A stretch of DNA of 64,000 bases from Undaria pinnatifida (lineage: Eukaryota > Sar > Phaeophyceae > Laminariales > Alariaceae): the NCBI GenBank assembly GCA_012845835.1, contig JABAKD010000019.1, positions 6,309,494 through 6,373,493 of the forward strand. Reading direction: 5' to 3'. The notes beneath the pieces were generated by a model. The model ran no database searches and was not told where the DNA came from. It was given only the letters and a program-made list of their open reading frames with translations. The position numbers and the translations under genes are program-made. Below, in pieces: positions 1-64,000 of the stretch (positions are counted from its first letter, which is position 1; each line of letters opens with the position of its first letter).

Positions 1-119
1 AAGGAACTGCAACGGCGGGAGACGCATGGCACGCGCGCAGGCCGCATCACGACACTCCTACTACTGTTGTTGTTGCACGCTCTTCCCAGGAAGAACGTTG
101 ATCTAGTACATTACAGTAG
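1..119. other. Left edge, no recognised feature
   Basis: Unassigned sequence before the satellite starts, containing a short (TGT)n run near 65-76. Confidence 0.4.
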
Positions 120-925
120 TGGATCCTCCAGGAAGGTGGTGGTGTCCCAGAGCAATGTGACCGCCTTATCGGGGGAAGCCGCCTTATTCATCCCAGCCTA
201 CAGAGTAGGGAGTGGTGTGTTAAACCAATGTGACCGCCTTGTAGAGGGAAGCCGCCTTATTCATTGCAGCCTACAGTAGCAGTCCCACAATAAGGTGGTG
301 GCGTGCCAGAGCAGTGTGACCGCCTTATTGAGGGAAGCCGCCTTTTCATTCCAGCCTACAGAGTAAAGAGTGGTGTGTTAAAGCAATGTGACCGCGTTAT
401 AGGGGGAAGCCGCCTTATTCATTCCAGCCTACAGTAGGGGTCCCCCAGTAAGGCGGTGGCGTGCTATAGGGAGCAATATGACCGCATTATAGGGGGAAGC
501 CGCCTTATTCATTCCAGCCTACAGTAGGGGTCCCCCAGTAAGGCGGTGATGTGCTATAAATAGCAATATGACCGCCTCATTGGGGGAAGCCGCCTTATTC
601 ATTCCAGCCTACAGTAGGAGGTCCCCAATAAGGCGGTGGTTTGCTATAGAGAGCAATATGACCGCCTTATTGGGGGAAGCTGCCTTATTCGTTCCAGGTT
701 ATGAGTGCAATTCCTCAGTCGTGTCAAGCGATTTGGACGGCCTTATGTAGGGATACCGCCTTATTCACTCCAGGTTACGAGTGGCGTCACGCGATTTGGA
801 CCGCCTTATATAGGGATACCGCCTTATTCACTCCAGGTGATGAGCGGCGTCAAGCGATTTCGACCCCCTTATATCGGAATACCGCCTTAATTAGACCGCC
901 TTTTATAGGGGGGACCCCTACAGCA
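120..925. repeat. Degenerate tandem satellite, units about 60-95 bp
   Basis: About ten copies of a unit with GAC-CGCCTTAT-NNGGG-GAAGCCGCCTTATTCATTCC start near 163, 233, 321, 392, 481, 571, 661, 735, 797 and 867. The first seven continue with AGCCTACAGTAGG and AAGGCGGTGG. The last three drift to GGATACCGCCTTATTCACTCC. The frames open through it are repeat artefacts. Confidence 0.85.
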
Positions 926-1209
926 GTACCGCACTTCACGTTGCTTTTTTTTGGTCGGGATATCTCAGGTCTCGAAAGAAAAAACAACAGTGGTCGGAGC
1001 ACGAGGATCAAAATTCCGGACGCCACACTCCTACAAGGCCAAAATGAAAAACAACAGACAAATCGAGGGTTCCGGGGTTTCTGAACCTTATCGACAAGAA
1101 GATAATTTTGTTCAACGTTTCTTGTTTCTTCTTTTTTTGGTCAGGGCTCTAGAAAAGGGGAGTGTGTTGCATGGCGTTTGAAAAAAAAAAAAAAAAAAAC
1201 GTGGTCCCC

Positions 1210-1282
1210 TGGTAAAAACCTCGACATCACTAGCTACTAGTAATATTGTGACCACGGACTTGATTATGCGAGTTAATGTGAG

Positions 1283-1328
<46 letters not shown>

Positions 1329-1340
1329 GCAACAACAGCA
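1210..1340 (-). repeat. GTT-element copy with (CAA)n tract
   Basis: Plus-strand sequence reads GTGACCACGGACTTGATTATGCGAGTTAATGTGAGAAC and then about 16 CAA triplets (1283-1332). The reverse complement matches the junction (GTT)n-TTCTCACATTAACTCGC seen at 6007, 23325, 40090, 41575, 47572 and elsewhere. Confidence 0.7.
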
Positions 1341-2035
1341 TAGTAGTGTAAGCACGCAACACACATCCTGGGATGGAAACATTTCGCATTGGAAACGCCT
1401 CGTCCAAACCTGTCCACGAACCCACCGGTCAGCGTGTTTCGCATTTTCCCGGCATTCGACAAAACCCAGAGTTTTTCACGCAAAAATGCCGCACCACGCC
1501 TTCGTTCGGTACGTGGTGAAAAATACAGGATTTGCGACAAAAAGGTGCGCTGGCCCAGCGCAACATTTCACCACCTATTTTACGCCCTACTCAAAAGTCA
1601 TTGTTAAGGAACGGCCTTGAAAGGGCTGCAATTATCTGATTTGGTAGGTAATTTTATAGCTAATGTTCAAGGACGTCAGCCGTGAGTTTGACGAATTTCA
1701 GGTCAATACTCATCTTTGCAAGCTGCGTTGTTGGTACTCGTAATATACTAGATGAGTGAGTTTTTATTTGGAGGTGTCTTATTTTTTGTCCACTATAATG
1801 GTAAGTATTGGCATTTATACTTTAGGTGGAGAATTTTGTGGTAATTGGCCGTTTTCGTATGATATGTTGGCGTTATCTATTCGGGGTAGTCAAGAAATGA
1901 AACCGAGGCATTCGCCTCGGCCCTCAGAAGTCATCCGGGGCTCTGGTGGAATCTAATAAAGCTACGCCTCTCCTGAGGCTAAGAAAGTGAGTACTCTCCA
2001 AGGACCTGCTCAATAGGCAGACCTGCAGGGGACGC

Positions 2036-2360
2036 TCTGTGTCCCCGCCCTACACCCTTACATCATCCCACGGTAGATAGGGGGTGTGCCTTCTTCTGGC
2101 GGTTTGAGCTCCTCAAGCGAGGGACTACCGGTTAGTCTGATACTGTGTTCCCGCCCTATACCCTTACATGATCCCACGGTAGGAAGGGGGTGTACCTTTT
2201 TCTGGCAGTCTGAGCTCCTCAAGCAAGGAACTACCGGTTGGTCTGATACTGTGTCCCCGCCCTATACCCTAACATCATCCCACGGTAGGTAGGGGGTGTA
2301 CCTTTTTCTGGCGATCTGAGCTCATCAAGCGAGGAACTACCGGTTAGTCTGATACTTCGA
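2036..2360. repeat. Three tandem copies of a roughly 108-bp unit
   Basis: Units start near 2038, 2144 and 2253. Each runs TGTGTCCCCGCCCTA, CATCATCCCACGGTAG, GGGGGTGT, CTCCTCAAGCGAGG, AACTACCGGTTAGTCTGATAC. Copies differ at a few positions each. Confidence 0.88.
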
Positions 2361-2364
2361 CGGG

Positions 2365-2530
2365 CTCGTTTGTTTTCGGACTGGCCGGCGCACAGGCACA
2401 TCAGAAGTGTTGGTCGGATTGCTCGAACGAACGCCTTCGACGTATCGTTTCGGGTGAAATATTCAGCTCCTCAGACAGCTTCGGAGCTCAGAAACTTCCG
2501 ATGCACCCCTATTACGGAGATCTGTAAATG
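2365..2530 (-). repeat. Interspersed repeat shared with 15.3 kb and 33.3 kb
   Basis: Contains CGAACGAACGCCTTCGA, TTTCGGGTGA and a pair of GAGCTCCT/CGGAGCTC arms. The reverse complement appears at 15290-15400 and 33250-33480, where a palindromic GAACTCCTCATG-type motif flanks the same block. Confidence 0.55.
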
Positions 2531-2934
2531 CCTTATCATGTTGCAAAAAATTCACCGGAAATTTCTCATAATTTTCGCAATATCTCGGCCAGAACATCAT
2601 ATTCTTTACTTTTTATGTTAGCGCCGTGACCGTAAGGCCTATCTATGCGAACAATCATCCGAGCTATCGTTTACCGTTATCGACGAAGAATTGACATAGT
2701 TATGACCCCATAGGCATTAAATGACCCCTGTTAGCAATGGATCTCCGTAATAGTTACTACCCGTGGGATGACTCGGTTGTTACTGGTTATTTTGCGTTCT
2801 TACACGGAACGCAAGGTCGATTTCGCGCCTGGGAGCCCTCCCCCCCCCCGCCCCCGGGGGAAGTGGCTTTATAAATTGTGCACGGAATGACGGAGAAATC
2901 GCGCCCATTAAACTCGCGTGTACGCACAGTAGTT

Positions 2935-3840
2935 CGACGCGAGTCGACGAGGGGCAGAAACACATGAAGTCAACTATAAATAAGGAGAAAAGCGAAGGCA
3001 CGAACCGTACAAGCAGCGCGGAGGGGGGAGGAGTGTGCCTGCGATGTGACCCCGCCCGGACGGATCTGAGAGCGTGGTGTGCACAATTCGACGCTGAGTC
3101 GACGAGGGAAGAAAATGCTGAACTCTTCTCGCGATATACATGAAGACACGCATCGTAGTGGGGTGCGGGCGTGGGGGGGGGGAAGTGCCTGCTATCGTAT
3201 CGACCCCGGATCTGAATTACGAAAGGGAGGAGCAGGAGAAAATAAAAAGTAGTGCAGATTGGATGAGAGAAAGTCGCCTGTTCGTGTGTCACAGCAGTCT
3301 TCTTGCGCTTGGTTTGGCGCTCAGTATCTTGTTGCATAACAGGTACATACAGCAGTACCTGGTACATACGGATGCACATTCTACAGCTAAAGTATCAGAA
3401 AAAAAAAAAACAGTTGTACGAATACCAGGCACGTATTTGTATCATACGAGCGGGAGATACTATCGGCGAACTCCATTCGGAAGATACTTCAGTAGCAATA
3501 GTTAAATGCTTGATACGAGTCGCTCATACGCGTCATGTATACGCCGATCGTTGGAGCAACACGCATAATAACACTTGGCTAAAAAGGAATATAATTACAC
3601 AAATCTGAGTTCGATTTCCACGGTGGTGAGATTTGACTTTACTTGCAAAAATGCAAAAAAAGGATCAACTGCTGGGAGCGCCTAGCAGCGTGGGTACGCA
3701 CAATTCGGCGCCAGTCGACGAGGGAAGAAAAATGAAAGGCACATACCGTGGTGGGGAGGGGGAAGGAGGGTCCGGTATGCGACCCCCCGGATCTGAGTTA
3801 CTACTGGGAAGGAGGGCGAGAGTAGTGCGAGGATCCCGTG
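2935..3840 (+). repeat. Cluster of three headless SINE-like copies (family D)
   Basis: Copies start near 2935, 3085 and 3690. Shared order: GAGTCGACGAGGG.AGAAA, GAAGGCAC or equivalent, a G-rich stretch, GTGACCCC-type sequence, GGATCTGAGT. The same element occurs inverted at 15060-15245 and 18850-19025, where it reads CGCGATAAAAA-GAAGGCA on the minus strand. The order of motifs parallels SINE family A. Confidence 0.65.
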
Positions 3841-3890
3841 GACTTGATTATGCGAGTTAATGAGAGAACAACAACATCAACAACAACAAA
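3840..3890 (-). repeat. Short GTT-element copy
   Basis: CCGTGGACTTGATTATGCGAGTTAATGAGAGAAC followed by a short, broken CAA tract. It is a truncated relative of the copy at 1210-1340. Confidence 0.6.
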
Positions 3891-4404
3891 TGGGATGGGA
3901 AAAAAAAACAATAATTTGAGTAGCGACTAGGGAGGGCGTGCGAGAGTAGTGCGGGGATAACAAATGGGATGAAAAAATAGATAAAAAAATAAAATAAATA
4001 CAAGTAGCTAGTTTTTCGTTGAAATTGGCTGTATCCACCACGTTTCTAGATGCAAAATACTTGGAATTTCAGTAGATTTCGTTTCTGATCGTACAAAGCA
4101 CTCGAGATATAAAATCGTAGTGCTAACGAAAATTACATTTACTACCTGGTACTATGTGTGGGGCGGCACAAAACGACAACATAGAACTGGGAGGGAGGGA
4201 TGCACCGCACGCAGCGAGGAGATATGCCCCGCCACTAGGAAGACATCTCAAACAAAGCAAGGAACAAAGGAGATGCAAGCCGGAACGCACAACGCAGTGA
4301 AGCGTTGGTTGGTTGTGATTGTTGCTTCTATTATTACCGTAATTCGTACTTTCCCATTCCTTACTTGTGGTTGTTATTGTTGTTGCTGCTGTTGTTCCTG
4401 TTTT

Positions 4405-4760
4405 TTTTTTTGTTTTCCTAATAATCATAAGTTTTTACTCTCCACCAGCTCACAACTCGTAGCAAGAGGTGATACCCTCAGCGACCTCCTGGACAAGCCG
4501 TGCTTACAGGTGTCTTCCCTTCTCCCCCCCGGTACATGTCCTCGTTTCTATCGCGCATACATGGGTAGTTCAGCGTTCCCACGTTCCCACTTGCCAGCTT
4601 GTTAGCTCGTCGATTTTCATCTGGATTTTTTGTTGCTAACTCACTCCTCTCGCGCTTTCCGCTCCTCATTTTTTACGCGAGAAAAAGTTCCTACGACGAC
4701 GAAGACAAGCGAGCATGCACTCGGGAAGATTCCGAACCCGGGAATAATATTGATTTTTGA
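4405..4760 (-). repeat. SINE family A, diverged copy
   Basis: Minus orientation with the T-run at the low end. Shows TGGACAAGCCGTG, ACAGGTGTCTTCCCTTCT, TATCGCGCATA, CTCGTCGATTTTCATC, GTTGCTAACTCACT, GCGCTTTCCG and a decayed tRNA-like B box near 4730. It is longer and more diverged than the copies at 22.1 and 25.8 kb. Confidence 0.7.
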
Positions 4761-5319
4761 GTTAGAGACGGGGTTCACCTAATACTCTGCACGGGACGGC
4801 TGCTCTGTTGTGAATGTGTATATCACACATACGTACGTCCCGGAAAATATACCGGTATACCAAGGGTACTCGCTTGTACTTACAATGACAGTGAAACAGC
4901 AGCAGGCATGTACGGGATCAGGCAGGGTTTTGTTTGTTGCATTTCTTGTTACCTCATGTCTTCTCATCATTTGTTACGCGTGGCATGTTTGTACATGCTT
5001 GGACCTATTAAATGTGTAGATTGTATTTTATGTACATTCTATAGACTATACATGTACGGGATGACAGGGAGGGCGGGGAGAATACCACACGTACGTATTG
5101 GAGTTTACCGTATGCGCGCCGCGTGCCGTATGCATTCCGCATGGATCTCAGCGGGGCGTGTGTTGGTGAGCCAGCAAGCACCATCACCAGCATGCGGTAA
5201 GTCTTTTGAGACGAGTCAACAAGAAGGTAGGTGCAAAAAGCAAACATAAAGAACTACTAATTGTACACCGGGTACCCGTGGTTCGTACATTCGAGTACAC
5301 ATGCATTACGACGTATAAA

Positions 5320-5415
5320 AATAAAAGTACACTCCAGCCGTGAGATCGAAGATTTCGTCGAAACTCGTATTTGCAAGCTGTGTGTGATACTCCGATCGCG
5401 CGTACTACTGACTGA
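5320..5415 (-). repeat. Single arm of foldback family F
   Basis: TACACTCCAGCCGTGAGATCGAAGATTTCGTCGAAACTC, then TTTGCAAGCTGTGTGTGATACTCCGATCGCGCGTA: the reverse-oriented arm of the complete element at 14145-14440. Confidence 0.8.
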
Positions 5416-5699
5416 CTGTGTGTATGAGTGCACATACATTTGTATCATAAATACATAAATGTTGTCGATGTGATGGGATATGACGCACGAATACCGGTAT
5501 CTAATGTACAAGCCTGCACCAGAACAACCACACGCTTGGTGCAGCATAGCTATCATACCGTGGTGCAGCAGAGCAGAGTACGTCCGTCCGCAGCTCGGCC
5601 TACCTAGATACGCTATATATTTATTTGCGGTGTGGGTCCATCGCGTTCGGTTGTTGATTTTTAGTATACTATTTTAGCCCTCCCCCCCGTTTACTACGC

Positions 5700-5800
5700 A
5701 CGGTGCTCCATGTCGAAAGGGATGCGTGGTCAGTGGTCGAACGACTAAAGGCAAGCAAGGAGCAATAAATGAGCACGCCCCTCACCCCCCCCTCGTCTAC
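5700..5800 (+). repeat. Copy of the GGTCAATGGTCAAATGACTAAGG repeat
   Basis: GCGTGGTCAGTGGTCGAACGACTAAAGGCAAGCAAGG, an AAATGAG and a C-run. Sister copies lie at 36415-36482, 39180-39240, 51550-51625 and, inverted, 63950-64000. All end in AAATGAGTAC or similar plus a C homopolymer. Confidence 0.7.
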
Positions 5801-5966
5801 TCGTATGACATTGACAAGAGTGTAACAACAACAGCAGTGAACACACGCCCCCCCCGCCCCCCCCCAACGCGCGCTTATCTTCCTCGCCCCCGAAACTGTG
5901 TTTCCAACCTGGGATGGAGCACGCCTGGCGAAAATACTCCGGATACAACAAGCAGAAGGCACGGAG

Positions 5967-5968
5967 AG

Positions 5969-6006
<38 letters not shown>

Positions 6007-6030
6007 CTCACATTAACTCGTATCATGGGT
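5967..6030 (+). repeat. (GTT)n microsatellite joined to the CTCACATTAACTCG flank
   Basis: About 13 GTT triplets end at TTCTCACATTAACTCGTATCATGGG. Same junction as the other GTT-element copies, in the plus orientation. Confidence 0.85.
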
Positions 6031-6514
6031 TGTAGTATGTACCGTCCGTCCTGGTCATCTGCTGCTGTTCAGAAAATGTTGTTCGCATTCCATCATGAAC
6101 TGATTGATATATGAGCACTGCTGTAGTAGCACAGGACGTACGGTGTGGGGGACAAACCACTTGGGTTTAGTGCGGGATCATTTCTGCAGAAGTAATGCAC
6201 CTCTGACCTGGTAGAAGTTGATCTTTTTGACCACAGAGCAAAACCGTTCCTAGTCTAATTTCAAGAAGTTTACCGCCTGTTGCAGTTCATGGTCGCACCT
6301 CTTCAGCCCTTTGTGATGCGCCGGTCTGCGGGCCGTACCGAGAGGGTGAGAGCTACCGGAAAAGTTATACGAAAAAAACAAAAAAAAAACACCAGGTACA
6401 AAAAAAGCGTTTTTTTGCAACAACTAAAATCTACGTGGTTTTTTCTTGCAGCAAGCAGGAAGCAGCAGCAGCGAAGTCCTCCACTAACACTGCTGCAACA
6501 CTGCGTTGCCGTAC

Positions 6515-6791
6515 CTGAAGTGACGACGTGGCGGTTAGTGAGGATGATGCCTCGAGCCTTGTCCACCACGAAGCCTGTGGCGTGCGAGTAGCTCGCCCTG
6601 TCTCCGTCGAAAGCACTGCACAGGCATACGCGAATGACCACGATTGCTGGAACGACCTTCTTTAGTGATTCTTCCCATTTTCCTGCATCACTGCTGTTGA
6701 ACGACGAGCTACCACTGCTGCCGTAAAGGTCCGGAGGGACGACTGGAACCCGAGGCAGGGCGGCGCCGTTCGCTGATGGAGAGAAGGTCAT
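6515..6791 (-). CDS. DEG7: First exon of a DEG7/NMA111-type HtrA serine protease (partial)
   Basis: The first exon encodes 92 residues plus one base. A low-complexity Pro/Ser/Gly N-terminus leads into KWEESLKKVVPAIVVIRV, SHATGFVVDKARG and IILTNRHVV, the start of the first trypsin-like domain of the tandem HtrA/PDZ proteases called NMA111 in fungi and DEG7 in plants. The catalytic His lies in TNRHVV. The exon ends ACTTCAG|GTACGG on the minus strand (phase 1), just where the family continues Gly-Pro-Val-Val. No further exon is recognisable in 1-6514, so the rest is probably beyond the left edge behind a long intron. The start at 6791 is the first ATG; a TTG three codons upstream is not needed. 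It could be a 5' gene remnant, but the reading frame is clean and it faces MRPL13 head to head. Confidence 0.85.
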
Positions 6792-7096
6792 GACAGGCAA
6801 CGTTGTGCGTTAAAAAAAAACGGAAGAAACCGCCGTGGGGGCGGGTTGCTTGTTTGTCAAGGTGCGGGTGTGAGGGGTGGGTTAGGTCAAGGAGGTGGAG
6901 ATGCGGTGGAATCAAAATGTCGAATATCTTGCAAGGAGTTGTATAGCATTAGAAGCGTGTCCTAAACGGGGTTTTTCGGGTGCCCTTTGCTCCTGCCTGC
7001 CTGCCTCTGGGTTGCTCGAGGTTACCCTCCGCCCAGCTGCAGTCACCATATCTACGGAGGAAAAAAATCGGCGGTGTACGGACCTCGTGCGAGGTG
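6792..7096. promoter_or_regulatory. Shared divergent promoter region of DEG7 and MRPL13
   Basis: About 305 bp separate the ATG of the minus-strand protease exon from the ATG of the plus-strand MRPL13 exon. It must contain both 5' UTRs and both start sites. No clear TATA box is visible; there is an A-run followed by GC-rich sequence next to the protease start. The bidirectional role is inferred from geometry only. Confidence 0.55.
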
Positions 7097-7165
7097 ATGG
7101 CGACGACGCTGAACAAAATCATCAATCACAAGGCGGCGTGGCATCTCGTCGACGCGAGAGGGCAG
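7097..7165 (+). CDS. MRPL13: MRPL13 exon 1
   Basis: Encodes the first 23 residues, starting [10 protein letters not shown] and ending WHLVDARGQ, the usual N-terminal block of uL13 (WHxVDAxGQ). The exon ends CAG and is followed by GCAAGT, the standard extended consensus of the rare GC-AG intron class. The next GT, three bases further on (AAGTAG), would add an in-frame stop. The next codons of the protein are found only at 14708. Confidence 0.9.
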
Positions 7166-10100
7166 GCAAGTAGCCTGCCATTGTTTTCGTTAATACCTGT
7201 GATTGGTGAACAAAACTCGTACGGGCATAGCTAACAATCGATGTGGGGAGTGAGCGGAGCAGTGTTGACCTCTGTGCAGTACCGTTGTGGCTCTCGTCCA
7301 GCTATCCGACCTTCTTCAACGGCGCAGCATTCTCTTGCTCAAATCTCCACGTATTCTTCTCGCGGCGATTTGATCATCGTCAGCTTTTCGTCAACTACTC
7401 AGTACGATTATAAGTACATGACAAGTAAGAAACAGCAAACCTGACCCAGGCTGGATTTCTTATTTCGGAACGGGTGCGCTGTTCACTAAATTCGGTGCAG
7501 CGCAGCGGCTCCCTGATTAATTATGCCATATTCCTGTAGCCTTTTTTGTTGCATATTTCTTATTAGAGTAGGTTTCCTGTACTACAGCGCAGTAGTATAC
7601 TACCGGCCTCTCATAGCCGTAAAAATGAGCCCCATAAGAAAATCAGCCTGATATGGGCGGTGCCCGAGACAGGCTCTTCTCTTATGTGGTGTGGACGCGT
7701 GGAGGACACACCGAGATGGGTCGTCATCTCGGGTCAGCACGGAACGGGGTCTGGGAGACCTTTGTTGACCTTGAACTTGTGTGTAATGAGGCGGAACTAT
7801 CTTGGGCAAAGGGACCTGGTATCCCCACTGAGATTACGAAAAGCTACTAGTAGGTGCACCTCTTTGCAATCCTAGAGCTGCAGCGCTAGTTGCACGCCAC
7901 ACGATTACGGTTGGCGCGTATGCGCTCACGGCCATCGGGCCGGATCATGTCCCAACCCAACCGAAAAGCCTATGCCCTAACCTAGCCCCAAAATTTTAGC
8001 TGGTGGGATAGGGGTGTGCTTTTGGTTGGCCAATCAAAATGCAGGTGTGGTCTAATGAGGTTGGTCCGACAACTCCTTTAATCCAACACTACTACATGTA
8101 GAACTCTGATGATAGCGTGATAGCGTGTGGCTTGCTACTAAGTACTGCAGCTCTAAAATTGCAAGGAAGTATCGTCAAAATCTGAGCGTGATGTTTTTCA
8201 GGGGCCTACGTAAAAAAATCGGGAGTGGTTTCACTTGAAGGCAACGCGGAACACGCCATTTCTCAAAATATACGAATGTAGTTGTCGCTATGTAGGATAT
8301 ACCAGTAGTATACCGCACAGAACCTCGCGCAGTTGGATATTTTTAACTGTCGCCAAGTTGTGTGCGCAATTCGCTGCTGGGGATCGGCGGCCGCAGGTCT
8401 GCGGCAGTAAAGTAGCCTTAGGCCAATTCTTATACAGTCGCATCCGTCAGTCGGATAACGCCCATTTCAGGTTGAAACCACATCCGGCTTACTTGTCTAA
8501 CACAGCAGTCGGAATAGTTCTTTTGCAACTACTCCGTAAAACTTTTTCGGCTTAGCAATCCAACTCGCCCTTTTCGACTCAAGACCAAATCGGGCTTCTC
8601 ACACGCACGGTCGAAAGAGAGCTTTTACAACTCGAAAAGTTGTCGACTGGGCAACGACTGAGCCGTCCGACTCGCACACATCCAGTCGAACATGCTCGTC
8701 GATTCGACTGGATGTGCGAGTCGGACTACTAATTCGAAAACGTTTTTGAAACCGTCGTATCGTCCATCCCACCATAAAACACACGTCCGTACACCAGGTA
8801 CCACACAGCAGTATCATACAACAGCACCGACGCTGGCTTGGCTGCTATCACTGCTGCTGCTCCTCGCCCTACATAGCACGTTCCTAGCTCCGCCGGCCAG
8901 CAGCGTGTATCATCATACGACGGCAGCAGCGCACGGTATCGATGGCATTTCGCCAACGACTGCTACGCTTGCTGTAGCTTTGTCGGCTCTCGGCTTAATG
9001 CAACGCCACAAACGTAGCACTTGACGTTTCGACTCAACCAAGCATCGAGGGCCAGCAGAGGGATGGCCAAATGTTTGCTGCATGTTCTCGACGTAGCAAC
9101 TGACACGCGCGCACTGAGGCAGCTTCTGCTACTACATGCATGAAACCAAAATATAATACACGCGATCGGAGTATCACACACAGCTTGCAAAGATGAGTTT
9201 CGACAAAATCTTCGATCTCACAGCGGCTGGAGTGTATTTTTATTTTTGTAATATCTACCTGGTAGATCCGAGGCTCGCAGACCGACCGGTCTTCGTGGGT
9301 ATATATAGTGATCGTGGAGAGACTTGCTGGCGGTATTCTAGGCGTGAAACACGGCGTCGCTGCCGTCTCGTCATTCAATTCCTCGAATGCTATTATAATA
9401 ATGCTGCCACTTGTTGCTGTAGACCACTCTCGTCTGGTCGATGGAATATTAGTAGTACGCGATCGCACTGAACAAAGAATTTGGTACTTGAGAATTTCAG
9501 GCTCAATCGAGTTAAGACGAAAATATAAACATAAAATTCCTGGTGTGGCCTTTTCGTCTGATTGCTGGTCGCTCATTCGCCGGAAATCGTACATAAAGTA
9601 ACCGTCACGCGGCTTTCGGTTAAGTCCAACGCCGCCAACCCGCTTGGACCAGGGTCGTTGCGCGTGAAGCACGCGTTGCTCGCGGAGAACATAGAAGCAC
9701 AGCGCGTTCACCCGGCTTTCGACTGCCACACAGCAGTACTCCTTCATACCAACCGCCTCCCCGAAGAGCACCAAACTATGAAATCGGCTCGACTGACGAT
9801 ATGAAGGAGGCCCAGAAGAATCCAGTCGAGCAAAAGACTAGTCGGAAAAGGCCCTTGTCGACTCATGGGTCTGATTATATCATAATTGGCCTTACGGTGT
9901 TCTCAACCCACAAATCTGTCAGTTGAAGTCCCGAAAATATTCCGATTTTAAAGGTGGTCCGCAGTTTTTTTGGTCAGATTTTCCGAAACGCGAGGAGGAG
10001 TCGCGCTCCGATTGGAGCCTCAGCCTGGGTTAGAGTTAGCGTTAGGGATATAGGGTTGAGGTTGAAACAACGCCCTCTCGTGATTTGTAAAAAAGAAAAC

Positions 10101-13100
10101 ACCAAAAACACCGAAAATAGTCTGGAAAACCCTTTTAAAGTGGACTGTATTTGGGAGTTCATTTGTTGTGGTTTGTGTGCTAAACCCGGTGTGAAAGCGC
10201 CTCGTTAGCGGTCAACGATTGGCGGTCGTAACTGCCATCTCGAAAAGGGGCCCCCTGCTTTTGGCGCGGTGTAAATTACAAACTCAGTGTCGCTCGTAAT
10301 ATGTATCATAAGAAATCTACAGTGATACTCATTGTTGGGTTTTTGCAACCATTTCACCCCAGTGACGTCATTATGACATACTTAGGGGGCACTTCGACCG
10401 GTATTGCGTATGGGTTAGGGTCAGGGTTAGGGTTAGGCCATTGTTTATGGTACCCCGATCGAGGTCACAGATGTTCCAGACATTCCGTTCGCCGCTTCAA
10501 GATCAAGATGCCGACGTAAGATTTCCAAAGAATGTGTACGGTAAAAAGCGAGTCTAGATGCAGAAGCTAACATCAATGTTCGATATATTCGTTGGCGTTT
10601 TTCAGAGGGGTGGTTGTACGATTTCGACAAGCCGAAACACACACACGCGCCGCAGCGCCACAACATGCTAATGACCACGGCGATCGAGGTGCGCGAGCAA
10701 ATATGTCAGGAGACGGCACTTTTACCCCTTGATGGACGGGGTCAAGGCAAACGCCTTGACGGGCGTGCCTTGACGGACGTGCCTTGACGGTAAAACCCGG
10801 AGACAACACGTGGATATCCTCGGTTTTTGGAAAACACCTGACCATGTCTATGAAAACCTGAAGTTTCTTGTTGGGATTTTGTCTAGGGTAGCGTCCATTA
10901 CGCTCTTTTCTTTCGTTTTTTATGTCGCTAACAATATCTAATTGTGCTTTTTTTTATTCCACTTTGTGGTGTTTATGCACACACCCGTTATATTACCTTG
11001 TTTTGGGCCAATTATACTCATTCTTGGCGCCTATATGCTCGTTTTTCGTTGTTATACTCCTAGCGTAGCATCCCTTACGTTTTTTCTTGTTCGTTTTCTA
11101 TGCCGCTAATACTAACTAAACTATGCTTTTTTTATTCCACTTTGTGATGTTTGTGCACCCGTTATGGTACCACATTTGTTTTGGGCCAATTGTGCTCATT
11201 CTTGGCGTCTATGCTGTTGCCCTGTGTTAATTCTTCCGTTTAAGTGTAATTTGTATCTGTTGAAAAGCGGACATGTTCTTATGCTCTTCCATACATCGCG
11301 TGCCAGATCACTCGGGGTGTGTGTAAATGCCCTCCACAGCCCCCCAAATGCCTCATATGCGTATGGAATAAGCAGAGTATGCTGTTTTAGGCTTGTTGTG
11401 CTCATGGTGGTGCCGCAAATCAAATTAACAATTCCATTTTTTCGACGCTTTTCACTATGCTCTAAAAGTCCAATTGTGCTGAAAGAATTGCGAGCATAAT
11501 GGATGCTACCGTCGTTTTTTTCCGCCTTTTTTTTCTGCCATTTTTTTTTCCTCGTTCGGACTTCAGATCTACAGCAGTTCTTGATCCTTCATGATGTGTT
11601 CGTGTGTTGGTCGTGTTTTGCATGCACCAGTATTTTCGCTTTTCACTGGCCGCTTTCCTGCCGATCACAGCATCAAAAATAAATAATGATTGGTTGCACG
11701 TTCTAAAATTGAATCAAGCCGCAGCCTTTGAGAGTTGAGAGCGCTCGCCACTTTGTTTGGCTCCGGGATCACATCGAAAAAGCGGCGCAGAAGCTCACTC
11801 GAGGCCGGGGGAGAACGTTTCCCAGCCCCAACAAGACATCCATGGTGGTCTGATGCTTCTGCTCACTGGCTGCAGGCTGTCTATGTCTGCCTCGGCAGCG
11901 CTGCTACTGCTGATGTGCTGGTGCTCTAGTGCTGACAAACAGCACGCAGCAGCCAGCAGCACAAATGAACAATGAAATAGGGGTTCCACAGATATAATGA
12001 GGCGTTTTTTTAGCAGGGATAGGGGACAATCCGTCTAGACGGAAGGAAATGCCTTGACGGACGCCCTTGACTGACTGACTGCTTGACGGTTGCCCGTCTC
12101 CTGACGTCTTTGTGCGCGAGGGTCAAGCTGCAGCTGCTCGGCAAATGGCCCAGGGGGCTGTCGCATCTTCGCGGATTACTGCTGTTTGTGTGCGTGTGTG
12201 CGCGCAGGGGCAAACGCTTGCGGCCTAACCTCGAGACAACATCTGGAGAAGAAATACCTTGTCCCGATCACAGCCTGAGATCGATACGAAACACCTCTTT
12301 TTGGCGGATTTTCCGATCTTGGAATTTATCACAAGAAACTTTCGTCTCCACATGCAGTGTACACAGATCTTACTGTAGGCGAATCTTGTGTAGGTCGAGA
12401 TCTATGGCCTACATCGGGGTACCATAAACAGTGATCTTAGTTTCACGATTTTAAAAATCCCAATAATTTCAGTCACCCGAAATCTAGCCCCTGGGCCAAT
12501 ACGTTGGTTTCCTGTTGGAGGGCTGGTACTCTCTGTACCCGTACGCGTACGGTAGCCTCAGAATTTGCCCGCTGGTCGAGGCTCCGTTTTTTGTTTTCTT
12601 TTCGATGGCCTCCTTCTTCATGGAGCCCCACAAGCAACTCAGCCTGAGATTTCCGGCGGAAAGGGAAACGTGAGAGGGCTGGTACGGTATGATTATTCGC
12701 ATGATAAGACGATAACCTGAGATCGCCCGCGTTGTAAGTGGGTCGGTTTTTGTAGAGAAGGATGGCCCTTTTCACGAGCTCCGCAAGAAAATCAGCCCGG
12801 CATTTGCGGGGGAATAAGAAGTTCGAGACGAGAATGGTTAGACTATAGTTAGTCTGGAACACGCCCTTTCTCGAATAAGAAATACACCTGGTAGGCTTGA
12901 CCATTGTTATCCCGGTTTCTTACTGAGGGGCTGGTACCGCACGATAACCTGCGAATTTACCCGCTGCAAGTGGCCCCTGTTTGGAGGTTTCGATAGCCGT
13001 TTTCATCACGAGTTAGAAGCAAAGATAAAGATGTTCCTGGTATGCACCACCTGGTGGTGGACACCACCATGGTAAGGTACGCATTTCGGCGAGACCGAAG

Positions 13101-16100
13101 AGTCCTGCTGTCACCGGCGTACGTAGAGTTTCTGCACGTTTTGCTCTACAAGTGGAAGCTCTCTCTGCTCTCTCCCCCTGCCCAAAAGCTCGCCCTTCAT
13201 GTCGACTCGCTGAACTCCTCAAGGCGCTTCGCGCTTGGTGCACACGATGTTCTGCTTGGTCGGGGATAACCCGGCATTTAAGCCCCGGCATCGTCATAGG
13301 CATGTAAGGGTTTATGATCATGCGGCTACAGTCATGCATGAAATGAGTACACTACCCGCCCACCCCGTCCCCGTCTCCGTCTCCCCTTTCGTGCGGGATG
13401 TTTACGGTAGGGACCCCTCTGTAGTGCCGGTGGCCGCTATGTTGCCGAAAATACGGGCACTATAGCGGCCACCGGCACTACTCCGCATGGTTCCACTTTT
13501 GGCCGTTCCGATCTGTGCCACATGATTTCACGGGCACTATTATAGCGGGCAGCCGACAATACTCAACAGGCACTACAGAGAGACCTCTGCCGTACACGGC
13601 TGCAAATTGGATGGTTGGCTTCATTCACTTCGCGGCTAGTTAATACGAGTAGTTGGTTGGCGGAGTAAAAGCCAACGAGCTGACTTACGAAATGTTTGTT
13701 TATGAGCGCCATCAGTTGAGGCACAAACGAACGCGCCAGCCAGTCAGGTGCAAACGCGCGGAATTCCTCCAGTTACCGCACGCAGCTAGCTGCCTGCAAT
13801 AGTATCCCTAGCCAACTAGTACAAGTCGGGGATTCATGATTTTATTATTTTTTTATTTTTAACGCCACTTTTACTCTCCAGCTCAACCCGTGCCATAGGA
13901 GGTTTTTCTATCAGCGACTTTCGGCGGACAGGCCATGGTCGCAGGTGCCTTCCCTTCTCCCCTTCCGCGGTATTTGTCTTCGTTTTCATCGCGCATATGG
14001 TCAAGAATTTCCATTTTTCAGCTTTTATATGGTGTCGATTTTCTTCGAATCTTGCCAACTCACGCTCTCCTCGCGGAAGTTGTCAATTTTTACGCAACGA
14101 ATAAGTCGCTACGAGCACGATCATGTATTACTTTTAGCTACACTAACTGTAGTTGTAAGGGGAGTCGCCGACCTATATCCTTAATGAGGACACACAACTC
14201 GTAATACGCGCGACCGGAGTATCACACACAGCTTGCAAAGATGAGTTTCGACAAAATATTCGATCTCACAGCTGGAGTGTATTTTCATTTTTTATAAAAT
14301 AATAAACTACACTCCAGTTGTGAGATCGAAGATTTTCTTCGAAACTCACATTTTTGCAAGCTGAGTGTGATAGTCCAATCGCGCGTATTACTAGGTGTGT
14401 GTCCGACATAGGTCGGCGACTCCCCTTAGAACTAGGTTGTACCAGGGTCCACAGGGTGATGCCAATCAATATGTGCACGAATGCACGGAACCTATGAAAC
14501 CCATTCATGTTGAGGGGGACAGTGGAATGCATTACATGTAGTTTATTAGACTATGCATGTTTATGAAGCCAACTCGCAGGCCTCCTTTCTTAATTTATGG
14601 GCATGTTTTATTTTGTCCGGCGACTTACTGTCAGCAAACGAAGTATTAATAGCCCTGCCTTGACCCTGCTTCTTTTTTTTGTTTTGCTCTTTTTGGTCCT
14701 CCCGCAGATTGTCGGTCGTCTCGCGTCTCAGATCGCGCCGATTATACGCGGCAAGCACAAGCCGACGTTCTGTCCCAATGACGACTGCGGAGACTATGTC
14801 GTGGTCGTGAACGCCAATGCGGTGGAATTTACGGGACAGAAATGGAATAAAAAGGTGAAGCTCGGCGAGAAACAAGAAGCGAGGACGAAGTACGCATCGC
14901 ATGACGTATATATGCATACGCCGTATATACAAGAGTCTAGTTCTAGCCTTGCTTGGCGTATATATCCGTATGTTTCGTACGTATCATGATATACATGAAT
15001 TATCATAACGATATGTGGAATATTTTTCATCTTCTTTTATCCTCCGGCGTTTTTTTTTTTTTTTCCCGTCCCGTTTTTTTACCCTCGCGCTACAAGTACT
15101 CTGTATGCTCTCGCGCTCCCTCCCAGTAGTACCTCAGATCCGGGGTCACATGGCGGGCCCTTCTCCCCCCTCCCCTCCACGGCGATACGTGCCTTCGTTT
15201 TTATCGCGAGAATAATTCAGCATTTTCTTCCCTGGTCGATTCGCGTCGATATGTCGGATGGAAGGAAAATAAAGCTTGAGAGTCATCCCACAGTAGGGGT
15301 TGCACCCAAAAGTCCCTGAGTTCCTCACATGAGGAACTCAATATCTCACCCGAAAAATGACTTCGAAGGCATTCGTTCGCAAAACCCGATCAAGCTTCTA
15401 TGCCTTAGTTTTAGTCCAAAATATAAAGTACTCGTGAAAATTGCTTCATTGACCGGCAGTTCCTCACATGAGGAACTCAACCGCCCAGCGACATTTTGGC
15501 GCAGAAAATGCAACCCCTACCGTGGGATGACTCTTGAGCTCATGAACGTATTTTCACCCGTCCGTGTCGTGTCGTGTGCCAATTAAACTCAATTATAGAG
15601 GCGCCTTCACCGGCCTTGTCCCACAAATCGTACCAGATCAAGTACCGAATGTATTTCACTTTGTAGAGGTTTTTAAGCTGTTTTTTGTGTTCTTGTATAA
15701 AAAAAATTGTCAAATCGCGAGAGGGCGTCGACCCACGCTAACCACAACCCTAACCCCAACCCTAACCCAGGCTAGGGCTCCTATCCCGAGCGCGGCTTCG
15801 CCGCGCGTTTTTGGAAAAACTGATGAAAAATGTGCGGACCACATCAACCATCGAAATATATTTGGTACTTTATCTGGTGTTAGTTGGAGGGTGAGAACAT
15901 CGCAAAGGCAACTCGTACTGCAATTATATTCGTAATCCCTGGCGTATCTCTTTCTTTTTCTCTTTTTTTCATCCTCCGGCGGCTGGAGAAAAATAAAGCT
16001 TCAGCGCACCATACCTCCACGTATTTTCATACGCGTCGTGTGTCGATTTAACTCAGTTGCTTTCACAGCCCAACGCTAGCTGGAGCACCCTTCGGATCCC

Positions 16101-19100
16101 CTGGCGTATCCTTCAGTTCCCGTGGTAGCGATAGCGCGAGCGGGTAATACCGAGGGTCACCGTTACCAAAAGCAGCGCAAAGCAGCGCAAATTGCGGTAG
16201 TATATTGACACTATAGTTTCAAGGGGAGTCGCCGACCTATACGATATCCTTAATGAGGACACACAACCAGTAATACGCGCGATCAGAGTATCACACACAG
16301 CTTGCAAAGATGAGTTTCGACAAAATCTTCGATCTCACAGCTGGAGTGTATTTTTTTTTTTATATTATATCCTCGAGCCTGGTATAGGTCAGTTTCGTGA
16401 GTTCGAGTCCCTCCGAGTGCATGCTCATATATTTTTCGTACTTGTAGGGACTTTAGCTTGTGCACAAATTAACGTGCGGAAAGCGCGAGAGCGTGAGTTA
16501 GCAACACTCGATGGAAAATCGACGAGCAGTGGGATTGCGGAACCCTATGCGCGATAAAAGTTGAAGGCAATAATCGGGGGGGGAAATGGAGGACACCTGT
16601 GACCACGGCTTGTCCAGAAGCTGGAAATTAGAAAATGTTTGACATGTGTGAAACAATATATATATATGTAGAATCGTATCGCCGGTCCTAGCCTTTCGTC
16701 AAGGCCTTTACCACTGGAAACCCGTTTTTGGGACAAATTACTTGGAATTAGTATAGGGAGGGGTTTTGGGGTCCTGAAGGGATGAAGGCCCGCGTTAAGA
16801 CCGGTAGTTAGAGATAGGGTATGCTTTAAGGCTCGTGTTCCCATATTTTTGGCGACGAATACGTGGAATTAGAGTGAACTTTTTTGTGCAGAACCAATTG
16901 CTTTCTTTTCCATGAAGGCGAGACTCGGGAGTATCGTGTCCAACCAATGCGCCTTGAGGGAAGAGTTTCCAAAGGTGGTTGACAAGGGCGATGTAATGAA
17001 AATGCGGTTTTGGTGCATAGGGCGATAAGAATGTATTCGCGAAACGACGACGTAGAATCTCTACGCTATCCGCAAATCATAGGGCTTTCGGCCGAACGGC
17101 GTTGTGTTTCGGACGGGATAAACTGCTTTTAGGCAAGTTTTTTTACGCTCCAAACGGCCGTTATGGGAAAAGGGAGTTCAAGGCATTTTTAAGGCGTGCC
17201 TCAAAGGCTTAGGGCCTGTAGCATGTACTTTCTGCTGTCGTATATCACACGAAGAAGCGAATAAGTTGTCGGCGGACACGTCATTATTGTTGCAGCCGTA
17301 GCCCCCTTATTTGTGCGGTGATTTGCGAGACGATAGTACCCTCACTACATGCAGCAGTGAGACTTCGAGCTATCGAGTGCAGATCGCGAGAGGGCGTTGT
17401 CCCAACCCAACCCTAGCCCCAACCCTAACCCTACCGCAGGCCAAGGCTCGCCGACCCGAGGGCGGCTGATTCACCGCACGTTTTGGAAAATTTAAAAAAA
17501 ATGTGCTGGTGCAGATCATCTCAAAAATCGAAATGCGCCTAGCAGTTTATCTGTATGACTAGTGGTACTCCCGAAACATGCCAGTTGCCGGCCGTTTGGC
17601 GGACAAAAACAAATTGGTGCTGTATCCTCTGTATTAAGCACTAAAAGAACAAAATAATCTGAAAATAATAACAGGGCAGTACGACAATGCCGCCGTACGT
17701 ACGGTAGTAAAGGTATCATCCTCTGTATGTAAGTTTTGCAAAACAAAAAAGATAACACGGCAGTAGTACGTACGGTAGTAAAAGACAGAGGAGTGCAGCA
17801 TTTTTTATTATTATTATTTTTTTTATCCTCCGGCGGAAGGAGTGCAGCAGTGGGGACGGTGGTACTCCCAAGCACCAGTGGGAGGCCGGTATTAAATTGT
17901 AGAAACAAAAAAAAGGGTTCATCTCCCACAGGACGCAAAAAGACTCCCACGTACAGAACGGCCCACCCACCCACCACGGACGACGCAGTGCACTCTCCAC
18001 CCACCCACCGACCAAACCTATACTACATACAGCAGAACAGCAGTGCAGCAGTACGTACAGCACAGCAGAACAGCAGTGCAGCAGTACGTACAGCACAACA
18101 GAACACCACCCACCATGCACCCACGAACCTACCCAGTACAGCAGTGCAGCAATGCAGCAGTACCTAGAGCAATACACCTGACAGGCGAGCAGCAGCCGAT
18201 TTGTTGGTTACAATGCTCTCGGGCTGGTTAGGCCAAGCCAAAAGCGCTCGCTTTGCCAATTCTGCGCACGGCGAGCGGCGACGGCTGGACGCTCCTGTGT
18301 TTGGTCCTGGTGTTGTGTGATTGCTGTTGGCGCAGACGCGCTTGTGGTCTCGTGTCCATGGCTGTGTCCATGGCCCAAGTGAAAATAATTAGCAGGCAGA
18401 AGGAAATAACTCGAGTAGCATTTGTTGTTCAACATTTATTTTTAGTCTTCCTCACAATATAGTTGGGAGTTCGAAAAAAAAAAATTTGCAGGCAGCGACG
18501 AAGAAAAAGCGGGGGGGGGGGCAAGCGAGCCGTCCCCGGGAGGGCGATTTCCACGCTCCCCCCTCGCCGAGGTGGGGCACCGACGGCCGTTTTTTCGCCG
18601 GCATGTCGTAGTGCTGCTGTGCGGATGGGACGTGGCGGCACCGCGAGGCCGCCTGAGGCCGAGTGGAGCTCGGGAGTCGCCGCTTTTTGGGGGGGGGGGT
18701 TTTAACCAAGATATTTTTCAAAGATCCAAAACGTCACGACCACCTTCACGACCATCCTTAGCGTATTAATTAATAAGGATGTGTGAGTTGAGAGGGAACA
18801 TCGCAAAAGCTACGAACTACATATTCCACAATTTTTAATCTTTTAATTTTTTCTTTCATCCCATTTTTTATCCTCGCATCTCTCTCGCGCTCCCTTCCAG
18901 TAGTTACTCGGATCCGGGGTCACATAGCGGGTCCTCCCCCCCCCTCCCCACTACGGTATGTGCCTTCATTTTTATCGCGAGAAGAATTCATCATTTTCTT
19001 CCCTCGTCGACTCGCGTTGAAATGTACCCACGAGACCACCATTTCTGTGTGTTGTTATCATCATCGTGTCGTGAAAAAGCGTGATCAGCCGCCGACGTCA

Positions 19101-22100
19101 AATCAATTACTGAAAGGTGGAAGATGTTTCAGCCGGTTGTCCGTCCGCATGAGGATGATACGCGCCGCTGCGTATTTCCCGGGCAGTATTCTCTCTCTCC
19201 TTCTCTGTCTCTCTCTCCTGCAGGCCCCTCGCAGAGACAGCAATACGTGCCCGATAGCAGGTGTAGGCTCTCTGGTCGCTGTTCCAACCACTTGCGTTGC
19301 TGGCGCCCCGCCGCCAATGTTGCTATTGTTTTTGTAATAAGTCCTATCGGTATGTATTATTTATGTTGTTACAGTAGTTGGGCCCTGCGTGTACCCGTGC
19401 TGCTGCATGCACGAGTAGCTTTGATATACCGATATACCTGGTATATGGGTACCTATTATTGTCATTTTATTTTTATTTTTTGAGCACACCTCTTCGTGCT
19501 CGCACCTTTATCCGAAACGTGAGATGGGGTGGGCAGAATTCGACCGTTGGGGTCACGTTGCTGGAGGTTTGGGCGCGATCCGTGCAGTATGTCGCGCGTG
19601 GCAAGCCGTTTAAGCTGTTTGGGCCTTGGGCATACTTGAGGTAAATCCCCGGGTTTCCGCAACATCCTCGGGGATGGTGTTTCCGCATCCCCTATCCCCT
19701 TGTACGCACGTAAGGTTTGGATGCAAACCAGGTTTTTCTGCTCGTAGATGGTGCACACGTACATTTCCCTATTGGTGCAGAGAGCACCACACTACGATCC
19801 TGCCGCCCAGCAGCAGTCCAGCCCGCTAGCAGCAGCAGCCTGCAACTCTATGCGCGTGTGGCTGCTGTTGTAGTAGCTGATTGCTTTGATCGGAGCCTGC
19901 GACGCTGTACCCGCCTATACGCCACTACCTCTTGCTGCTGCTGCTTCTGTCAAGTGTCAAGTGACATGCCGGCGTAAAGTGTAAGGATCATTTGAATATA
20001 ATATTAGTACTTAAACAGTCCTTATATTTTTGTTCATGTTGGTGTGCTTCGTATATGATATCGTACCATACCAAGAGAGCACAACGCTACAACTCTGCCG
20101 CACAGCAGCAGCGGTAGGCAACACCATTTATGTAAGATCGCAGATGACAGACAGCAGACAACATGCGGAGAGCACAACGCTACAACCCTGCCGCACAGTA
20201 GCAGCGGTAGGCAACACCATTTATGTGCGCGTGGCGTGTCCTCGCTATGCTGCGGCGAGTTGCTTGTGTCGGAGCCTGTCATCATTTGTCACCCCACCAT
20301 ACCGCACGTCTCTGCTGTGCCGCCGCGTTCTGGGTGCGCGTGTCCATCGATGCGGAAACATAAATAGGGACCTTTGCAATAGTAATAAAATATACCAACC
20401 CATCCTTACACATTTACGTCCACAGAGGCAGTTTTTTAACGAGTATTTTTTCTGTTTTTTTTGCGAAGATCGCAGATGATAGACAGCAGACAACATGCGG
20501 AGAGCAAAACGCTACAAGTAGGACCATGCGCGCGTGCCGTGGCCTCTCTTGACGGCGGCGAGTTGCTTTTATCATAGCCTGTCACGCATTGCCCTCTTGC
20601 TCCCTCGTTCTCAATACTTGCTCTTACATCATACCTGGTATTCTACAGTAAGCCGCATCCCACGCCACACGCGCCCCTTCTCGCTTCCTGGCGGTCCCTA
20701 AGCTTTAGTTTGAAGTGCGACGCTCTTCTCGAAATCATACATACCGTACGGCGTAAAGGTTTTGTGTGTTGCCCAGTGGTAGTGTGTGTATTTTCCCAAC
20801 AATAGATCGGTCTTGGGCACGTCTATATCGAGCACCCAAAAAGTGCTAAAAGTACCGCCATTGAGTGCAACCAAGAAGTACTGCGGGTAAAAGGCGAATT
20901 CATTTTGTTTCCGGGGAAAGTTTTTTTCGTGTGTACAAACAAATGTTCAAATCATTGCGTCCGGTCGTGACGAGAATGTGTCCTTGCACCACCCCCCTAG
21001 GAACTTCCCGGAGGGGAACCTTGTAATAGACTATCAATACATGCACAGAATTGCAGAATTGCAGATTGCAGCTGCTGCTCGGAGAAAGCTCCTCGGCTTT
21101 TGTTGGACGTATTTTCGAGCTTGTGCCGTGCTAGCTTGCGATGAGGATCACCCCTCGGCCCGAAACTCTCTCATCTTGCTCCCCGATTCCGACTGTGTCG
21201 GAGAAAGTCTCGGGCGTGCTTGCACCGTACCCGGGTTGCCGGCTGGCAGGGTGTACTATTGTACTCGTTTTTTGCAAAATTGTTTCAAATACGTCAGCTG
21301 TGAGTTCGACCAGTTGAGCGGTCGATACTGAGTTCCAACAATTGAGTGGTCTGTATTCAACGTTGCAAGGTGTGTGATTCATGAGTCTCTTGGCCAATAC
21401 GTAGGAGTACCCGCATACAGGGAAGGAGAGAGAAAACAGGTCCAGGTACATGTGGCTCGACTGCTAAAAATGATTGTACAGCAGCAGTACGTTCGAGGTA
21501 CGAGGTGGTTCGGCGATTACTGCTGCTGCTGCTGCTGCTGTTGCAGTAATCCGGCCATACTACCCGCCGGTACTCATGCATATGACATGTACCTGGCATA
21601 CGATATGACCATCAAGGATTTCTCGTCCTCCCGACCGTTCCTTTGCTTTCTTCCTGCAATATATCCAACCCCCCTCCACACTCGCTCCTCCTCATACTTG
21701 CAATACTATAAACTGATTTAATACCACACCGTACCCCTTGGCAGTAATTTGTCGCTTCTACGATCCCTCTCCGCTTCGTTTACTACCTGTCTTACGGGCA
21801 TGCGCGGAGCCACGGGCGGGCGTCAGCCCGCCGCGGCGACGCCCCCCTAGTACCTTATGGTAAATTTTTGTTTTATGGTATTTTTTCATGCTCAAGCGGA
21901 TGGGGAAAAACAAAGCGTAAGCTCCCGCACTTCCACGTTTTTTCTTGAGTAAGTGTTGTGTGTCGATTTAACTCTGTTGTATTCGCAATCCAGCGCTAGC
22001 TAGCGCATCCTTCAGTTCCTACAGCAGCGCGAGCTGTCCCTACCGGCGATCACCGTTACTACAGCAGCGCAAGCTGCCATGTTGTATTTTTTGTTTTTGT

Positions 22101-25100
22101 TTTTTTTGTTTTTGATTTTCACACTTCTACTTTCCAGCTTCTGGACAAGCCGTGGTCACAGGTGTTGTCCCTTTTCCTCCCCGGTTCTTGCCTTCAATTT
22201 TTATCGCGCATAGGGTGCAGAAATCCCACTGCTCGTTGATTTTCATGGAGTGTTGCTAACTTCTCGCGCTTTCCGCAAGTCAATTTGTGCGCAAGAAAAA
22301 GTCCCCACGAATTTATACGAGTATTCACTCGGGGGGATTCGAACTCACGCAACTAGCCTATACCAGGCTCGAGGATAACCTGATACGCCACCGGGGTGAC
22401 CGGTAATACGGATGCGTGAGTGTCGACCTGACTTGATCCCGTGGATGAGGTGCGGTGGAGATAGCCACCCGGAAAGTCACCTCTTCGGGTAGTGTGGGAC
22501 TTGCGCAAGCTCGCCCACTAACTAAACCCCCGGCCTTGGGAAAAGAGCCTTCCGCCGGACTTTTGGTCCAGTTACGGCCTACCCTGCCCACTCGGGCGTT
22601 GGGCCTCGACCGTATGGCAATGTATTTACAGCAGAAGTACTCAGTATCATCTACTACAGCAGTAGTACAAGTACTGGGGGTATTATACGACCGTCAGGCC
22701 CAAACGCTGAGAAGGCCGTGCGTTCAGCGGTTTGTCAGCTCTATCCAGTAGCCTTTGCGATGTTCTGACCCTACAAGTCATACCAGATAAAGTACCAAAT
22801 ATATTTCGATGGTTGAGGTGGTCCGCACATTCTTTATCAGTTTTTCCAAAACGCGCGGTGAAGCCGCGCTCGGGTCGGAGCCCTAGCCTGGGTTAGGGTT
22901 GGGGTTAGGGTTGGGGTTAGGGTTGGGGTTAGGGTTGGGGTTAAGGTTGGAGTGGGTCGACGCCCTCTTGCAATTTGAACAAATGAAAAGCACAAAAAAC
23001 ACAAAAAAACAGCTTTAAAACCTCTATAAAGTGACATATATTTGGTACTTTATCTGGCACGATTTGTGGGACAAAGCCCGTAAAGGCGCGTCGAGGGCTC
23101 TATCTAATCGATTATAGTTGCTCGTACATACGTATACGTAGCCGGCTTCGCTTCTTGAGTGGGTGCGGTGACCCCTTGGAAGAGTAAAACTTCGCTTCTC
23201 GAGTGGGTGCGGTGACCCCTTGGAAGAGTAAAAAACGATATCCATTAAATGTTCATGGTCGTCATATCCTACGCGCAACTTATGGTATGCTTTATGTTAA
23301 TAATACGTACGACTATTACTTGTTGTTGTTCTCACATTAACTCGCATAATAAAGTCCGTGGTCACAGGACAGGCTCCAGTCACTCTGGAGCTGAGGAATA
23401 CCCCAGGGAAAAACACAAACAACCCATGGTGGTACACGCATATATCACAGCTGACGCAATTCATGCCTCCACCAGAAACATACGTATAAAAGGGAAATCG
23501 GGAGTCAGTCTATCAGACTCAGAAGCTCGGAAGAGGCGGTAGACCTTTGCTATGTGGCCGCGCGGGTCTTTAAGGGAGTGTTGTCTTGGTAGTTGGGCAG
23601 GCGTGGTACGCTGTTTGGATCGGATTCGGCGGTTCAGAACTCAGTGAGTTGTCGTTCGATGTGAATGCGGCGCAGCCGCTTTTTCTGGCCAGTTTCGGCC
23701 CGTTTTTGATCTCAGGTTCGGGCCGGGGTTGGGGTTACTAACCTTTTAACAACTGCACCCACTTTTTTTTTGCGACAAACTGCTTGGAAATAGTGTGTGT
23801 GTTTGTGTGTTTGTGTGTGTGTTTTCAGTAGTAAAAAGGGTCAAGGTTAGGACATCCATGGTGTGTGTGTTACGGCCGAAAAACGCCGCGAACGGCGGCG
23901 CCCGTTCGAGAGGGCCCGTTCGCGCGAAAGTTGACCAAGATAGAGGACGGCATGCATCCGCGAACGGCAACCGCAAAAGTTGAAAGCCGATCACGCAAGG
24001 CGTGGAACAAGCGGCTGTGGCATTCGATACATGATATACGTGGTACAAAAAAATAAGGTATATGAACATGTACATACGGAGTCGTTTTCCCTCCAGAGTC
24101 TATTGTTTACTTTCCGCGAACGGCAAAAAAAAAAATGCGAACGGCGCATGGGGTTTCGCGAACGCAAGCGTACGTGTTGCGTGTAACACGCGCCCGTCCC
24201 AGATGGGTTGGGTCTACCCCCGTATTTATTCCTCTAGGAAGTGCTTCCGAGCCCGAAGACGCCAGCAGCCTACCCCCCCCTAAAGATCTGTGCGATCAGA
24301 TTTTAAGGGCGGCTCCGACGAAGTCGGTCGTGGGTTGCAGGCAGCAGTTGCCTTTTTTTCTCTCTTTTTTATCCTCCGGCGGATGGGGAAAAAAAAAATA
24401 AAGCTTAAGCTCACCACACTCCCACGTATTTTCATACATATCGCGTGCCAATTGAACTCTGTTGTATTCGCAATCCAACGCTAGCTGACGTATCCTTCAA
24501 TCAGCTCCCGTTGTAGCGACAATACAAGCAGCTGCTACTATTATTTCAGAAGAGGTCCCCTCCGTGATGCCGGTTTTTCACGCTATATTTCTTGTGAAAT
24601 CGCTTGGCACAGACGGAAACGACCAAGTGTGGCAGTATGCGGTGTAGTGTCGGTTGCCGCTATTGTGCCGATGTTTCCCTTTATAGTACACATACCGGCA
24701 CTAAAGAGGGACCACTGCTGCTGTAACTAGACGGAATTACGGGGCAAGTTCGACTCAGCCTACTTGGCTTGTTGAGTGGGCATGGCAAAATCCCTTTATT
24801 GGAAGAGTAGAAAAACGAACGGTCAATGTTGATGCTACATGAAATTGTCAGATTTTGTCCCCCTCTAAAACGGGTTATATAGTTTCCGCGCATAGATTGG
24901 TTAACGTCACCCTGTTGACCCTGGTACAAGCTACACTGTAGTTCCAAGGAGAGTCACCAACCTATATCCTTAATGAGGACACACACCCAGTGATGCGCGC
25001 GATCGGAGTATCACACACAGCTTGCGAAGATGAGTTTCGACGAAAAATCTTCGATCTCACAGCTGGGGCGTGTTTTTATTTGCATATTAAAACTCGCTTA

Positions 25101-28100
25101 TGTTTATAATAAAACTTGCAACAGCAGCACGGCAGCACACTACTCGTAGCACACTGCAGCGGGGTCACCGTTCCAGTAGCACCAATATGCCAAGAATATT
25201 CCAAGAATCGATGTTGAGATATATCATCATCAATGATTGTGAGAGAGAACGAGATAATATTTTTCGACTTACAAGATTCACTTGATAAAAGGATACATTT
25301 TCCTCCACAGCTGTCAGATTTTGTCCCCTCAGAAACGGTTTTATAGTTTCCGCGCACAGACTGACGAAAATCACCCTGTTGACCCTGATAGCTACACTGT
25401 AGTTGTAAGGGGAGTCGCCGACCTATATCCTTATTGAGGACACACAACTCGTAATACGCGCGATCGGAGTATCACACACAGCTTGCAAAGATGAGTTTCG
25501 ACGAAATCTTCGATCTCACAGCTGGAGTGTATTTTCATTTTTTATAATATTATACTGCGGTAGAAAACAAGAGAGGAGGCGCCCTTTGAACTTTGAGTCC
25601 TTTTGTGAGCAGATCGTGATCTACAGCAAAGATGGCAGGATACGGCACTTTCAGCCCTCGACCGACGGCAACTTTCCGATAATTTACCTTGACCGACGGC
25701 AAACTACTAGGTTTTAGTGTGGAACGCTTGGTTTGACACCCCTGACAGCTGGACGTTTTCCCATTACTGACCGCCTCCTGGCATCTTTGATTTACAGATA
25801 GTGTCATCTAGATCTTATATCACGAGTGTTTTTTTTTTTTTTTTTTTTTTCTTCGCACACTTCTACTTTCCAGCTTCTGGACAAGCTGTGGACACAGGTG
25901 TCGTCCCTTCTCTCCCCCCAGTTTTTGCCTTCAATTTTTATCGCGCATAGGGTTCAGCACTTCCACTGCTCGTCGATTTTTCATCGAGTGTTGCTAACTC
26001 ACGCTCTCGCGCTTTCCGCGAGTCAATTTGTGCACAAGAAAAAGTCCCAACGAATTTATACGGGTATGCACTCGGCGGGGCTCGAACTCACGAAACTGAC
26101 CTATACCAGGCTCTAGGATAAAACAGAGTTTTCAGAAAAATGGGAACGGAGCCTAAAATGAGAACCAAGCGTTATCTCCAGAACCATGTGGTGTATCAGA
26201 GAACCGAAATGATCCAGCGAAAACCCTTGGCCAGCCCTGTGAGAGGAGCTCGTCAGAACGGTCATGCTCCATCTCATGCCTTCGGGTGGGCGCAAAAAGC
26301 GATATACGCTGGCTCTATGGTGATTTCTCTAGATGCTGGCTACCGAGGCGATGCCGAGGACTTCCAGCCTCAGCGACAGCTCATTCGAAGGCTGCTGTAC
26401 AGCCCCACAGGACTGTCATTTTTTTTTTTTGAGTTGTACATAATTAGTTTGCTTTCTAAAAAAAACCGTTCGTTCTCATTTTAGGCTCCGTTCCCATTTT
26501 TCAGAAAACTCTGTTATAACCTGATACGCCACCGGGGCGACCGGTCATATGCCGTCCGGGGTCTGTGTAATACGTATCTAAAACCAGGAAACAGGTGCTA
26601 GGTCTTTCTGCTCATCCAGCTCTCTCCAGACAAACCGTCCATAGTAGGCCATGCAGATCGTGTAGATCAGGGATCTGTCCGCACTGAAAGACATGGATCA
26701 TGAACAGGGAACTGAGCTGCGCGATGTGTGGACCCCTGATCGTGTTGTATTTCTTTTTTCTGCTCCCTTGTTTCCTTCCCTCCGGTCTTATGCCGGTATC
26801 TTGTTCCTCTTGCGTGTTATTTTGTCCGTGCAGCAGATAGTTCTATCGGTTCCTCTTCAGCACGTATATACGTATGATGTGCTGTTCTTCTTGCATGACT
26901 TTCCGATCTTCTTGCATCATATTCTTCGGAACTCCTGTCGTATGTTTTGTTTTGTTTTGTTTTGTTTTTGCTCTTTTTTTTCTTATTATTTCTATAGTCT
27001 GTGGTTGTTTTGTTGTTTTTTCGTACCCGGTACGCTAGCGTTTTTTCTTGTTTTTCCCTTGATGGATTGCGACTGTCTGTGTGGTTTGCTCTGTCTCATA
27101 GCCTGTGACCACATAATTTGTATCTCTCTAGGATGATCAGCACGAACACTGGGTGTACTGGTACTGATGTCGTTGGGTAGAAAGAACGGCTTAATTAAAG
27201 TAAAGACGACACACACATACTACATACTCGTATCGCGAAGCTTGCAAAGATGAGTTTCGACAAAATCTTCGATCTCACAGCTGGAGTGTGTTTTAATTTT
27301 TATAATATGTACGCGATGAAGCACTTCGAGGGAAGTGCGGCCTTTTCATGATGTGCACTTGCAGTACACGAACGTTCATATTGTGTGTACTGTCTTCGCA
27401 TTAAACTGTTATTTCTACCCTGCGACGTCAACAGCAGTGTGTGTGTGTGTGTGTTCTTCACATTAAACCGTTCTTCTACTCGTCGACATCCAGCACACCC
27501 AGTGTCCGTACTGATTCTTCACCTTAGAAAGATCAGCTCTGTGGTCACAAGCCACGACACAGAGAAAATGCATCGTAATGCATTCGACAACGCAATGTCA
27601 TGCCCTAGTACTGGGTACGACAGGCACAACATACATACGTCAGCAACAGAAATACATTGGAAGAGAGAAATACGAAATAAACAAAAACAGAAACAAAAAC
27701 AAAAAACAAAAACAAAATAAGAAAACAAATAAAAACAAAGATAAGCAGTACATACAGCCAGTGCCCGTACTGATTCTTCATTCACACTACGTAGGATTCA
27801 CACCCAGTGTCCGTGCTGATTCTCGATATAGAGATACATGGTACAAAATATGTGGTCGCAGACTCTGGTTGATTATGTCGTAAAACTCCTTGCGTTGGAG
27901 CCTGACATAGACCTGCATCAAACGCAACATTGTACAAACATTTTTACTGCTGCAGTGTCCTACACTAATTCCAAGTATGTAGTCTGTTCCTCAAAGCGTG
28001 GGCGCGGTTCTACGGGCGTTAGCAGCCTGCGTTTGCCTTGTGTGGCTCATGCCTTAGTCGTCATTTTGATTCGTTGTTTCTTTTTCCCTCTGAAAAAGTC

Positions 28101-31100
28101 CCAGTGGAGTTAACCTCCTAAAAGTGCCCTTCATGCTGCATGAGGTTTAGTGCCATGCATGGTGTCCTCATCGCTGGAAAACCGCGCTATTGAACAATAT
28201 ACAACACGTAACGTAACGCGCTGATTTGACGGTTTTTAATGGTTTGTTCCTACATATACTCTTGATATTCATATTTTGTTGTGGGCGTGCTCAGGCCTCG
28301 AGCGAATGGCGGGAGGACAGTCAGAAACGCCCCCACCCACCAACTCACCCACCCACCCACCCACTCACTCAAGTTTTCGGGTCAAATTACTTTCAAAGAG
28401 TTTGATAGAATTTGCAGTAGTAGTATATGGCATCATAGAATGGTTAGCAAGGGAGGCGTTTTCGAGGCAGCACTGACATTGTGTAAGTCATGCAGCAGGC
28501 GTTCCAGGGTTGTTCCTTCGCAGCAACTCCAGGGTCCTTTTCGTTTACAGCAGTCAGTACTTCGACTTCAAAGAAACAAAATGCGCGAAGGCGGCGACTC
28601 GTTCGTACCCGGTCCACGCCACTTTCGACGGCGTGCATACATTTAGTACGCCATGGCAAGCCGTACACAACGCGGTGTGTTTCGCACCCGAGGCAACACC
28701 GTGTTGGTACCTCATGCTGAGTAAATGCCAGTACTCAGTATGTGTAGGAAGCGGAAGCCCCCTGCCTCTGTAGCGAGAAAAGAGGTTTGGCTTTGTTTTG
28801 TTCATAAGCGAAGTCCGTTACCGATTGGTACGGTTGTCTATGTACGAGCATCGTACAGGGCGCTTTTGAAAGACGATTTATGATATCATCATGCGGTCTT
28901 TCGGACGCTGTCTGTCCGCAGGACCCTTCCTTGCCACCCGGCTGTTGGAACCGGACCGATTGCGTTTGATCCCTCGGTATGTTGCTGCCGCCGCAGCTGC
29001 GGCTGTACCTGTACGAAGTGGCGGGTGCGCAATATCACCCACATAGTATATTACAAGTACCAACAACGCAGCTTGCAAAGATGAATATTGACCCGAAATT
29101 CGTCTAACTCACGGCTGACGTCCTTCAAATATTTTTATAAAATATCCCCTGCCCTTACTAGCTTAGCACCACACTGCCGACATGAGGACCAAACACTTGG
29201 ATTTAGACTTTGACGCCTTTAGAAGCTGGAAGTCAGTCAAGTCTACGAGTCTGTAAAATAACGGAGTGCCTCTGCAGACCGCGCAACAACAGCCGGGTTT
29301 CTAGTATGTACATATGCAAGCACGCAATGCCCTTATGGTTAGCTTATTGTTGTAACCGCAAGTTGTTTGGGTCAATTTTGTGCTGTTGGGTTTGTTGTTT
29401 TTGTGTGTCCGGTGCTCTGTGGGCTACCAGCAGTGGGTGGTGCGAGATACACCGACAGCCCGCGCTCTGCAGAGACAAACACACAAGCCCAGCCGACCCT
29501 CCTCACGAGTATTCAAGGGACGCCGATTAGACGCCCGAAATGGAGCCGTGATCATTTGATGGCAGACGGCGATCACAGAGAACAGGCACCTGCAGGAAAA
29601 CTAGAATCTTGCTTGTGGCTTTCTTAACCTAAGACACTGTTGTAACCGCAAGTTGTTTGGGTCAATTTTGTGCTGTTGGGTTTGTTGTTTTTGTGTGTCC
29701 GGTGCTCTGTGGGCTACCAGCAGTGGGCAGTGCGAGATACACCGACAGCCCGCGCTCTGCAGAGACAAACACACAAGCCCAGCCGACCCTCCTCACGAGC
29801 ATTCAAGGGACGCCGATTAGACGCCCGAAATGGAGCCGTGATCATTTGATGGCAGACGGCGATCACAGAGAACAGGCACCTGCAGGAAACACTCTAGAAT
29901 CTTGCTTGTGGCTTTCTTAACCTAAGACACATTGTTGTAACAGACGTACCCAGAGGTTTTTTTTAATCGGTTTATGTGTGCGTCTAAAGCACGCAGGGGA
30001 GAACATTTTGATCGGTTCCTGCTGTCGGTTCACGTATTTGCGTTTACCGGAGCGTCTTTTTTTGGTCCGTGGCCGCAGAGTCTAGGTAGAATATCATGCG
30101 CACGTATTCGTGTATGGGAGCGCCTCTGATAGGGCCTACTTGCGCCAACCGCGCTTTTGCTACTGCGAAAGAGTCGCGTCACCAATTTCAAGTAAGATGT
30201 CCCAACAAAAGCGGGCGCACTTCCGAAAGGTTAACATAACTCTTCTATCATATTTTCTACTTTATTTTTTACTGCAGATAGTCTGGTGTCCTGGCTTGCA
30301 TATTTTTGTTGTTTTGCCCTCGTGCTCTTCGGGGTTGGCACTGCATGGCCAAAATCGTCCTTGCTGTAGTTGCAATGTGTGTCTCTGTCTCGTAGTTTGT
30401 GACCACAGAGCTGGGCTCCCGATGATAGGAGGCATCGGCATGGGCACTGATTTTGGTGGATGTAGATGGGTGGAAGAATCATATTAATGTGGAGAACACA
30501 CACCTTGTACTCAGGGTTCTTATTCCATCTGCAACTCGCATTCTTGGAGACAAAGTACTAGTTGGAAATAGAGCTAAGACCATCGTATGTAACGATTCCG
30601 TTGTGGTAATCAATTAGGGGTAATCTGTATTCTTACACGTGCGCAAGTGCGCCCTTTCCCTTGTTTTTGGAGACACTGCTTGGAAATAGAATAGAATAAT
30701 ACGTGATAGGTGTTTTGTAGGCTGGGTTAATGTTACAACGGCGCCCACATTTTTGGGGGCAAACTACTCGAGGAAATAGTGTGGGCTTGAGAACAGTGTA
30801 GAAAACATTTTTTTCTGTGTACTCAGGGCTACCAGTTAAGTTACGGCTGCACCCACGTGTTTGGGGATAACACTACTCGGAAATTATGTGCGCTTGAAAA
30901 CGATGTGCAAAAATATCCCGTTGTACTCCGGGTTGATGCTACACCCACACCTACCACCGGTACGATTTTGGAGATGAAATACTCGGAAAAACTGTAGACT
31001 CGAAAACCGTACTCGAAAAATGGTCAAGAGCAACGTTTTTCTGTTGTTCTCATGTTGATATCTGCGACCGCAGCCTTGTTTTTGGAGACAAACTGCTTGG

Positions 31101-34100
31101 AAATAACGTGGAATAATATTTTGGGTTGTGCTCGGGGTAAATATTCCAACTGCACCCACGTTTTTGGAGACATATTACTTGGAAAGAGTATTACGTAGAA
31201 TAATATTTGTTACGGTTGTACTCAAGGTTAAATGCACCCACACTTTTGGGGGGAAGTATATACTTGGAAATATGTAGAGCAACAATATTTTCTGTTGTAC
31301 TCAGGGTGTTACGACTACCTATCAATAGACCCACTTGTTCGGGGGATAGAACACTCGGAAATAATCTCGGCCTGAAGATTGTGTAGAATAATATTTTCTG
31401 CTATACTCTTGGTTAATATTGCAACCACACCCATGTTTTTTGGCGATAACTACTCTGAAATGTTGCACGGCTCACAGACTCACAAATGCTGCAGAATAAT
31501 ACTGCTGTATTTGCCGCTGTACTCAAGTTTAATTGTACGACTGCACCCACGTTTTTTGGGGATAAAACTACTCGGAAATAGTATAGGCTTGAAAAAAGTG
31601 CGTAGTTATGTTGTATTTGCCGTGGTACTCGAAGGTTAACTTATGAAGGTTCAATTTTACCACTGCACTCACGTTTGTTGGGAATAAACTACTCGGAATT
31701 AGTGTAGGCTCGAAAATGGTGCAGAATCATATATATGAATGTGTAATATTTTTGCCGCCGTACTCAAAAAGGTTAATTTTACGGCTGTATGTAGTTGAGT
31801 TTTTGGGGGTGAACTACTCGGAAATAGTGAGGGCGGGCTAGAAAATAGACTATATATCAGATTTTTTTTCGTTTTTGCAGGGTTGATATTGGCGAAGGGC
31901 TTATCACGGGTCTGGTCGAGTCAGAGGGTAAAGCCGACTCGCGACGTTTTAAAAACCTCTTGATCCGCCCCGACCCGACCCGACCTGACCCGACCCGACC
32001 CGACCCGACCCGGCCCGGCCCGTCCCGTGAGATTTCAAACACCTCCTGACCCGACCCCACTCGGAACCCGAGAGTTTGATAGCCTCCTGACATGATCCGC
32101 GCGTCGGGTCATTGCAGCCGCACCCGTCTTTGGGCACAAACTGAACTACCTGGACATGTGCAGAATCGCATGTGACACTGTAGTGGTCACGTTTAATACT
32201 ATAACTGCACCCCCGTGCTGTTTGGTACAAGCTACGTACTCGGATGTAGTGTAGAGTGCAGTTTGCAGTGACGCGGGCTACGATAGAGGCGCACCCCTTT
32301 TTTTTTCTTAATACTACCCCTCAATTTTGGGTGCTTAAGACCTCTCCTCAAAAACTGATCTGGAGAAGAATAACACCGCCACCGGATGAAAAGTTCCATG
32401 GCCTAGGTACACAACGAGAATTCATGGAAAAAAAAACGGCATATTTTCGACGATGTTGGGTTGAGGAGTGTCTTAAGTCACTCAGAAAAAAAAATAGCCA
32501 AAAAAAGGTATACCTCTGTCGTAGCATGCGTCAAATACGGTTTTGGAACCGGGGTTTGCGTTCAAAGATCATCGAGCTGGCATAGACGCGCACTGTCGTG
32601 ACCATCTGGTTTTCTCCGGGATGCCGCCTCAGTCAAAGGGAGCTCGCACACTTGATAACGAATGTTCCCATGCTGCTGCTGCCGCTGCTGCTGCTGCTGC
32701 TGCTGCTGCTTTTGTGTAGACCCATGTAATCAAAGCTAAGCATTCCTCTCACGTTTGTGACGTCAAATGTTAAGGTTATTCAAAACCTTGGCCGCGAAAA
32801 AAAGACAATCAGCTCCCTTTTTTCACCATGAAACTCTGTACCCACGTTTTTGGGACTATTTTTTTTTTGTTTTTCCTTTTTTTTCATCCGTCACTTTTTA
32901 CTTTGAAATTCCAGCCCAAGTGGTAAGAGGCTTTATTTACCTTGGGCGACCTTGGCCAGCCATGCTCGCAGGCAGGTGCCTTCCCTTCTCTCCCTCGGTA
33001 CTTGTACGTGCAATTCTTTTCGTCGCACATGGGGTTGGTTCGTCCAGCGATCCCGCTTTCTGTCAGCTTTTTGTGCTCGTCGATTTTCATCGACTTTTTT
33101 TTGCCCATTCACGCTTTCGCGCTTTCCGAACTACTTGGAATCAGCGTGGGATAACTGTTGCGGTTTATGTTGAGAGGGTTTAGTTTCACCTGCTTGGGGC
33201 CTAGGTGTAGGTAGGGCCGTCCCGCGGTGGAGGGGGGGATGCAGCAGAAGTTTTCCGAACTCCTAGCATGAGCTTGATGTCTCACTCACCCGATTCACGA
33301 CTTGGAAGGCGTTCGTTCGCGCAACCCGACCAAAATTCTGTGAGCTAGTCCTATTGATGAACAAAATAACTTGGAAACCCGTCGTACTAACAATAGTCGA
33401 TGGTTCCACGCTTCTTGAGGAGCTCAACCGGTCAGAAAGGTTTGGCCCGAACGACGTGCAACACCTACGGGGGGATTGGCTCGGTAGCGAACTACAAGCA
33501 GTAGTAAGAAGCGAGAAGTGCTTTAAGCTTTCAGGGAGACCGTACAACGGACTACTACGTACACGTATCATCATATGCTCCGCGCATGCCGTTCATCTAC
33601 TTGTTACGCTGCGCGTATGGTCGTGCCCACATTCCTTATGTTGTTGTTGCTGTTGTTGTCGTCGTCTTGGTTGTCGTGGTTGTCGTTGTTGTACGAGGTG
33701 GTGGTGGTGGTGTTGTTATTGTGGTTGTTTTTGTGGTTGTTTTTGTGGTTGTCGTGGTTAGTTGGTGGTGGTGGTGGTGTTGGTGTTGATATTGTTGTTG
33801 TGGTTTTGTTGGTGTCTTGGTTGTGGTAGTTGTTGTTGTTGGTGGTGGTGGTTTGTTGTTTTCATGGTTGTCGTGGTCGCACGGGGTGGTGGTGGTGGTG
33901 GTGGTGTTGTTGCTGTCGTGGTTGTTATTGGTGGAGGTGGTGGTATTGGTGTTGATGTTGCTGTTGTGGTTGTTGTTGTGGTTGCCGTTGTGGTCGTGGT
34001 TATTGTTGATATTGCGTTCACTTGCATAATCAAGTATGTGGTCACAGGACAGGCTCCAGTCACTCTCGAGTGGGAGGATACCCCCCAAGGAAAAACAAAA

Positions 34101-37100
34101 CAGAAAACGAAGGTGCTACGTATGATATGTACACGCATATATTATACCAGGGTATGAGCTAAAGGAAGTCGTACATCAGCCAAAAATATAAACAAAAATG
34201 AAACCGGAACTCGAGCGTAGGTACGTATCAGGCCCATACTGGAACATACGTTTCAAAACTCGCATCTGAGACCGAGTACCGAGTGCACCGTATGCCTACG
34301 TATATGCGTACCCCAGCAGCCCGGGCTGCTTAGTGTGGCCGATGCCATAATCGCCAATTATTTTCGACATGTTCCCCCGCTGAAGCCCCATAGTGCTGTT
34401 TGTGTGAAATAAGCGGTGCGAAAGGATGCCGGAAGAACGCCTGATTTCGGCGATTTGAAGTGTTTTGCTCGTGTTTGTACGGTGTGAAGGTGGTATTGTA
34501 TTATATTCATACATGTAGGCGACAAAAATTAGCGAGGTCTGTGTGAACGCGTTGCTAAATAATATAGACCATCCTGATTTTCCTGTAATTTTCTTTGGTT
34601 CCGAGTCGTGACGGCAACGTATTACTGATAGTCTAAACAACTCAGGGTGGTGGGTGGTCGGGGGGGCGGCGGCAACGCTAATAACCCCAACGAGAATCCA
34701 ATAAGATCCTAACCCTGTAAACCCCAACCCTATAACCCGAAACCGAAGGTTACCCTAACCTGAAGGTTATGCGGTGAAACCCTAACCCTATACCTAACCC
34801 GAAGGTTATGGGGTGAAACTGTAACCCGAAGGTTATGGAGTGACTCGTGCTTGCATGCTGTGGCTTGTGAAGTGCCGGCGTCGTGGCTGCTGTGCTTTGG
34901 CCGTCCGGGATGCTGCGCTTTGGATAGACTCGCCACCCGTAGAATTTTCTCGTCTAAATCCCATCCACATGTGCGTGAAATTAGCCGTGCTCTACGGCGG
35001 CGCTGTTAACACGTGCCAGCCGATTGCGGGACGTTTTTTTGTTGTGTGTGGTCGGCGTCCACTCCAGGCCTTTAACTTTCCGTACGTACATAGGTTGGGT
35101 TTTTTCGCCAGTTGACAATGTATGAGGCCGATAGTCAGAAAAATGGCGAAAAGCCGTGAATTTATGGGGGGAGTTGTAACCATTTTTTTTTTACTCCAAA
35201 AGGTGTTTCAACTTTAATTCCACGTGGTTTGCCCCCGAAAACGTGAATGCGGGCAGTTAGTTCTGAAGTGGTTCCGGAAACGAAAGTTTTTTTTTTTTAC
35301 TGTTTCAGCCATTCTTGGAAGGTGAAAAGGCGAAAGAGCGGACCATCATTCCGCCTGGAAAACGTAGGTACGCTCGAAAAGGATAGTGTGTTCCTAGCGC
35401 ATGAAGAACCTGTGAGTCCACTGCATCGATGCAAGTTCACCCAGAGATGTCAGGAGACGGCACTTTGACTCCTTGACGGACGGCAAATTTCGAATAACAT
35501 ACGTTGACAGGAAACTACTAGGTTTAGTGTGGAACGATCGGTTTGACGCCCTTGACAGCCGGACGTTTTCCCGTGACTGACCGTCTCCTGACGTTTTTGA
35601 TCAACCGTTTTGGGGGCCCACATACGTACGTACACAAGCGACTAAAAAAAAAACGCTGATTTTGCAACATTTTCAAGCGTCTACGAGTATCGTGAGCGCG
35701 CTGCAGCAGTACGAGTAGGATCATGGCGCACCCGTCCTTTATGGCGACCCGTTGCGTTGTTGTGCTTTCGGACACTATTGTTTGTCATCCCCCATTCAGC
35801 AGTAGTGCCAGATGCTGTGAGCATCCGTTTTCATCGTCAGTGTTTGCCTCTGAAGCTCCAAAAGGATTTCAAGCTATTAGTAGTTTTGTAGACATCGCGG
35901 AGAGTGAATAAACGCCGAGCAAGGCATCTCACGAAAAGATCCTCGTACGTGCGTAGGTATAACTTGTGTTCAGGTTTGTGTTTTCATCCTCCGGCGGATG
36001 GGATCAATAAAGCTTGAGCACACCACACTGCCGCGTATTTTCATTCACGTCATATGTCAATTGACCTCAATTGCATTCGCAATCCAGCGCTAACCGTTCA
36101 GTTCCCGTGGTAGCGACAGCGCGCGCTGTCCCTCCCGGGGGTCCCCGTTACTACTCCAGCAGCGCAAGCTGCCGTTGTGTGTGTACGGTTGCGCTTACGT
36201 ACGAGTATAACACGCAAGATACCACCCCGTCGCGCAAAACACGGAAGAAATGTACTCGGCGCCGCCATCGTATGAGACACAGGGTGGCCACAAACGACCA
36301 CACAGCAAGGAGATAAGATAAGCAAAAAAAAAATGTAACACATGGAGGAAACGTACTAAGCGCCCAAATGTTTGCGGTGTCTCTGTGAGGAGTAGGGACG
36401 GTGCTCCTCCGCCTCCAAAGGGGTGTGTGGTCAATGGTCAAATGGCTAAGGCAAGCAACAAATGAGTACCCCCCCCCCCCCCGCCTCGTTTGGGAGAAAA
36501 TCGGCTCTGAAAAGTCATCCCAGGGGGTGTGCCATCTCTACGTGTTATTCGGTGCTATCTTCATCACCAGGCATGATTGCAATGGTCTCGTACTACTGTC
36601 GTGTTTTTCACGCAACACAGTGCATCCCGTCGGACGAAATTCAAAGGTGATCTAGTTTTTTTCTCGACGACGGAGGAAAGAGAGCGAAAACGCCAATCGA
36701 TGCGTCTCTTGTAAGTGTGGTCTCGATGTCGCGAAGGGCGGGCTCAACCCCCGTTAGCACCGCAGTCCCGATGTGGGGACCAATCACTTGGAATTAGACT
36801 GTGAAAATTCTAGAGGTGGGAAATGTGGGTGAACGCTAACTTAGACGCGCGCTACGACGGAGGTACCAGGTTCCATTTTTTGGTCAAAATATTTTCTTGA
36901 CCCATTTCCAACTCCCATATTTTTTTCTCGCCTAATTCCAAGTGTTTTGTCCCCATGTCGGGACTGCGGTGCTAAAAGGGTTATTATAAAACCCTTTTGG
37001 GCCCCGTGTATAACGACCAAAAAAACGACGATTGCAAGCGTCTGTCTACGCGTGCCGTGAGCGCGCCGCGGTGCGAGTAGGATCATGCTGCGCTCGTCCC

Positions 37101-40100
37101 GTACGAGTCTTCTTTGCTGTGCTGTTGTCGTTCGGACACCATGTTACATCATCGCCAACCAGAAGTGACCGATGCCGCAATCGTCAATTTTCATCGTTGA
37201 TTGTTCCCTCTGAAGCTCCGAAGGGGTTAACGACAAGGCAAGCAGGCGCCTTGACCTCAAAAATCGTCGGAATTTCGTTTTTCTTGTTTTGCGAAGTGAT
37301 TTTTTGGTATACTTGGGTCATGGGCTTGTTTCATCGGATTGTGCTTTCAGTTTGCTCCAATCGTTTTTTTTTTTTTTTTTCGGGGGGGGGGACCTCCTGA
37401 GGTGAGTGAAAAAAAATGGTGAATCTGTACCGTAGGCTGTTTTGTTAGGCTTCCGCGCGGTGTCCACAAGAAAAAAAAAAGGTGAATCTCTACAGTGACA
37501 TGTGTTCTTAGGCTTCCGCGCGGCGTGAGCCCCGGGAACCGTTTTTGAGGCTTGAAGTATTGATAGAAAAACACGAGAAGTGTGGCTTTCATCAAACGTT
37601 TCATGTGGAACAGATCAACGATCCCCCCTTGATGATGTAGATATTTCAGGGAGGATCTATATCGTCTAGCTCGTGTTACCGGGTGGGAGCTCTACGATCT
37701 ACATGACGATCTAGCAATACTCTCCAGGGCTTTGAGCTGTACCGTCTTTAGGCAGATCCCGCATAGCATCTCATTCCGGCAGATAGATGATCTATCTGTA
37801 GATGATCTATCTGTAGATGATCTACAGCAGTAGAGATCATGATATGTCCTGAGGCGTGGAACGTTTTAACCCCTTTACAACTAACTGGAAACCCGTTTTG
37901 GGGGACAAAGTTACTTGGATTTAGTATTGGGAGGGGTCAGGGGGCTCTAAATGGCGTGCAGCAGATCCTGCACAACATGTCATTTTCGGCAGGTACAGGA
38001 TCTACTGCAGATGATCTATTTATGAGATACACGCTCTATGAGGTAGAGGTGCTGCACCTTTTTTTTTTTCTTGAGGCTCCTACCCACTTAAGGGACTCTC
38101 CGCCAAGAAAAAAAAAAATGGGTAGGAAAACTGCAAGTGCAACCGGTAAATAAAAGTAAAACACATATGGCCTAGGGATACCAGAAAACACATATTGTAA
38201 AACCAGATTGACGTTATCTTGACAACTTTGGATCAAGGATTCTGGCAACTCAGAAAAATACTAGTCAAAAAGAGATATACCCTTTAATACCTGTATCGTA
38301 GCACGTGTTTAGATCGTCATGTTTCCGAAGTGTGGAACGTATTAACCGTTTTAGCATGTTTAGCACCGCACTCCCGACAAGGGGACAAAACACTTGGAGT
38401 TAGGCTAGGACAGTTTTAGGAGTTGGAAATGGTTTAACGCCTTTACAACTGGAAACCCTTTTGGGGGAAAAATTTACTTAAAGTTAGTATAAGGAGGGAT
38501 GTGGGGACTCTTAGAGGGGTTAACAAGAGCGGGTAGCAGTGCGAGTATCAGTTAGCATGCTGAGCGCGTCCTTTGGTTGCTGCCCGGATGGGACACGCGC
38601 CATACCCCGATGTACCCTCGACAGTTGGGGCTGCTGCTTCGTGTGGTCGAATGATCGAATTTGTTAACAACAGCACCGGCCAGACAATAAACATAACGTC
38701 AATATGAAGACGCAATAAATGTAAGCTCGAGAAGGAAATGAGGCCATGCGGTGCTGATATCATAAATCCAAGACCCGTTTGGAAATCGTATCCCCATGCA
38801 GATATATCAAAGGGTTGAAGCACCCCTTGGTTGACCCAGGGATGCTCATTTATGATCCCCTCTCTTAAGATCTCGGAGTTTTTCGCATTTTTGAAGCATT
38901 ATTCATGTCGAGCTTATGTTGATTGTCGGACTACTACCGAGTAATTGGTGAGGTGCTCTCTGTTGCCGTGCGCCACTATGCCCCCCCCCCCCCTCTCCCC
39001 CCGGTACACTAGATAGTAGCGAGAAAATGATCGCTATCCTAGGAGATAGATGGTGGGCAGAGATGGCCAAACAGGAAGGAGGTAGGATAAGCCAAAAGGT
39101 TTTATGTAGTTTATGGAATAAACCTCATGGGTGCCCCAAGGCCTCTCTATTAGGAGTAGGAAAGGAGCTCCGTCTCGAAAGGGAAGCGTGGTCAATGGAC
39201 AAACGATCAAGTCGAGCAACAACTGAGTACACCCCCCCGGCGCTCTCAAACGTATATGATACGATGACACGTGCAGGTTTACCGATGGCATACGGGCTAC
39301 CCTGGGGGACTGAGGGAACGCCCTGCGGAAGATCAGCTGGCGCGCAAGCCAGAAGAGGTATGTACGCGCAGCAGTGAGCGAGTTAGTCTACGTATGGAGT
39401 GGCATTTTATCACATAAGAACCTCCACTCATATAATACCAGATGAAACTACTAAACATATTACGATTTTCTAGTGTTTTTTTTTTTTTTTGTGTATTTTT
39501 CCTGCTGTTTGTTTTTTTTGCATATCACGACCCATCCCCAACCCTAACGTACCCCTAACCCGATTTAATCCCTTTACAACTGGAAACCCGTATTTGGGGA
39601 CAAAATTACTTGGATTTAGTATAGGGAGGGGTTCGGGGGCTCTAAAGGGGTTAAGTGCACCCCAAAGCGCGACCCAAGCGCGAACGGCTTCGTTTTTTGT
39701 TTGTGACCACAACATTGACTTCCCGCTTTATGTGTATGATGTTTTGTGCTGTATCTGGTATTTTTGGAGTTTATTTAACACGGTACAGTCTACTGGGCGG
39801 CATTGCAATGCGCGAGCAGCGGGCCGTAACGGCGTGTTGTGGTCGTTCGCGCGTTTTGTTTCCGCGAGCTGGTGGTCCCTCCTTGCTATGTTGCATCGCG
39901 CTGAGGATGTCTGTCTGTTACGAGACAATCGCGAGCGGAGATATGTTGTTATTGATGGCGGTGATGTTGGTGGTGGTGTTGCTGCTGTTGTTGTTGTCGT
40001 TGTTGTTGCTGTTGTTGTTGTTGTTGCTGTTGTTGTTGTTTTCGTCAGTGCTGTTGTTGTCGTTACTGTCGTTGTTGTCTATTATCGCGGTTGTTCTCAT

Positions 40101-43100
40101 GTTAACTAATCGCTGTAACCTGTGCCGTGGTCACAAGACAGGCTCTAATATCTCTGGAGCGGAAAAACAAAATACATCAGGCGCAAACAAACAAGCACTT
40201 TGGAATCTAGACTGGAGTTATCGAGACCCAGCTATTGCTTTCGTGGTTATCCTCATTCGAGCGTCCGGTGTTTGTTGGCGACCCGTACACGAGCGTCCAG
40301 TATGTCCCGCCGAGCGCCTTTTGGCAGCCGACGGCACACAAATATAGCAGCTCGTCGTTTCGGCTTTGAATGTATTCGGAGAAACCAAAGCGACTGCTCG
40401 TTGACGGCACGGTCGTAAGCCTCAGTTTGGTCAGCGGCGTTACAATGCCTGGTTGCAGGCTTTAGTGGCGTATTGTCGCCGTCCGTAAAATCTCTTGTCG
40501 GAATTGTGGCTTCTCGTGTGTTGCATGGCGTTAAGGCTTTCTTGTGTCTCGAGGCATATTCAAGCGAATATAAGGTTGTTGGTGGTGGTGGTAATGGCGA
40601 CATTGGTTTTGGTACTGATTGTGGCGTTGCTGTTGGTGGTGGTGGTTATGGTGGTGATGGTGTTGTTGTCGTTGTCGTCGTTTATGTTGTTGTTGCTGTT
40701 GCTGCTGTTGTTGTCGTTGTTGTTATTGTTATTGTTGTTATCGTTGTTGTTGGGTGGTAGTGTTGACGGTACTTATATTGAGGCTGCGGTTGTTATTATT
40801 TGTTGTGGTGGTTGTTCTCGTATTAACTCACCGCCGTAAATATATTCCGCGGGCACAAGGCAGCCTCTACTTATCCCGAGCACAAGAATGAAGTAAACCA
40901 AGCCGCAAGTGAGCAATCGATCTGGAGCCTACCATAGCCTGATGTTATCGAGATCTAACCTTCGTTTTTTGTGGTGACCCGTATTCAAGTGTCCGATGTT
41001 TTTTGGGGACCCGTATTCAAGCGCCCGGTGTTTTCTGGCTCGCGCCTTGTTGCAGTGGAGGACGCAAAATATATTAGCGTGTCATTTTTCTTTCGAGATA
41101 ATATCGGGAGAGACCGGATTTTGACATGCATTTGACTAAGCCTAGGGACCTGCTCGTTGTCGGCGCAGGCTTGATAACCGTTCGGCCGTCATGTTCGAGA
41201 GGTCTATCCAAGAGCCCGCAGGTTCTCGTTAACTTTGATAAGTCTGCGGACAGAGCCAACGACGATGCTGCTTCTAGTGTTTGCGTTTTGTGTTTTGTTC
41301 CCTCTGCCTTAAGACGGATTGTTGTTTTTCGAAATGTTGGTGTGCTGCTGAGCGTGTGGCCGCAAGCGGTGGAGGCCAGCGTGAAAGCACGGCTGTACCG
41401 TCGTGTTTTCTGTCGTCGTCCGATTTCGTTTGTTTCCGAATTGGTGTCTCCTTCTGTATTGCGTAACGTTGGGGAGGTCTTGTGTCGTGAGACGAAAGCG
41501 AGCGGATATATGCTGTTGATGGTATTGTTGTTGTTGTTGTCGCTGTTGTCGTTATAGTTGTTATCTGTTGTGGTGGTCGTTCTCACATTCACTCGCCGCT
41601 GTAGCCTGTTCCTTGGTCACAAGACAGGCTCCACCAACTCTGGAGCGGAAGAATGAAATACATGCAGGCGAAAGAAAAACAAGCGATCTAGAACCTAGAC
41701 AGGTGTTATGGAAGTTCAACTTTTGTTTTTTTGTGGTAACCCGTATTCGAGCGTCCGGTGTTTTGTTGGCGACCCGTACTCGAGTGCGGTCCTGTAGCAG
41801 ACGACGTAAATATTTCAGCATATCGTTTCGGCTTTGAGGTGTATTTGGAGGTAACAAAGCGACTTGTCGTAGACGGCACAAAATTGATGCTCAATTCGGC
41901 CAGCGGCATTACCATGCCCGAAGAATGGGCTGTAGAGGCGTGTTGTACGTTGCCGTCCATATGTTATCTTGTCGAGTTGGTTGTTACTCCGGTGTTGGAT
42001 GGCGTTAATTGAGGATGTCTTGTTTCACGAGATCAAAGCGAGCGAAGATGTGTTTGGTGGTGGTGGTGTCGGAGGTGGTGGTGGTGGTACTGGTGGTGGT
42101 GGTGTTGGTGTAGGTGATGGTGTTGGCGGTGTTGTTGCTGTTTTATGTTGTCGTGGTTGTTTTGGGGTTAGCCCTTGTGGGGCCCACGTAGAGCGATACA
42201 ACAAACTATACACTCATTCTTATCATGGAGCGCGAGCATGCATCACACGGCAATAGAAGCTGTGCACGCGTGTCTGACAGGTACTTGCGTTGGAGTTCGA
42301 CCGTAAAACCGTCGTCACCTTAATCTACTAGCAACCCGGGTTGCTTCGTGCTTCGTGTGAAGGATGCTGCGGTCGCCAGTTTTATTCGACATTTTTTCCC
42401 TCTGAAGCCCCAAAAGACTTAAAACTCACCCCCGCAAAACTATTCCGTGGGCACAACACAGGCTCTTATAGTTCTGCGGCGGAAGAATACAATATTTGAG
42501 GCGCAACGCAAACAACCTGGAACCTAGACTGGTGTTATCGAGATCCGACTTTTGGACTTGTGGCGACCCGTATTCGAATATCCCGTGTTCTTCGGCGACC
42601 CGTATTCGAACGTCCGGTGTTTGTTGGCGGGCGGGCGGGCTGGCGGACGCCTTGTTGCAGCGGATGACATGAAACCAACAGCGTATGGTTTCGGATTTTT
42701 TTTTCATTTTTTTTCAAAACGTTCAAGCGACTGCTCGTTGAAGGCACGGGCTTTGTTCTTGATTGGGCTAGTGGCGTTACAATGTCGAGTTGCGGGCTGT
42801 ATCAAGCGTCGTGTTCTCTGTCTCTGGCAGTAAGTTATTTTTAGTTCGAATTGGTGGTTCTGCACTTTGCTGCATGGCGTTGAGGATGCCTGTTTCACGA
42901 GACGAAACCGAGCGAAGACGTGCTGGTGGTGGTGTTGCTGGTGGTGTTGCAGGTGGAGGTGTTGCTGGTGTTGGTGTTTTCGGTGGTGGTGTTGGTGTTG
43001 TTGTTGTTGCGATTGTTGTTGGGGCTGTACAAGTAGTTGTTTGTTGTCGTGGTCTCATTTTAACTCACCGCAAGTAATCTATTCCGTGGTCACAAGACGG

Positions 43101-46100
43101 GCTACGTAACTACTATGGAGCGGAAGAATAAATACATGTATAACTTTTATGGATCGGAAGAATAAAATGCATCAGGCCGCAAGCATGAAAGCGATCTGGA
43201 ACTTGTGATAGCCTGGTGTTATCTAGATCCGACTTGTGATTTACTGGTGACCCGTATTCGGAATTCCGTTCTTGTTTTTTGGCGTGTACCCTCTTTCGGT
43301 GGACGACATCCGAAAATACCGTGCACATGCTTTCGGCTTTTGGTATATGTTTGGAGAAACCAAAGCGATTGGTCGTACGCAGCACAGCCTTAATTCTCAG
43401 TTCGGTCATTTATCTTTCGATATGTCTGCCCAAGAGCCAGCGATTCCATTTTTGTTCCAACGAAGGACTACAAAAAACTAAGAAAATAACAGGGGATCGT
43501 AAGAAAATAAAATTATCAACTGTATGGGAATTTGGCAGAAAATAAACGCCGAAACTTTCGCCAAAATGGTGAAGAAAACTTTAGCAAACACTTGCTTGAA
43601 AACGCCTCTAAAGGTCTTCCCGATATCCGGCGATTGGCTATCTTCCGCAAGTCTGCCCGAAAGCCAGCGATGATGCTGCTTGCGTTTGTGTTTCCCCGCC
43701 CCCCCTCTGCCGTCAGACAATTTTTTTTTTAGCAAACTGTTGGTGTTGCTATGGGGCGGGTGCTAAGGAAAGCCGCCCCACCAGCCGCAAGGGGTCGGGG
43801 TGAGCGTGAAGGCATGGCTGTAGCGGCATGTTGTCTGTCGCCGTTCTTGGGTTTGTTTCCTTGAATTTGTGGTTCCTCCTGTGTTGCACGGCGTTGAAAA
43901 TGCCTGCCATGAGCCAACAGCGAGCGCAGATATGCTGTTGGCGATTGTGCTGATGGTGGCTGGTGGGGTGGTGTAGGTAGTGGTATTGGTGTTGGCGTTG
44001 GTTGTGGTGTTGTCGGTGGAGATGGCGGTGTTGTTGGTGTCGTTGGTGGTGTTGTTGTTGCTGCGGATGTTGAGTTGTTGTTGCTGTTGTTGATTTCGTG
44101 GCTGTTGTCACATAAACTCACCGCCGCAAATTTATTCCATGGTCACAAGGCAAGCTCTTATAATTCTGGGGCGGAAGATTAAAAATACACCAGGCGCAAA
44201 CGAGCAAATGGTCTGGAACATAGGCTGGTGTTATCGAAATCCGAGTTTCGTTTTTGTGGTGACCCGTGTTTGGATGTCTGTGATGGTTTTTTAATACCCG
44301 TACTCGAGCATCCGATGTTTTGTGTCGCGCGCCTTCTTAAAGCATTCGACCCAAAAAGCAACTGCATATTGTTCAGATTTTTTTCACGCTTTTTAGAGTC
44401 AAATCGACTGCTCGTTGAAGGCACACGCCTAATTCTGGGTTCGGTCGACGGCAGCTTTACAATGTCTGAGTTGCCGGCTGTGCGGCGTGTTGTTTGATGC
44501 TGTCCTCGAGCCTTCTTCTCGAAGTGGTGTTTCCGCACTTTCTGCATGGCCATGAGGATGCCCGTTTCACGATGCGATAGCGAGCGACATGTTCTTGTTT
44601 ATATTGGTGGTAGTGTGTGTTGCTGTTGCTGGTGTTATTGTTGTTTGGTGGTGGTGGTGGTGTTGCGGTTAATGTTGTTGAGGCTGTTGTTTTTTGTTGT
44701 CGTGGTTGATCTCATATTAGCTCACCGCCGTAAAAACAATTCCGCGATCACAAGGCAGCCTCTAATCTTCTGACTGGGAGAGAAGAATGTTATACGTAAG
44801 CCCGCATGGCAAGCAAGCGATCTGAAAGGTTACAATAGCCTTGGGTTACCGAGATGCGACTTTTAGTTTTTCGTGTGACCCGTATCGAGCGTTCGATGTT
44901 ATTTTGAGACCCGTAGTGGAGCGTCTGGTTTGTTTTTTGGCGCACCCTTCCCTCAGTGAACGACCCAAAATATAACAGTACACATATTGTTTCCGCTTTT
45001 TATATACCACGTATAATCCTGAAGCTATGAACTCGTCTGCGCTGGTCGGTGTTACTTGCCTGGTTACAAGGGGCGGTGGCTTGCTGTTTTCCCTTCGGTT
45101 TTTACAAGAATTTTGTCCCCCTTTGAAACTTGCGATACCCCCCGGGGTTTCAACTCAAGCCAACCACGTCCCGAAGGCGAAGGTTGTGTGTATAGATCTA
45201 TATGTGGAGAAACCAAAAGCGACTCCCCGTTGGCGGCAGAGGCATAACTCTTAAGCGACTTCTCGTTGGCTGCAGAGGCGTAACTCTTTTGCTACTGTAA
45301 AAACTATCCCACGCCAATTCCAGGCAATGTTTTCCCCAAATGATGGGTACAGTTCCGAAAAGGTTATTGCGTTATTGCTCGGGGCGGCCGTTGCCGTCGA
45401 TGGGCACGCCCAAGACCCAACCACTCCTCATCTTCGACGAATCTTCTTGAACCCCAGCGATTCGTTATCTCGGATAAGTTTACCCGAAGAGCCAGCGACG
45501 AACTTTGCTTTTTTTTCGTTTTGCGTTTTTGTTGTCCTCTGCCACAAGACGATTTGTTGTTATCGACATAATGTTGGTGTGCTACGGTGGGGCGTGTTCT
45601 AAAGGGAGCCGCCACCAGCCGCAAGAAGTGGGGCTAAGCGTCAAAGGACGGGTGGTGTGGCGTGTTGTATGTCGCTGTCCGTAATATTGTTTTTTTTTTA
45701 TTTAATTGGTGGCTGCTCCTGCGGTGCGTGGTGTAGAACATGCCAGTATCACGAGACGAAGGGCGCGAGCATATGTTGGTTCTGGTGGTGGTGGTGGTTG
45801 TGGTGGTGGTTGTGGTGGTGGTTGTGGTGTTATCAGTGTAAGTGGGGGTGCTGTTGACGCTGTTGGTGTTGTTGGTGGTGGTTTTGCCAGTGCGGTGCGG
45901 TGTTGTGAGGGTGCTGTAGTTATTTGTTGTAGTGGCTGTACTCGCATTAACTCCCCGCGGCATAATCTCTTCCGTGATCACAAGGCAGAATACAAATATT
46001 CTGGAGCGGAAGAATAAAATACATCAGGCGCAAGCAAGCAAACAAAGGATCTGGAACGCAGACTGGTGCGATCTAGATCCCACTTCTGTATTTACGGTGA

Positions 46101-49100
46101 ACCGCGGTCGAGGTCCCGAGGTTTGGGTTCGCGCGCGCTTGCTGTGGACGGCGCAAAACCTATCCAGAGCACGTATTGTTTTGTCTTTGATGAATGATTG
46201 GAGAAACCAAAGCGACTGCTCGTTGACGGCCCAGGCTTGATTCTCGGCTCGGCCAGCGGCATCACAAATGTACGAGTTGCGGGCTGTATCGTAGAGGTGT
46301 GTTGCTTGTCGCGACCCGTAAGTTATTTTGTTGAATTGGTGGTTCCTCCGTGGTTGCATGGCGTTGTGGATGTCCTGTGTCACGAGACCAAAGCGAGCGA
46401 AGATACATTATCGGTGGTGCTGTTATTTATTGGAGTGGTGGTGGTGATGGTGACGGTCGTGGTGGTGTTGTTGTTGCCGGTGATGTTGGTGGGTGTTGGT
46501 TTTGACGGTGTTTTTGTTGAGACGGTTGTTGTCGTTTGTTGTCGTTTGTTGTCGTGGTTGTTCTAAATTGACTCACCCCAGTAATCTGTTCCGTGGTCAC
46601 AAAGGACGGGCTCTAATTCTTCTGGAGCGGGAAGACTAAGGCACCAGCGAGCACAAGCGAGCAAACGATCCGGAACCTAGATTGGTGGTATCGAGATTCG
46701 TCTTTCGTTTTTGTGTGGTTACCCACCCGTATTCGAGTGTCCGATGCGCGCCTTCTTGCAGTGGACGACCCCAAAATATACCAGCACCCCTGTCGTTTTT
46801 AGCTTTTATATGGGTCTGGAGAAACCAAAGGCTTCCTTCACTACGTTAAAAATGATCCTGCACTAAATTCAACTAGTTTTTTATCCCCAAAAACGTGGTT
46901 ACAAATCCGAAAAGGGTGAATATCAGTTCGGCCGTTTTCTGCGATAAGTATGAACAAGAGCCAGCGGTTCGCTGTCTTCGATAGGTCTTGCCCAAAGAGC
47001 CAGCGACTGCGCTGCTTGTGGTCCTGATTTTTTCTGTTTCTTCTTTTTCCTTTTGATTTCCTTCGGCAGGTGGGTAAACACAATCGCGTACTTTGGCTAA
47101 CCCTTAGTTTTGGGGAAACACTACGTGGAATTTATGTGGGGTCATTTTTTGCAGCGGGGAAAGGGTTAAGATCGCCACACTTGCATTTTGTGTCGTTATT
47201 GTTCTTGCTATTTTTATTTTCCTCTCCCGCAAAACGGATGTCGGTGTGCTACGGCGGGGCGTGTCTAAAGAAAGCCGCGACCAGCCGCAAGGAGTGATGG
47301 GTGAGCGTGAAAGCACGGCTGTATTTTAGCGGCGTGTTGTCTGTCGCCATCCACAAGTTGTGTTCCTGGAATTGATGGTTGTGTTGCATAGCGTTGAGGA
47401 TGTCCGTTTCACTAGACGAAAACGAGCTACTAGAAGTTGTTGTTGGTGGTGGCGGTGGTGGTGGTGGTGGTGTTCGTTGTGTTGGTGCTGTTGTTGTCGC
47501 TGGTGGTAGTGTTGGTGGTGGTGATGCTGGCGGTGTTGTTGAGGCTGTTGGTGCTATTCATTGTCGTTGTTGTTCTCGCATTAACTCACCACCGTAATAC
47601 TATTCCGTGGTCACAAGAAAGACTCGAATAATTATCTAAATGAAAGAATACAATACATCAGGCACAAGCGAATAAACGGTCTAGAACCTAGTCTGGTGTT
47701 ATCGAGATCCGACTTTCATTTTTGTCCAGACCTGTATTCGAATGTCCAATGTTTGTTGGCGACCCGTATTCGAGCGTCCGATGTTTTTCCGCGCGCGCCT
47801 TCTTGAAGCGGACGGCACAAAACCAACAGCCCGTCGTTTCGGGTTTTTAGAAATGCTAAAGCGACTCCTCGTTGAAGGCACATGCTTGTTTCTTACTTCG
47901 GGCCAGCGGCAGTACAATGTCCGGGTTGCGGGCGGTATCATGGCGGCTTGTTGTCTGTCGCCGCCCGTATGTAAATTTCTCGAATGGGTGGTTCCTCCGG
48001 TGCTACATCGTTGTTGAAGATGTCTTGGTCACGAGACGAAATCGAGCGAAGGTATGTTGTTGGTGATGGTATTGGTGGTGTTGTTGTTTGTTGTTGATGT
48101 CGTTATTGATGTTGAGGTTGTTGCTTCTTTTTGTCGTGGTTGTTGCAACTCTAGCCCGCCCTCGCTAATGCATTCCGTGGTCACTGGAGCCTGGCTCTAC
48201 TAACCTTTGACCAGAAGCATTAGCACATCAAGCCGCCAGCAAGCAAGCGATCTGGAACCTATGATAGCCTGGTGCTATCGATATCCGGCTTTCATGTTGT
48301 GGTACGCAATATTCGAGAACGTACGCTGTTTATTTTTTGGCGACCCGTCTTCTCAGAGCGCCTGATGTGTTTGGCGCGCGCGTTCTTGGAGCGAGACAAC
48401 CCAAAAGCAGTTCAGTTTTTGAGGTATAATCGGATAAAACCAACGCAAGCGCTCGTTGACGACACCATATTTATTGTTTGAGACATGCTTGGCGTGGCCA
48501 AACGACTACTTGTTGACGGCACCATTGTTTGCCGGGTCGTTTTTTTTTTTTTCGGAGATTCGTTTTGTTGGATAAATCTTCCCAAACAGCCAGCGACGAT
48601 GCTGCTTTTTCATGGTGGTTTTGTTCTCTCCACCGCCTCACTTCGGATTGTGTTTGTTTGCTTAATGTTGGTGTGCTATGGAGCGTGTGCTGAAGTACGC
48701 CGCCACCAGCCGCAAGGGGGGCGGGGTGAGAGCGTGAAAGCACGGCTGTCCTCGTAACGGCGTGTTGTCTGTCGCCATCCGTAGGTTATGGTTCTCGAAC
48801 TGGTGGTTCCTCCAGTGTTGCGTAGCGTTGAGGATGTCTGTGTCACGAGACGAAATTGGGCGAAGATGCGTTGTCGGTGGTGTTGTTACTTTGTGGTGTT
48901 GTTATTTTGTGGTAATGGTGGTGTTGACGGTGGTGCTGTTGTTGAGGCTGTTGATTTTGTTGTCGTGGTTGTTGTTGGCAGCGTTCGTGTTATTGTTGGG
49001 GCTATTGGTAATATTCGTCATGGTTGTTCTCGCATTGACTCACCGCTGTAAATCTGTTCCATGGTGTCTTGCTCTAATAATTCTGGAGCGGAAGAGTAAA

Positions 49101-52100
49101 CTACGTCAGGCTCGAGCAAAAGCAAAGCGATCTGAAACCTTAAGCTTTTCTGTCCAGAATCCGAGGGGGGGGGGGGGGTGGGGGTGAACCGTGGTCGAAC
49201 GTCCGATGCTTTTTGGTGACCCGTATTCGATTGTCCGATTTCTTTATTGTTCTACCGGTGTTCGGGCATGCGACGTATTCTTAACCCGCGCCTTCCTACA
49301 GCGGGCGACACAAGAAAAAAGATAAGACGTCGTTTCGGTTTTTTAGTTGTATTTGGAGAAACCAAATCGTTCGCTTGTCGACGGCACAGGCTTAACTTTT
49401 CTCATTATGGCCATTATCTCCGATGGGTTTTCTTCCCAGCAGCCGGCGACGATGCTGCTTTCTTTCGTGCGATGTTTTTTTTTTCCTCCTGCCGCAAGAT
49501 GCATTGTTGTGTGTGAAGTGAAATGTTCGTGTGCTTCTTCTGCCGCAAGACGCATTTGTTGTTTTGCAAATGTTGCTGTGATACTGGTCGTGTGCGAATG
49601 GGAGCCGCCGCCAGCTCGGCGGGATGGGGGTAAGCGTGAAAGTACACAACGCTGAAGTTGTGGCAGTGCGCAAAGTTGAGCACCACCGACCGGATTGCGT
49701 CAACACCCCTGAGGGACTTGAAAGGCGAAAAAATATGTCGAAATAGAGCGGGGATCACAGAACCGGCCACAAGGAGCTCTTGGGCAAGAAAATGTAAGGG
49801 TTGCACGCAAAGAAAATGTAAGGGTTGCACGCGCTTCAAGTTTTCTTCATGCGGCGTATGGCCTTGCGAGAAGCGTACTCCTTGGTCCGTACTATGTTGT
49901 ACAGAGTTGGGAGCGCTTAAGGACCAGAAATGGAACGCTTTGGTGGGACAAGAAATGGGGTTAGATCTTCGGGCGAGAAGCCCTCGGATATACGTGTAAA
50001 AGCTTCGCGTGCATCTCCTTGTCTTGGCTCTGTTACTCTGCTCGCGTTAACTCTTTGCCGTAATCTGGTCCGCGGTGGCAGGACAGGCTTCAACAACTCT
50101 GGAGTAGAAGAATACCCCAGGGATAGCGTAACAAAGAAAACAAACACACAACTGAAGCGATTCGTACTCCTCAGATCTGCCACTGCCTTATATTTGAAAA
50201 CACGTCGAATACGTTTCTTTCTTGGGTGCCTCTCGCGTCGCTCCCTTGGGTAGTGCCCATATGCCCATTGTCTCCTTGTGTACATCAAAAGAAAGCCGCA
50301 TTGCCTCGGAAGCTGTGCGTCTCTGCTTATTGCGCGCGTATGTTATCTTTTCATATAAATCCTTAGACGCGTGCTACTAGTAGCGGTAGTAGCTCTTTGT
50401 ATACTTACTGTAGGCCATGGGTTTGTTCATCGGTTTGCGCTTTCGGTTTACTCGAAATCGTTTTTTTCTCTAGGCCATATTTTATTAATAGCGTATCGGA
50501 AACAGAAAATGAACGTTTTTCGAATCGCAAATCCGGTTTGGCTATATCTTATAGACCCAAAAATGGCGATTTTTCAGGCTTCCATTTTCGGATATCGTTT
50601 TCGGACGGGCCTTCAGCAGAAAAGGGGGTCCATTTTCAGATGAAATCCCCGTCCGAAATGCATCCGGATTTAGTTGGACACATGTCATGGGAGGTAACAA
50701 GCGTGGTAACAAGTCGAAAACAGAGTAACAGTAGTGCTGTATAGTAGCAAGAGTACAAGATGCAAGACACGCGCATCAGACACATCTATCTGTCCGCTGA
50801 GCAAGCAACACGTGTATCATCGGGGTATTGGTGCCACTGCTGCTGTGTCTCGCTATCCGCTGGCGCACGCCTCGGGCCTCACCACGAGCCGATGGGATCG
50901 GATAGTGATGGTGACGACTACGAGAGCCTTGCCGCTCTCCTCGCAGTCTCGCGATTGCACCATTCGCCAAACACACGACACACACTACTACTACGTGCTC
51001 GTATTTGTCGAGGACGAGGACAGCCAGCCACCGTCTGCGACATATATGTCGTTGATGCACGAAATCGACGGGAGCGAGGGGAAAAACAACCCTCCTCGCG
51101 TGAAGCACACATACCGTGTTTTCCCTCGGCCCATCTACAAAGCTTAACCTGCGTGTGCGCTAAATTCCTCTGGTCAGGCGAACTCGTGGGAGTGCATAGT
51201 CGAACGATCGCCGTTGTTGGTTTTTTTTCACGAGGGCTTTCTTCAAAAACCACTCGAGGAAAATTCGGGTTTCATTATAAGGGTCGTCGATCCGATTCTG
51301 CCCGTCTGATTCTGCCGTCCGAAAGTCAAGCTCATTTTCTGTTTCGGATGCGCTATTATTCGAGATGGCCTCAGAAAGAAAGAAGAAATAGAGGTCCTCA
51401 CGTGAGCAGCCTTAGAAAATCGTATCATGTGTCCGAACGTTTGTACCTATTTTCAGGGCTGCTTCGTCTGGGGGCGATGCTAACGTCGTCATTGATTTTC
51501 GACAGTTTTCCCGTCTGAAGTGCCAAACCGGTTATAATCTCCCCGTCTCGAAAGGGACGCGTGGTCAATGGTCAAATGACTAAGGCAAGCAAGCAACAAA
51601 TGAGACCCCCCCCCCCTCCCGGGTGGAGAACCCTAACCCCGCATAAGGGGAATGATCGCATCACGTAGTGTGTATATGGTAACGCACCCACGAGGCAGTT
51701 ACATAGTAATACCCATTGCTATCTCTGAAGTGGCCACACCAGAAAACGAAGTAACTCATTGGCGCTGTCACCCATACGCAAGATAGTAGGCACATGGTGC
51801 CGAAGTCCGTCTTACGAGCGGTTCTTGGAAGGATGCACTTCACCCTTCATGCGACTCGCCGAACACCTCACGGCGCTTCGCGCTTGGTGCAAGCAATGTC
51901 TGCCTGGTTGGTAAAAACCCGACATGCTCCGTCCCGGCATAGTACGGATGCGAGGGTCTATGGTCATACGACTACGACCATGCACAAACTGAGTACCCCC
52001 CCCCCCCCGACCCCTCCTTGATTTGCCCTCTTTTTTTGTGTTCTCAATTCGTGTAATGTTCGTTTGCCCTACCCACTATTTTTTGTTTTCGTTCGCTGTT

Positions 52101-52643
52101 TTGTATTTTTTGTTGGTTCAGCCAAGGCGAGCGGTGACGGAAATGATGCCCATGAAACGTGGTCTATGGCTTTTCTTTCTGTTTGCGTTAAGCTTACCCA
52201 CACCCTCCTTCCCCTTCCTTGGCTAACCCGCTTTTGGTTTGCTTTGTTTTGTTTTGAACGCGTGACATCAGCCGCCGACGTAAAAGCGAACTAACTGAAT
52301 GTCCTTTTTCTCTACTCTTCTTTTTATTCCGTCTCGTGTCCTTTCGTTTCGCTTCGCTTCCGTGCGCTTCGGGTCGGTTCGCTTCGTTTTGCTTCGTCTC
52401 GTTGCGTTTATTTTTTCCAAGATCTTGCGGCGGGCGGTGATGGGAATGATGCCCAAGAACGAACTTCGCAAGAGACTGGTGACGAAGCTTCTCATTTACC
52501 CTGGCCCGTCGCACCCCCACGAAGACAGGCTACCGCTAGAGTCGACCAAGTCCCTCTTAGAGATTAGCGATCGCACTCCTGCCGACAAGCGATCTGTGGA
52601 TGTTAGGAAACACCAAGATGAGAACTACGTCGCGTGGCCGTAA
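7097..52643 (+). CDS. MRPL13: Mitochondrial large-subunit ribosomal protein uL13, four exons over 45.5 kb
   Basis: Spliced CDS: join(7097..7165, 14708..14854, 39277..39357, 52422..52643), giving 519 nt, 172 residues and a stop. uL13 binds 23S-type rRNA early in assembly of the large ribosomal subunit, here presumably the mitoribosome, because red-lineage plastids normally encode their own L13. Visible family blocks in order: WHLVDARGQ (exon 1), [19 protein letters not shown] and [10 protein letters not shown] (exon 2), [12 protein letters not shown] (exon 3), [16 protein letters not shown] and YPGPSHPH (exon 4). All four exons join in phase 0 with no lost or extra residue, and the total length is normal for the family. 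The start is the first in-frame ATG, with a purine at -3 and G at +4. There is no obvious cleavable presequence. The odd feature is intron size (7,542, 24,422 and 13,064 bp), so coding DNA is about 1.1% of the gene. The exons and joins are seen; mitochondrial targeting is inferred. Confidence 0.93.
8665..8726. repeat. Long hairpin, 24-26 bp arms
   Basis: Left arm 8665-8690 and right arm 8703-8726 are complementary except for a 2-base AC insertion in the left arm, around a 12-base loop (CATGCTCGTCGA). Function unknown. Confidence 0.85.
9150..9250 (+). repeat. Single arm of foldback family F
   Basis: Reads ACACGCGATCGGAGTATCACACACAGCTTGCAAAGATGAGTTTCG, then AAATCTTCGATCTCACAGC and GGAGTGTATTTTTATTTTT. 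The opposite arm is missing. Confidence 0.85.
9945..10185 (+). repeat. Telomere-core MITE (family G), diverged copy
   Basis: GGTGGTCCGCAG, TTCCGAAACGCG, GAGCCTCAGCCTGGGTTAG, an imperfect TTAGGG-like core, CGCCCTCTCGTGATTTG, then A-rich sequence. It lines up with the complete copy at 22784-23060, but its terminal repeats are eroded. Confidence 0.7.
10704..12103. mobile_element. About 1.4-kb element with GTCAGGAGACGG ends (family H)
   Basis: The left end reads GTCAGGAGACGGCACTTTTA and the right end reads CCGTCTCCTGAC, giving matching inverted ends. Both subterminal regions carry many copies of CCTTGACGG (10738-10790 and 12050-12090), like the subterminal transposase sites of some DNA transposons. 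No transposase-like frame is visible inside, so it would be non-autonomous. Two roughly 150-bp relatives lie at 25631-25785 and 35447-35600. The alternative is two independent short elements flanking unrelated DNA. Confidence 0.55.
13408..13583. mobile_element. Hairpin MITE (family M), copy 1
   Basis: Left end GGACCCCTCTGTAGTGCCGG; right end GGCACTACAGAGAGACC, giving inverted ends of about 17 bp. An internal hairpin pairs GTGCCGGTGGCCGCTAT (13423) with ATAGCGGCCACCGGCAC (13461). A second copy is at 24549-24713. Confidence 0.72.
13850..14110 (-). repeat. SINE family A copy
   Basis: Minus orientation: CACTTTTACTCTCCAGCTC, GACAGGCCATGGTCGCAGGTG, CCTTCCCTTCTCCCC, ATCGCGCATA, GTCGATTTTCTTCGA, CTCACGCTCTC. 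The tRNA-like head is lost or diverged. Confidence 0.75.
14145..14440. mobile_element. Complete foldback element (family F)
   Basis: Two arms of about 140 bp in inverted orientation. 14147-14290 runs from GTAGTTGTAAGGGGAGTCGCCGACC through the GAGTATCACACACAGCTTGCAAAGATGAGTTTCG block to GGAGTGTA. 14305-14435 returns through the same blocks to GGTCGGCGACTCCCCTTA. Only an A/T-rich spacer of some 20 bp separates them. Other copies in the window are mainly single arms. No coding capacity. Confidence 0.88.
14708..14854 (+). CDS. MRPL13: MRPL13 exon 2
   Basis: Encodes 49 residues from [10 protein letters not shown] to KWNKK, the RNA-binding heart of uL13 ([23 protein letters not shown]). It is preceded by a long T/C-rich tract and CCCGCAG, and followed by the donor AAG|GTGAAG. 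Both junctions are phase 0. Reading on past the donor loses all similarity. Confidence 0.94.
15030..15250 (-). repeat. SINE-like family D copy
   Basis: TATCCTCCGGCG near the poly(T), then CTCTCGCGCTCCCTCCCAGTAGTACC, CAGATCCGGGGTCACATGGCGG, CTTCGTTTTTATCGCGAGAA, TTTTCTTCCCTGGTCGA. Matches 18850-19025. Confidence 0.72.
15280..15560 (+). repeat. Repeat with palindromic GAGTTCCTCACATGAGGAACTC motifs
   Basis: The motif GTTCCTCACATGAGGAACTCAA occurs at 15320-15341 and 15460-15481. The segment is framed by TCATCCCACAGTAGGGGTTGC (15284) and CAACCCCTACCGTGGGATGA (15511), so the ends are inverted repeats. A related element lies at 33235-33480. Confidence 0.75.
15618..15885. mobile_element. Telomere-core MITE (family G)
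   Basis: Left end CCAGATCAAGTACCGAATG, right end ATATTTGGTACTTTATCTGG. Between them lie GCGAGAGGGCG, a CCCTAA/CCCCAA core (15738-15770), an AGCGCGGCTTCGCCGCGCG hairpin and GTGCGGACCAC. Inverted relative to the copy at 22784. Confidence 0.82.
15958..16205 (-). repeat. Poly(A)-tailed retroposon family E
   Basis: T-run, ATCCTCCGGCGG, GGAGAAAAATAAAGCTT, CACGTATTTTCATACG, AGCGCTAGCTGG or similar, GTTCCCGTGGTAGCGA, CAGCGC. Read on the minus strand it ends CCGCCGGAGGAT-poly(A), as a SINE-like retroposon would. Confidence 0.75.
16215..16365 (+). repeat. Single arm of foldback family F
   Basis: AAGGGGAGTCGCCGACCTATA, AATGAGGACACACAACC, GATCAGAGTATCACACACAGC, TTCGATCTCACAGCTGGAGTG, then poly(T). A SINE begins directly after it. 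Confidence 0.88.
16366..16655 (+). repeat. SINE family A with tRNA-like B box
   Basis: Starts ATCCTCGAGCCTGGTATAGG. The B-box-like GAGTTCGAGTCCC is at 16398. Then come GCGGAAAGCGCGAGAGCGTG, GTTAGCAACACTCGATGG, CGACGAGCAGTGGGA, GCGCGATAAAAGTTGAAGGC and CCTGTGACCACGGCTTGTCC. Plus orientation. Confidence 0.85.
16690..16815 (+). repeat. Short element family J
   Basis: GGCCTTTACCACTGGAAACCCG, GGGACAAATTACTTGGAATTAGTATAGGGAGGGG. The copies at 37860, 38428 and 39563 share the same core and end in TTAA-CCCC-TTT type inverted termini. Confidence 0.7.
17380..17545. repeat. Telomere-core MITE (family G), eroded copy
   Basis: GATCGCGAGAGGGCGTTGTC, CAACCCTAACCCTACC core, GAGGGCGGCTGATTCACCGC, TTTTGGAAAATTT, AGTTTATCTG. 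The arrangement equals that of 15618-15885. Confidence 0.7.
18025..18100 (+). repeat. Tandem 34-35-bp repeat, two copies plus partials
   Basis: AGCAGAACAGCAGTGCAGC-AGTACGTACAGCAC occurs at about 18030 and 18065, with a further partial copy following. Frames open through it are chance. Confidence 0.8.
18840..19030 (-). repeat. SINE-like family D copy
   Basis: CATCCCATTTTTTATCCTCGC, CTCTCTCGCGCTCCCTTCC, ATCCGGGGTCACATAGCGGG, CATTTTTATCGCGAGAAGAA, TTTCTTCCCTCGTCGACTCG. Near-identical in order to 15030-15250. Confidence 0.75.
20065..20230 (+). repeat. Direct repeat of about 60 bp, two copies
   Basis: GAGAGCACAACGCTACAACTC at 20074 and GAGAGCACAACGCTACAACCC at 20168 are each followed by TGCCGCACAG and GCAGCGGTAGGCAACACCAT. 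Partial echoes lie near 19779 and 20499. Confidence 0.8.
21870..22084 (-). repeat. Retroposon family E copy
   Basis: AAGCGGATGGGGAAAAACAAAGC, CTCCCGCACTTCCACG, GTGTGTCGATTTAACTC, GTATTCGCAATCCAGCGCTAGC, TTCAGTTCCTACAGCAGCGC, GATCACCGTTACTACAGC. Abuts the poly(T) end of the next SINE. Confidence 0.75.
22085..22412 (-). repeat. SINE family A, near full length
   Basis: T-rich low end, CACACTTCTACTTTCCAGC, CTGGACAAGCCGTGGTCACAGGTG, CAATTTTTATCGCGCATAGGG, CTCGTTGATTTTCATGGA, then the tRNA-like head. On the minus strand the head reads GGTGGCGTATCAGGTTATCC ... GAGTTCGAATCCCCCCGAG, with A- and B-box-like blocks of a Pol III promoter. Tail at low coordinates, so minus orientation. Confidence 0.88.
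22784..23062. mobile_element. Telomere-core MITE (family G), best copy
   Basis: Inverted ends: CCAGATAAAGTACCAAATAT (22787) and ATATATTTGGTACTTTATCTGG ending at 23059. The core carries about eight GGGTTAGG/GGGTTGGG units (22890-22955) next to AACGCGCGGTGAAGCCGCGCT. No coding capacity. Roughly 270 bp. Confidence 0.88.
23140..23232 (+). repeat. 44-bp tandem doublet
   Basis: TTCGCTTCTTGAGTGGGTGC and TTCGCTTCTCGAGTGGGTGC, each followed by GGTGACCCCTTGGAAGAGTA, are 44 bp apart. A diverged relative is at 24765-24815. Confidence 0.88.
23320..23440 (+). repeat. GTT-element copy with short GTT tract
   Basis: TTGTTGTTGTTCTCACATTAACTCGCATAATAAAGTCCGTGGTCACAGGACAGGCTCC-type flank, then CTCTGGAGCTGAGGAATACCCC. 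Same order as 34005-34080 and 50040-50125. Confidence 0.8.
24355..24545 (-). repeat. Retroposon family E copy
   Basis: TTTTTTATCCTCCGGCGGAT, GGGGAAAAAAAAAATAAAGCTT, CACACTCCCACGTATTTTC, GTATTCGCAATCCAACGCTAGC, CAGCTCCCGTTGTAGCGA. Confidence 0.8.
24549..24713. mobile_element. Hairpin MITE (family M), copy 2
   Basis: Ends GAGGTCCCCTCCGTGATGCCGG and CCGGCACTAAAGAGGGACC are inverted relative to each other. Size matches copy 1 at 13408. Confidence 0.68.
24930..25090 (+). repeat. Foldback family F arm
   Basis: AGAGTCACCAACCTATATCC, TTAATGAGGACACACACCC, CGATCGGAGTATCACACACAGC, CTTCGATCTCACAGCTGGGG, then T-rich. Confidence 0.85.
25390..25555 (+). repeat. Foldback family F arm
   Basis: GTAGTTGTAAGGGGAGTCGCCGACC through CGAAATCTTCGATCTCACAGC and GGAGTGTATTTTCATTTTTTATAATAT. 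Lies 0.45 kb from the previous arm in direct orientation. Both are preceded by a similar CCTGTTGACCCTGRTA block (24915, 25375), so a larger duplicated segment is likely. Confidence 0.87.
25631..25785. mobile_element. Short family H MITE
   Basis: Left GGCAGGATACGGCACTTTCA and right GACCGCCTCCTGGC are inverted ends. The interior carries CCGACGGCAA-CT, GTGTGGAACGCTTGGTTTGAC and GACAGCTGGACGTTTTCCC, shared with 35447-35600. Confidence 0.7.
25826..26550 (-). repeat. SINE family A interrupted by a MITE
   Basis: Poly(T) of over 20 at 25828, CACACTTCTACTTTCCAGC, GACAAGCTGTGGACACAGGTG, ATCGCGCATAGGG, CGTCGATTTTTCATCGAGTG, GGGGCTCGAACTCACGAAAC, CAGGCTCTAGGATAA. The tRNA-like head then resumes at 26516 with ATAACCTGATACGCCACCGGGG. 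Removing 26122-26519 restores the arrangement seen at 22085-22412. Minus orientation. Confidence 0.92.
26122..26515. mobile_element. 394-bp MITE with 44-bp terminal inverted repeats
   Basis: Left TIR 26122-26165 starts AACAGAGTTTTCAGAAAAAT; right TIR 26472-26515 ends AAAACTCTGTT. The arms match at 43 of 44 positions. Flanks are ATAA (26118-26121) and ATAA (26516-26519), and the empty SINE reads GGATAACCTG, so ATAA is a 4-bp target duplication. A TA duplication with an imperfect first base is the other parse. There is no transposase; the interior is unrelated to the other repeats here. I see no second copy in the window. Confidence 0.93.
27085..27165 (+). repeat. Short repeat with GTGACCACA core
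   Basis: TGCTCTGTCTCATAGCCTGTGACCACATAATTTG, then CAGCACGAACACTGGGTGT. Related segments: 27495-27560 inverted, 27762-27860 and 30378-30460. CAGTGTCCGTACTGATTCT is repeated at 27500, 27762 and 27801. Confidence 0.6.
27235..27312 (+). repeat. Foldback family F, partial arm
   Basis: AGCTTGCAAAGATGAGTTTCG, AAAATCTTCGATCTCACAGC, GGAGTGTGTTTTAATTTTTATAATATG. The outer part of the arm is missing. Confidence 0.82.
27680..27742 (+). repeat. Imperfect (AAAAAC)n tract
   Basis: A-rich low-complexity run of ACAAAA/ACAGAAA units. Confidence 0.85.
29055..29145 (+). repeat. Highly diverged family F arm
   Basis: CGCAGCTTGCAAAGATGAATATTGACCCGAAATTCG, TAACTCACGGCTGACGTCC. The order equals the F arm, with many changes; 1678-1745 is a similar old copy in inverted orientation. 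Confidence 0.55.
29351..29936 (+). repeat. Near-identical tandem duplication, period 293 bp
   Basis: 29351-29643 and 29644-29936 differ by only a few changes: GTGGGTGG vs GTGGGCAG, GAGTATTC vs GAGCATTC, and a short insertion at AAACACTCTAG. The start of a third copy (TGTAAC) follows. Recent duplication or collapsed/expanded assembly. Confidence 0.95.
30378..30470 (+). repeat. Relative of the GTGACCACA repeat at 27085
   Basis: GTGTCTCTGTCTCGTAGTTTGTGACCACAGAGC, then GGGCACTGATTTTGG. Confidence 0.5.
30650..31860. repeat. Degenerate satellite, units about 100-115 bp
   Basis: About eleven units, each with CACCCACGTTTTTGGGG-A, AACTACTCGGAAATAGTG, GGCTTGAAAAC-GTG, AGAATAATATTTT and TGTACTCAGGGTTAA. 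Anchors near 30744, 30850, 30950, 31065, 31150, 31230, 31330, 31427, 31540, 31665 and 31800. The core resembles families J and K. Confidence 0.85.
31965..32055. repeat. (CCCGA)n pentanucleotide minisatellite
   Basis: About ten CCCGA units with C/G/T variants (CCTGA, CCCGG), then two related ACCCGACCC units to 32055. Confidence 0.9.
32685..32713 (+). repeat. (GCT)n microsatellite
   Basis: About nine CTG triplets. Confidence 0.9.
32870..33140 (-). repeat. SINE family A, diverged headless copy
   Basis: TTTTTTTTCATCCGTCAC, GGCCAGCCATGCTCGCAGGCAGGTGCC, CGTCGCACATGGGG, GTGCTCGTCGATTTTCATCG, CACGCTTTCGCGCTTTCCG. Confidence 0.72.
33235..33485 (+). repeat. Relative of the 15.3-kb palindromic-motif repeat
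   Basis: TCTCACTCACCCGATTCACGACTTGGAAGGCGTTCGTTCGCGCAACCCGACC and CTTCTTGAGGAGCTCAACCG, then GTGCAACACCTACGGGGGG. Confidence 0.65.
33635..34085 (+). repeat. GTT/GGT compound microsatellite with GTT-element flank
   Basis: About 380 bp of GTT, GGT and TTG triplets, then GCGTTCACTTGCATAATCAAG, GTGGTCACAGGACAGGCTCCAG and CTCTCGAGTGGGAGGATACCCC. The long Val/Gly- or Asn/Thr-rich frames through it on both strands are artefacts of triplet periodicity. Confidence 0.92.
34695..34845. repeat. Imperfect telomere-like tract mixed with CCGAAGGTTA units
   Basis: CCTAACCCTGTAAACCCCAACCC followed by repeated ACCCGAAGGTTATGGGGTGAAAC units (34752-34845). Confidence 0.75.
35447..35600. mobile_element. Short family H MITE
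   Basis: Left GTCAGGAGACGGCACTTTGA, right GACCGTCTCCTGAC. Interior shared with 25631-25785. Confidence 0.8.
35635..35885 (+). repeat. Family L element
   Basis: GCGACTAAAAAAAAAACG, GAGCGCGCTGCAGCAGTACGAGTAGGATCATG, then CTCTGAAGCTCCAAAAGG. Aligns with 37015-37225. Fragments at 34310-34395, 42330-42422 and 51440-51525 share the TCGACATTTTTTCCCTCTGAAG tail. Confidence 0.6.
35970..36185 (-). repeat. Retroposon family E copy
   Basis: CATCCTCCGGCGGATGG, CAATAAAGCTTGAGCACACC, GTATTTTCATTCACGTC, GCATTCGCAATCCAGCGC, GTTCCCGTGGTAGCGACAGC, CCGTTACTACTCCAGCAGCG. Confidence 0.8.
36755..36990. mobile_element. Foldback element (family K)
   Basis: Left arm TTAGCACCGCAGTCCCGATGTGGGGAC, CACTTGGAATTAGAC, GGTGGGAAATG. 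Right arm CATTTCCAACTCCC, CTAATTCCAAGTG, GTCCCCATGTCGGGACTGCGGTGCTAA. Single arms lie at 29165-29210 and 38355-38410. Confidence 0.88.
37010..37230 (+). repeat. Family L element, second copy
   Basis: GTATAACGACCAAAAAAACG, GTGCGAGTAGGATCATGC, TTTTCATCG, TCCCTCTGAAGCTCCGAAGGGGTTAA. Confidence 0.6.
37775..37832 (+). repeat. GATGATCTATCTGTA tandem repeat
   Basis: 15-bp unit in about 2.5 copies within a region dense in GATCTA/TAGATC-type motifs (37610-38030). Confidence 0.8.
37858..37965 (+). repeat. Family J element
   Basis: TTTTAACCCCTTTACAACTAACTGGAAACCCG, GGGGGACAAAGTTACTTGGATTTAGTATTGGGAGGGG, GGGGGCTCTAAATGG. Confidence 0.8.
38425..38525 (+). repeat. Family J element
   Basis: GGTTTAACGCCTTTACAACTGGAAACCC ... 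TTAGAGGGGTTAAC: imperfect inverted ends around the common core. Confidence 0.78.
39277..39357 (+). CDS. MRPL13: MRPL13 exon 3
   Basis: Encodes 27 residues: [12 protein letters not shown], the most diagnostic uL13 block, then a charged stretch ending RKPEE. The acceptor is CGTGCAG, with hardly any polypyrimidine tract because a repeat ending in a C-run lies just upstream. The donor is GAG|GTATGT. Exon 2 ends KWNKK, and [12 protein letters not shown] is exactly the expected family continuation. Confidence 0.93.
39560..39656 (+). repeat. Family J element, clearest copy
   Basis: TTTAATCCCTTTACAACTGG at the left, CTCTAAAGGGGTTAA at the right, about 95 bp, with the ACTTGGATTTAGTATAGGGAGGGG core. 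Confidence 0.83.
39790..49655. repeat. Long-unit tandem array, about 12 units of 0.55-1.2 kb
   Basis: Each unit carries, in order: GACCCGTATTCGAGCGTCCG; a CGTTTCGG-TTT block; GGAGAAACCAAAGCGACTGCTCGTTGACGGCAC-type sequence; GCGTGTTGTCTGTCGCC; TTGCATGGCGTTGAGGATG; CACGAGACGAAAGCGAGCGAAGAT; a GTT/GGT tract; TTCTCACATTAACTCACCGCCGTAA; TTCCGTGGTCACAAGACAGGCTC; TCTGGAGCGGAAGAATAAAATACATCAGGC. The CACGAGACGAAAGC-type anchor recurs near 39920, 40550, 41490, 42025, 42896, 43905, 44568, 45750, 46380, 47409, 48030 and 48842. Longer units (to 41490, 43905, 45750, 47409 and 48842) add a block with AGCCAGCGACGATGCTGCTT and CCGCCACCAGCCGCAAG. No ORF is conserved at its ends; the Val/Gly-rich frames are triplet artefacts. 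Confidence 0.9.
49780..49832 (+). repeat. 24-bp tandem doublet
   Basis: AAGAAAATGTAAGGGTTGCACGC occurs twice in succession. Confidence 0.9.
50035..50130 (+). repeat. GTT-element flank without the GTT tract
   Basis: CTCGCGTTAACTCTTTGCCGTAATCTGGTCCGCGGTGGCAGGACAGGC, CTCTGGAGTAGAAGAATACCCC. Confidence 0.7.
51540..51630 (+). repeat. Copy of the GGTCAATGGTCAAATGACTAAGG repeat
   Basis: CTCGAAAGGGACGCGTGGTCAATGGTCAAATGACTAAGGCAAGCAAGCAACAAATGAGA plus a C-run. Diverged relatives at 13295-13360 and 51930-52015 keep ATGATCATGCGGCTACAGTCATG-like blocks. Confidence 0.75.
52120..52195 (+). pseudogene. Degenerate partial duplicate of the MRPL13 exon 4 acceptor and exon start
   Basis: The 30 bases at 52127-52156 match exon 4 bases 52430-52459 at 26 positions. 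Both copies read CCAAG, then G/C-rich sequence, then an AATGATGCCC block. In the matching frame the copy reads [11 protein letters not shown] against [11 protein letters not shown]. Similarity ends after about 10 codons, so it cannot replace exon 4. It lies 300 bp upstream of the real exon, behind its own T-rich tract. Confidence 0.6.
52422..52643 (+). CDS. MRPL13: MRPL13 exon 4 (C-terminal exon)
   Basis: Encodes 73 residues and TAA. It opens [18 protein letters not shown], the uL13 signature region, followed by [11 protein letters not shown] and a charged tail of about 40 residues. It is preceded by a 130-bp T/C-rich tract ending TTTTTTCCAAG. A SINE-like sequence begins within about 10 bp after the stop, so the 3' UTR is either very short or made from the SINE. 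Confidence 0.93.
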   Translation: MLRRAVMGMMPKNELRKRLVTKLLIYPGPSHPHEDRLPLESTKSLLEISDRTPADKRSVDVRKHQDENYVAWP

Positions 52644-52649
52644 AAGGAA

Positions 52650-53090
52650 GACCCGAAAGCAGCGCGAGAGCGGGAGTTAGCAAAATTCATCAAATTTGAC
52701 GAGCAGCGGGAATGCTGAACCCTCTGCACGATAGTGCGCGATGAAAATGAAGGGCGCGGCGAGGATGGGGGAGGGACGATACCTGTGACCATGGCTTGTC
52801 CAGAGGATGGGTATGAGTGAGCTTTGAGAAAATATAGAGGAATCGATTCGAATCGACGGGCAGAGGCGGTGCTGCGTGAACCCTCTGCACGAGGATAATC
52901 ATGGAAGACACGTACAATACCGGGGGAGAAAAGGGACCACCTCTGCGACGGTGGCTTGTTTTTCAGAAGGGCGCAGGGGATAAAATGTCGTACGAGTTGA
53001 GGCACGTATCGAAGGGGAGGAAGGACGACCCCTGTGACCACGGATTGTCCAGAAATCCGCAGAGGGCATATAAAACCCCTTACGTATGAG
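52650..53090 (+). repeat. SINE family A material just after MRPL13, in degenerate multiples
   Basis: 52655-52820 shows GCAGCGCGAGAGCGGGAGTTAGC, GACGAGCAGCGGGAATGCTGAACCCTC, GCGCGATGAAAATGAAGGGC, CCTGTGACCATGGCTTGTCC. Two further partial echoes follow: CTGCGTGAACCCTCTGCACG, GGAGAAAAGGGACCACCTC, and CCTGTGACCACGGATTGTCC near 53031. The tRNA-like head is absent. Confidence 0.75.
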
Positions 53091-53624
53091 TTGAGCTGGA
53101 AAGGAAAAGTGATGATTAGACGAAAAGTGCGCCGGCTTGCTCGTCACCAGTGCGGATAGACGTATCCGCAAGACGGTGATGGGGTCTGGTGGGCGTCGCG
53201 TGGTACGAGGGTGGTATTGGAGCACGAAGGTTGCGTGTGTGTTGGCGTTTGTGCGCTTGTATGCGCAGGTGGGGGGAGGGCTTTATATGCGGTGAACATT
53301 GCTTGTCGCGACCCCGTCCTACACAGAACCGTATTATACTATCCCGGGATAGTTCGGGATCCGACGTAAGTGCTGATATTTTCATCTGGGAAGGCATCGC
53401 GCTACTGAGCGACTACAGTACTCACACACGAAGAATATCGTAAGGTGACGGACCAAGTAGGACGCAGTAGCAAGTGTTTCCGACACTTGACGCACCCGAA
53501 ACTCGTTCACAAGATACAGAGGTGTTTTTGAATGAATTGCGGGAGCCCCGTGTGAGAAATTGATCTATCACCCCCGCCTTGATACCATACAGAACCACAA
53601 TGCCTCTTCGACAATAACCTCCGT

Positions 53625-53705
53625 TATAAAATTCCTACAAAACGTAGCCAGCTGGCACATGCGTTTATAAAATTCCTACTAAACGTAGCCAGCTGGCACA
53701 TGCGT
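53625..53705 (+). repeat. 40-bp tandem doublet
   Basis: TATAAAATTCCTACAAAACG and TATAAAATTCCTACTAAACG, each followed by TAGCCAGCTGGCACATGCG. Copies about 40 bp apart. The rest of 53100-53860 shows nothing I can assign. Confidence 0.92.
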
Positions 53706-53864
53706 CACCTGTAAACTTCATCTGGCTTCGTCAAAATTATAACGTTTTGTAATGTCTTCTAATTCAGCTTCAACTTCTCACCCCTTTTATTGGCGTGCTC
53801 ATAATCTACTGTGTTCACCCGAACAACTTCATCTAGCACTTCATGAGGGAATCGTGCTTGGAAG

Positions 53865-53930
53865 ATTTTTTTTTTTTTTTTTTTTTTATCCTCCGGCGGA
53901 TGGGGAAAAATAAAGCTTCGTGCTTAGAAG
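53865..53930 (-). repeat. Truncated retroposon family E (3' end only)
   Basis: T-run of about 20, ATCCTCCGGCGGATGGGG, AAAAATAAAGCTTCG. Only the poly(A)-proximal 50 bp, as expected for 5'-truncated target-primed insertion. Confidence 0.8.
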
Positions 53931-53999
53931 AAACTGGGTATTTCCACTGTGGAGACTATTTTTCCAATAGGTGACTTCGCTCAGCTAAATACATTAATG

Positions 54000-55015
54000 T
54001 CATAAAACGGCATAGGCGGCAATTTATCAGATACCATCACATTAGCCCACCCTGAATAGTCATATGCAGATCACACGACAAACGAAAGATCCCTGGTCTG
54101 TCAAAAACGTAAAAGTACCTAAGACGGTATCGAAGATGTGGCTACTCGAAACAACGGTAAAGAAAAGAGGCTTCAGGCTTACCTCACACCTTGCAAATGA
54201 GGATCGGATGCCTCCCTGACAAAACCCAAACTGCAGGGGCGGGAGAACCAACGGAATGGAAGCGAACGTAACCGAAAATCGGGGGGGGGGGGGGGGGTAC
54301 GCGGAGAAAGAGTCAACGGACAAGAGCCGGAGTCATCTTATGAGGCAAAATCTGAAGTACCACAGTCAAAGCAGTTTGTCGACAAACTATTAATAGACAA
54401 ATAAATAGGTCTACGGTGCCGTGGATCCAAAAGTAGCAAGCACGGCTAACCACAGCACGAAAGAAAGGGAAAATGAACGAGATTGAGGCTTAAGCGAAGA
54501 TACTCTGGAAGGAGGGACAGCAAGAGGCTCAATAATGCTAATTGTGTTGAGGGAGCAACCATAGAGGTAACCTCAGCAAGAAGCCCGTCAAGAAAAATCA
54601 CACCCCAAGAGATGAAAGCGGTACCGAAAAATAATTTAACCCAGGGACAAAATGTGCGACCGTATGAAAACCAACAAAATAACCGTGCTACAAATACCAG
54701 ACAAGGGATATCATCCGAGCCAAGAAATGAAGCGCACTGCAGAATACCAGCCAGCGGATACCAGCCAGCGGCTGGATATCGGTGCATGTGAAGCAGGACA
54801 CAACGCACGGAGAACAGCGTATAGCCGTCGTCAGCCAAAATCGTTGTGCTTCCGAAGCAAAATAATACGGAGTTACCAAACCAAAACGCCAGAAAGGGGG
54901 TTTTATCCGAGCCAAGAAATGAATCGCACTGCAGAATACCAGCCGGAGGCTGAGTGTCTGTGCACGGGAATGAGGAGATCATAAAAAAGGACTCAAAAGA
55001 AGTCAGCAAAGTTCA
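54000..55015. other. Region beyond the retroelement, possible 3' LTR or UTR
   Basis: Lies directly downstream (minus sense) of the retroelement's last coding block. It contains a G-run of about 17 (54281-54298) and a roughly 190-bp direct duplication: GAGCCAAGAAATGAAGCGCA at 54718 and GAGCCAAGAAATGAATCGCA at 54910, each followed by CTGCAGAATACCAGCC. I found no matching copy near 62-64 kb, so an LTR pair cannot be shown. Confidence 0.4.
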
Positions 55016-55017
55016 CC

Positions 55018-55870
55018 GCCCAGTAATGTACATAAGTCAAAGGGGGGTACGAGGGGCTCCACGGGACGCGTCAGACTTACGCAGCACCCCGCCAGAGCCA
55101 GTCGCCCAGTCTGATGACCACCAGAATCCGTAATTGCCGCCTCGAGAAGTGCTTCAAAGCAATGGCAGGAAGTCGATGTTGGTACGGCCCGGGTCATCGA
55201 GGAACCGAACAATGTAGGAGTCAGGCGAAGGGGTCTCGGGCCAGGCTTGGTGGGCGATTTTGCCTAGCCATCAGAGGCCGTCGTGCGCCTTGCATCAGAG
55301 GTGAGCACCTGCGTGGGGAGCGGAAAAGCTAAACGGGCGAAGCCAGAATGTGCGCGGAATGGCGCTGTATCCGGGGGCGCGAAAGTTTCGCCCCGGAGCT
55401 TCAACAATTTGCGGTTCCCGGCTCCGGTACGCAACTACTGGCGGTATAGGTGGTTTGCTTGTTGTTGTGGGGGAGTGTCAGACCAGTACCTAGTGATGTA
55501 AAGCCGGAAATGTTGAAAAATATTGCGTTCTCAGGAAGGCGGAGGATTATCTCCCAGTGAGACTCGTAGAAAACCGCGATAACGCCACCATGACCGCGGA
55601 CAAGTTGGTGACCCATGATCTGTTTAACCCTGAGGCGTTCCGGCGGCGTTGAGATGTCGTCGAGGGTGTTATGGTAGGGGGGGACTATGTGTAGAATGGG
55701 TTGAGGACGTACTTGGTGAGGCTGTCGTCGGGGTTTTGGCAAGGCTTGCATGTATCAACACAGAGACGCGGCGGTTGAAGTCTTGTCCCGGCATCTTGGC
55801 AGGGAATATCAAGGTAAAGGAGCTTATCGTGAAGAGGCCCGCCGTCTGGAATGTCAGATGCCGGTGCGGG
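55018..55870 (-). pseudogene. Integrase C-terminal and chromo-like tail
   Basis: SKLSPNWAGPQKILVVGPAP, GGPLHDKLLYLDIP, LCVDTCKPCQNP, LTKYVLNPFYT; after a shift PPYHNTLDDISTPPERLRV, IMGHQLVRGHGGVIAVFYESHW; then near 55200 VRFLDDPG. This is the targeting/chromatin-reading end of gypsy integrases, broken by frameshifts. Confidence 0.85.
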
Positions 55871-56960
55871 GCCGACGACGAGGATTTTTTGTGGGCCGGC
55901 CCAGTTGGGAGAGAGCTTGGACTTGAGCACGATGGCGTTGGTGCCTCTCTTGGGATCTTGACAGATGATTGAGGCGAAGTTGTATACCCGCGCCCAATCA
56001 CCGGTAGCAATCGGAGGAGCTCGACGAAGAGCAGCTAAAATGGGGGCGTTACGGTGGTCAACACGCCAGAGAATGATCTTGTATCGCTCAAGGAAGTCGA
56101 GGTAGGCGCGTTGCTGGCGGGCGGTGGAGAGGTCGATGTACGCGAGTTGATCCCGATCCAAGCCTTGGTGTCCACCAATGTTCGAAAGGTCGAAAACGGT
56201 GAGGGGCAAGCAAGGGAGACGGCCCAAGTGTACTTCGTTGGAGGTCAGACCTGTAGGTGCTCTTCGCGTGCAGAAGTTGGATGTATCATTCAATTTATTG
56301 CTCGTTCCCGCTCATGGCGAGCATCAGAACTATCGTGTGATTGGCGCGCTCGACACGTCAGTTGGGTTTGGGGTGGTAGGCGCTGATGGTGATTTTGTTG
56401 ATGCCTAAACGTTGGTAGGCGGCACGGGCATACTTCAAAAAGAACAGCAGACAGTTGTTTGATAGCAGTGGGACCGGGCACCCCCAGAGAGGTATGTAGT
56501 AGTCATGAGAATATCAGCGGGGCCTGGAGCGATGAGCTGGGCCTCGCACGTGTTGGCGCGGTTGCTGAAGCGGTAGGTGAAGAGAAGGATGCAAGCGTTG
56601 CCCCGCGGTGTGAGGTGGACAGGTCCAAATTAATCGATGCTGACAAGGATTTCGATGCCGTTGGGTAACAAGGGAGGAAGGGTGGGCCGGCGGAATATTT
56701 GACGTGAAGCCTCGCACGCCTGGCATTTAAGGCGGTCGCAGCCGTCAAGGGGTGGAGATGTCCATACCGATCCATCCTCCAGAAAATTGCATATGCATGC
56801 TGAGCGTCCGAGAAACGCCGCAAGTGGTAGGAGGTTATGCTGTGACACGTGTGTAGGACCCACGGGCGAACTAACATAGGAACGTAAATGCGAGGTGCCT
56901 TATCAGAGGGTGATTGCGGAGTAGTGATGACTTGACCTACAGAGGGTGTGCATGGACGGT
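55870..56960 (-). pseudogene. Integrase with HHCC zinc finger and broken DDE core
   Basis: Zinc-binding block: YVPMLVRPWVLHTCHSITSYHL ... CDRLKCQACEASRQ. Core start: GIEILVSIDLFGP (first catalytic Asp). The second block reads CPVPLLSNNCLLF where the family has LLSDNG, so the second Asp is Asn (near 56455). The third reads ISAYHPKPN-stop-RVERANHTI with Glu kept. Then TGLTSNEVHLGRLPCLPLTVF, HQGLDRDQLAY. Several frameshifts and stops. Confidence 0.88.
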
Positions 56961-56981
56961 GGACGAAGAAGTACGGTGTCG

Positions 56982-58211
56982 TCATCGGTTGTGTGCAGTG
57001 GGCCATTTTGCAGCGAGAGCAATGACCTCGGGACGGAGCTGGCGGCGGGACGAAGGGTGGGTTCTACAGAAGGCCGTCCGGTGGCGGTCAAGGGAGTCAA
57101 GAGAAATAAAGCGAATGCCGACAGGACAGGTACGTCCAGAGCGTTGTTCACGTGCCCAGTCGGTGCAGGGAAAGCGTTCGATGCAACAACAGAGGTAGTG
57201 GTCGTACACAGGCTCGGCGACGGGTTCCGAAATACGGAGCGATGTTGGCGCAGGAGTCTGTAAGGCAGGGGTGGTCGGTGTTTGCACGGTGCGCTCCGGT
57301 GGAGAGGGGGCCTCTCGTAGGGCAAAGGTGCATCCAGTCGCGGCAGGAACTGTGGCAAGCGACAGGAGATCTTGTGTATTACGGCTGCGGGTGGTACTCG
57401 GTCGGTGGGGCTGCGGCAAACATATCATGGAGGGAGCGGGCGAGCGGCGGCGAGGCGTAGACGATCTTGAGTCGTGGTTGCCGAAGGCTGGTGATCCAAA
57501 CCAAAATCTGCAGGAGTCCGAGGGGTTTCTGCGACGGTGGCCGAGCGATGACGGGTCAGTGAATATATCAGGTCCTGACCAAGCAAGGAGGGTGGTCGAC
57601 ACTGAGACCCCCGAGGTGGCTAATGGGGAGACGACGAGTGGCCTGAACGCCAAACCAGAAGGAGCGCCAGCGGTCACGGCTGCTTGGTTACAGCGGGAAG
57701 GTGATTTGGCGGTGGATTCTTGAGCAGATGTTTGGCCGACGGAAGCACTGCAAGGTGAGCCGGCCGCAAGGTGTTGAACGTGGCGTTGGCTGGTGTAAAA
57801 CTTGCGAGGCGGTTCATCGACGGGGTATTGAACAAACTGTGGGCCGGCGGAAGCACCGGGAGACGATTCGGCGGCGCGGTCTTGAAAAACAACTGGGCCG
57901 GCGGAAACGCTGCGAGGCGAGTTGGCGGCGGAGTCTTGAACATAGCGTGGGCGGGCGAAAGCGCTGCGGGGCACGTCGGCAGCGGGGTCTTGAACACGAC
58001 GTGGGCAGAAGGGCGCTCTGCAAGGCGAGCCAGCGGCGAGGTCTTGAGCATAACATGGGCCGGCAGAAGGGGTGCAAACCAAGTCGGCAACGGAGTCTTG
58101 GACACAACGGGGGTCAGCGGACGCACGGCGAAGTGAGTCGTCGGCGGAGTCTTCAATATAAGTTAGACCTACGAACGAGGCGGGGGATTGAACCGGGTCC
58201 GAGTTGTCCAT
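56982..58211 (-). CDS. 409-residue open frame: minisatellite-expanded linker between RNase H and integrase
   Basis: Longest uninterrupted ATG frame in the window. Residues about 25-170 are eight degenerate 18-residue repeats of the form SAGP-VQD-AA-SPRSA, encoded by a 54-bp minisatellite (57710-58140). The rest is Pro/Ser/Thr-rich, and the last 80 residues carry FPCTDWAREQRSG and a Cys/His-containing stretch like the pre-integrase segment of related elements. It continues, after frameshifts, the same minus-strand element. Because the 54-bp repeat has no stops in most frames, long frames also run antisense and in another minus frame, so openness is weak evidence of function. Confidence 0.5.
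   Translation of the reverse strand: MDNSDPVQSPASFVGLTYIEDSADDSLRRASADPRCVQDSVADLVCTPSAGPCYAQDLAAGSPCRAPFCPRRVQDPAADVPRSAFARPRYVQDSAANSPRSVSAGPVVFQDRAAESSPGASAGPQFVQYPVDEPPRKFYTSQRHVQHLAAGSPCSASVGQTSAQESTAKSPSRCNQAAVTAGAPSGLAFRPLVVSPLATSGVSVSTTLLAWSGPDIFTDPSSLGHRRRNPSDSCRFWFGSPAFGNHDSRSSTPRRRSPAPSMICLPQPHRPSTTRSRNTQDLLSLATVPAATGCTFALREAPSPPERTVQTPTTPALQTPAPTSLRISEPVAEPVYDHYLCCCIERFPCTDWAREQRSGRTCPVGIRFISLDSLDRHRTAFCRTHPSSRRQLRPEVIALAAKWPTAHNR
57705..58140. repeat. 54-bp minisatellite, eight copies
   Basis: The plus-strand unit is GTGGGCCGGCGGAAGCGCTG plus CGAGGCGAG..GGCGGCGGAGTCTTGAACA. Consecutive junctions lie at 57841, 57895, 57949, 58003 and 58057 (period 54). Confidence 0.92.
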
Positions 58212-58479
58212 GCGTGGTCCGAACCGGCGAAAGTCGCCGAAGTCTTAGTCTGTAAGAGAAAGCGGATGAATTATGGGGAGGGGACGCGACTGCGGGGTAG
58301 CGAGCCCACCCAAGCCGATGACCGGGGTCGGAGTCAGTCCGCAGGCTTAGATGAGATAAATACACCAACTGGGTCGGGGCTGGTGAAGCGGTTTCGTCCA
58401 GTGCGGTCGAAGTCGGTGGCTGGTTGTGGGAAGCAGGATAGGAAGCCCGCGTTGCTGTTCGCCGAGCCTCTACGGTACC

Positions 58480-58860
58480 CAGAGTGTAAGTGTAGGCGTA
58501 GAGAAATTCTAGCCAGTGTTGGATGCGGGGGTTATGCTCGCCGACCTTGATGATGCTTTCGAGCGCCTTTTCGTCCGGGTATATCCATGAATTCATTGGT
58601 TAGATGGCCACGGAGGCGCTTGATAGCCCAGACGATGACCCCGGGTCAAGAGATGTCCAATTTCGCTCTTTGTCGAGGTTGGTATGATTGAAGAATACGA
58701 CGGGGCGGACGAAACCGTCAGGTTGCTCTTGTTCGAGGGTTACATCGAAACGGTCTTGGCTGGCATCGCAGCACAGGCAAAGTGGCCGGGGGTTATCGGC
58801 AACGGCATTCCAGTCCGGGTAGACCAAGACAGGTCAGGTGGCGAGTTCATGAAGTAGCTG
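58480..58860 (-). pseudogene. RNase H domain and connection
   Basis: YPDWNAVADNPRPLCLCCDASQD, then TLEQEQPDGFVRPVVFF, LDKERNWTSLDP, and after a shift KALESIIKVGEHNPRIQHWLEFL (58585-58510). This is the RNase H core of gypsy elements (CDAS; DHKAL with the DH lost at the break). At least one frameshift, near 58600. Confidence 0.87.
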
Positions 58861-58979
58861 TCAAACAATGACTTCCGTAGCCGGGGTAAAGACATGGTGG
58901 CGATATACTTTCGATAATAGCCAATGCCTCTCATGAGGAAATGGAGTTTCTTGCTGTTCTTTGGCCTCAGCATCTTCGT

Positions 58980-59992
58980 GACGGCGGTGACCTTGTCGGC
59001 GTGGGGCTAACGCCAGCGGAGGATGCCGTGTGCCCCAGGAAATCGGGCTTTGTAGCTCCAAGTTTGGCCTTAGCGGTGGGGAAAATTCATGTTATGCCGA
59101 CGGAATCGTTTAATGAGGGCGCGGATATTGTCGACGTGGGCGGCGGGGTCGGGAACGAAGACGATAAAGTCGTCAAGGTAGGCGGCAACGCGTTCGAGGT
59201 CCTTGATGGCTTTATTAATTACCTTAGCAAACCAATCGGGTGTGGCGCTGCTACCCTGGAGCATGACGAGCCATTCGAAGAAGCGGGTGGGGGTGCAGAA
59301 CGGGGTGAGGGGGATAGTATCCTTGTCGATGGTGGTCTGGTGGAACGACGACACCAGGTTGAACAAGGAGAGTCGAGTACCGGGTCAAGACGAGTGCTGG
59401 AAAGCTGTCCAAGTGAGCCGATGGGTTTGAGCTTCTTGTAGTTCACCGTTGTCCGGACGTTTCCGTCTTTCTTCGGGATCGCTACCACGGGGCCGGAGTA
59501 CGGTGAGGTCGAATACTGCATGAGGCCGGCGGCCAGGTACTGATCAAGTACCGCATTGGCCTTCATGGCGGCAATGGGAATAATGCGGTACGGACGGGAC
59601 ATGATGGGCACGCTGTCTAGGGGATGGAGATCTTGAACGGAATCAGGGAGCACGAGCAGAAATCTGTCTTGGACGTAGAGAAAACGTCGGAGAACTCGCA
59701 GATGACCTCCTTCACGGAAGAAACCACTGAAGTAGATCAACCGAAACCGTGGACGTTGAACGCGGAGGTGGGATGGCAGCCGGTCCCAGAGTCGGAGGAA
59801 GCCTGCCCACTGATCGTCACTCAGGCGTTCCAAACGTTTGGGACAGGGGTCTGGGTAGGGGGTGGTGTCAGCACGGGGGGGTCCGTTGTCGGCTGCGTGA
59901 ATATTGTCGAGCAGGGCGTAAATCACGGAGGTGGCGGGGGCTGAAGGTTGCGGCATGAAAAGGTCGTCAAAGGCGGGTAGAGGGATCTGCAT
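58980..59992 (-). pseudogene. Reverse transcriptase, Ty3/gypsy type
   Basis: The first frame (ATG at 59992) has a linker and then PYRIIPIAAMKANAVLDQYL, SPYSGPVVAIPKKDGNVRT and VNYKKLKPI (fingers and palm start). A frameshift near 59370 passes to a second frame with IDKDTIPLTPFCTPTRFFEW, QGSSATPDWFAKVIN and AAYLDDFIVF, where YLDD is the catalytic box. The second frame runs to about 59070. A further frame carries GIGYYRKYI (thumb/connection) near 58930-58890. Confidence 0.93.
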
Positions 59993-60559
59993 GCGGAGAG
60001 AAGAAATGGTTCCAAGGAGGTCGCCTAGCTCGATCTCGGTGTGACCTCTAAGAGGAATCCATTGGAATTCGTTGACGACGAATGTGTCAGTTTCGAAGGA
60101 GATTCCTTCGCGGGCAGCACGTCGACCAAGTAGTTTCCTGTGAGCACAAGGACAACCGAAGGGTGGACCAACTTAACGGCAATGGACGACGGTGTAGATG
60201 AACGCAAAACCGCTTCGATGCTGGAGACCTCAAGGTGGATGACGTCGTCCGTTTGGATGATATCCTGAACGAAAGTGGAAAGGCCGTTGGTACAGGGGTG
60301 CTGGCGGAGAGTTCTCCGAAGGTCGGTTACGATGGTTGGCGTGGGATGGTGGTGTGTGTGCGCAGTTCAAATCGCATCTAACTGTCGCGTCCAACAAAAC
60401 AGATATTCGCAAAGTACCGCGGGGAATTATGCGCGCCCATACTGCGAGTTTAGCGGAAGGGTTATCGCCATGTAAGAACTGGACGCTGAGCCGAACGGAA
60501 GTCACCCCAGGAACGAGGATTCGCATGCATCTCACAGGTGTACGATCCCTCGCCTCGGT

Positions 60560-60700
60560 GCTTCATGCTGATTCAGACCTCGGCGGAGATGAAGATCTGC
60601 GTCGAGTCGGTGTCCAGGAGGGCCACTAGACCGCAGCGGGAGGCGGAACTGGGTTCTCTATGCACTTTGATCCGTATGGTAAATGAGGCGTCGTCGACGG
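60560..60700 (-). pseudogene. Retropepsin-like aspartic protease block
   Basis: The minus strand reads LNGIITVDDASFTIRIKV, then GLVALLDTDSTQIFISAEV-stop. The active-site loop expected is L-L-D-T-G-S; here Gly is Asp (DTDS), which should abolish activity. Upstream is a proline-rich linker to the NADAR-like block. Confidence 0.75.
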
Positions 60701-60939
60701 TAATAATGCCATTCAGAGCGCGTGGGCCAGTTCTGGGACGAAAGACGGAGTTGAATCCAACGACTTAGGGCTAATTCCAACGACACTGACGTAAAGTGCG
60801 AGGGAAGAGTGTGTCGGGGATGAAGGGGAGGACAAGTTGGTCGAACGTAGAAGGCGTGGTCGCGGGGTTGGCTGGGAGTGCTTATCTCGCGAAACCTATT
60901 ATGGGTTGGAGAACCGAGGACGGGAAGGGGAGGGGGTGT

Positions 60940-61385
60940 GGGCGCGAAAAAATTAAGCAGGCAGTGGATCTTCACGAGCACATCGCCTACAAGGTCGGGT
61001 CCCGACCAGGTCGAAGGTTGGAGGACTCACGGATCATCAGGTTTGAACCCGACGCCCCAGATGAGGTCGTACGGATTAGCTTCAGCAAAGATTTAGTCGC
61101 CGGTGTCCACAAGCTGACCTAAGCGGGGGGGATAGAAAAAAATACGAGGTTGCTCTGGAGAACGATGTCGCGTTGATGTTGTTCCCGAAGATCTTGTCTA
61201 ATTTGGAGACAAAGGGCCCGACGCGCTTCTATCGCGCGGGGTTCCAGTCGCGATGTCGCCAAAGAGTTTGGTCTTCTCCGCCATTATGAACTGCTCCGCG
61301 CAGTTGTAGTGCTTGTTGTCGATGATGGTGAACGCCGAAGGTTACCGCTGCGAAAAACGGAAAAAAATCCCCAAAAACAAGAGTC
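60940..61385 (-). pseudogene. NADAR-like (ADP-ribose/NAD-processing family) domain, broken
   Basis: The minus strand reads FSQR-stop-PSAFTI, then YNCAEQFIMAEKTKLFGD, the hallmark NADAR/YbiA motif. After a frameshift comes QHQRDIVLQSNL, and after another VDTGD-stop-IFAEANPYDLIWGVGF, DDP-stop, STWSGPDLVGDVLVKI. This is the full motif order of the family: CAEQ.MMAEKA.LFGD, R..IV..GNLAKF, L..TGD..LVEASP.D.IWGIG, W.G.NLLG..LM.VR. The family includes YbiA-type enzymes and ADP-ribosylguanine hydrolases. At least three stops and two frameshifts make this copy non-functional. It ends about 250 bp before the protease block, on the same strand, so it is probably part of the element's polyprotein; capture of a host gene or a neighbouring pseudogene is the alternative. 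Confidence 0.82.
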
Positions 61386-61399
61386 TGTCACGTGTTAAC

Positions 61400-62110
61400 A
61401 GATGGGGCAACAGGGCCGGAAGGAGTGCAGTAGTCCTATGGGGCGTCCCTGTTGCCAGCTCAACAGTGGCTTTAAGTCCCGAGCTGTTCGGCGGTGCCGA
61501 GGCCTCCGGTGGGTGCTCCCTGGCGGTTCGAAGAAGCTCGTGACGGATAACTCCGGAGGTTCCTGCTAAAAGCACGCGACCGCGGCGACGAAGGAACATA
61601 TACTCGAACGAAGATGATGTACCTTCGCTAGTCCGCGGGAGGTGACGGTGAAGGTGGCTCCTGGCATGTTCTTGCTGACGTAGTGGTCGAGTCTTCCGGA
61701 ATAATCCGCTGTGAAACCGTCCATTGGGCCCAAGAAGAATGATCTGGTCGGCACGGGGTGGTCAGTTGGAAGTCCAGCGTTGCGGGAAGTCAGAGTAGTT
61801 GCTGTTTTTCCGCGGGATCGGCCGACCATGGTGGGAGTGCGCGGAAGGAATCGTTGAAAAAGAAATCAAAAAGGATTCGGAGGTCGATGGCCATCTAGAA
61901 GAGGCATTTGTGCCGGGGAGGGGGTTGATGCCACTGGTAGTCGTTGTCGCCGGGTCGTTCATAAGATTGGCAAGGTCTGTGGAAACTTCGGCAATATCAA
62001 ACAGGGTGCGGCGCAGCGCATCGATAGGAGACGTTGACGGAAGCGTCCTATATAGGATCGACAGGCCCACCTCCTCACGCCTACACCTCAAGCCAATCGC
62101 TTGAAACAAA
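61400..62110 (-). pseudogene. Possible remains of the gag region
   Basis: Minus-strand frames open at 61762-62109, 61566-61829 and 61342-61599 overlap end to end and lead into the NADAR-like block. No zinc knuckle or other gag motif is recognisable. The assignment rests only on position upstream of the protease. Confidence 0.3.
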
Positions 62111-62319
62111 GGGCCACCCCTTGGTCGAGCGGATAGTGTTAAAAAGGTAGAACAGGGGATGGGATGAGGAGACGCGAGAAAGCGGACGGAAACGCGGGCG
62201 TGGAGTGCCGGAACAAACGTGTTCGAGCGTCATGCGGTCTATGTGGCACAGCAGTCGCATGTGGTGCTGCTGGCGAATGTCACGAAAGAGTAATCATCAT
62301 CGACCTGTCAATTTGTGCT

Positions 62320-62895
62320 GAAAATGGCGCGAGTTGGTGTTGCCTTTGTGTTGAGGCGGCCTTTGACGCGCGTGCGAGGTGTTCGAGGCCGCAGAATTAG
62401 GAGCGGTAAGGACGGTCGAAGAGGAGGAGTTGCTAGACCACAACGGTCCGAGCGGTGGTGACAACGGCAGCAGCGACAGCGGCAGCGGCAGCGGCAGCGG
62501 CAGCGGCAGCGGCAGCAACAGCGGCAGCGACAGCGGCAGCGACAGCGGAAGTGGCAATGGCAGTGATGACGATGGAGACAGGCCCGGGATACAAGTCGGT
62601 GACACCCCCCCCGAGGATTCCGGCACGACTATTAGTTTGTACGTAAAATGGCGCGAGTTGTTGTTGCCTCTGTGTGTTGGGGCGATCCTTGGCGCGTGCG
62701 TGAGGTGTTCGAAGCCGCGGGGGGTTAGGAACGGTGAAGGCGATCGAAGATGAGGAGTTGATAAACTGCGACGGTGCAAGCGATGGTGACATCGGCGGCA
62801 GGAACAGTGGAATGAACTGCGGAAGTGGCAACGGCAGTGACGACGACGGAGACTGGCCCGGGGCAGAAGTCGGTGACACCCCCCCCCAGGATGCC
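62320..62895 (+). repeat. Diverged tandem duplication of about 270-320 bp encoding acidic Ser/Gly-rich sequence
   Basis: Copy 1 (62320-62620) and copy 2 (62645-62890) share AAAATGGCGCGAGTTG, GAGGTGTTCGA-GCCGC, GAGGAGTTG, GGTGACA-CGGC and AAGTCGGTGACACCCCCCCC. Both encode a VFEAA...EE(D)ELL...SDDDGD-PG--VGDTPP(E/Q)D pattern in the plus sense. Copy 1 holds a (GGCAGC)n tract (62465-62560) giving (SG)n. Confidence 0.82.
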
Positions 62896-63029
62896 GACAA
62901 TACTACCCCAGGGGCGACGTTAGCGTCTGAAGGTACCAGGCAACAGCCCAAGACGAAGAGGTCCCCGACCAAACGCAGCGGTCAAGGTACCTGGCGCCCC
63001 ATCCGGCGTCTCCTCTGCGCCGACTCTTT

Positions 63030-63790
63030 TGACCCCTTCTGTGCCCGCCCATACTTGTTCGACCCCTGCTGTGAGCGCGCCTGCTCTAACCTATTTATCG
63101 CGCGCCATGCCTCCACCAACCGCTAACCCTCCCCACCCCAGCTCTGGTACTATAGTCCCACCCGCCCGCCGACTTCTCATCACCTACGGAAGTCGAGGCA
63201 GCGCAGCCCATCGTCGCACGCCTCGAGCACCAGATACAAGTGGCAACGGACTCGCTTCGTACCGCATGGACGGCACGGGTCGAGTCCTGGATGAAACCGC
63301 CGATCAACTGCGTGCCCGCTTGGACGTCGTCCTCGCCCAGCAAACTGCGTTCCATGCGTCTATTTCTCCGTCTGCCGTAACATCTGCCCCTGCATCTCGG
63401 CCAACGACGGTCTTGCACCTTCCCCGCACGCTTTGCAGATGCGGAACCTTCCCTTTTCTGGAGAGTCCTCTGGGATTTGCTTGTTAGGGTACATGACGTT
63501 CCTGACCCTCACCGAGGCTTGATCACAAAAGTTGCTGCAGACCTAGGTGCATATTTCCGCGCAGCCGAAGACCACACCGTTATATATGCCTCGGAGTACG
63601 TGGCCGGCTTCACCCGACACAGGTACCAGGCCGGCCCGTAGGAACTCCTTCACGTTTTCCGGGCGTTCCACGCCCATATCACCAAGCATGTGTGGGCGCG
63701 TCGTCCCTCGGTTGCTCAGACGACCGAGCTAAGAGGCCTCAGTGGGACGATGACAAAGATGGTGACGGAAATCAATCATCATGGTCGAGG
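63030..63790 (+). pseudogene. Degraded gag-like coding region on the plus strand
   Basis: Short overlapping frames join by frameshifts: PPPTANPPHPSSGTIVPPA; QPIVARLEHQIQVATDSLRT (coiled-coil-like); DQLRARLDVVLAQQTAFHAS; then DAEPSLFWRVLWDLLVRVHD, HRGLITKVAADLGAYFRAAE, VAGFTRHRYQAGP-stop-ELLHVFRAFHAHITKHVW. Helical and charged, compatible with a gag of another element in the opposite orientation. No motif names it firmly. Confidence 0.45.
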
Positions 63791-63947
63791 CAGCTGTTAC
63801 GGCGGACGGAGAAAAAGACGCATGGAACGCTGTTTGCTGGGCGAGGACAACATCTAAGCGAGCACGCAGTTGGAGAGTACAAAAGACGTTCAAGGGTCAA
63901 TCGGGGGAGGGAGTGTAGGCGCAGCTTACGCACGAGGAGGGGGGGTG

Positions 63948-64000
63948 GGAGGGGCGTACTCATTTATTTGCTTGCCTTAGTAATTTGACCATTGACCACG
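63948..64000 (-). repeat. Copy of the GGTCAATGGTCAAATGACTAAGG repeat at the right edge
   Basis: Reverse complement reads CGTGGTCAATGGTCAAATTACTAAGGCAAGCAAATAAATGAGTACG, as at 51550 and 36415. Confidence 0.85.

What the first reader, a model, noticed from the sequence alone, without database searches (positions are those of the whole stretch)
60940..61385. NADAR-like domain embedded upstream of a Ty3/gypsy protease
The YNCAEQFIMAEK...LFGD and NPYDLIWGVGF blocks match the NADAR/YbiA family (NAD/ADP-ribose-linked chemistry) in full motif order. The domain sits in line with protease, RT and integrase on the same strand. This is not a standard module of gypsy elements. It suggests the lineage carries an ADP-ribose-processing domain, perhaps against host ADP-ribosylation defences.
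Basis: partly seen in the sequence, partly recalled or inferred. Interest (0 to 1): 0.82.

Follow-up and report, generated by a model that had tools for sequence, protein, structure and literature searches.

The report
NADAR enzyme inside kelp gypsy retrotransposons
A decayed mobile element in a farmed kelp genome, like its many relatives there, carries a bacterial-type enzyme domain of a family that removes ADP-ribose; the fusion is real, and a similar one was reported in 2025 from another brown alga.

Summary
Window 60955-61356 (minus strand) is a frame-broken YbiA-type NADAR domain in line with protease, RT, RNase H and integrase remnants of one old Ty3/gypsy copy. Assembly and contig lengths point to Undaria pinnatifida. 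There a NADAR search scored 150 of 1454 candidates, 14 of them in open frames of 2371 or 2473 codons. In 19 of 19 ten-kb loci chosen from these hits, protease, RT, RNase H and integrase follow NADAR. Of the 150, 110 were placed in such an element; 40 were not examined for context; none examined stood alone. The 16 RT copies read without NADAR also lack its immediate upstream neighbour. Equivalents of catalytic E43, K50 and E125 persist across four subfamilies 42-69% identical. Added here: Gag and Pol split by a UGA, kept in 15 of 16 loci where the junction was found. [quoted passage not shown] A role against ADP-ribosylation is plausible but untested.

The parts
60955..61356 (-). NADAR (YbiA-type) domain remnant, broken in frame
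61495..62158 (-). N-terminal part of Pol upstream of NADAR, remnant
   Evidence: DNA alignment with L017 2192-2863, 68%; tblastn with L024 Pol-N 62169-61930, E=1.9e-5
60306..60737 (-). aspartic protease region, remnant
   Evidence: tblastn with L024 and L009 protease regions, E=1.0e-25 and 2.0e-19
59012..60157 (-). Ty3/gypsy reverse transcriptase, remnant in several frames
   Evidence: tblastn E=7.7e-93 with L024 RT piece
57510..58890 (-). RNase H and following linker, remnant, interrupted by a 54-base tandem repeat at 57803-58153
   Evidence: tblastn E=5e-55; DNA alignment with L017; repeat
55043..57308 (-). integrase and C-terminal tail, remnant
   Evidence: tblastn E=1.4e-55 and 3.4e-79 with L024 pieces

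Best explanation
The window holds an old, broken copy of a Ty3/gypsy lineage whose Gag-Pol carries a YbiA-type NADAR hydrolase domain between the Gag end and the protease. Shown: gene order, near-constant spacing, copies with long open Pol frames, retained catalytic residues, dN below dS between subfamilies. Inferred: Pol, with NADAR near its start, is made by ribosomes reading through the in-frame UGA after Gag, so NADAR would be packed into the particle in Pol-like (low) amounts. Inferred and untested: inside the particle it hydrolyses ADP-ribose (or a similar N-glycosidic adduct) from guanines of the element's RNA or single-stranded cDNA, keeping the template copyable when ADP-ribosyltransferases modify nucleic acid.
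For: PF08719 E=5e-52 and 3.2e-50 for the open A and B domains; NCBIfam TIGR02464 (YbiA type) over its cut-off for A, B and C; PDB 8bau at E=1e-14, with E43, K50, R79, W89, E125, D130, W133 of the published NADAR matched in A and B (residue roles PMC11543638 section 12). E27, K34 and E107 of L009 (= E43, K50, E125) are among the 33 invariant of 152 columns over 6 copies from four subfamilies. NG86: A-A' dN 0.213, dS 1.446; B-C 0.439, 1.463; B-A' 0.520, 1.909; the other three NADAR pairs saturated in dS. Between A and B, NADAR keeps 49% identity while the adjoining Pol-N keeps 28%, protease region 44%, RT 69%. Gag-Pol UGA in 15 of 16 loci where the junction was found. Characterised NADARs, one from an oomycete, remove ADP-ribose from guanine (PMC11543638, passages and section 12).
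Against: No enzymatic or transposition data. DarT-type writer not detected (0 candidates); PARP only one partial match in a 71-codon frame, its controls silent; ART search uninformative. Retention of the catalytic residues over 64 copies is only modestly above average (E43 57, K50 59, E125 60 of 64; mean column 0.85; W89 and W133 mid-rank); most of these copies are decaying. No RNA fold above shuffles in the 100 bases after the UGA (z -0.73 and -0.66). dS is high to saturated, and A' and C are represented by decayed copies, so dN/dS is rough.
Confidence: 0.4

Rival explanations
1. RNA processing: the domain acts on RNA intermediates of transposition (ends, NAD-derived caps or ADP-ribosylated RNA) and not against a host defence.
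For: RNA processing is the suggestion of the Ectocarpus authors, by analogy with NADARs of RNA viruses; NAD caps are my addition. Viral NADARs are linked to RNA repair or ADP-ribose derivatives in PMC9503650 (passages).
Against: In the passages read no RNA substrate is shown for a NADAR; the tested substrate is guanine-ADP-ribose in DNA.
Confidence: 0.25
2. Small-molecule N-glycosidase: the domain cleans up damaged or riboflavin-type nucleotides or ADP-ribose signals near the particle, like bacterial YbiA.
For: TIGR02464 is named riboflavin biosynthesis intermediates N-glycosidase and is exceeded in A, B and C.
Against: No reason in the sequence for such an activity to travel in Pol; model names are not tests.
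Confidence: 0.15
3. Binding or structural module: it only binds ADP-ribose or nucleic acid (for packaging or targeting) and catalysis is dispensable.
For: The domain diverges faster than RT and RNase H between A and B (49% against 69% and 59%).
Against: E43, K50, E125 equivalents are invariant across A, A', B, C and present in the window remnant.
Confidence: 0.15
4. Chance neighbour: a host NADAR gene or unrelated insertion happens to lie beside one gypsy remnant.
For: The window copy taken alone is broken and single.
Against: 19 of 19 loci with the same order; 84 RT-NADAR pairs, 72 at 1950-2050 bases; 20 of 20 further NADARs followed by the protease region; published in Ectocarpus.
Confidence: 0.01

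Closest known systems
NADAR-carrying Gypsy lineage of Ectocarpus (Gypsy-12_Ec32 and relatives), PMC12477816
   Same: [quoted passage not shown] putative C-terminal chromodomain in Gypsy-12_Ec32. Here the same place in Pol, and a sub-threshold chromodomain hit after integrase (E 0.11 and 0.13).
   Different: Different species (511 Mb here; Ectocarpus 200.2 Mb). A find for readthrough, frameshift and stop codon in that paper's main text gave none, so the Gag-UGA-Pol layout is not described there in those words. Elements were not compared by sequence, as the Ectocarpus ones are not held here.
NADAR of Phytophthora nicotianae (PMC11543638; taken to be PDB 8bau)
   Same: Related by sequence (E=1e-14), with catalytic E43, K50, E125.
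   Different: Stand-alone protein; the element domain lies in a polyprotein. The published Y84 and D86 are not kept in A and B (my reading).
Prokaryotic YbiA-type NADARs (best: a Planctomycetota and a Polyangia assembly)
   Same: Best matches 59% identical to subfamily A; element rows fall among prokaryotic rows in the tree.
   Different: Not in a retroelement, as far as known. One origin for all element NADARs is not shown: support 57/59.
Gammaretroviral Gag-UAG-Pol readthrough (PMC5009743, passages)
   Same: Gag and Pol in one frame with one stop between.
   Different: UGA here; no downstream RNA fold above shuffles; readthrough itself not shown.

Membership tests
NADAR, YbiA subfamily | Match to PF08719 and TIGR02464 over curated cut-offs | tested here: met
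   A and B for Pfam; A, B, C for TIGR02464. The window remnant exceeds Pfam's cut-off only when read through with X.
NADAR, YbiA subfamily | Catalytic E43, K50 and the YbiA-type glutamate E125 | tested here: met
   in the window remnant all three present by eye.
NADAR, YbiA subfamily | Hydrolysis of guanine-linked ADP-ribose | not testable with these tools
   Needs a biochemical assay.
Ty3/gypsy LTR retrotransposon | Pol order PR-RT-RH-IN | tested here: met
   protease below Pfam cut-off; 19 of 19 loci; window.
Ty3/gypsy LTR retrotransposon | Gag with zinc knuckle | tested here: met
   CLNCHEDTHSLRNC read by eye in L009 Gag; Pfam found no family in the Gag pieces given.
Ty3/gypsy LTR retrotransposon | Long terminal repeats, target duplication, primer site | tested here: inconclusive
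   No LTR pair found in the flanks fetched for L009 and L024 nor around the window copy, where only matches of 49-80 bases appear; a 491-base LTR-like stretch is shared by L061 (upstream of its RT) and the L024 downstream flank. Target duplication and primer site not tested.
[quoted passage not shown]
   L009: codons 408-557 of a 2473-codon frame.
Ectocarpus NADAR-Gypsy lineage | C-terminal chromodomain | tested here: inconclusive
   PF00385 E=0.11 and 0.13, below cut-off.
Ectocarpus NADAR-Gypsy lineage | RT falls in the same clade | not tested

The most novel reading that the evidence does not exclude
An LTR retrotransposon lineage carries, inside Gag-Pol and delivered by UGA readthrough, an active guanine de-ADP-ribosylase that shields its RNA or single-stranded cDNA from a brown-algal nucleic-acid ADP-ribosylation defence not yet described: a eukaryotic counterpart of antitoxins against DarT.
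Probability: 0.15. Interest if true: 0.8.

Novelty: new member of a known kind. Interest (0 to 1): 0.36.

Why it matters
The roles of NADARs in eukaryotes are unclear (PMC11125620, passage). A selfish element that keeps one through subfamily divergence suggests that removing ADP-ribose-type adducts helps reverse transcription or particle survival in brown algae. That would point to an unknown ADP-ribosylation of nucleic acid there and makes it testable. As a discovery the fusion is not new (PMC12477816); this work extends it to a kelp, shows it is regular in the lineage, and adds the Gag-UGA-Pol layout.

Tried and rejected
Local insertion of a host NADAR gene: rejected by spacing and context. 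NADAR-free but otherwise whole copies: not seen among 20 of 66 read, with the limits told above. LTR pairs for dating: not found (one search ended in a script error because its BLAST returned nothing), so copies were not dated. One exception: L019 has 57-148-base repeats near its ends. Readthrough-stimulating RNA fold: no signal. Viral origin: none of 12 IMG/VR relatives falls inside the element groups, but deep forks are weak and phaeoviruses were not sought by name. Writers in the host: DarT 0; ART 0 with silent controls; PARP one partial; macrodomain search did not complete. The tree used hand-picked rows: 35 of 80 prokaryotic loci, all 12 viral, 8 of the fetched element copies.

Full report
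What is in the window. On the minus strand between about 62.2 and 55.0 kb lies one old Ty3/gypsy copy. Protein pieces of two open relatives (L009, L024) match, in order, Pol N-terminus (L024 only), NADAR (61356-60967), protease region (60737-60306), RT (60157-59012), RNase H and integrase down to 55043. A diverged copy, L017, aligns at DNA level in pieces over the same span at 65-76% identity, including NADAR at 65%. Gag (sought with L009 and L024 pieces) and an LTR pair were not recognised from 62 kb to 8 kb past the window end. The NADAR remnant is broken: the YNCAEQFIMAEK and FAEANPYDLIWGVGF blocks are in one frame, with in-frame stops; by eye the stretch between them continues in another frame, though that piece alone gave no Pfam hit. 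Pieces alone score weakly (E 0.0011 and 0.016; two others none), the X-joined read-through E=4.4e-17.

Which genome. The holding genome has 511,146,479 bases. Its contig C34 is 16,510,065 bases long, exactly the scaffold N50 of the published Undaria pinnatifida assembly of 511,280,173 bases (PMC7058681, passages). A light-harvesting protein of the genome has fucoxanthin-chlorophyll proteins as its best solved relatives. I take it as Undaria; this is an inference from lengths.

Relatives in the same genome. A PF08719 search scored 150 of 1454 candidates, all 150 over the cut-off, best E=1.4e-49, 14 of them in open frames of exactly 2371 (5) or 2473 (9) codons. I fetched 19 ten-kb loci chosen from these hits over the score range, plus one beside the window. 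In 19 of 19 the order NADAR-PR-RT-RH-IN holds on one strand; Gag is found in 18 and Pol-N in 17 of 19 (L019 has neither and starts inside NADAR; L017 has no Pol-N hit). NADAR is present in them by choice; the neighbours are the result. Pfam on L009 and L024, given in pieces, names NADAR, RT, RNase H and integrase over cut-off; protease is below cut-off, with an ALLDTGSP motif read by eye in L009. Chromodomain is below cut-off in both.

Is NADAR a regular part? An RT piece found 150 scored matches of 1970 candidates. By coordinates 84 of 150 have a listed NADAR upstream on the same strand, 72 of them 1950-2050 bases away (31 at 1968, 13 at 2037); 66 do not, and both lists are capped. For 20 of these 66 I read 951 bases at the expected place, which spans the end of Pol-N, NADAR and the start of the protease region: 4 have NADAR, 16 do not, and 15 of the 16 show nothing of the element there; the sixteenth (L063) has the start of the protease region, joined upstream to an LTR-like stretch. 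L061, L062, L063 and L066 share that stretch, so they look like internal deletions; for the other 12 the cause was not established, and Gag was not read in any of the 16. Of the 66 NADARs without a listed RT, 20 were read with downstream sequence and 20 of 20 continue into the protease region; 6 more lie in the ten-kb loci. So 110 of 150 NADAR matches (84 + 20 + 6; membership checked) are in element context, 40 unexamined, none examined alone. Counts are lower bounds because of the caps.

Gag and Pol. In L009, L011, L023, L024 and L025 the Gag frame ends in TGA and an open frame continues in the same frame. L010 has the same junction TGA, but its two long frames differ. The codon is TGA in 15 of 16 loci where the junction was found; L012 reads CGA in a short 76% alignment; 3 of 19 loci gave no junction. 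Subfamilies A and B, only 28% identical in the adjoining Pol-N, both keep it; copies within a subfamily are not independent. Readthrough is inferred; folding of the next 100 bases is no stronger than in shuffles.

The domain as an enzyme. Subfamilies are A (L009), A' (L014), B (L024) and C (L017; of four copies compared, the one with which the window aligns best). Pairwise identity between them is 42-69%. Against PDB 8bau, with my offset of two, the published residues E43, K50, K75, G78, R79, V81, Y84, D86, W89, R93, E125, D130 and W133 fall into register, so I take 8bau as the P. nicotianae protein of PMC11543638. E43, K50 and E125 are invariant in the six-row alignment and present in the window remnant. 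NG86 gives dN/dS of about 0.15 (A-A'), 0.30 (B-C) and 0.27 (B-A'), the other three pairs being saturated; L014 and L017 are decayed copies, which raises dN. In 64 copies, mostly decaying, E43, K50 and E125 are kept in 57, 59 and 60, only slightly above the column mean.

Origin. The best prokaryotic matches are 59% identical, from a Planctomycetota and a Polyangia assembly (best 80 of 230 kept). In a tree of 55 rows the A/A' and B/C element groups fall, with that cluster and others, in one weakly supported part; whether they share one origin is unresolved (57/59; B with C 90/38). Bacterial affinity agrees with PMC12477816.

What is known. PMC12477816 (part 1 of 2 of section 5 read, other passages by find; [quoted passage not shown] Searches for NADAR with retrotransposon, NADAR domain/DUF1768, Gypsy/retroelement, transposable element, and Undaria/kelp listed no other paper whose title I recognise as reporting this; of the larger lists only top rows were seen, and the library lacks most subscription journals.

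Mechanism. Anatomy (NADAR a regular Pol domain) I hold at about 0.97. That it is a working hydrolase, about 0.7. That its main job is removing ADP-ribose from the element's own nucleic acid, about 0.4; as a counter-defence against a host system, about 0.15. The host side is thin: DarT none, PARP one partial match, ART uninformative.

Noticed in passing
L009 1775-1777, L011 1848-1850, L023 1776-1778, L024 (oriented) 2115-2117: Gag and Pol in one frame separated by a single TGA, conserved between two diverged subfamilies: likely programmed readthrough.
   Followed up: partly
L061, L062, L063, L066: Copies in which an LTR-like stretch lies close upstream of Pol sequence with Pol-N and NADAR missing; three of the four have open frames of 1851-1908 codons over RT. 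Possibly recurrent deleted, non-autonomous forms.
   Followed up: partly
L084, L086, L087: Copies in which NADAR and a short protease-region piece are followed within 1 kb by RNase H, with no RT hit between.
   Followed up: no
window 57803-58153: 54-base tandem repeat (6.5 copies, 67% matches) inside the RNase H to integrase part of the decayed element.
   Followed up: no
window 39800-49140: Many diverged direct repeats of several hundred bases, about 65-72% alike, rich in TGT/TGG triplets; possibly a tandem gene family or repetitive protein.
   Followed up: no
window 22890-22950: Interstitial telomere-like GGGTTAGGGTTG array, about five copies.
   Followed up: no
window 62312-62905: Imperfect direct repeat of about 200 bases with a GCAGCG microsatellite just upstream of the element's Pol remnant.
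   Followed up: no
L089, L090, L091: Three IMG/VR contigs with different sample numbers carry an identical YbiA-type NADAR protein, 55% identical to the element's.
   Followed up: no
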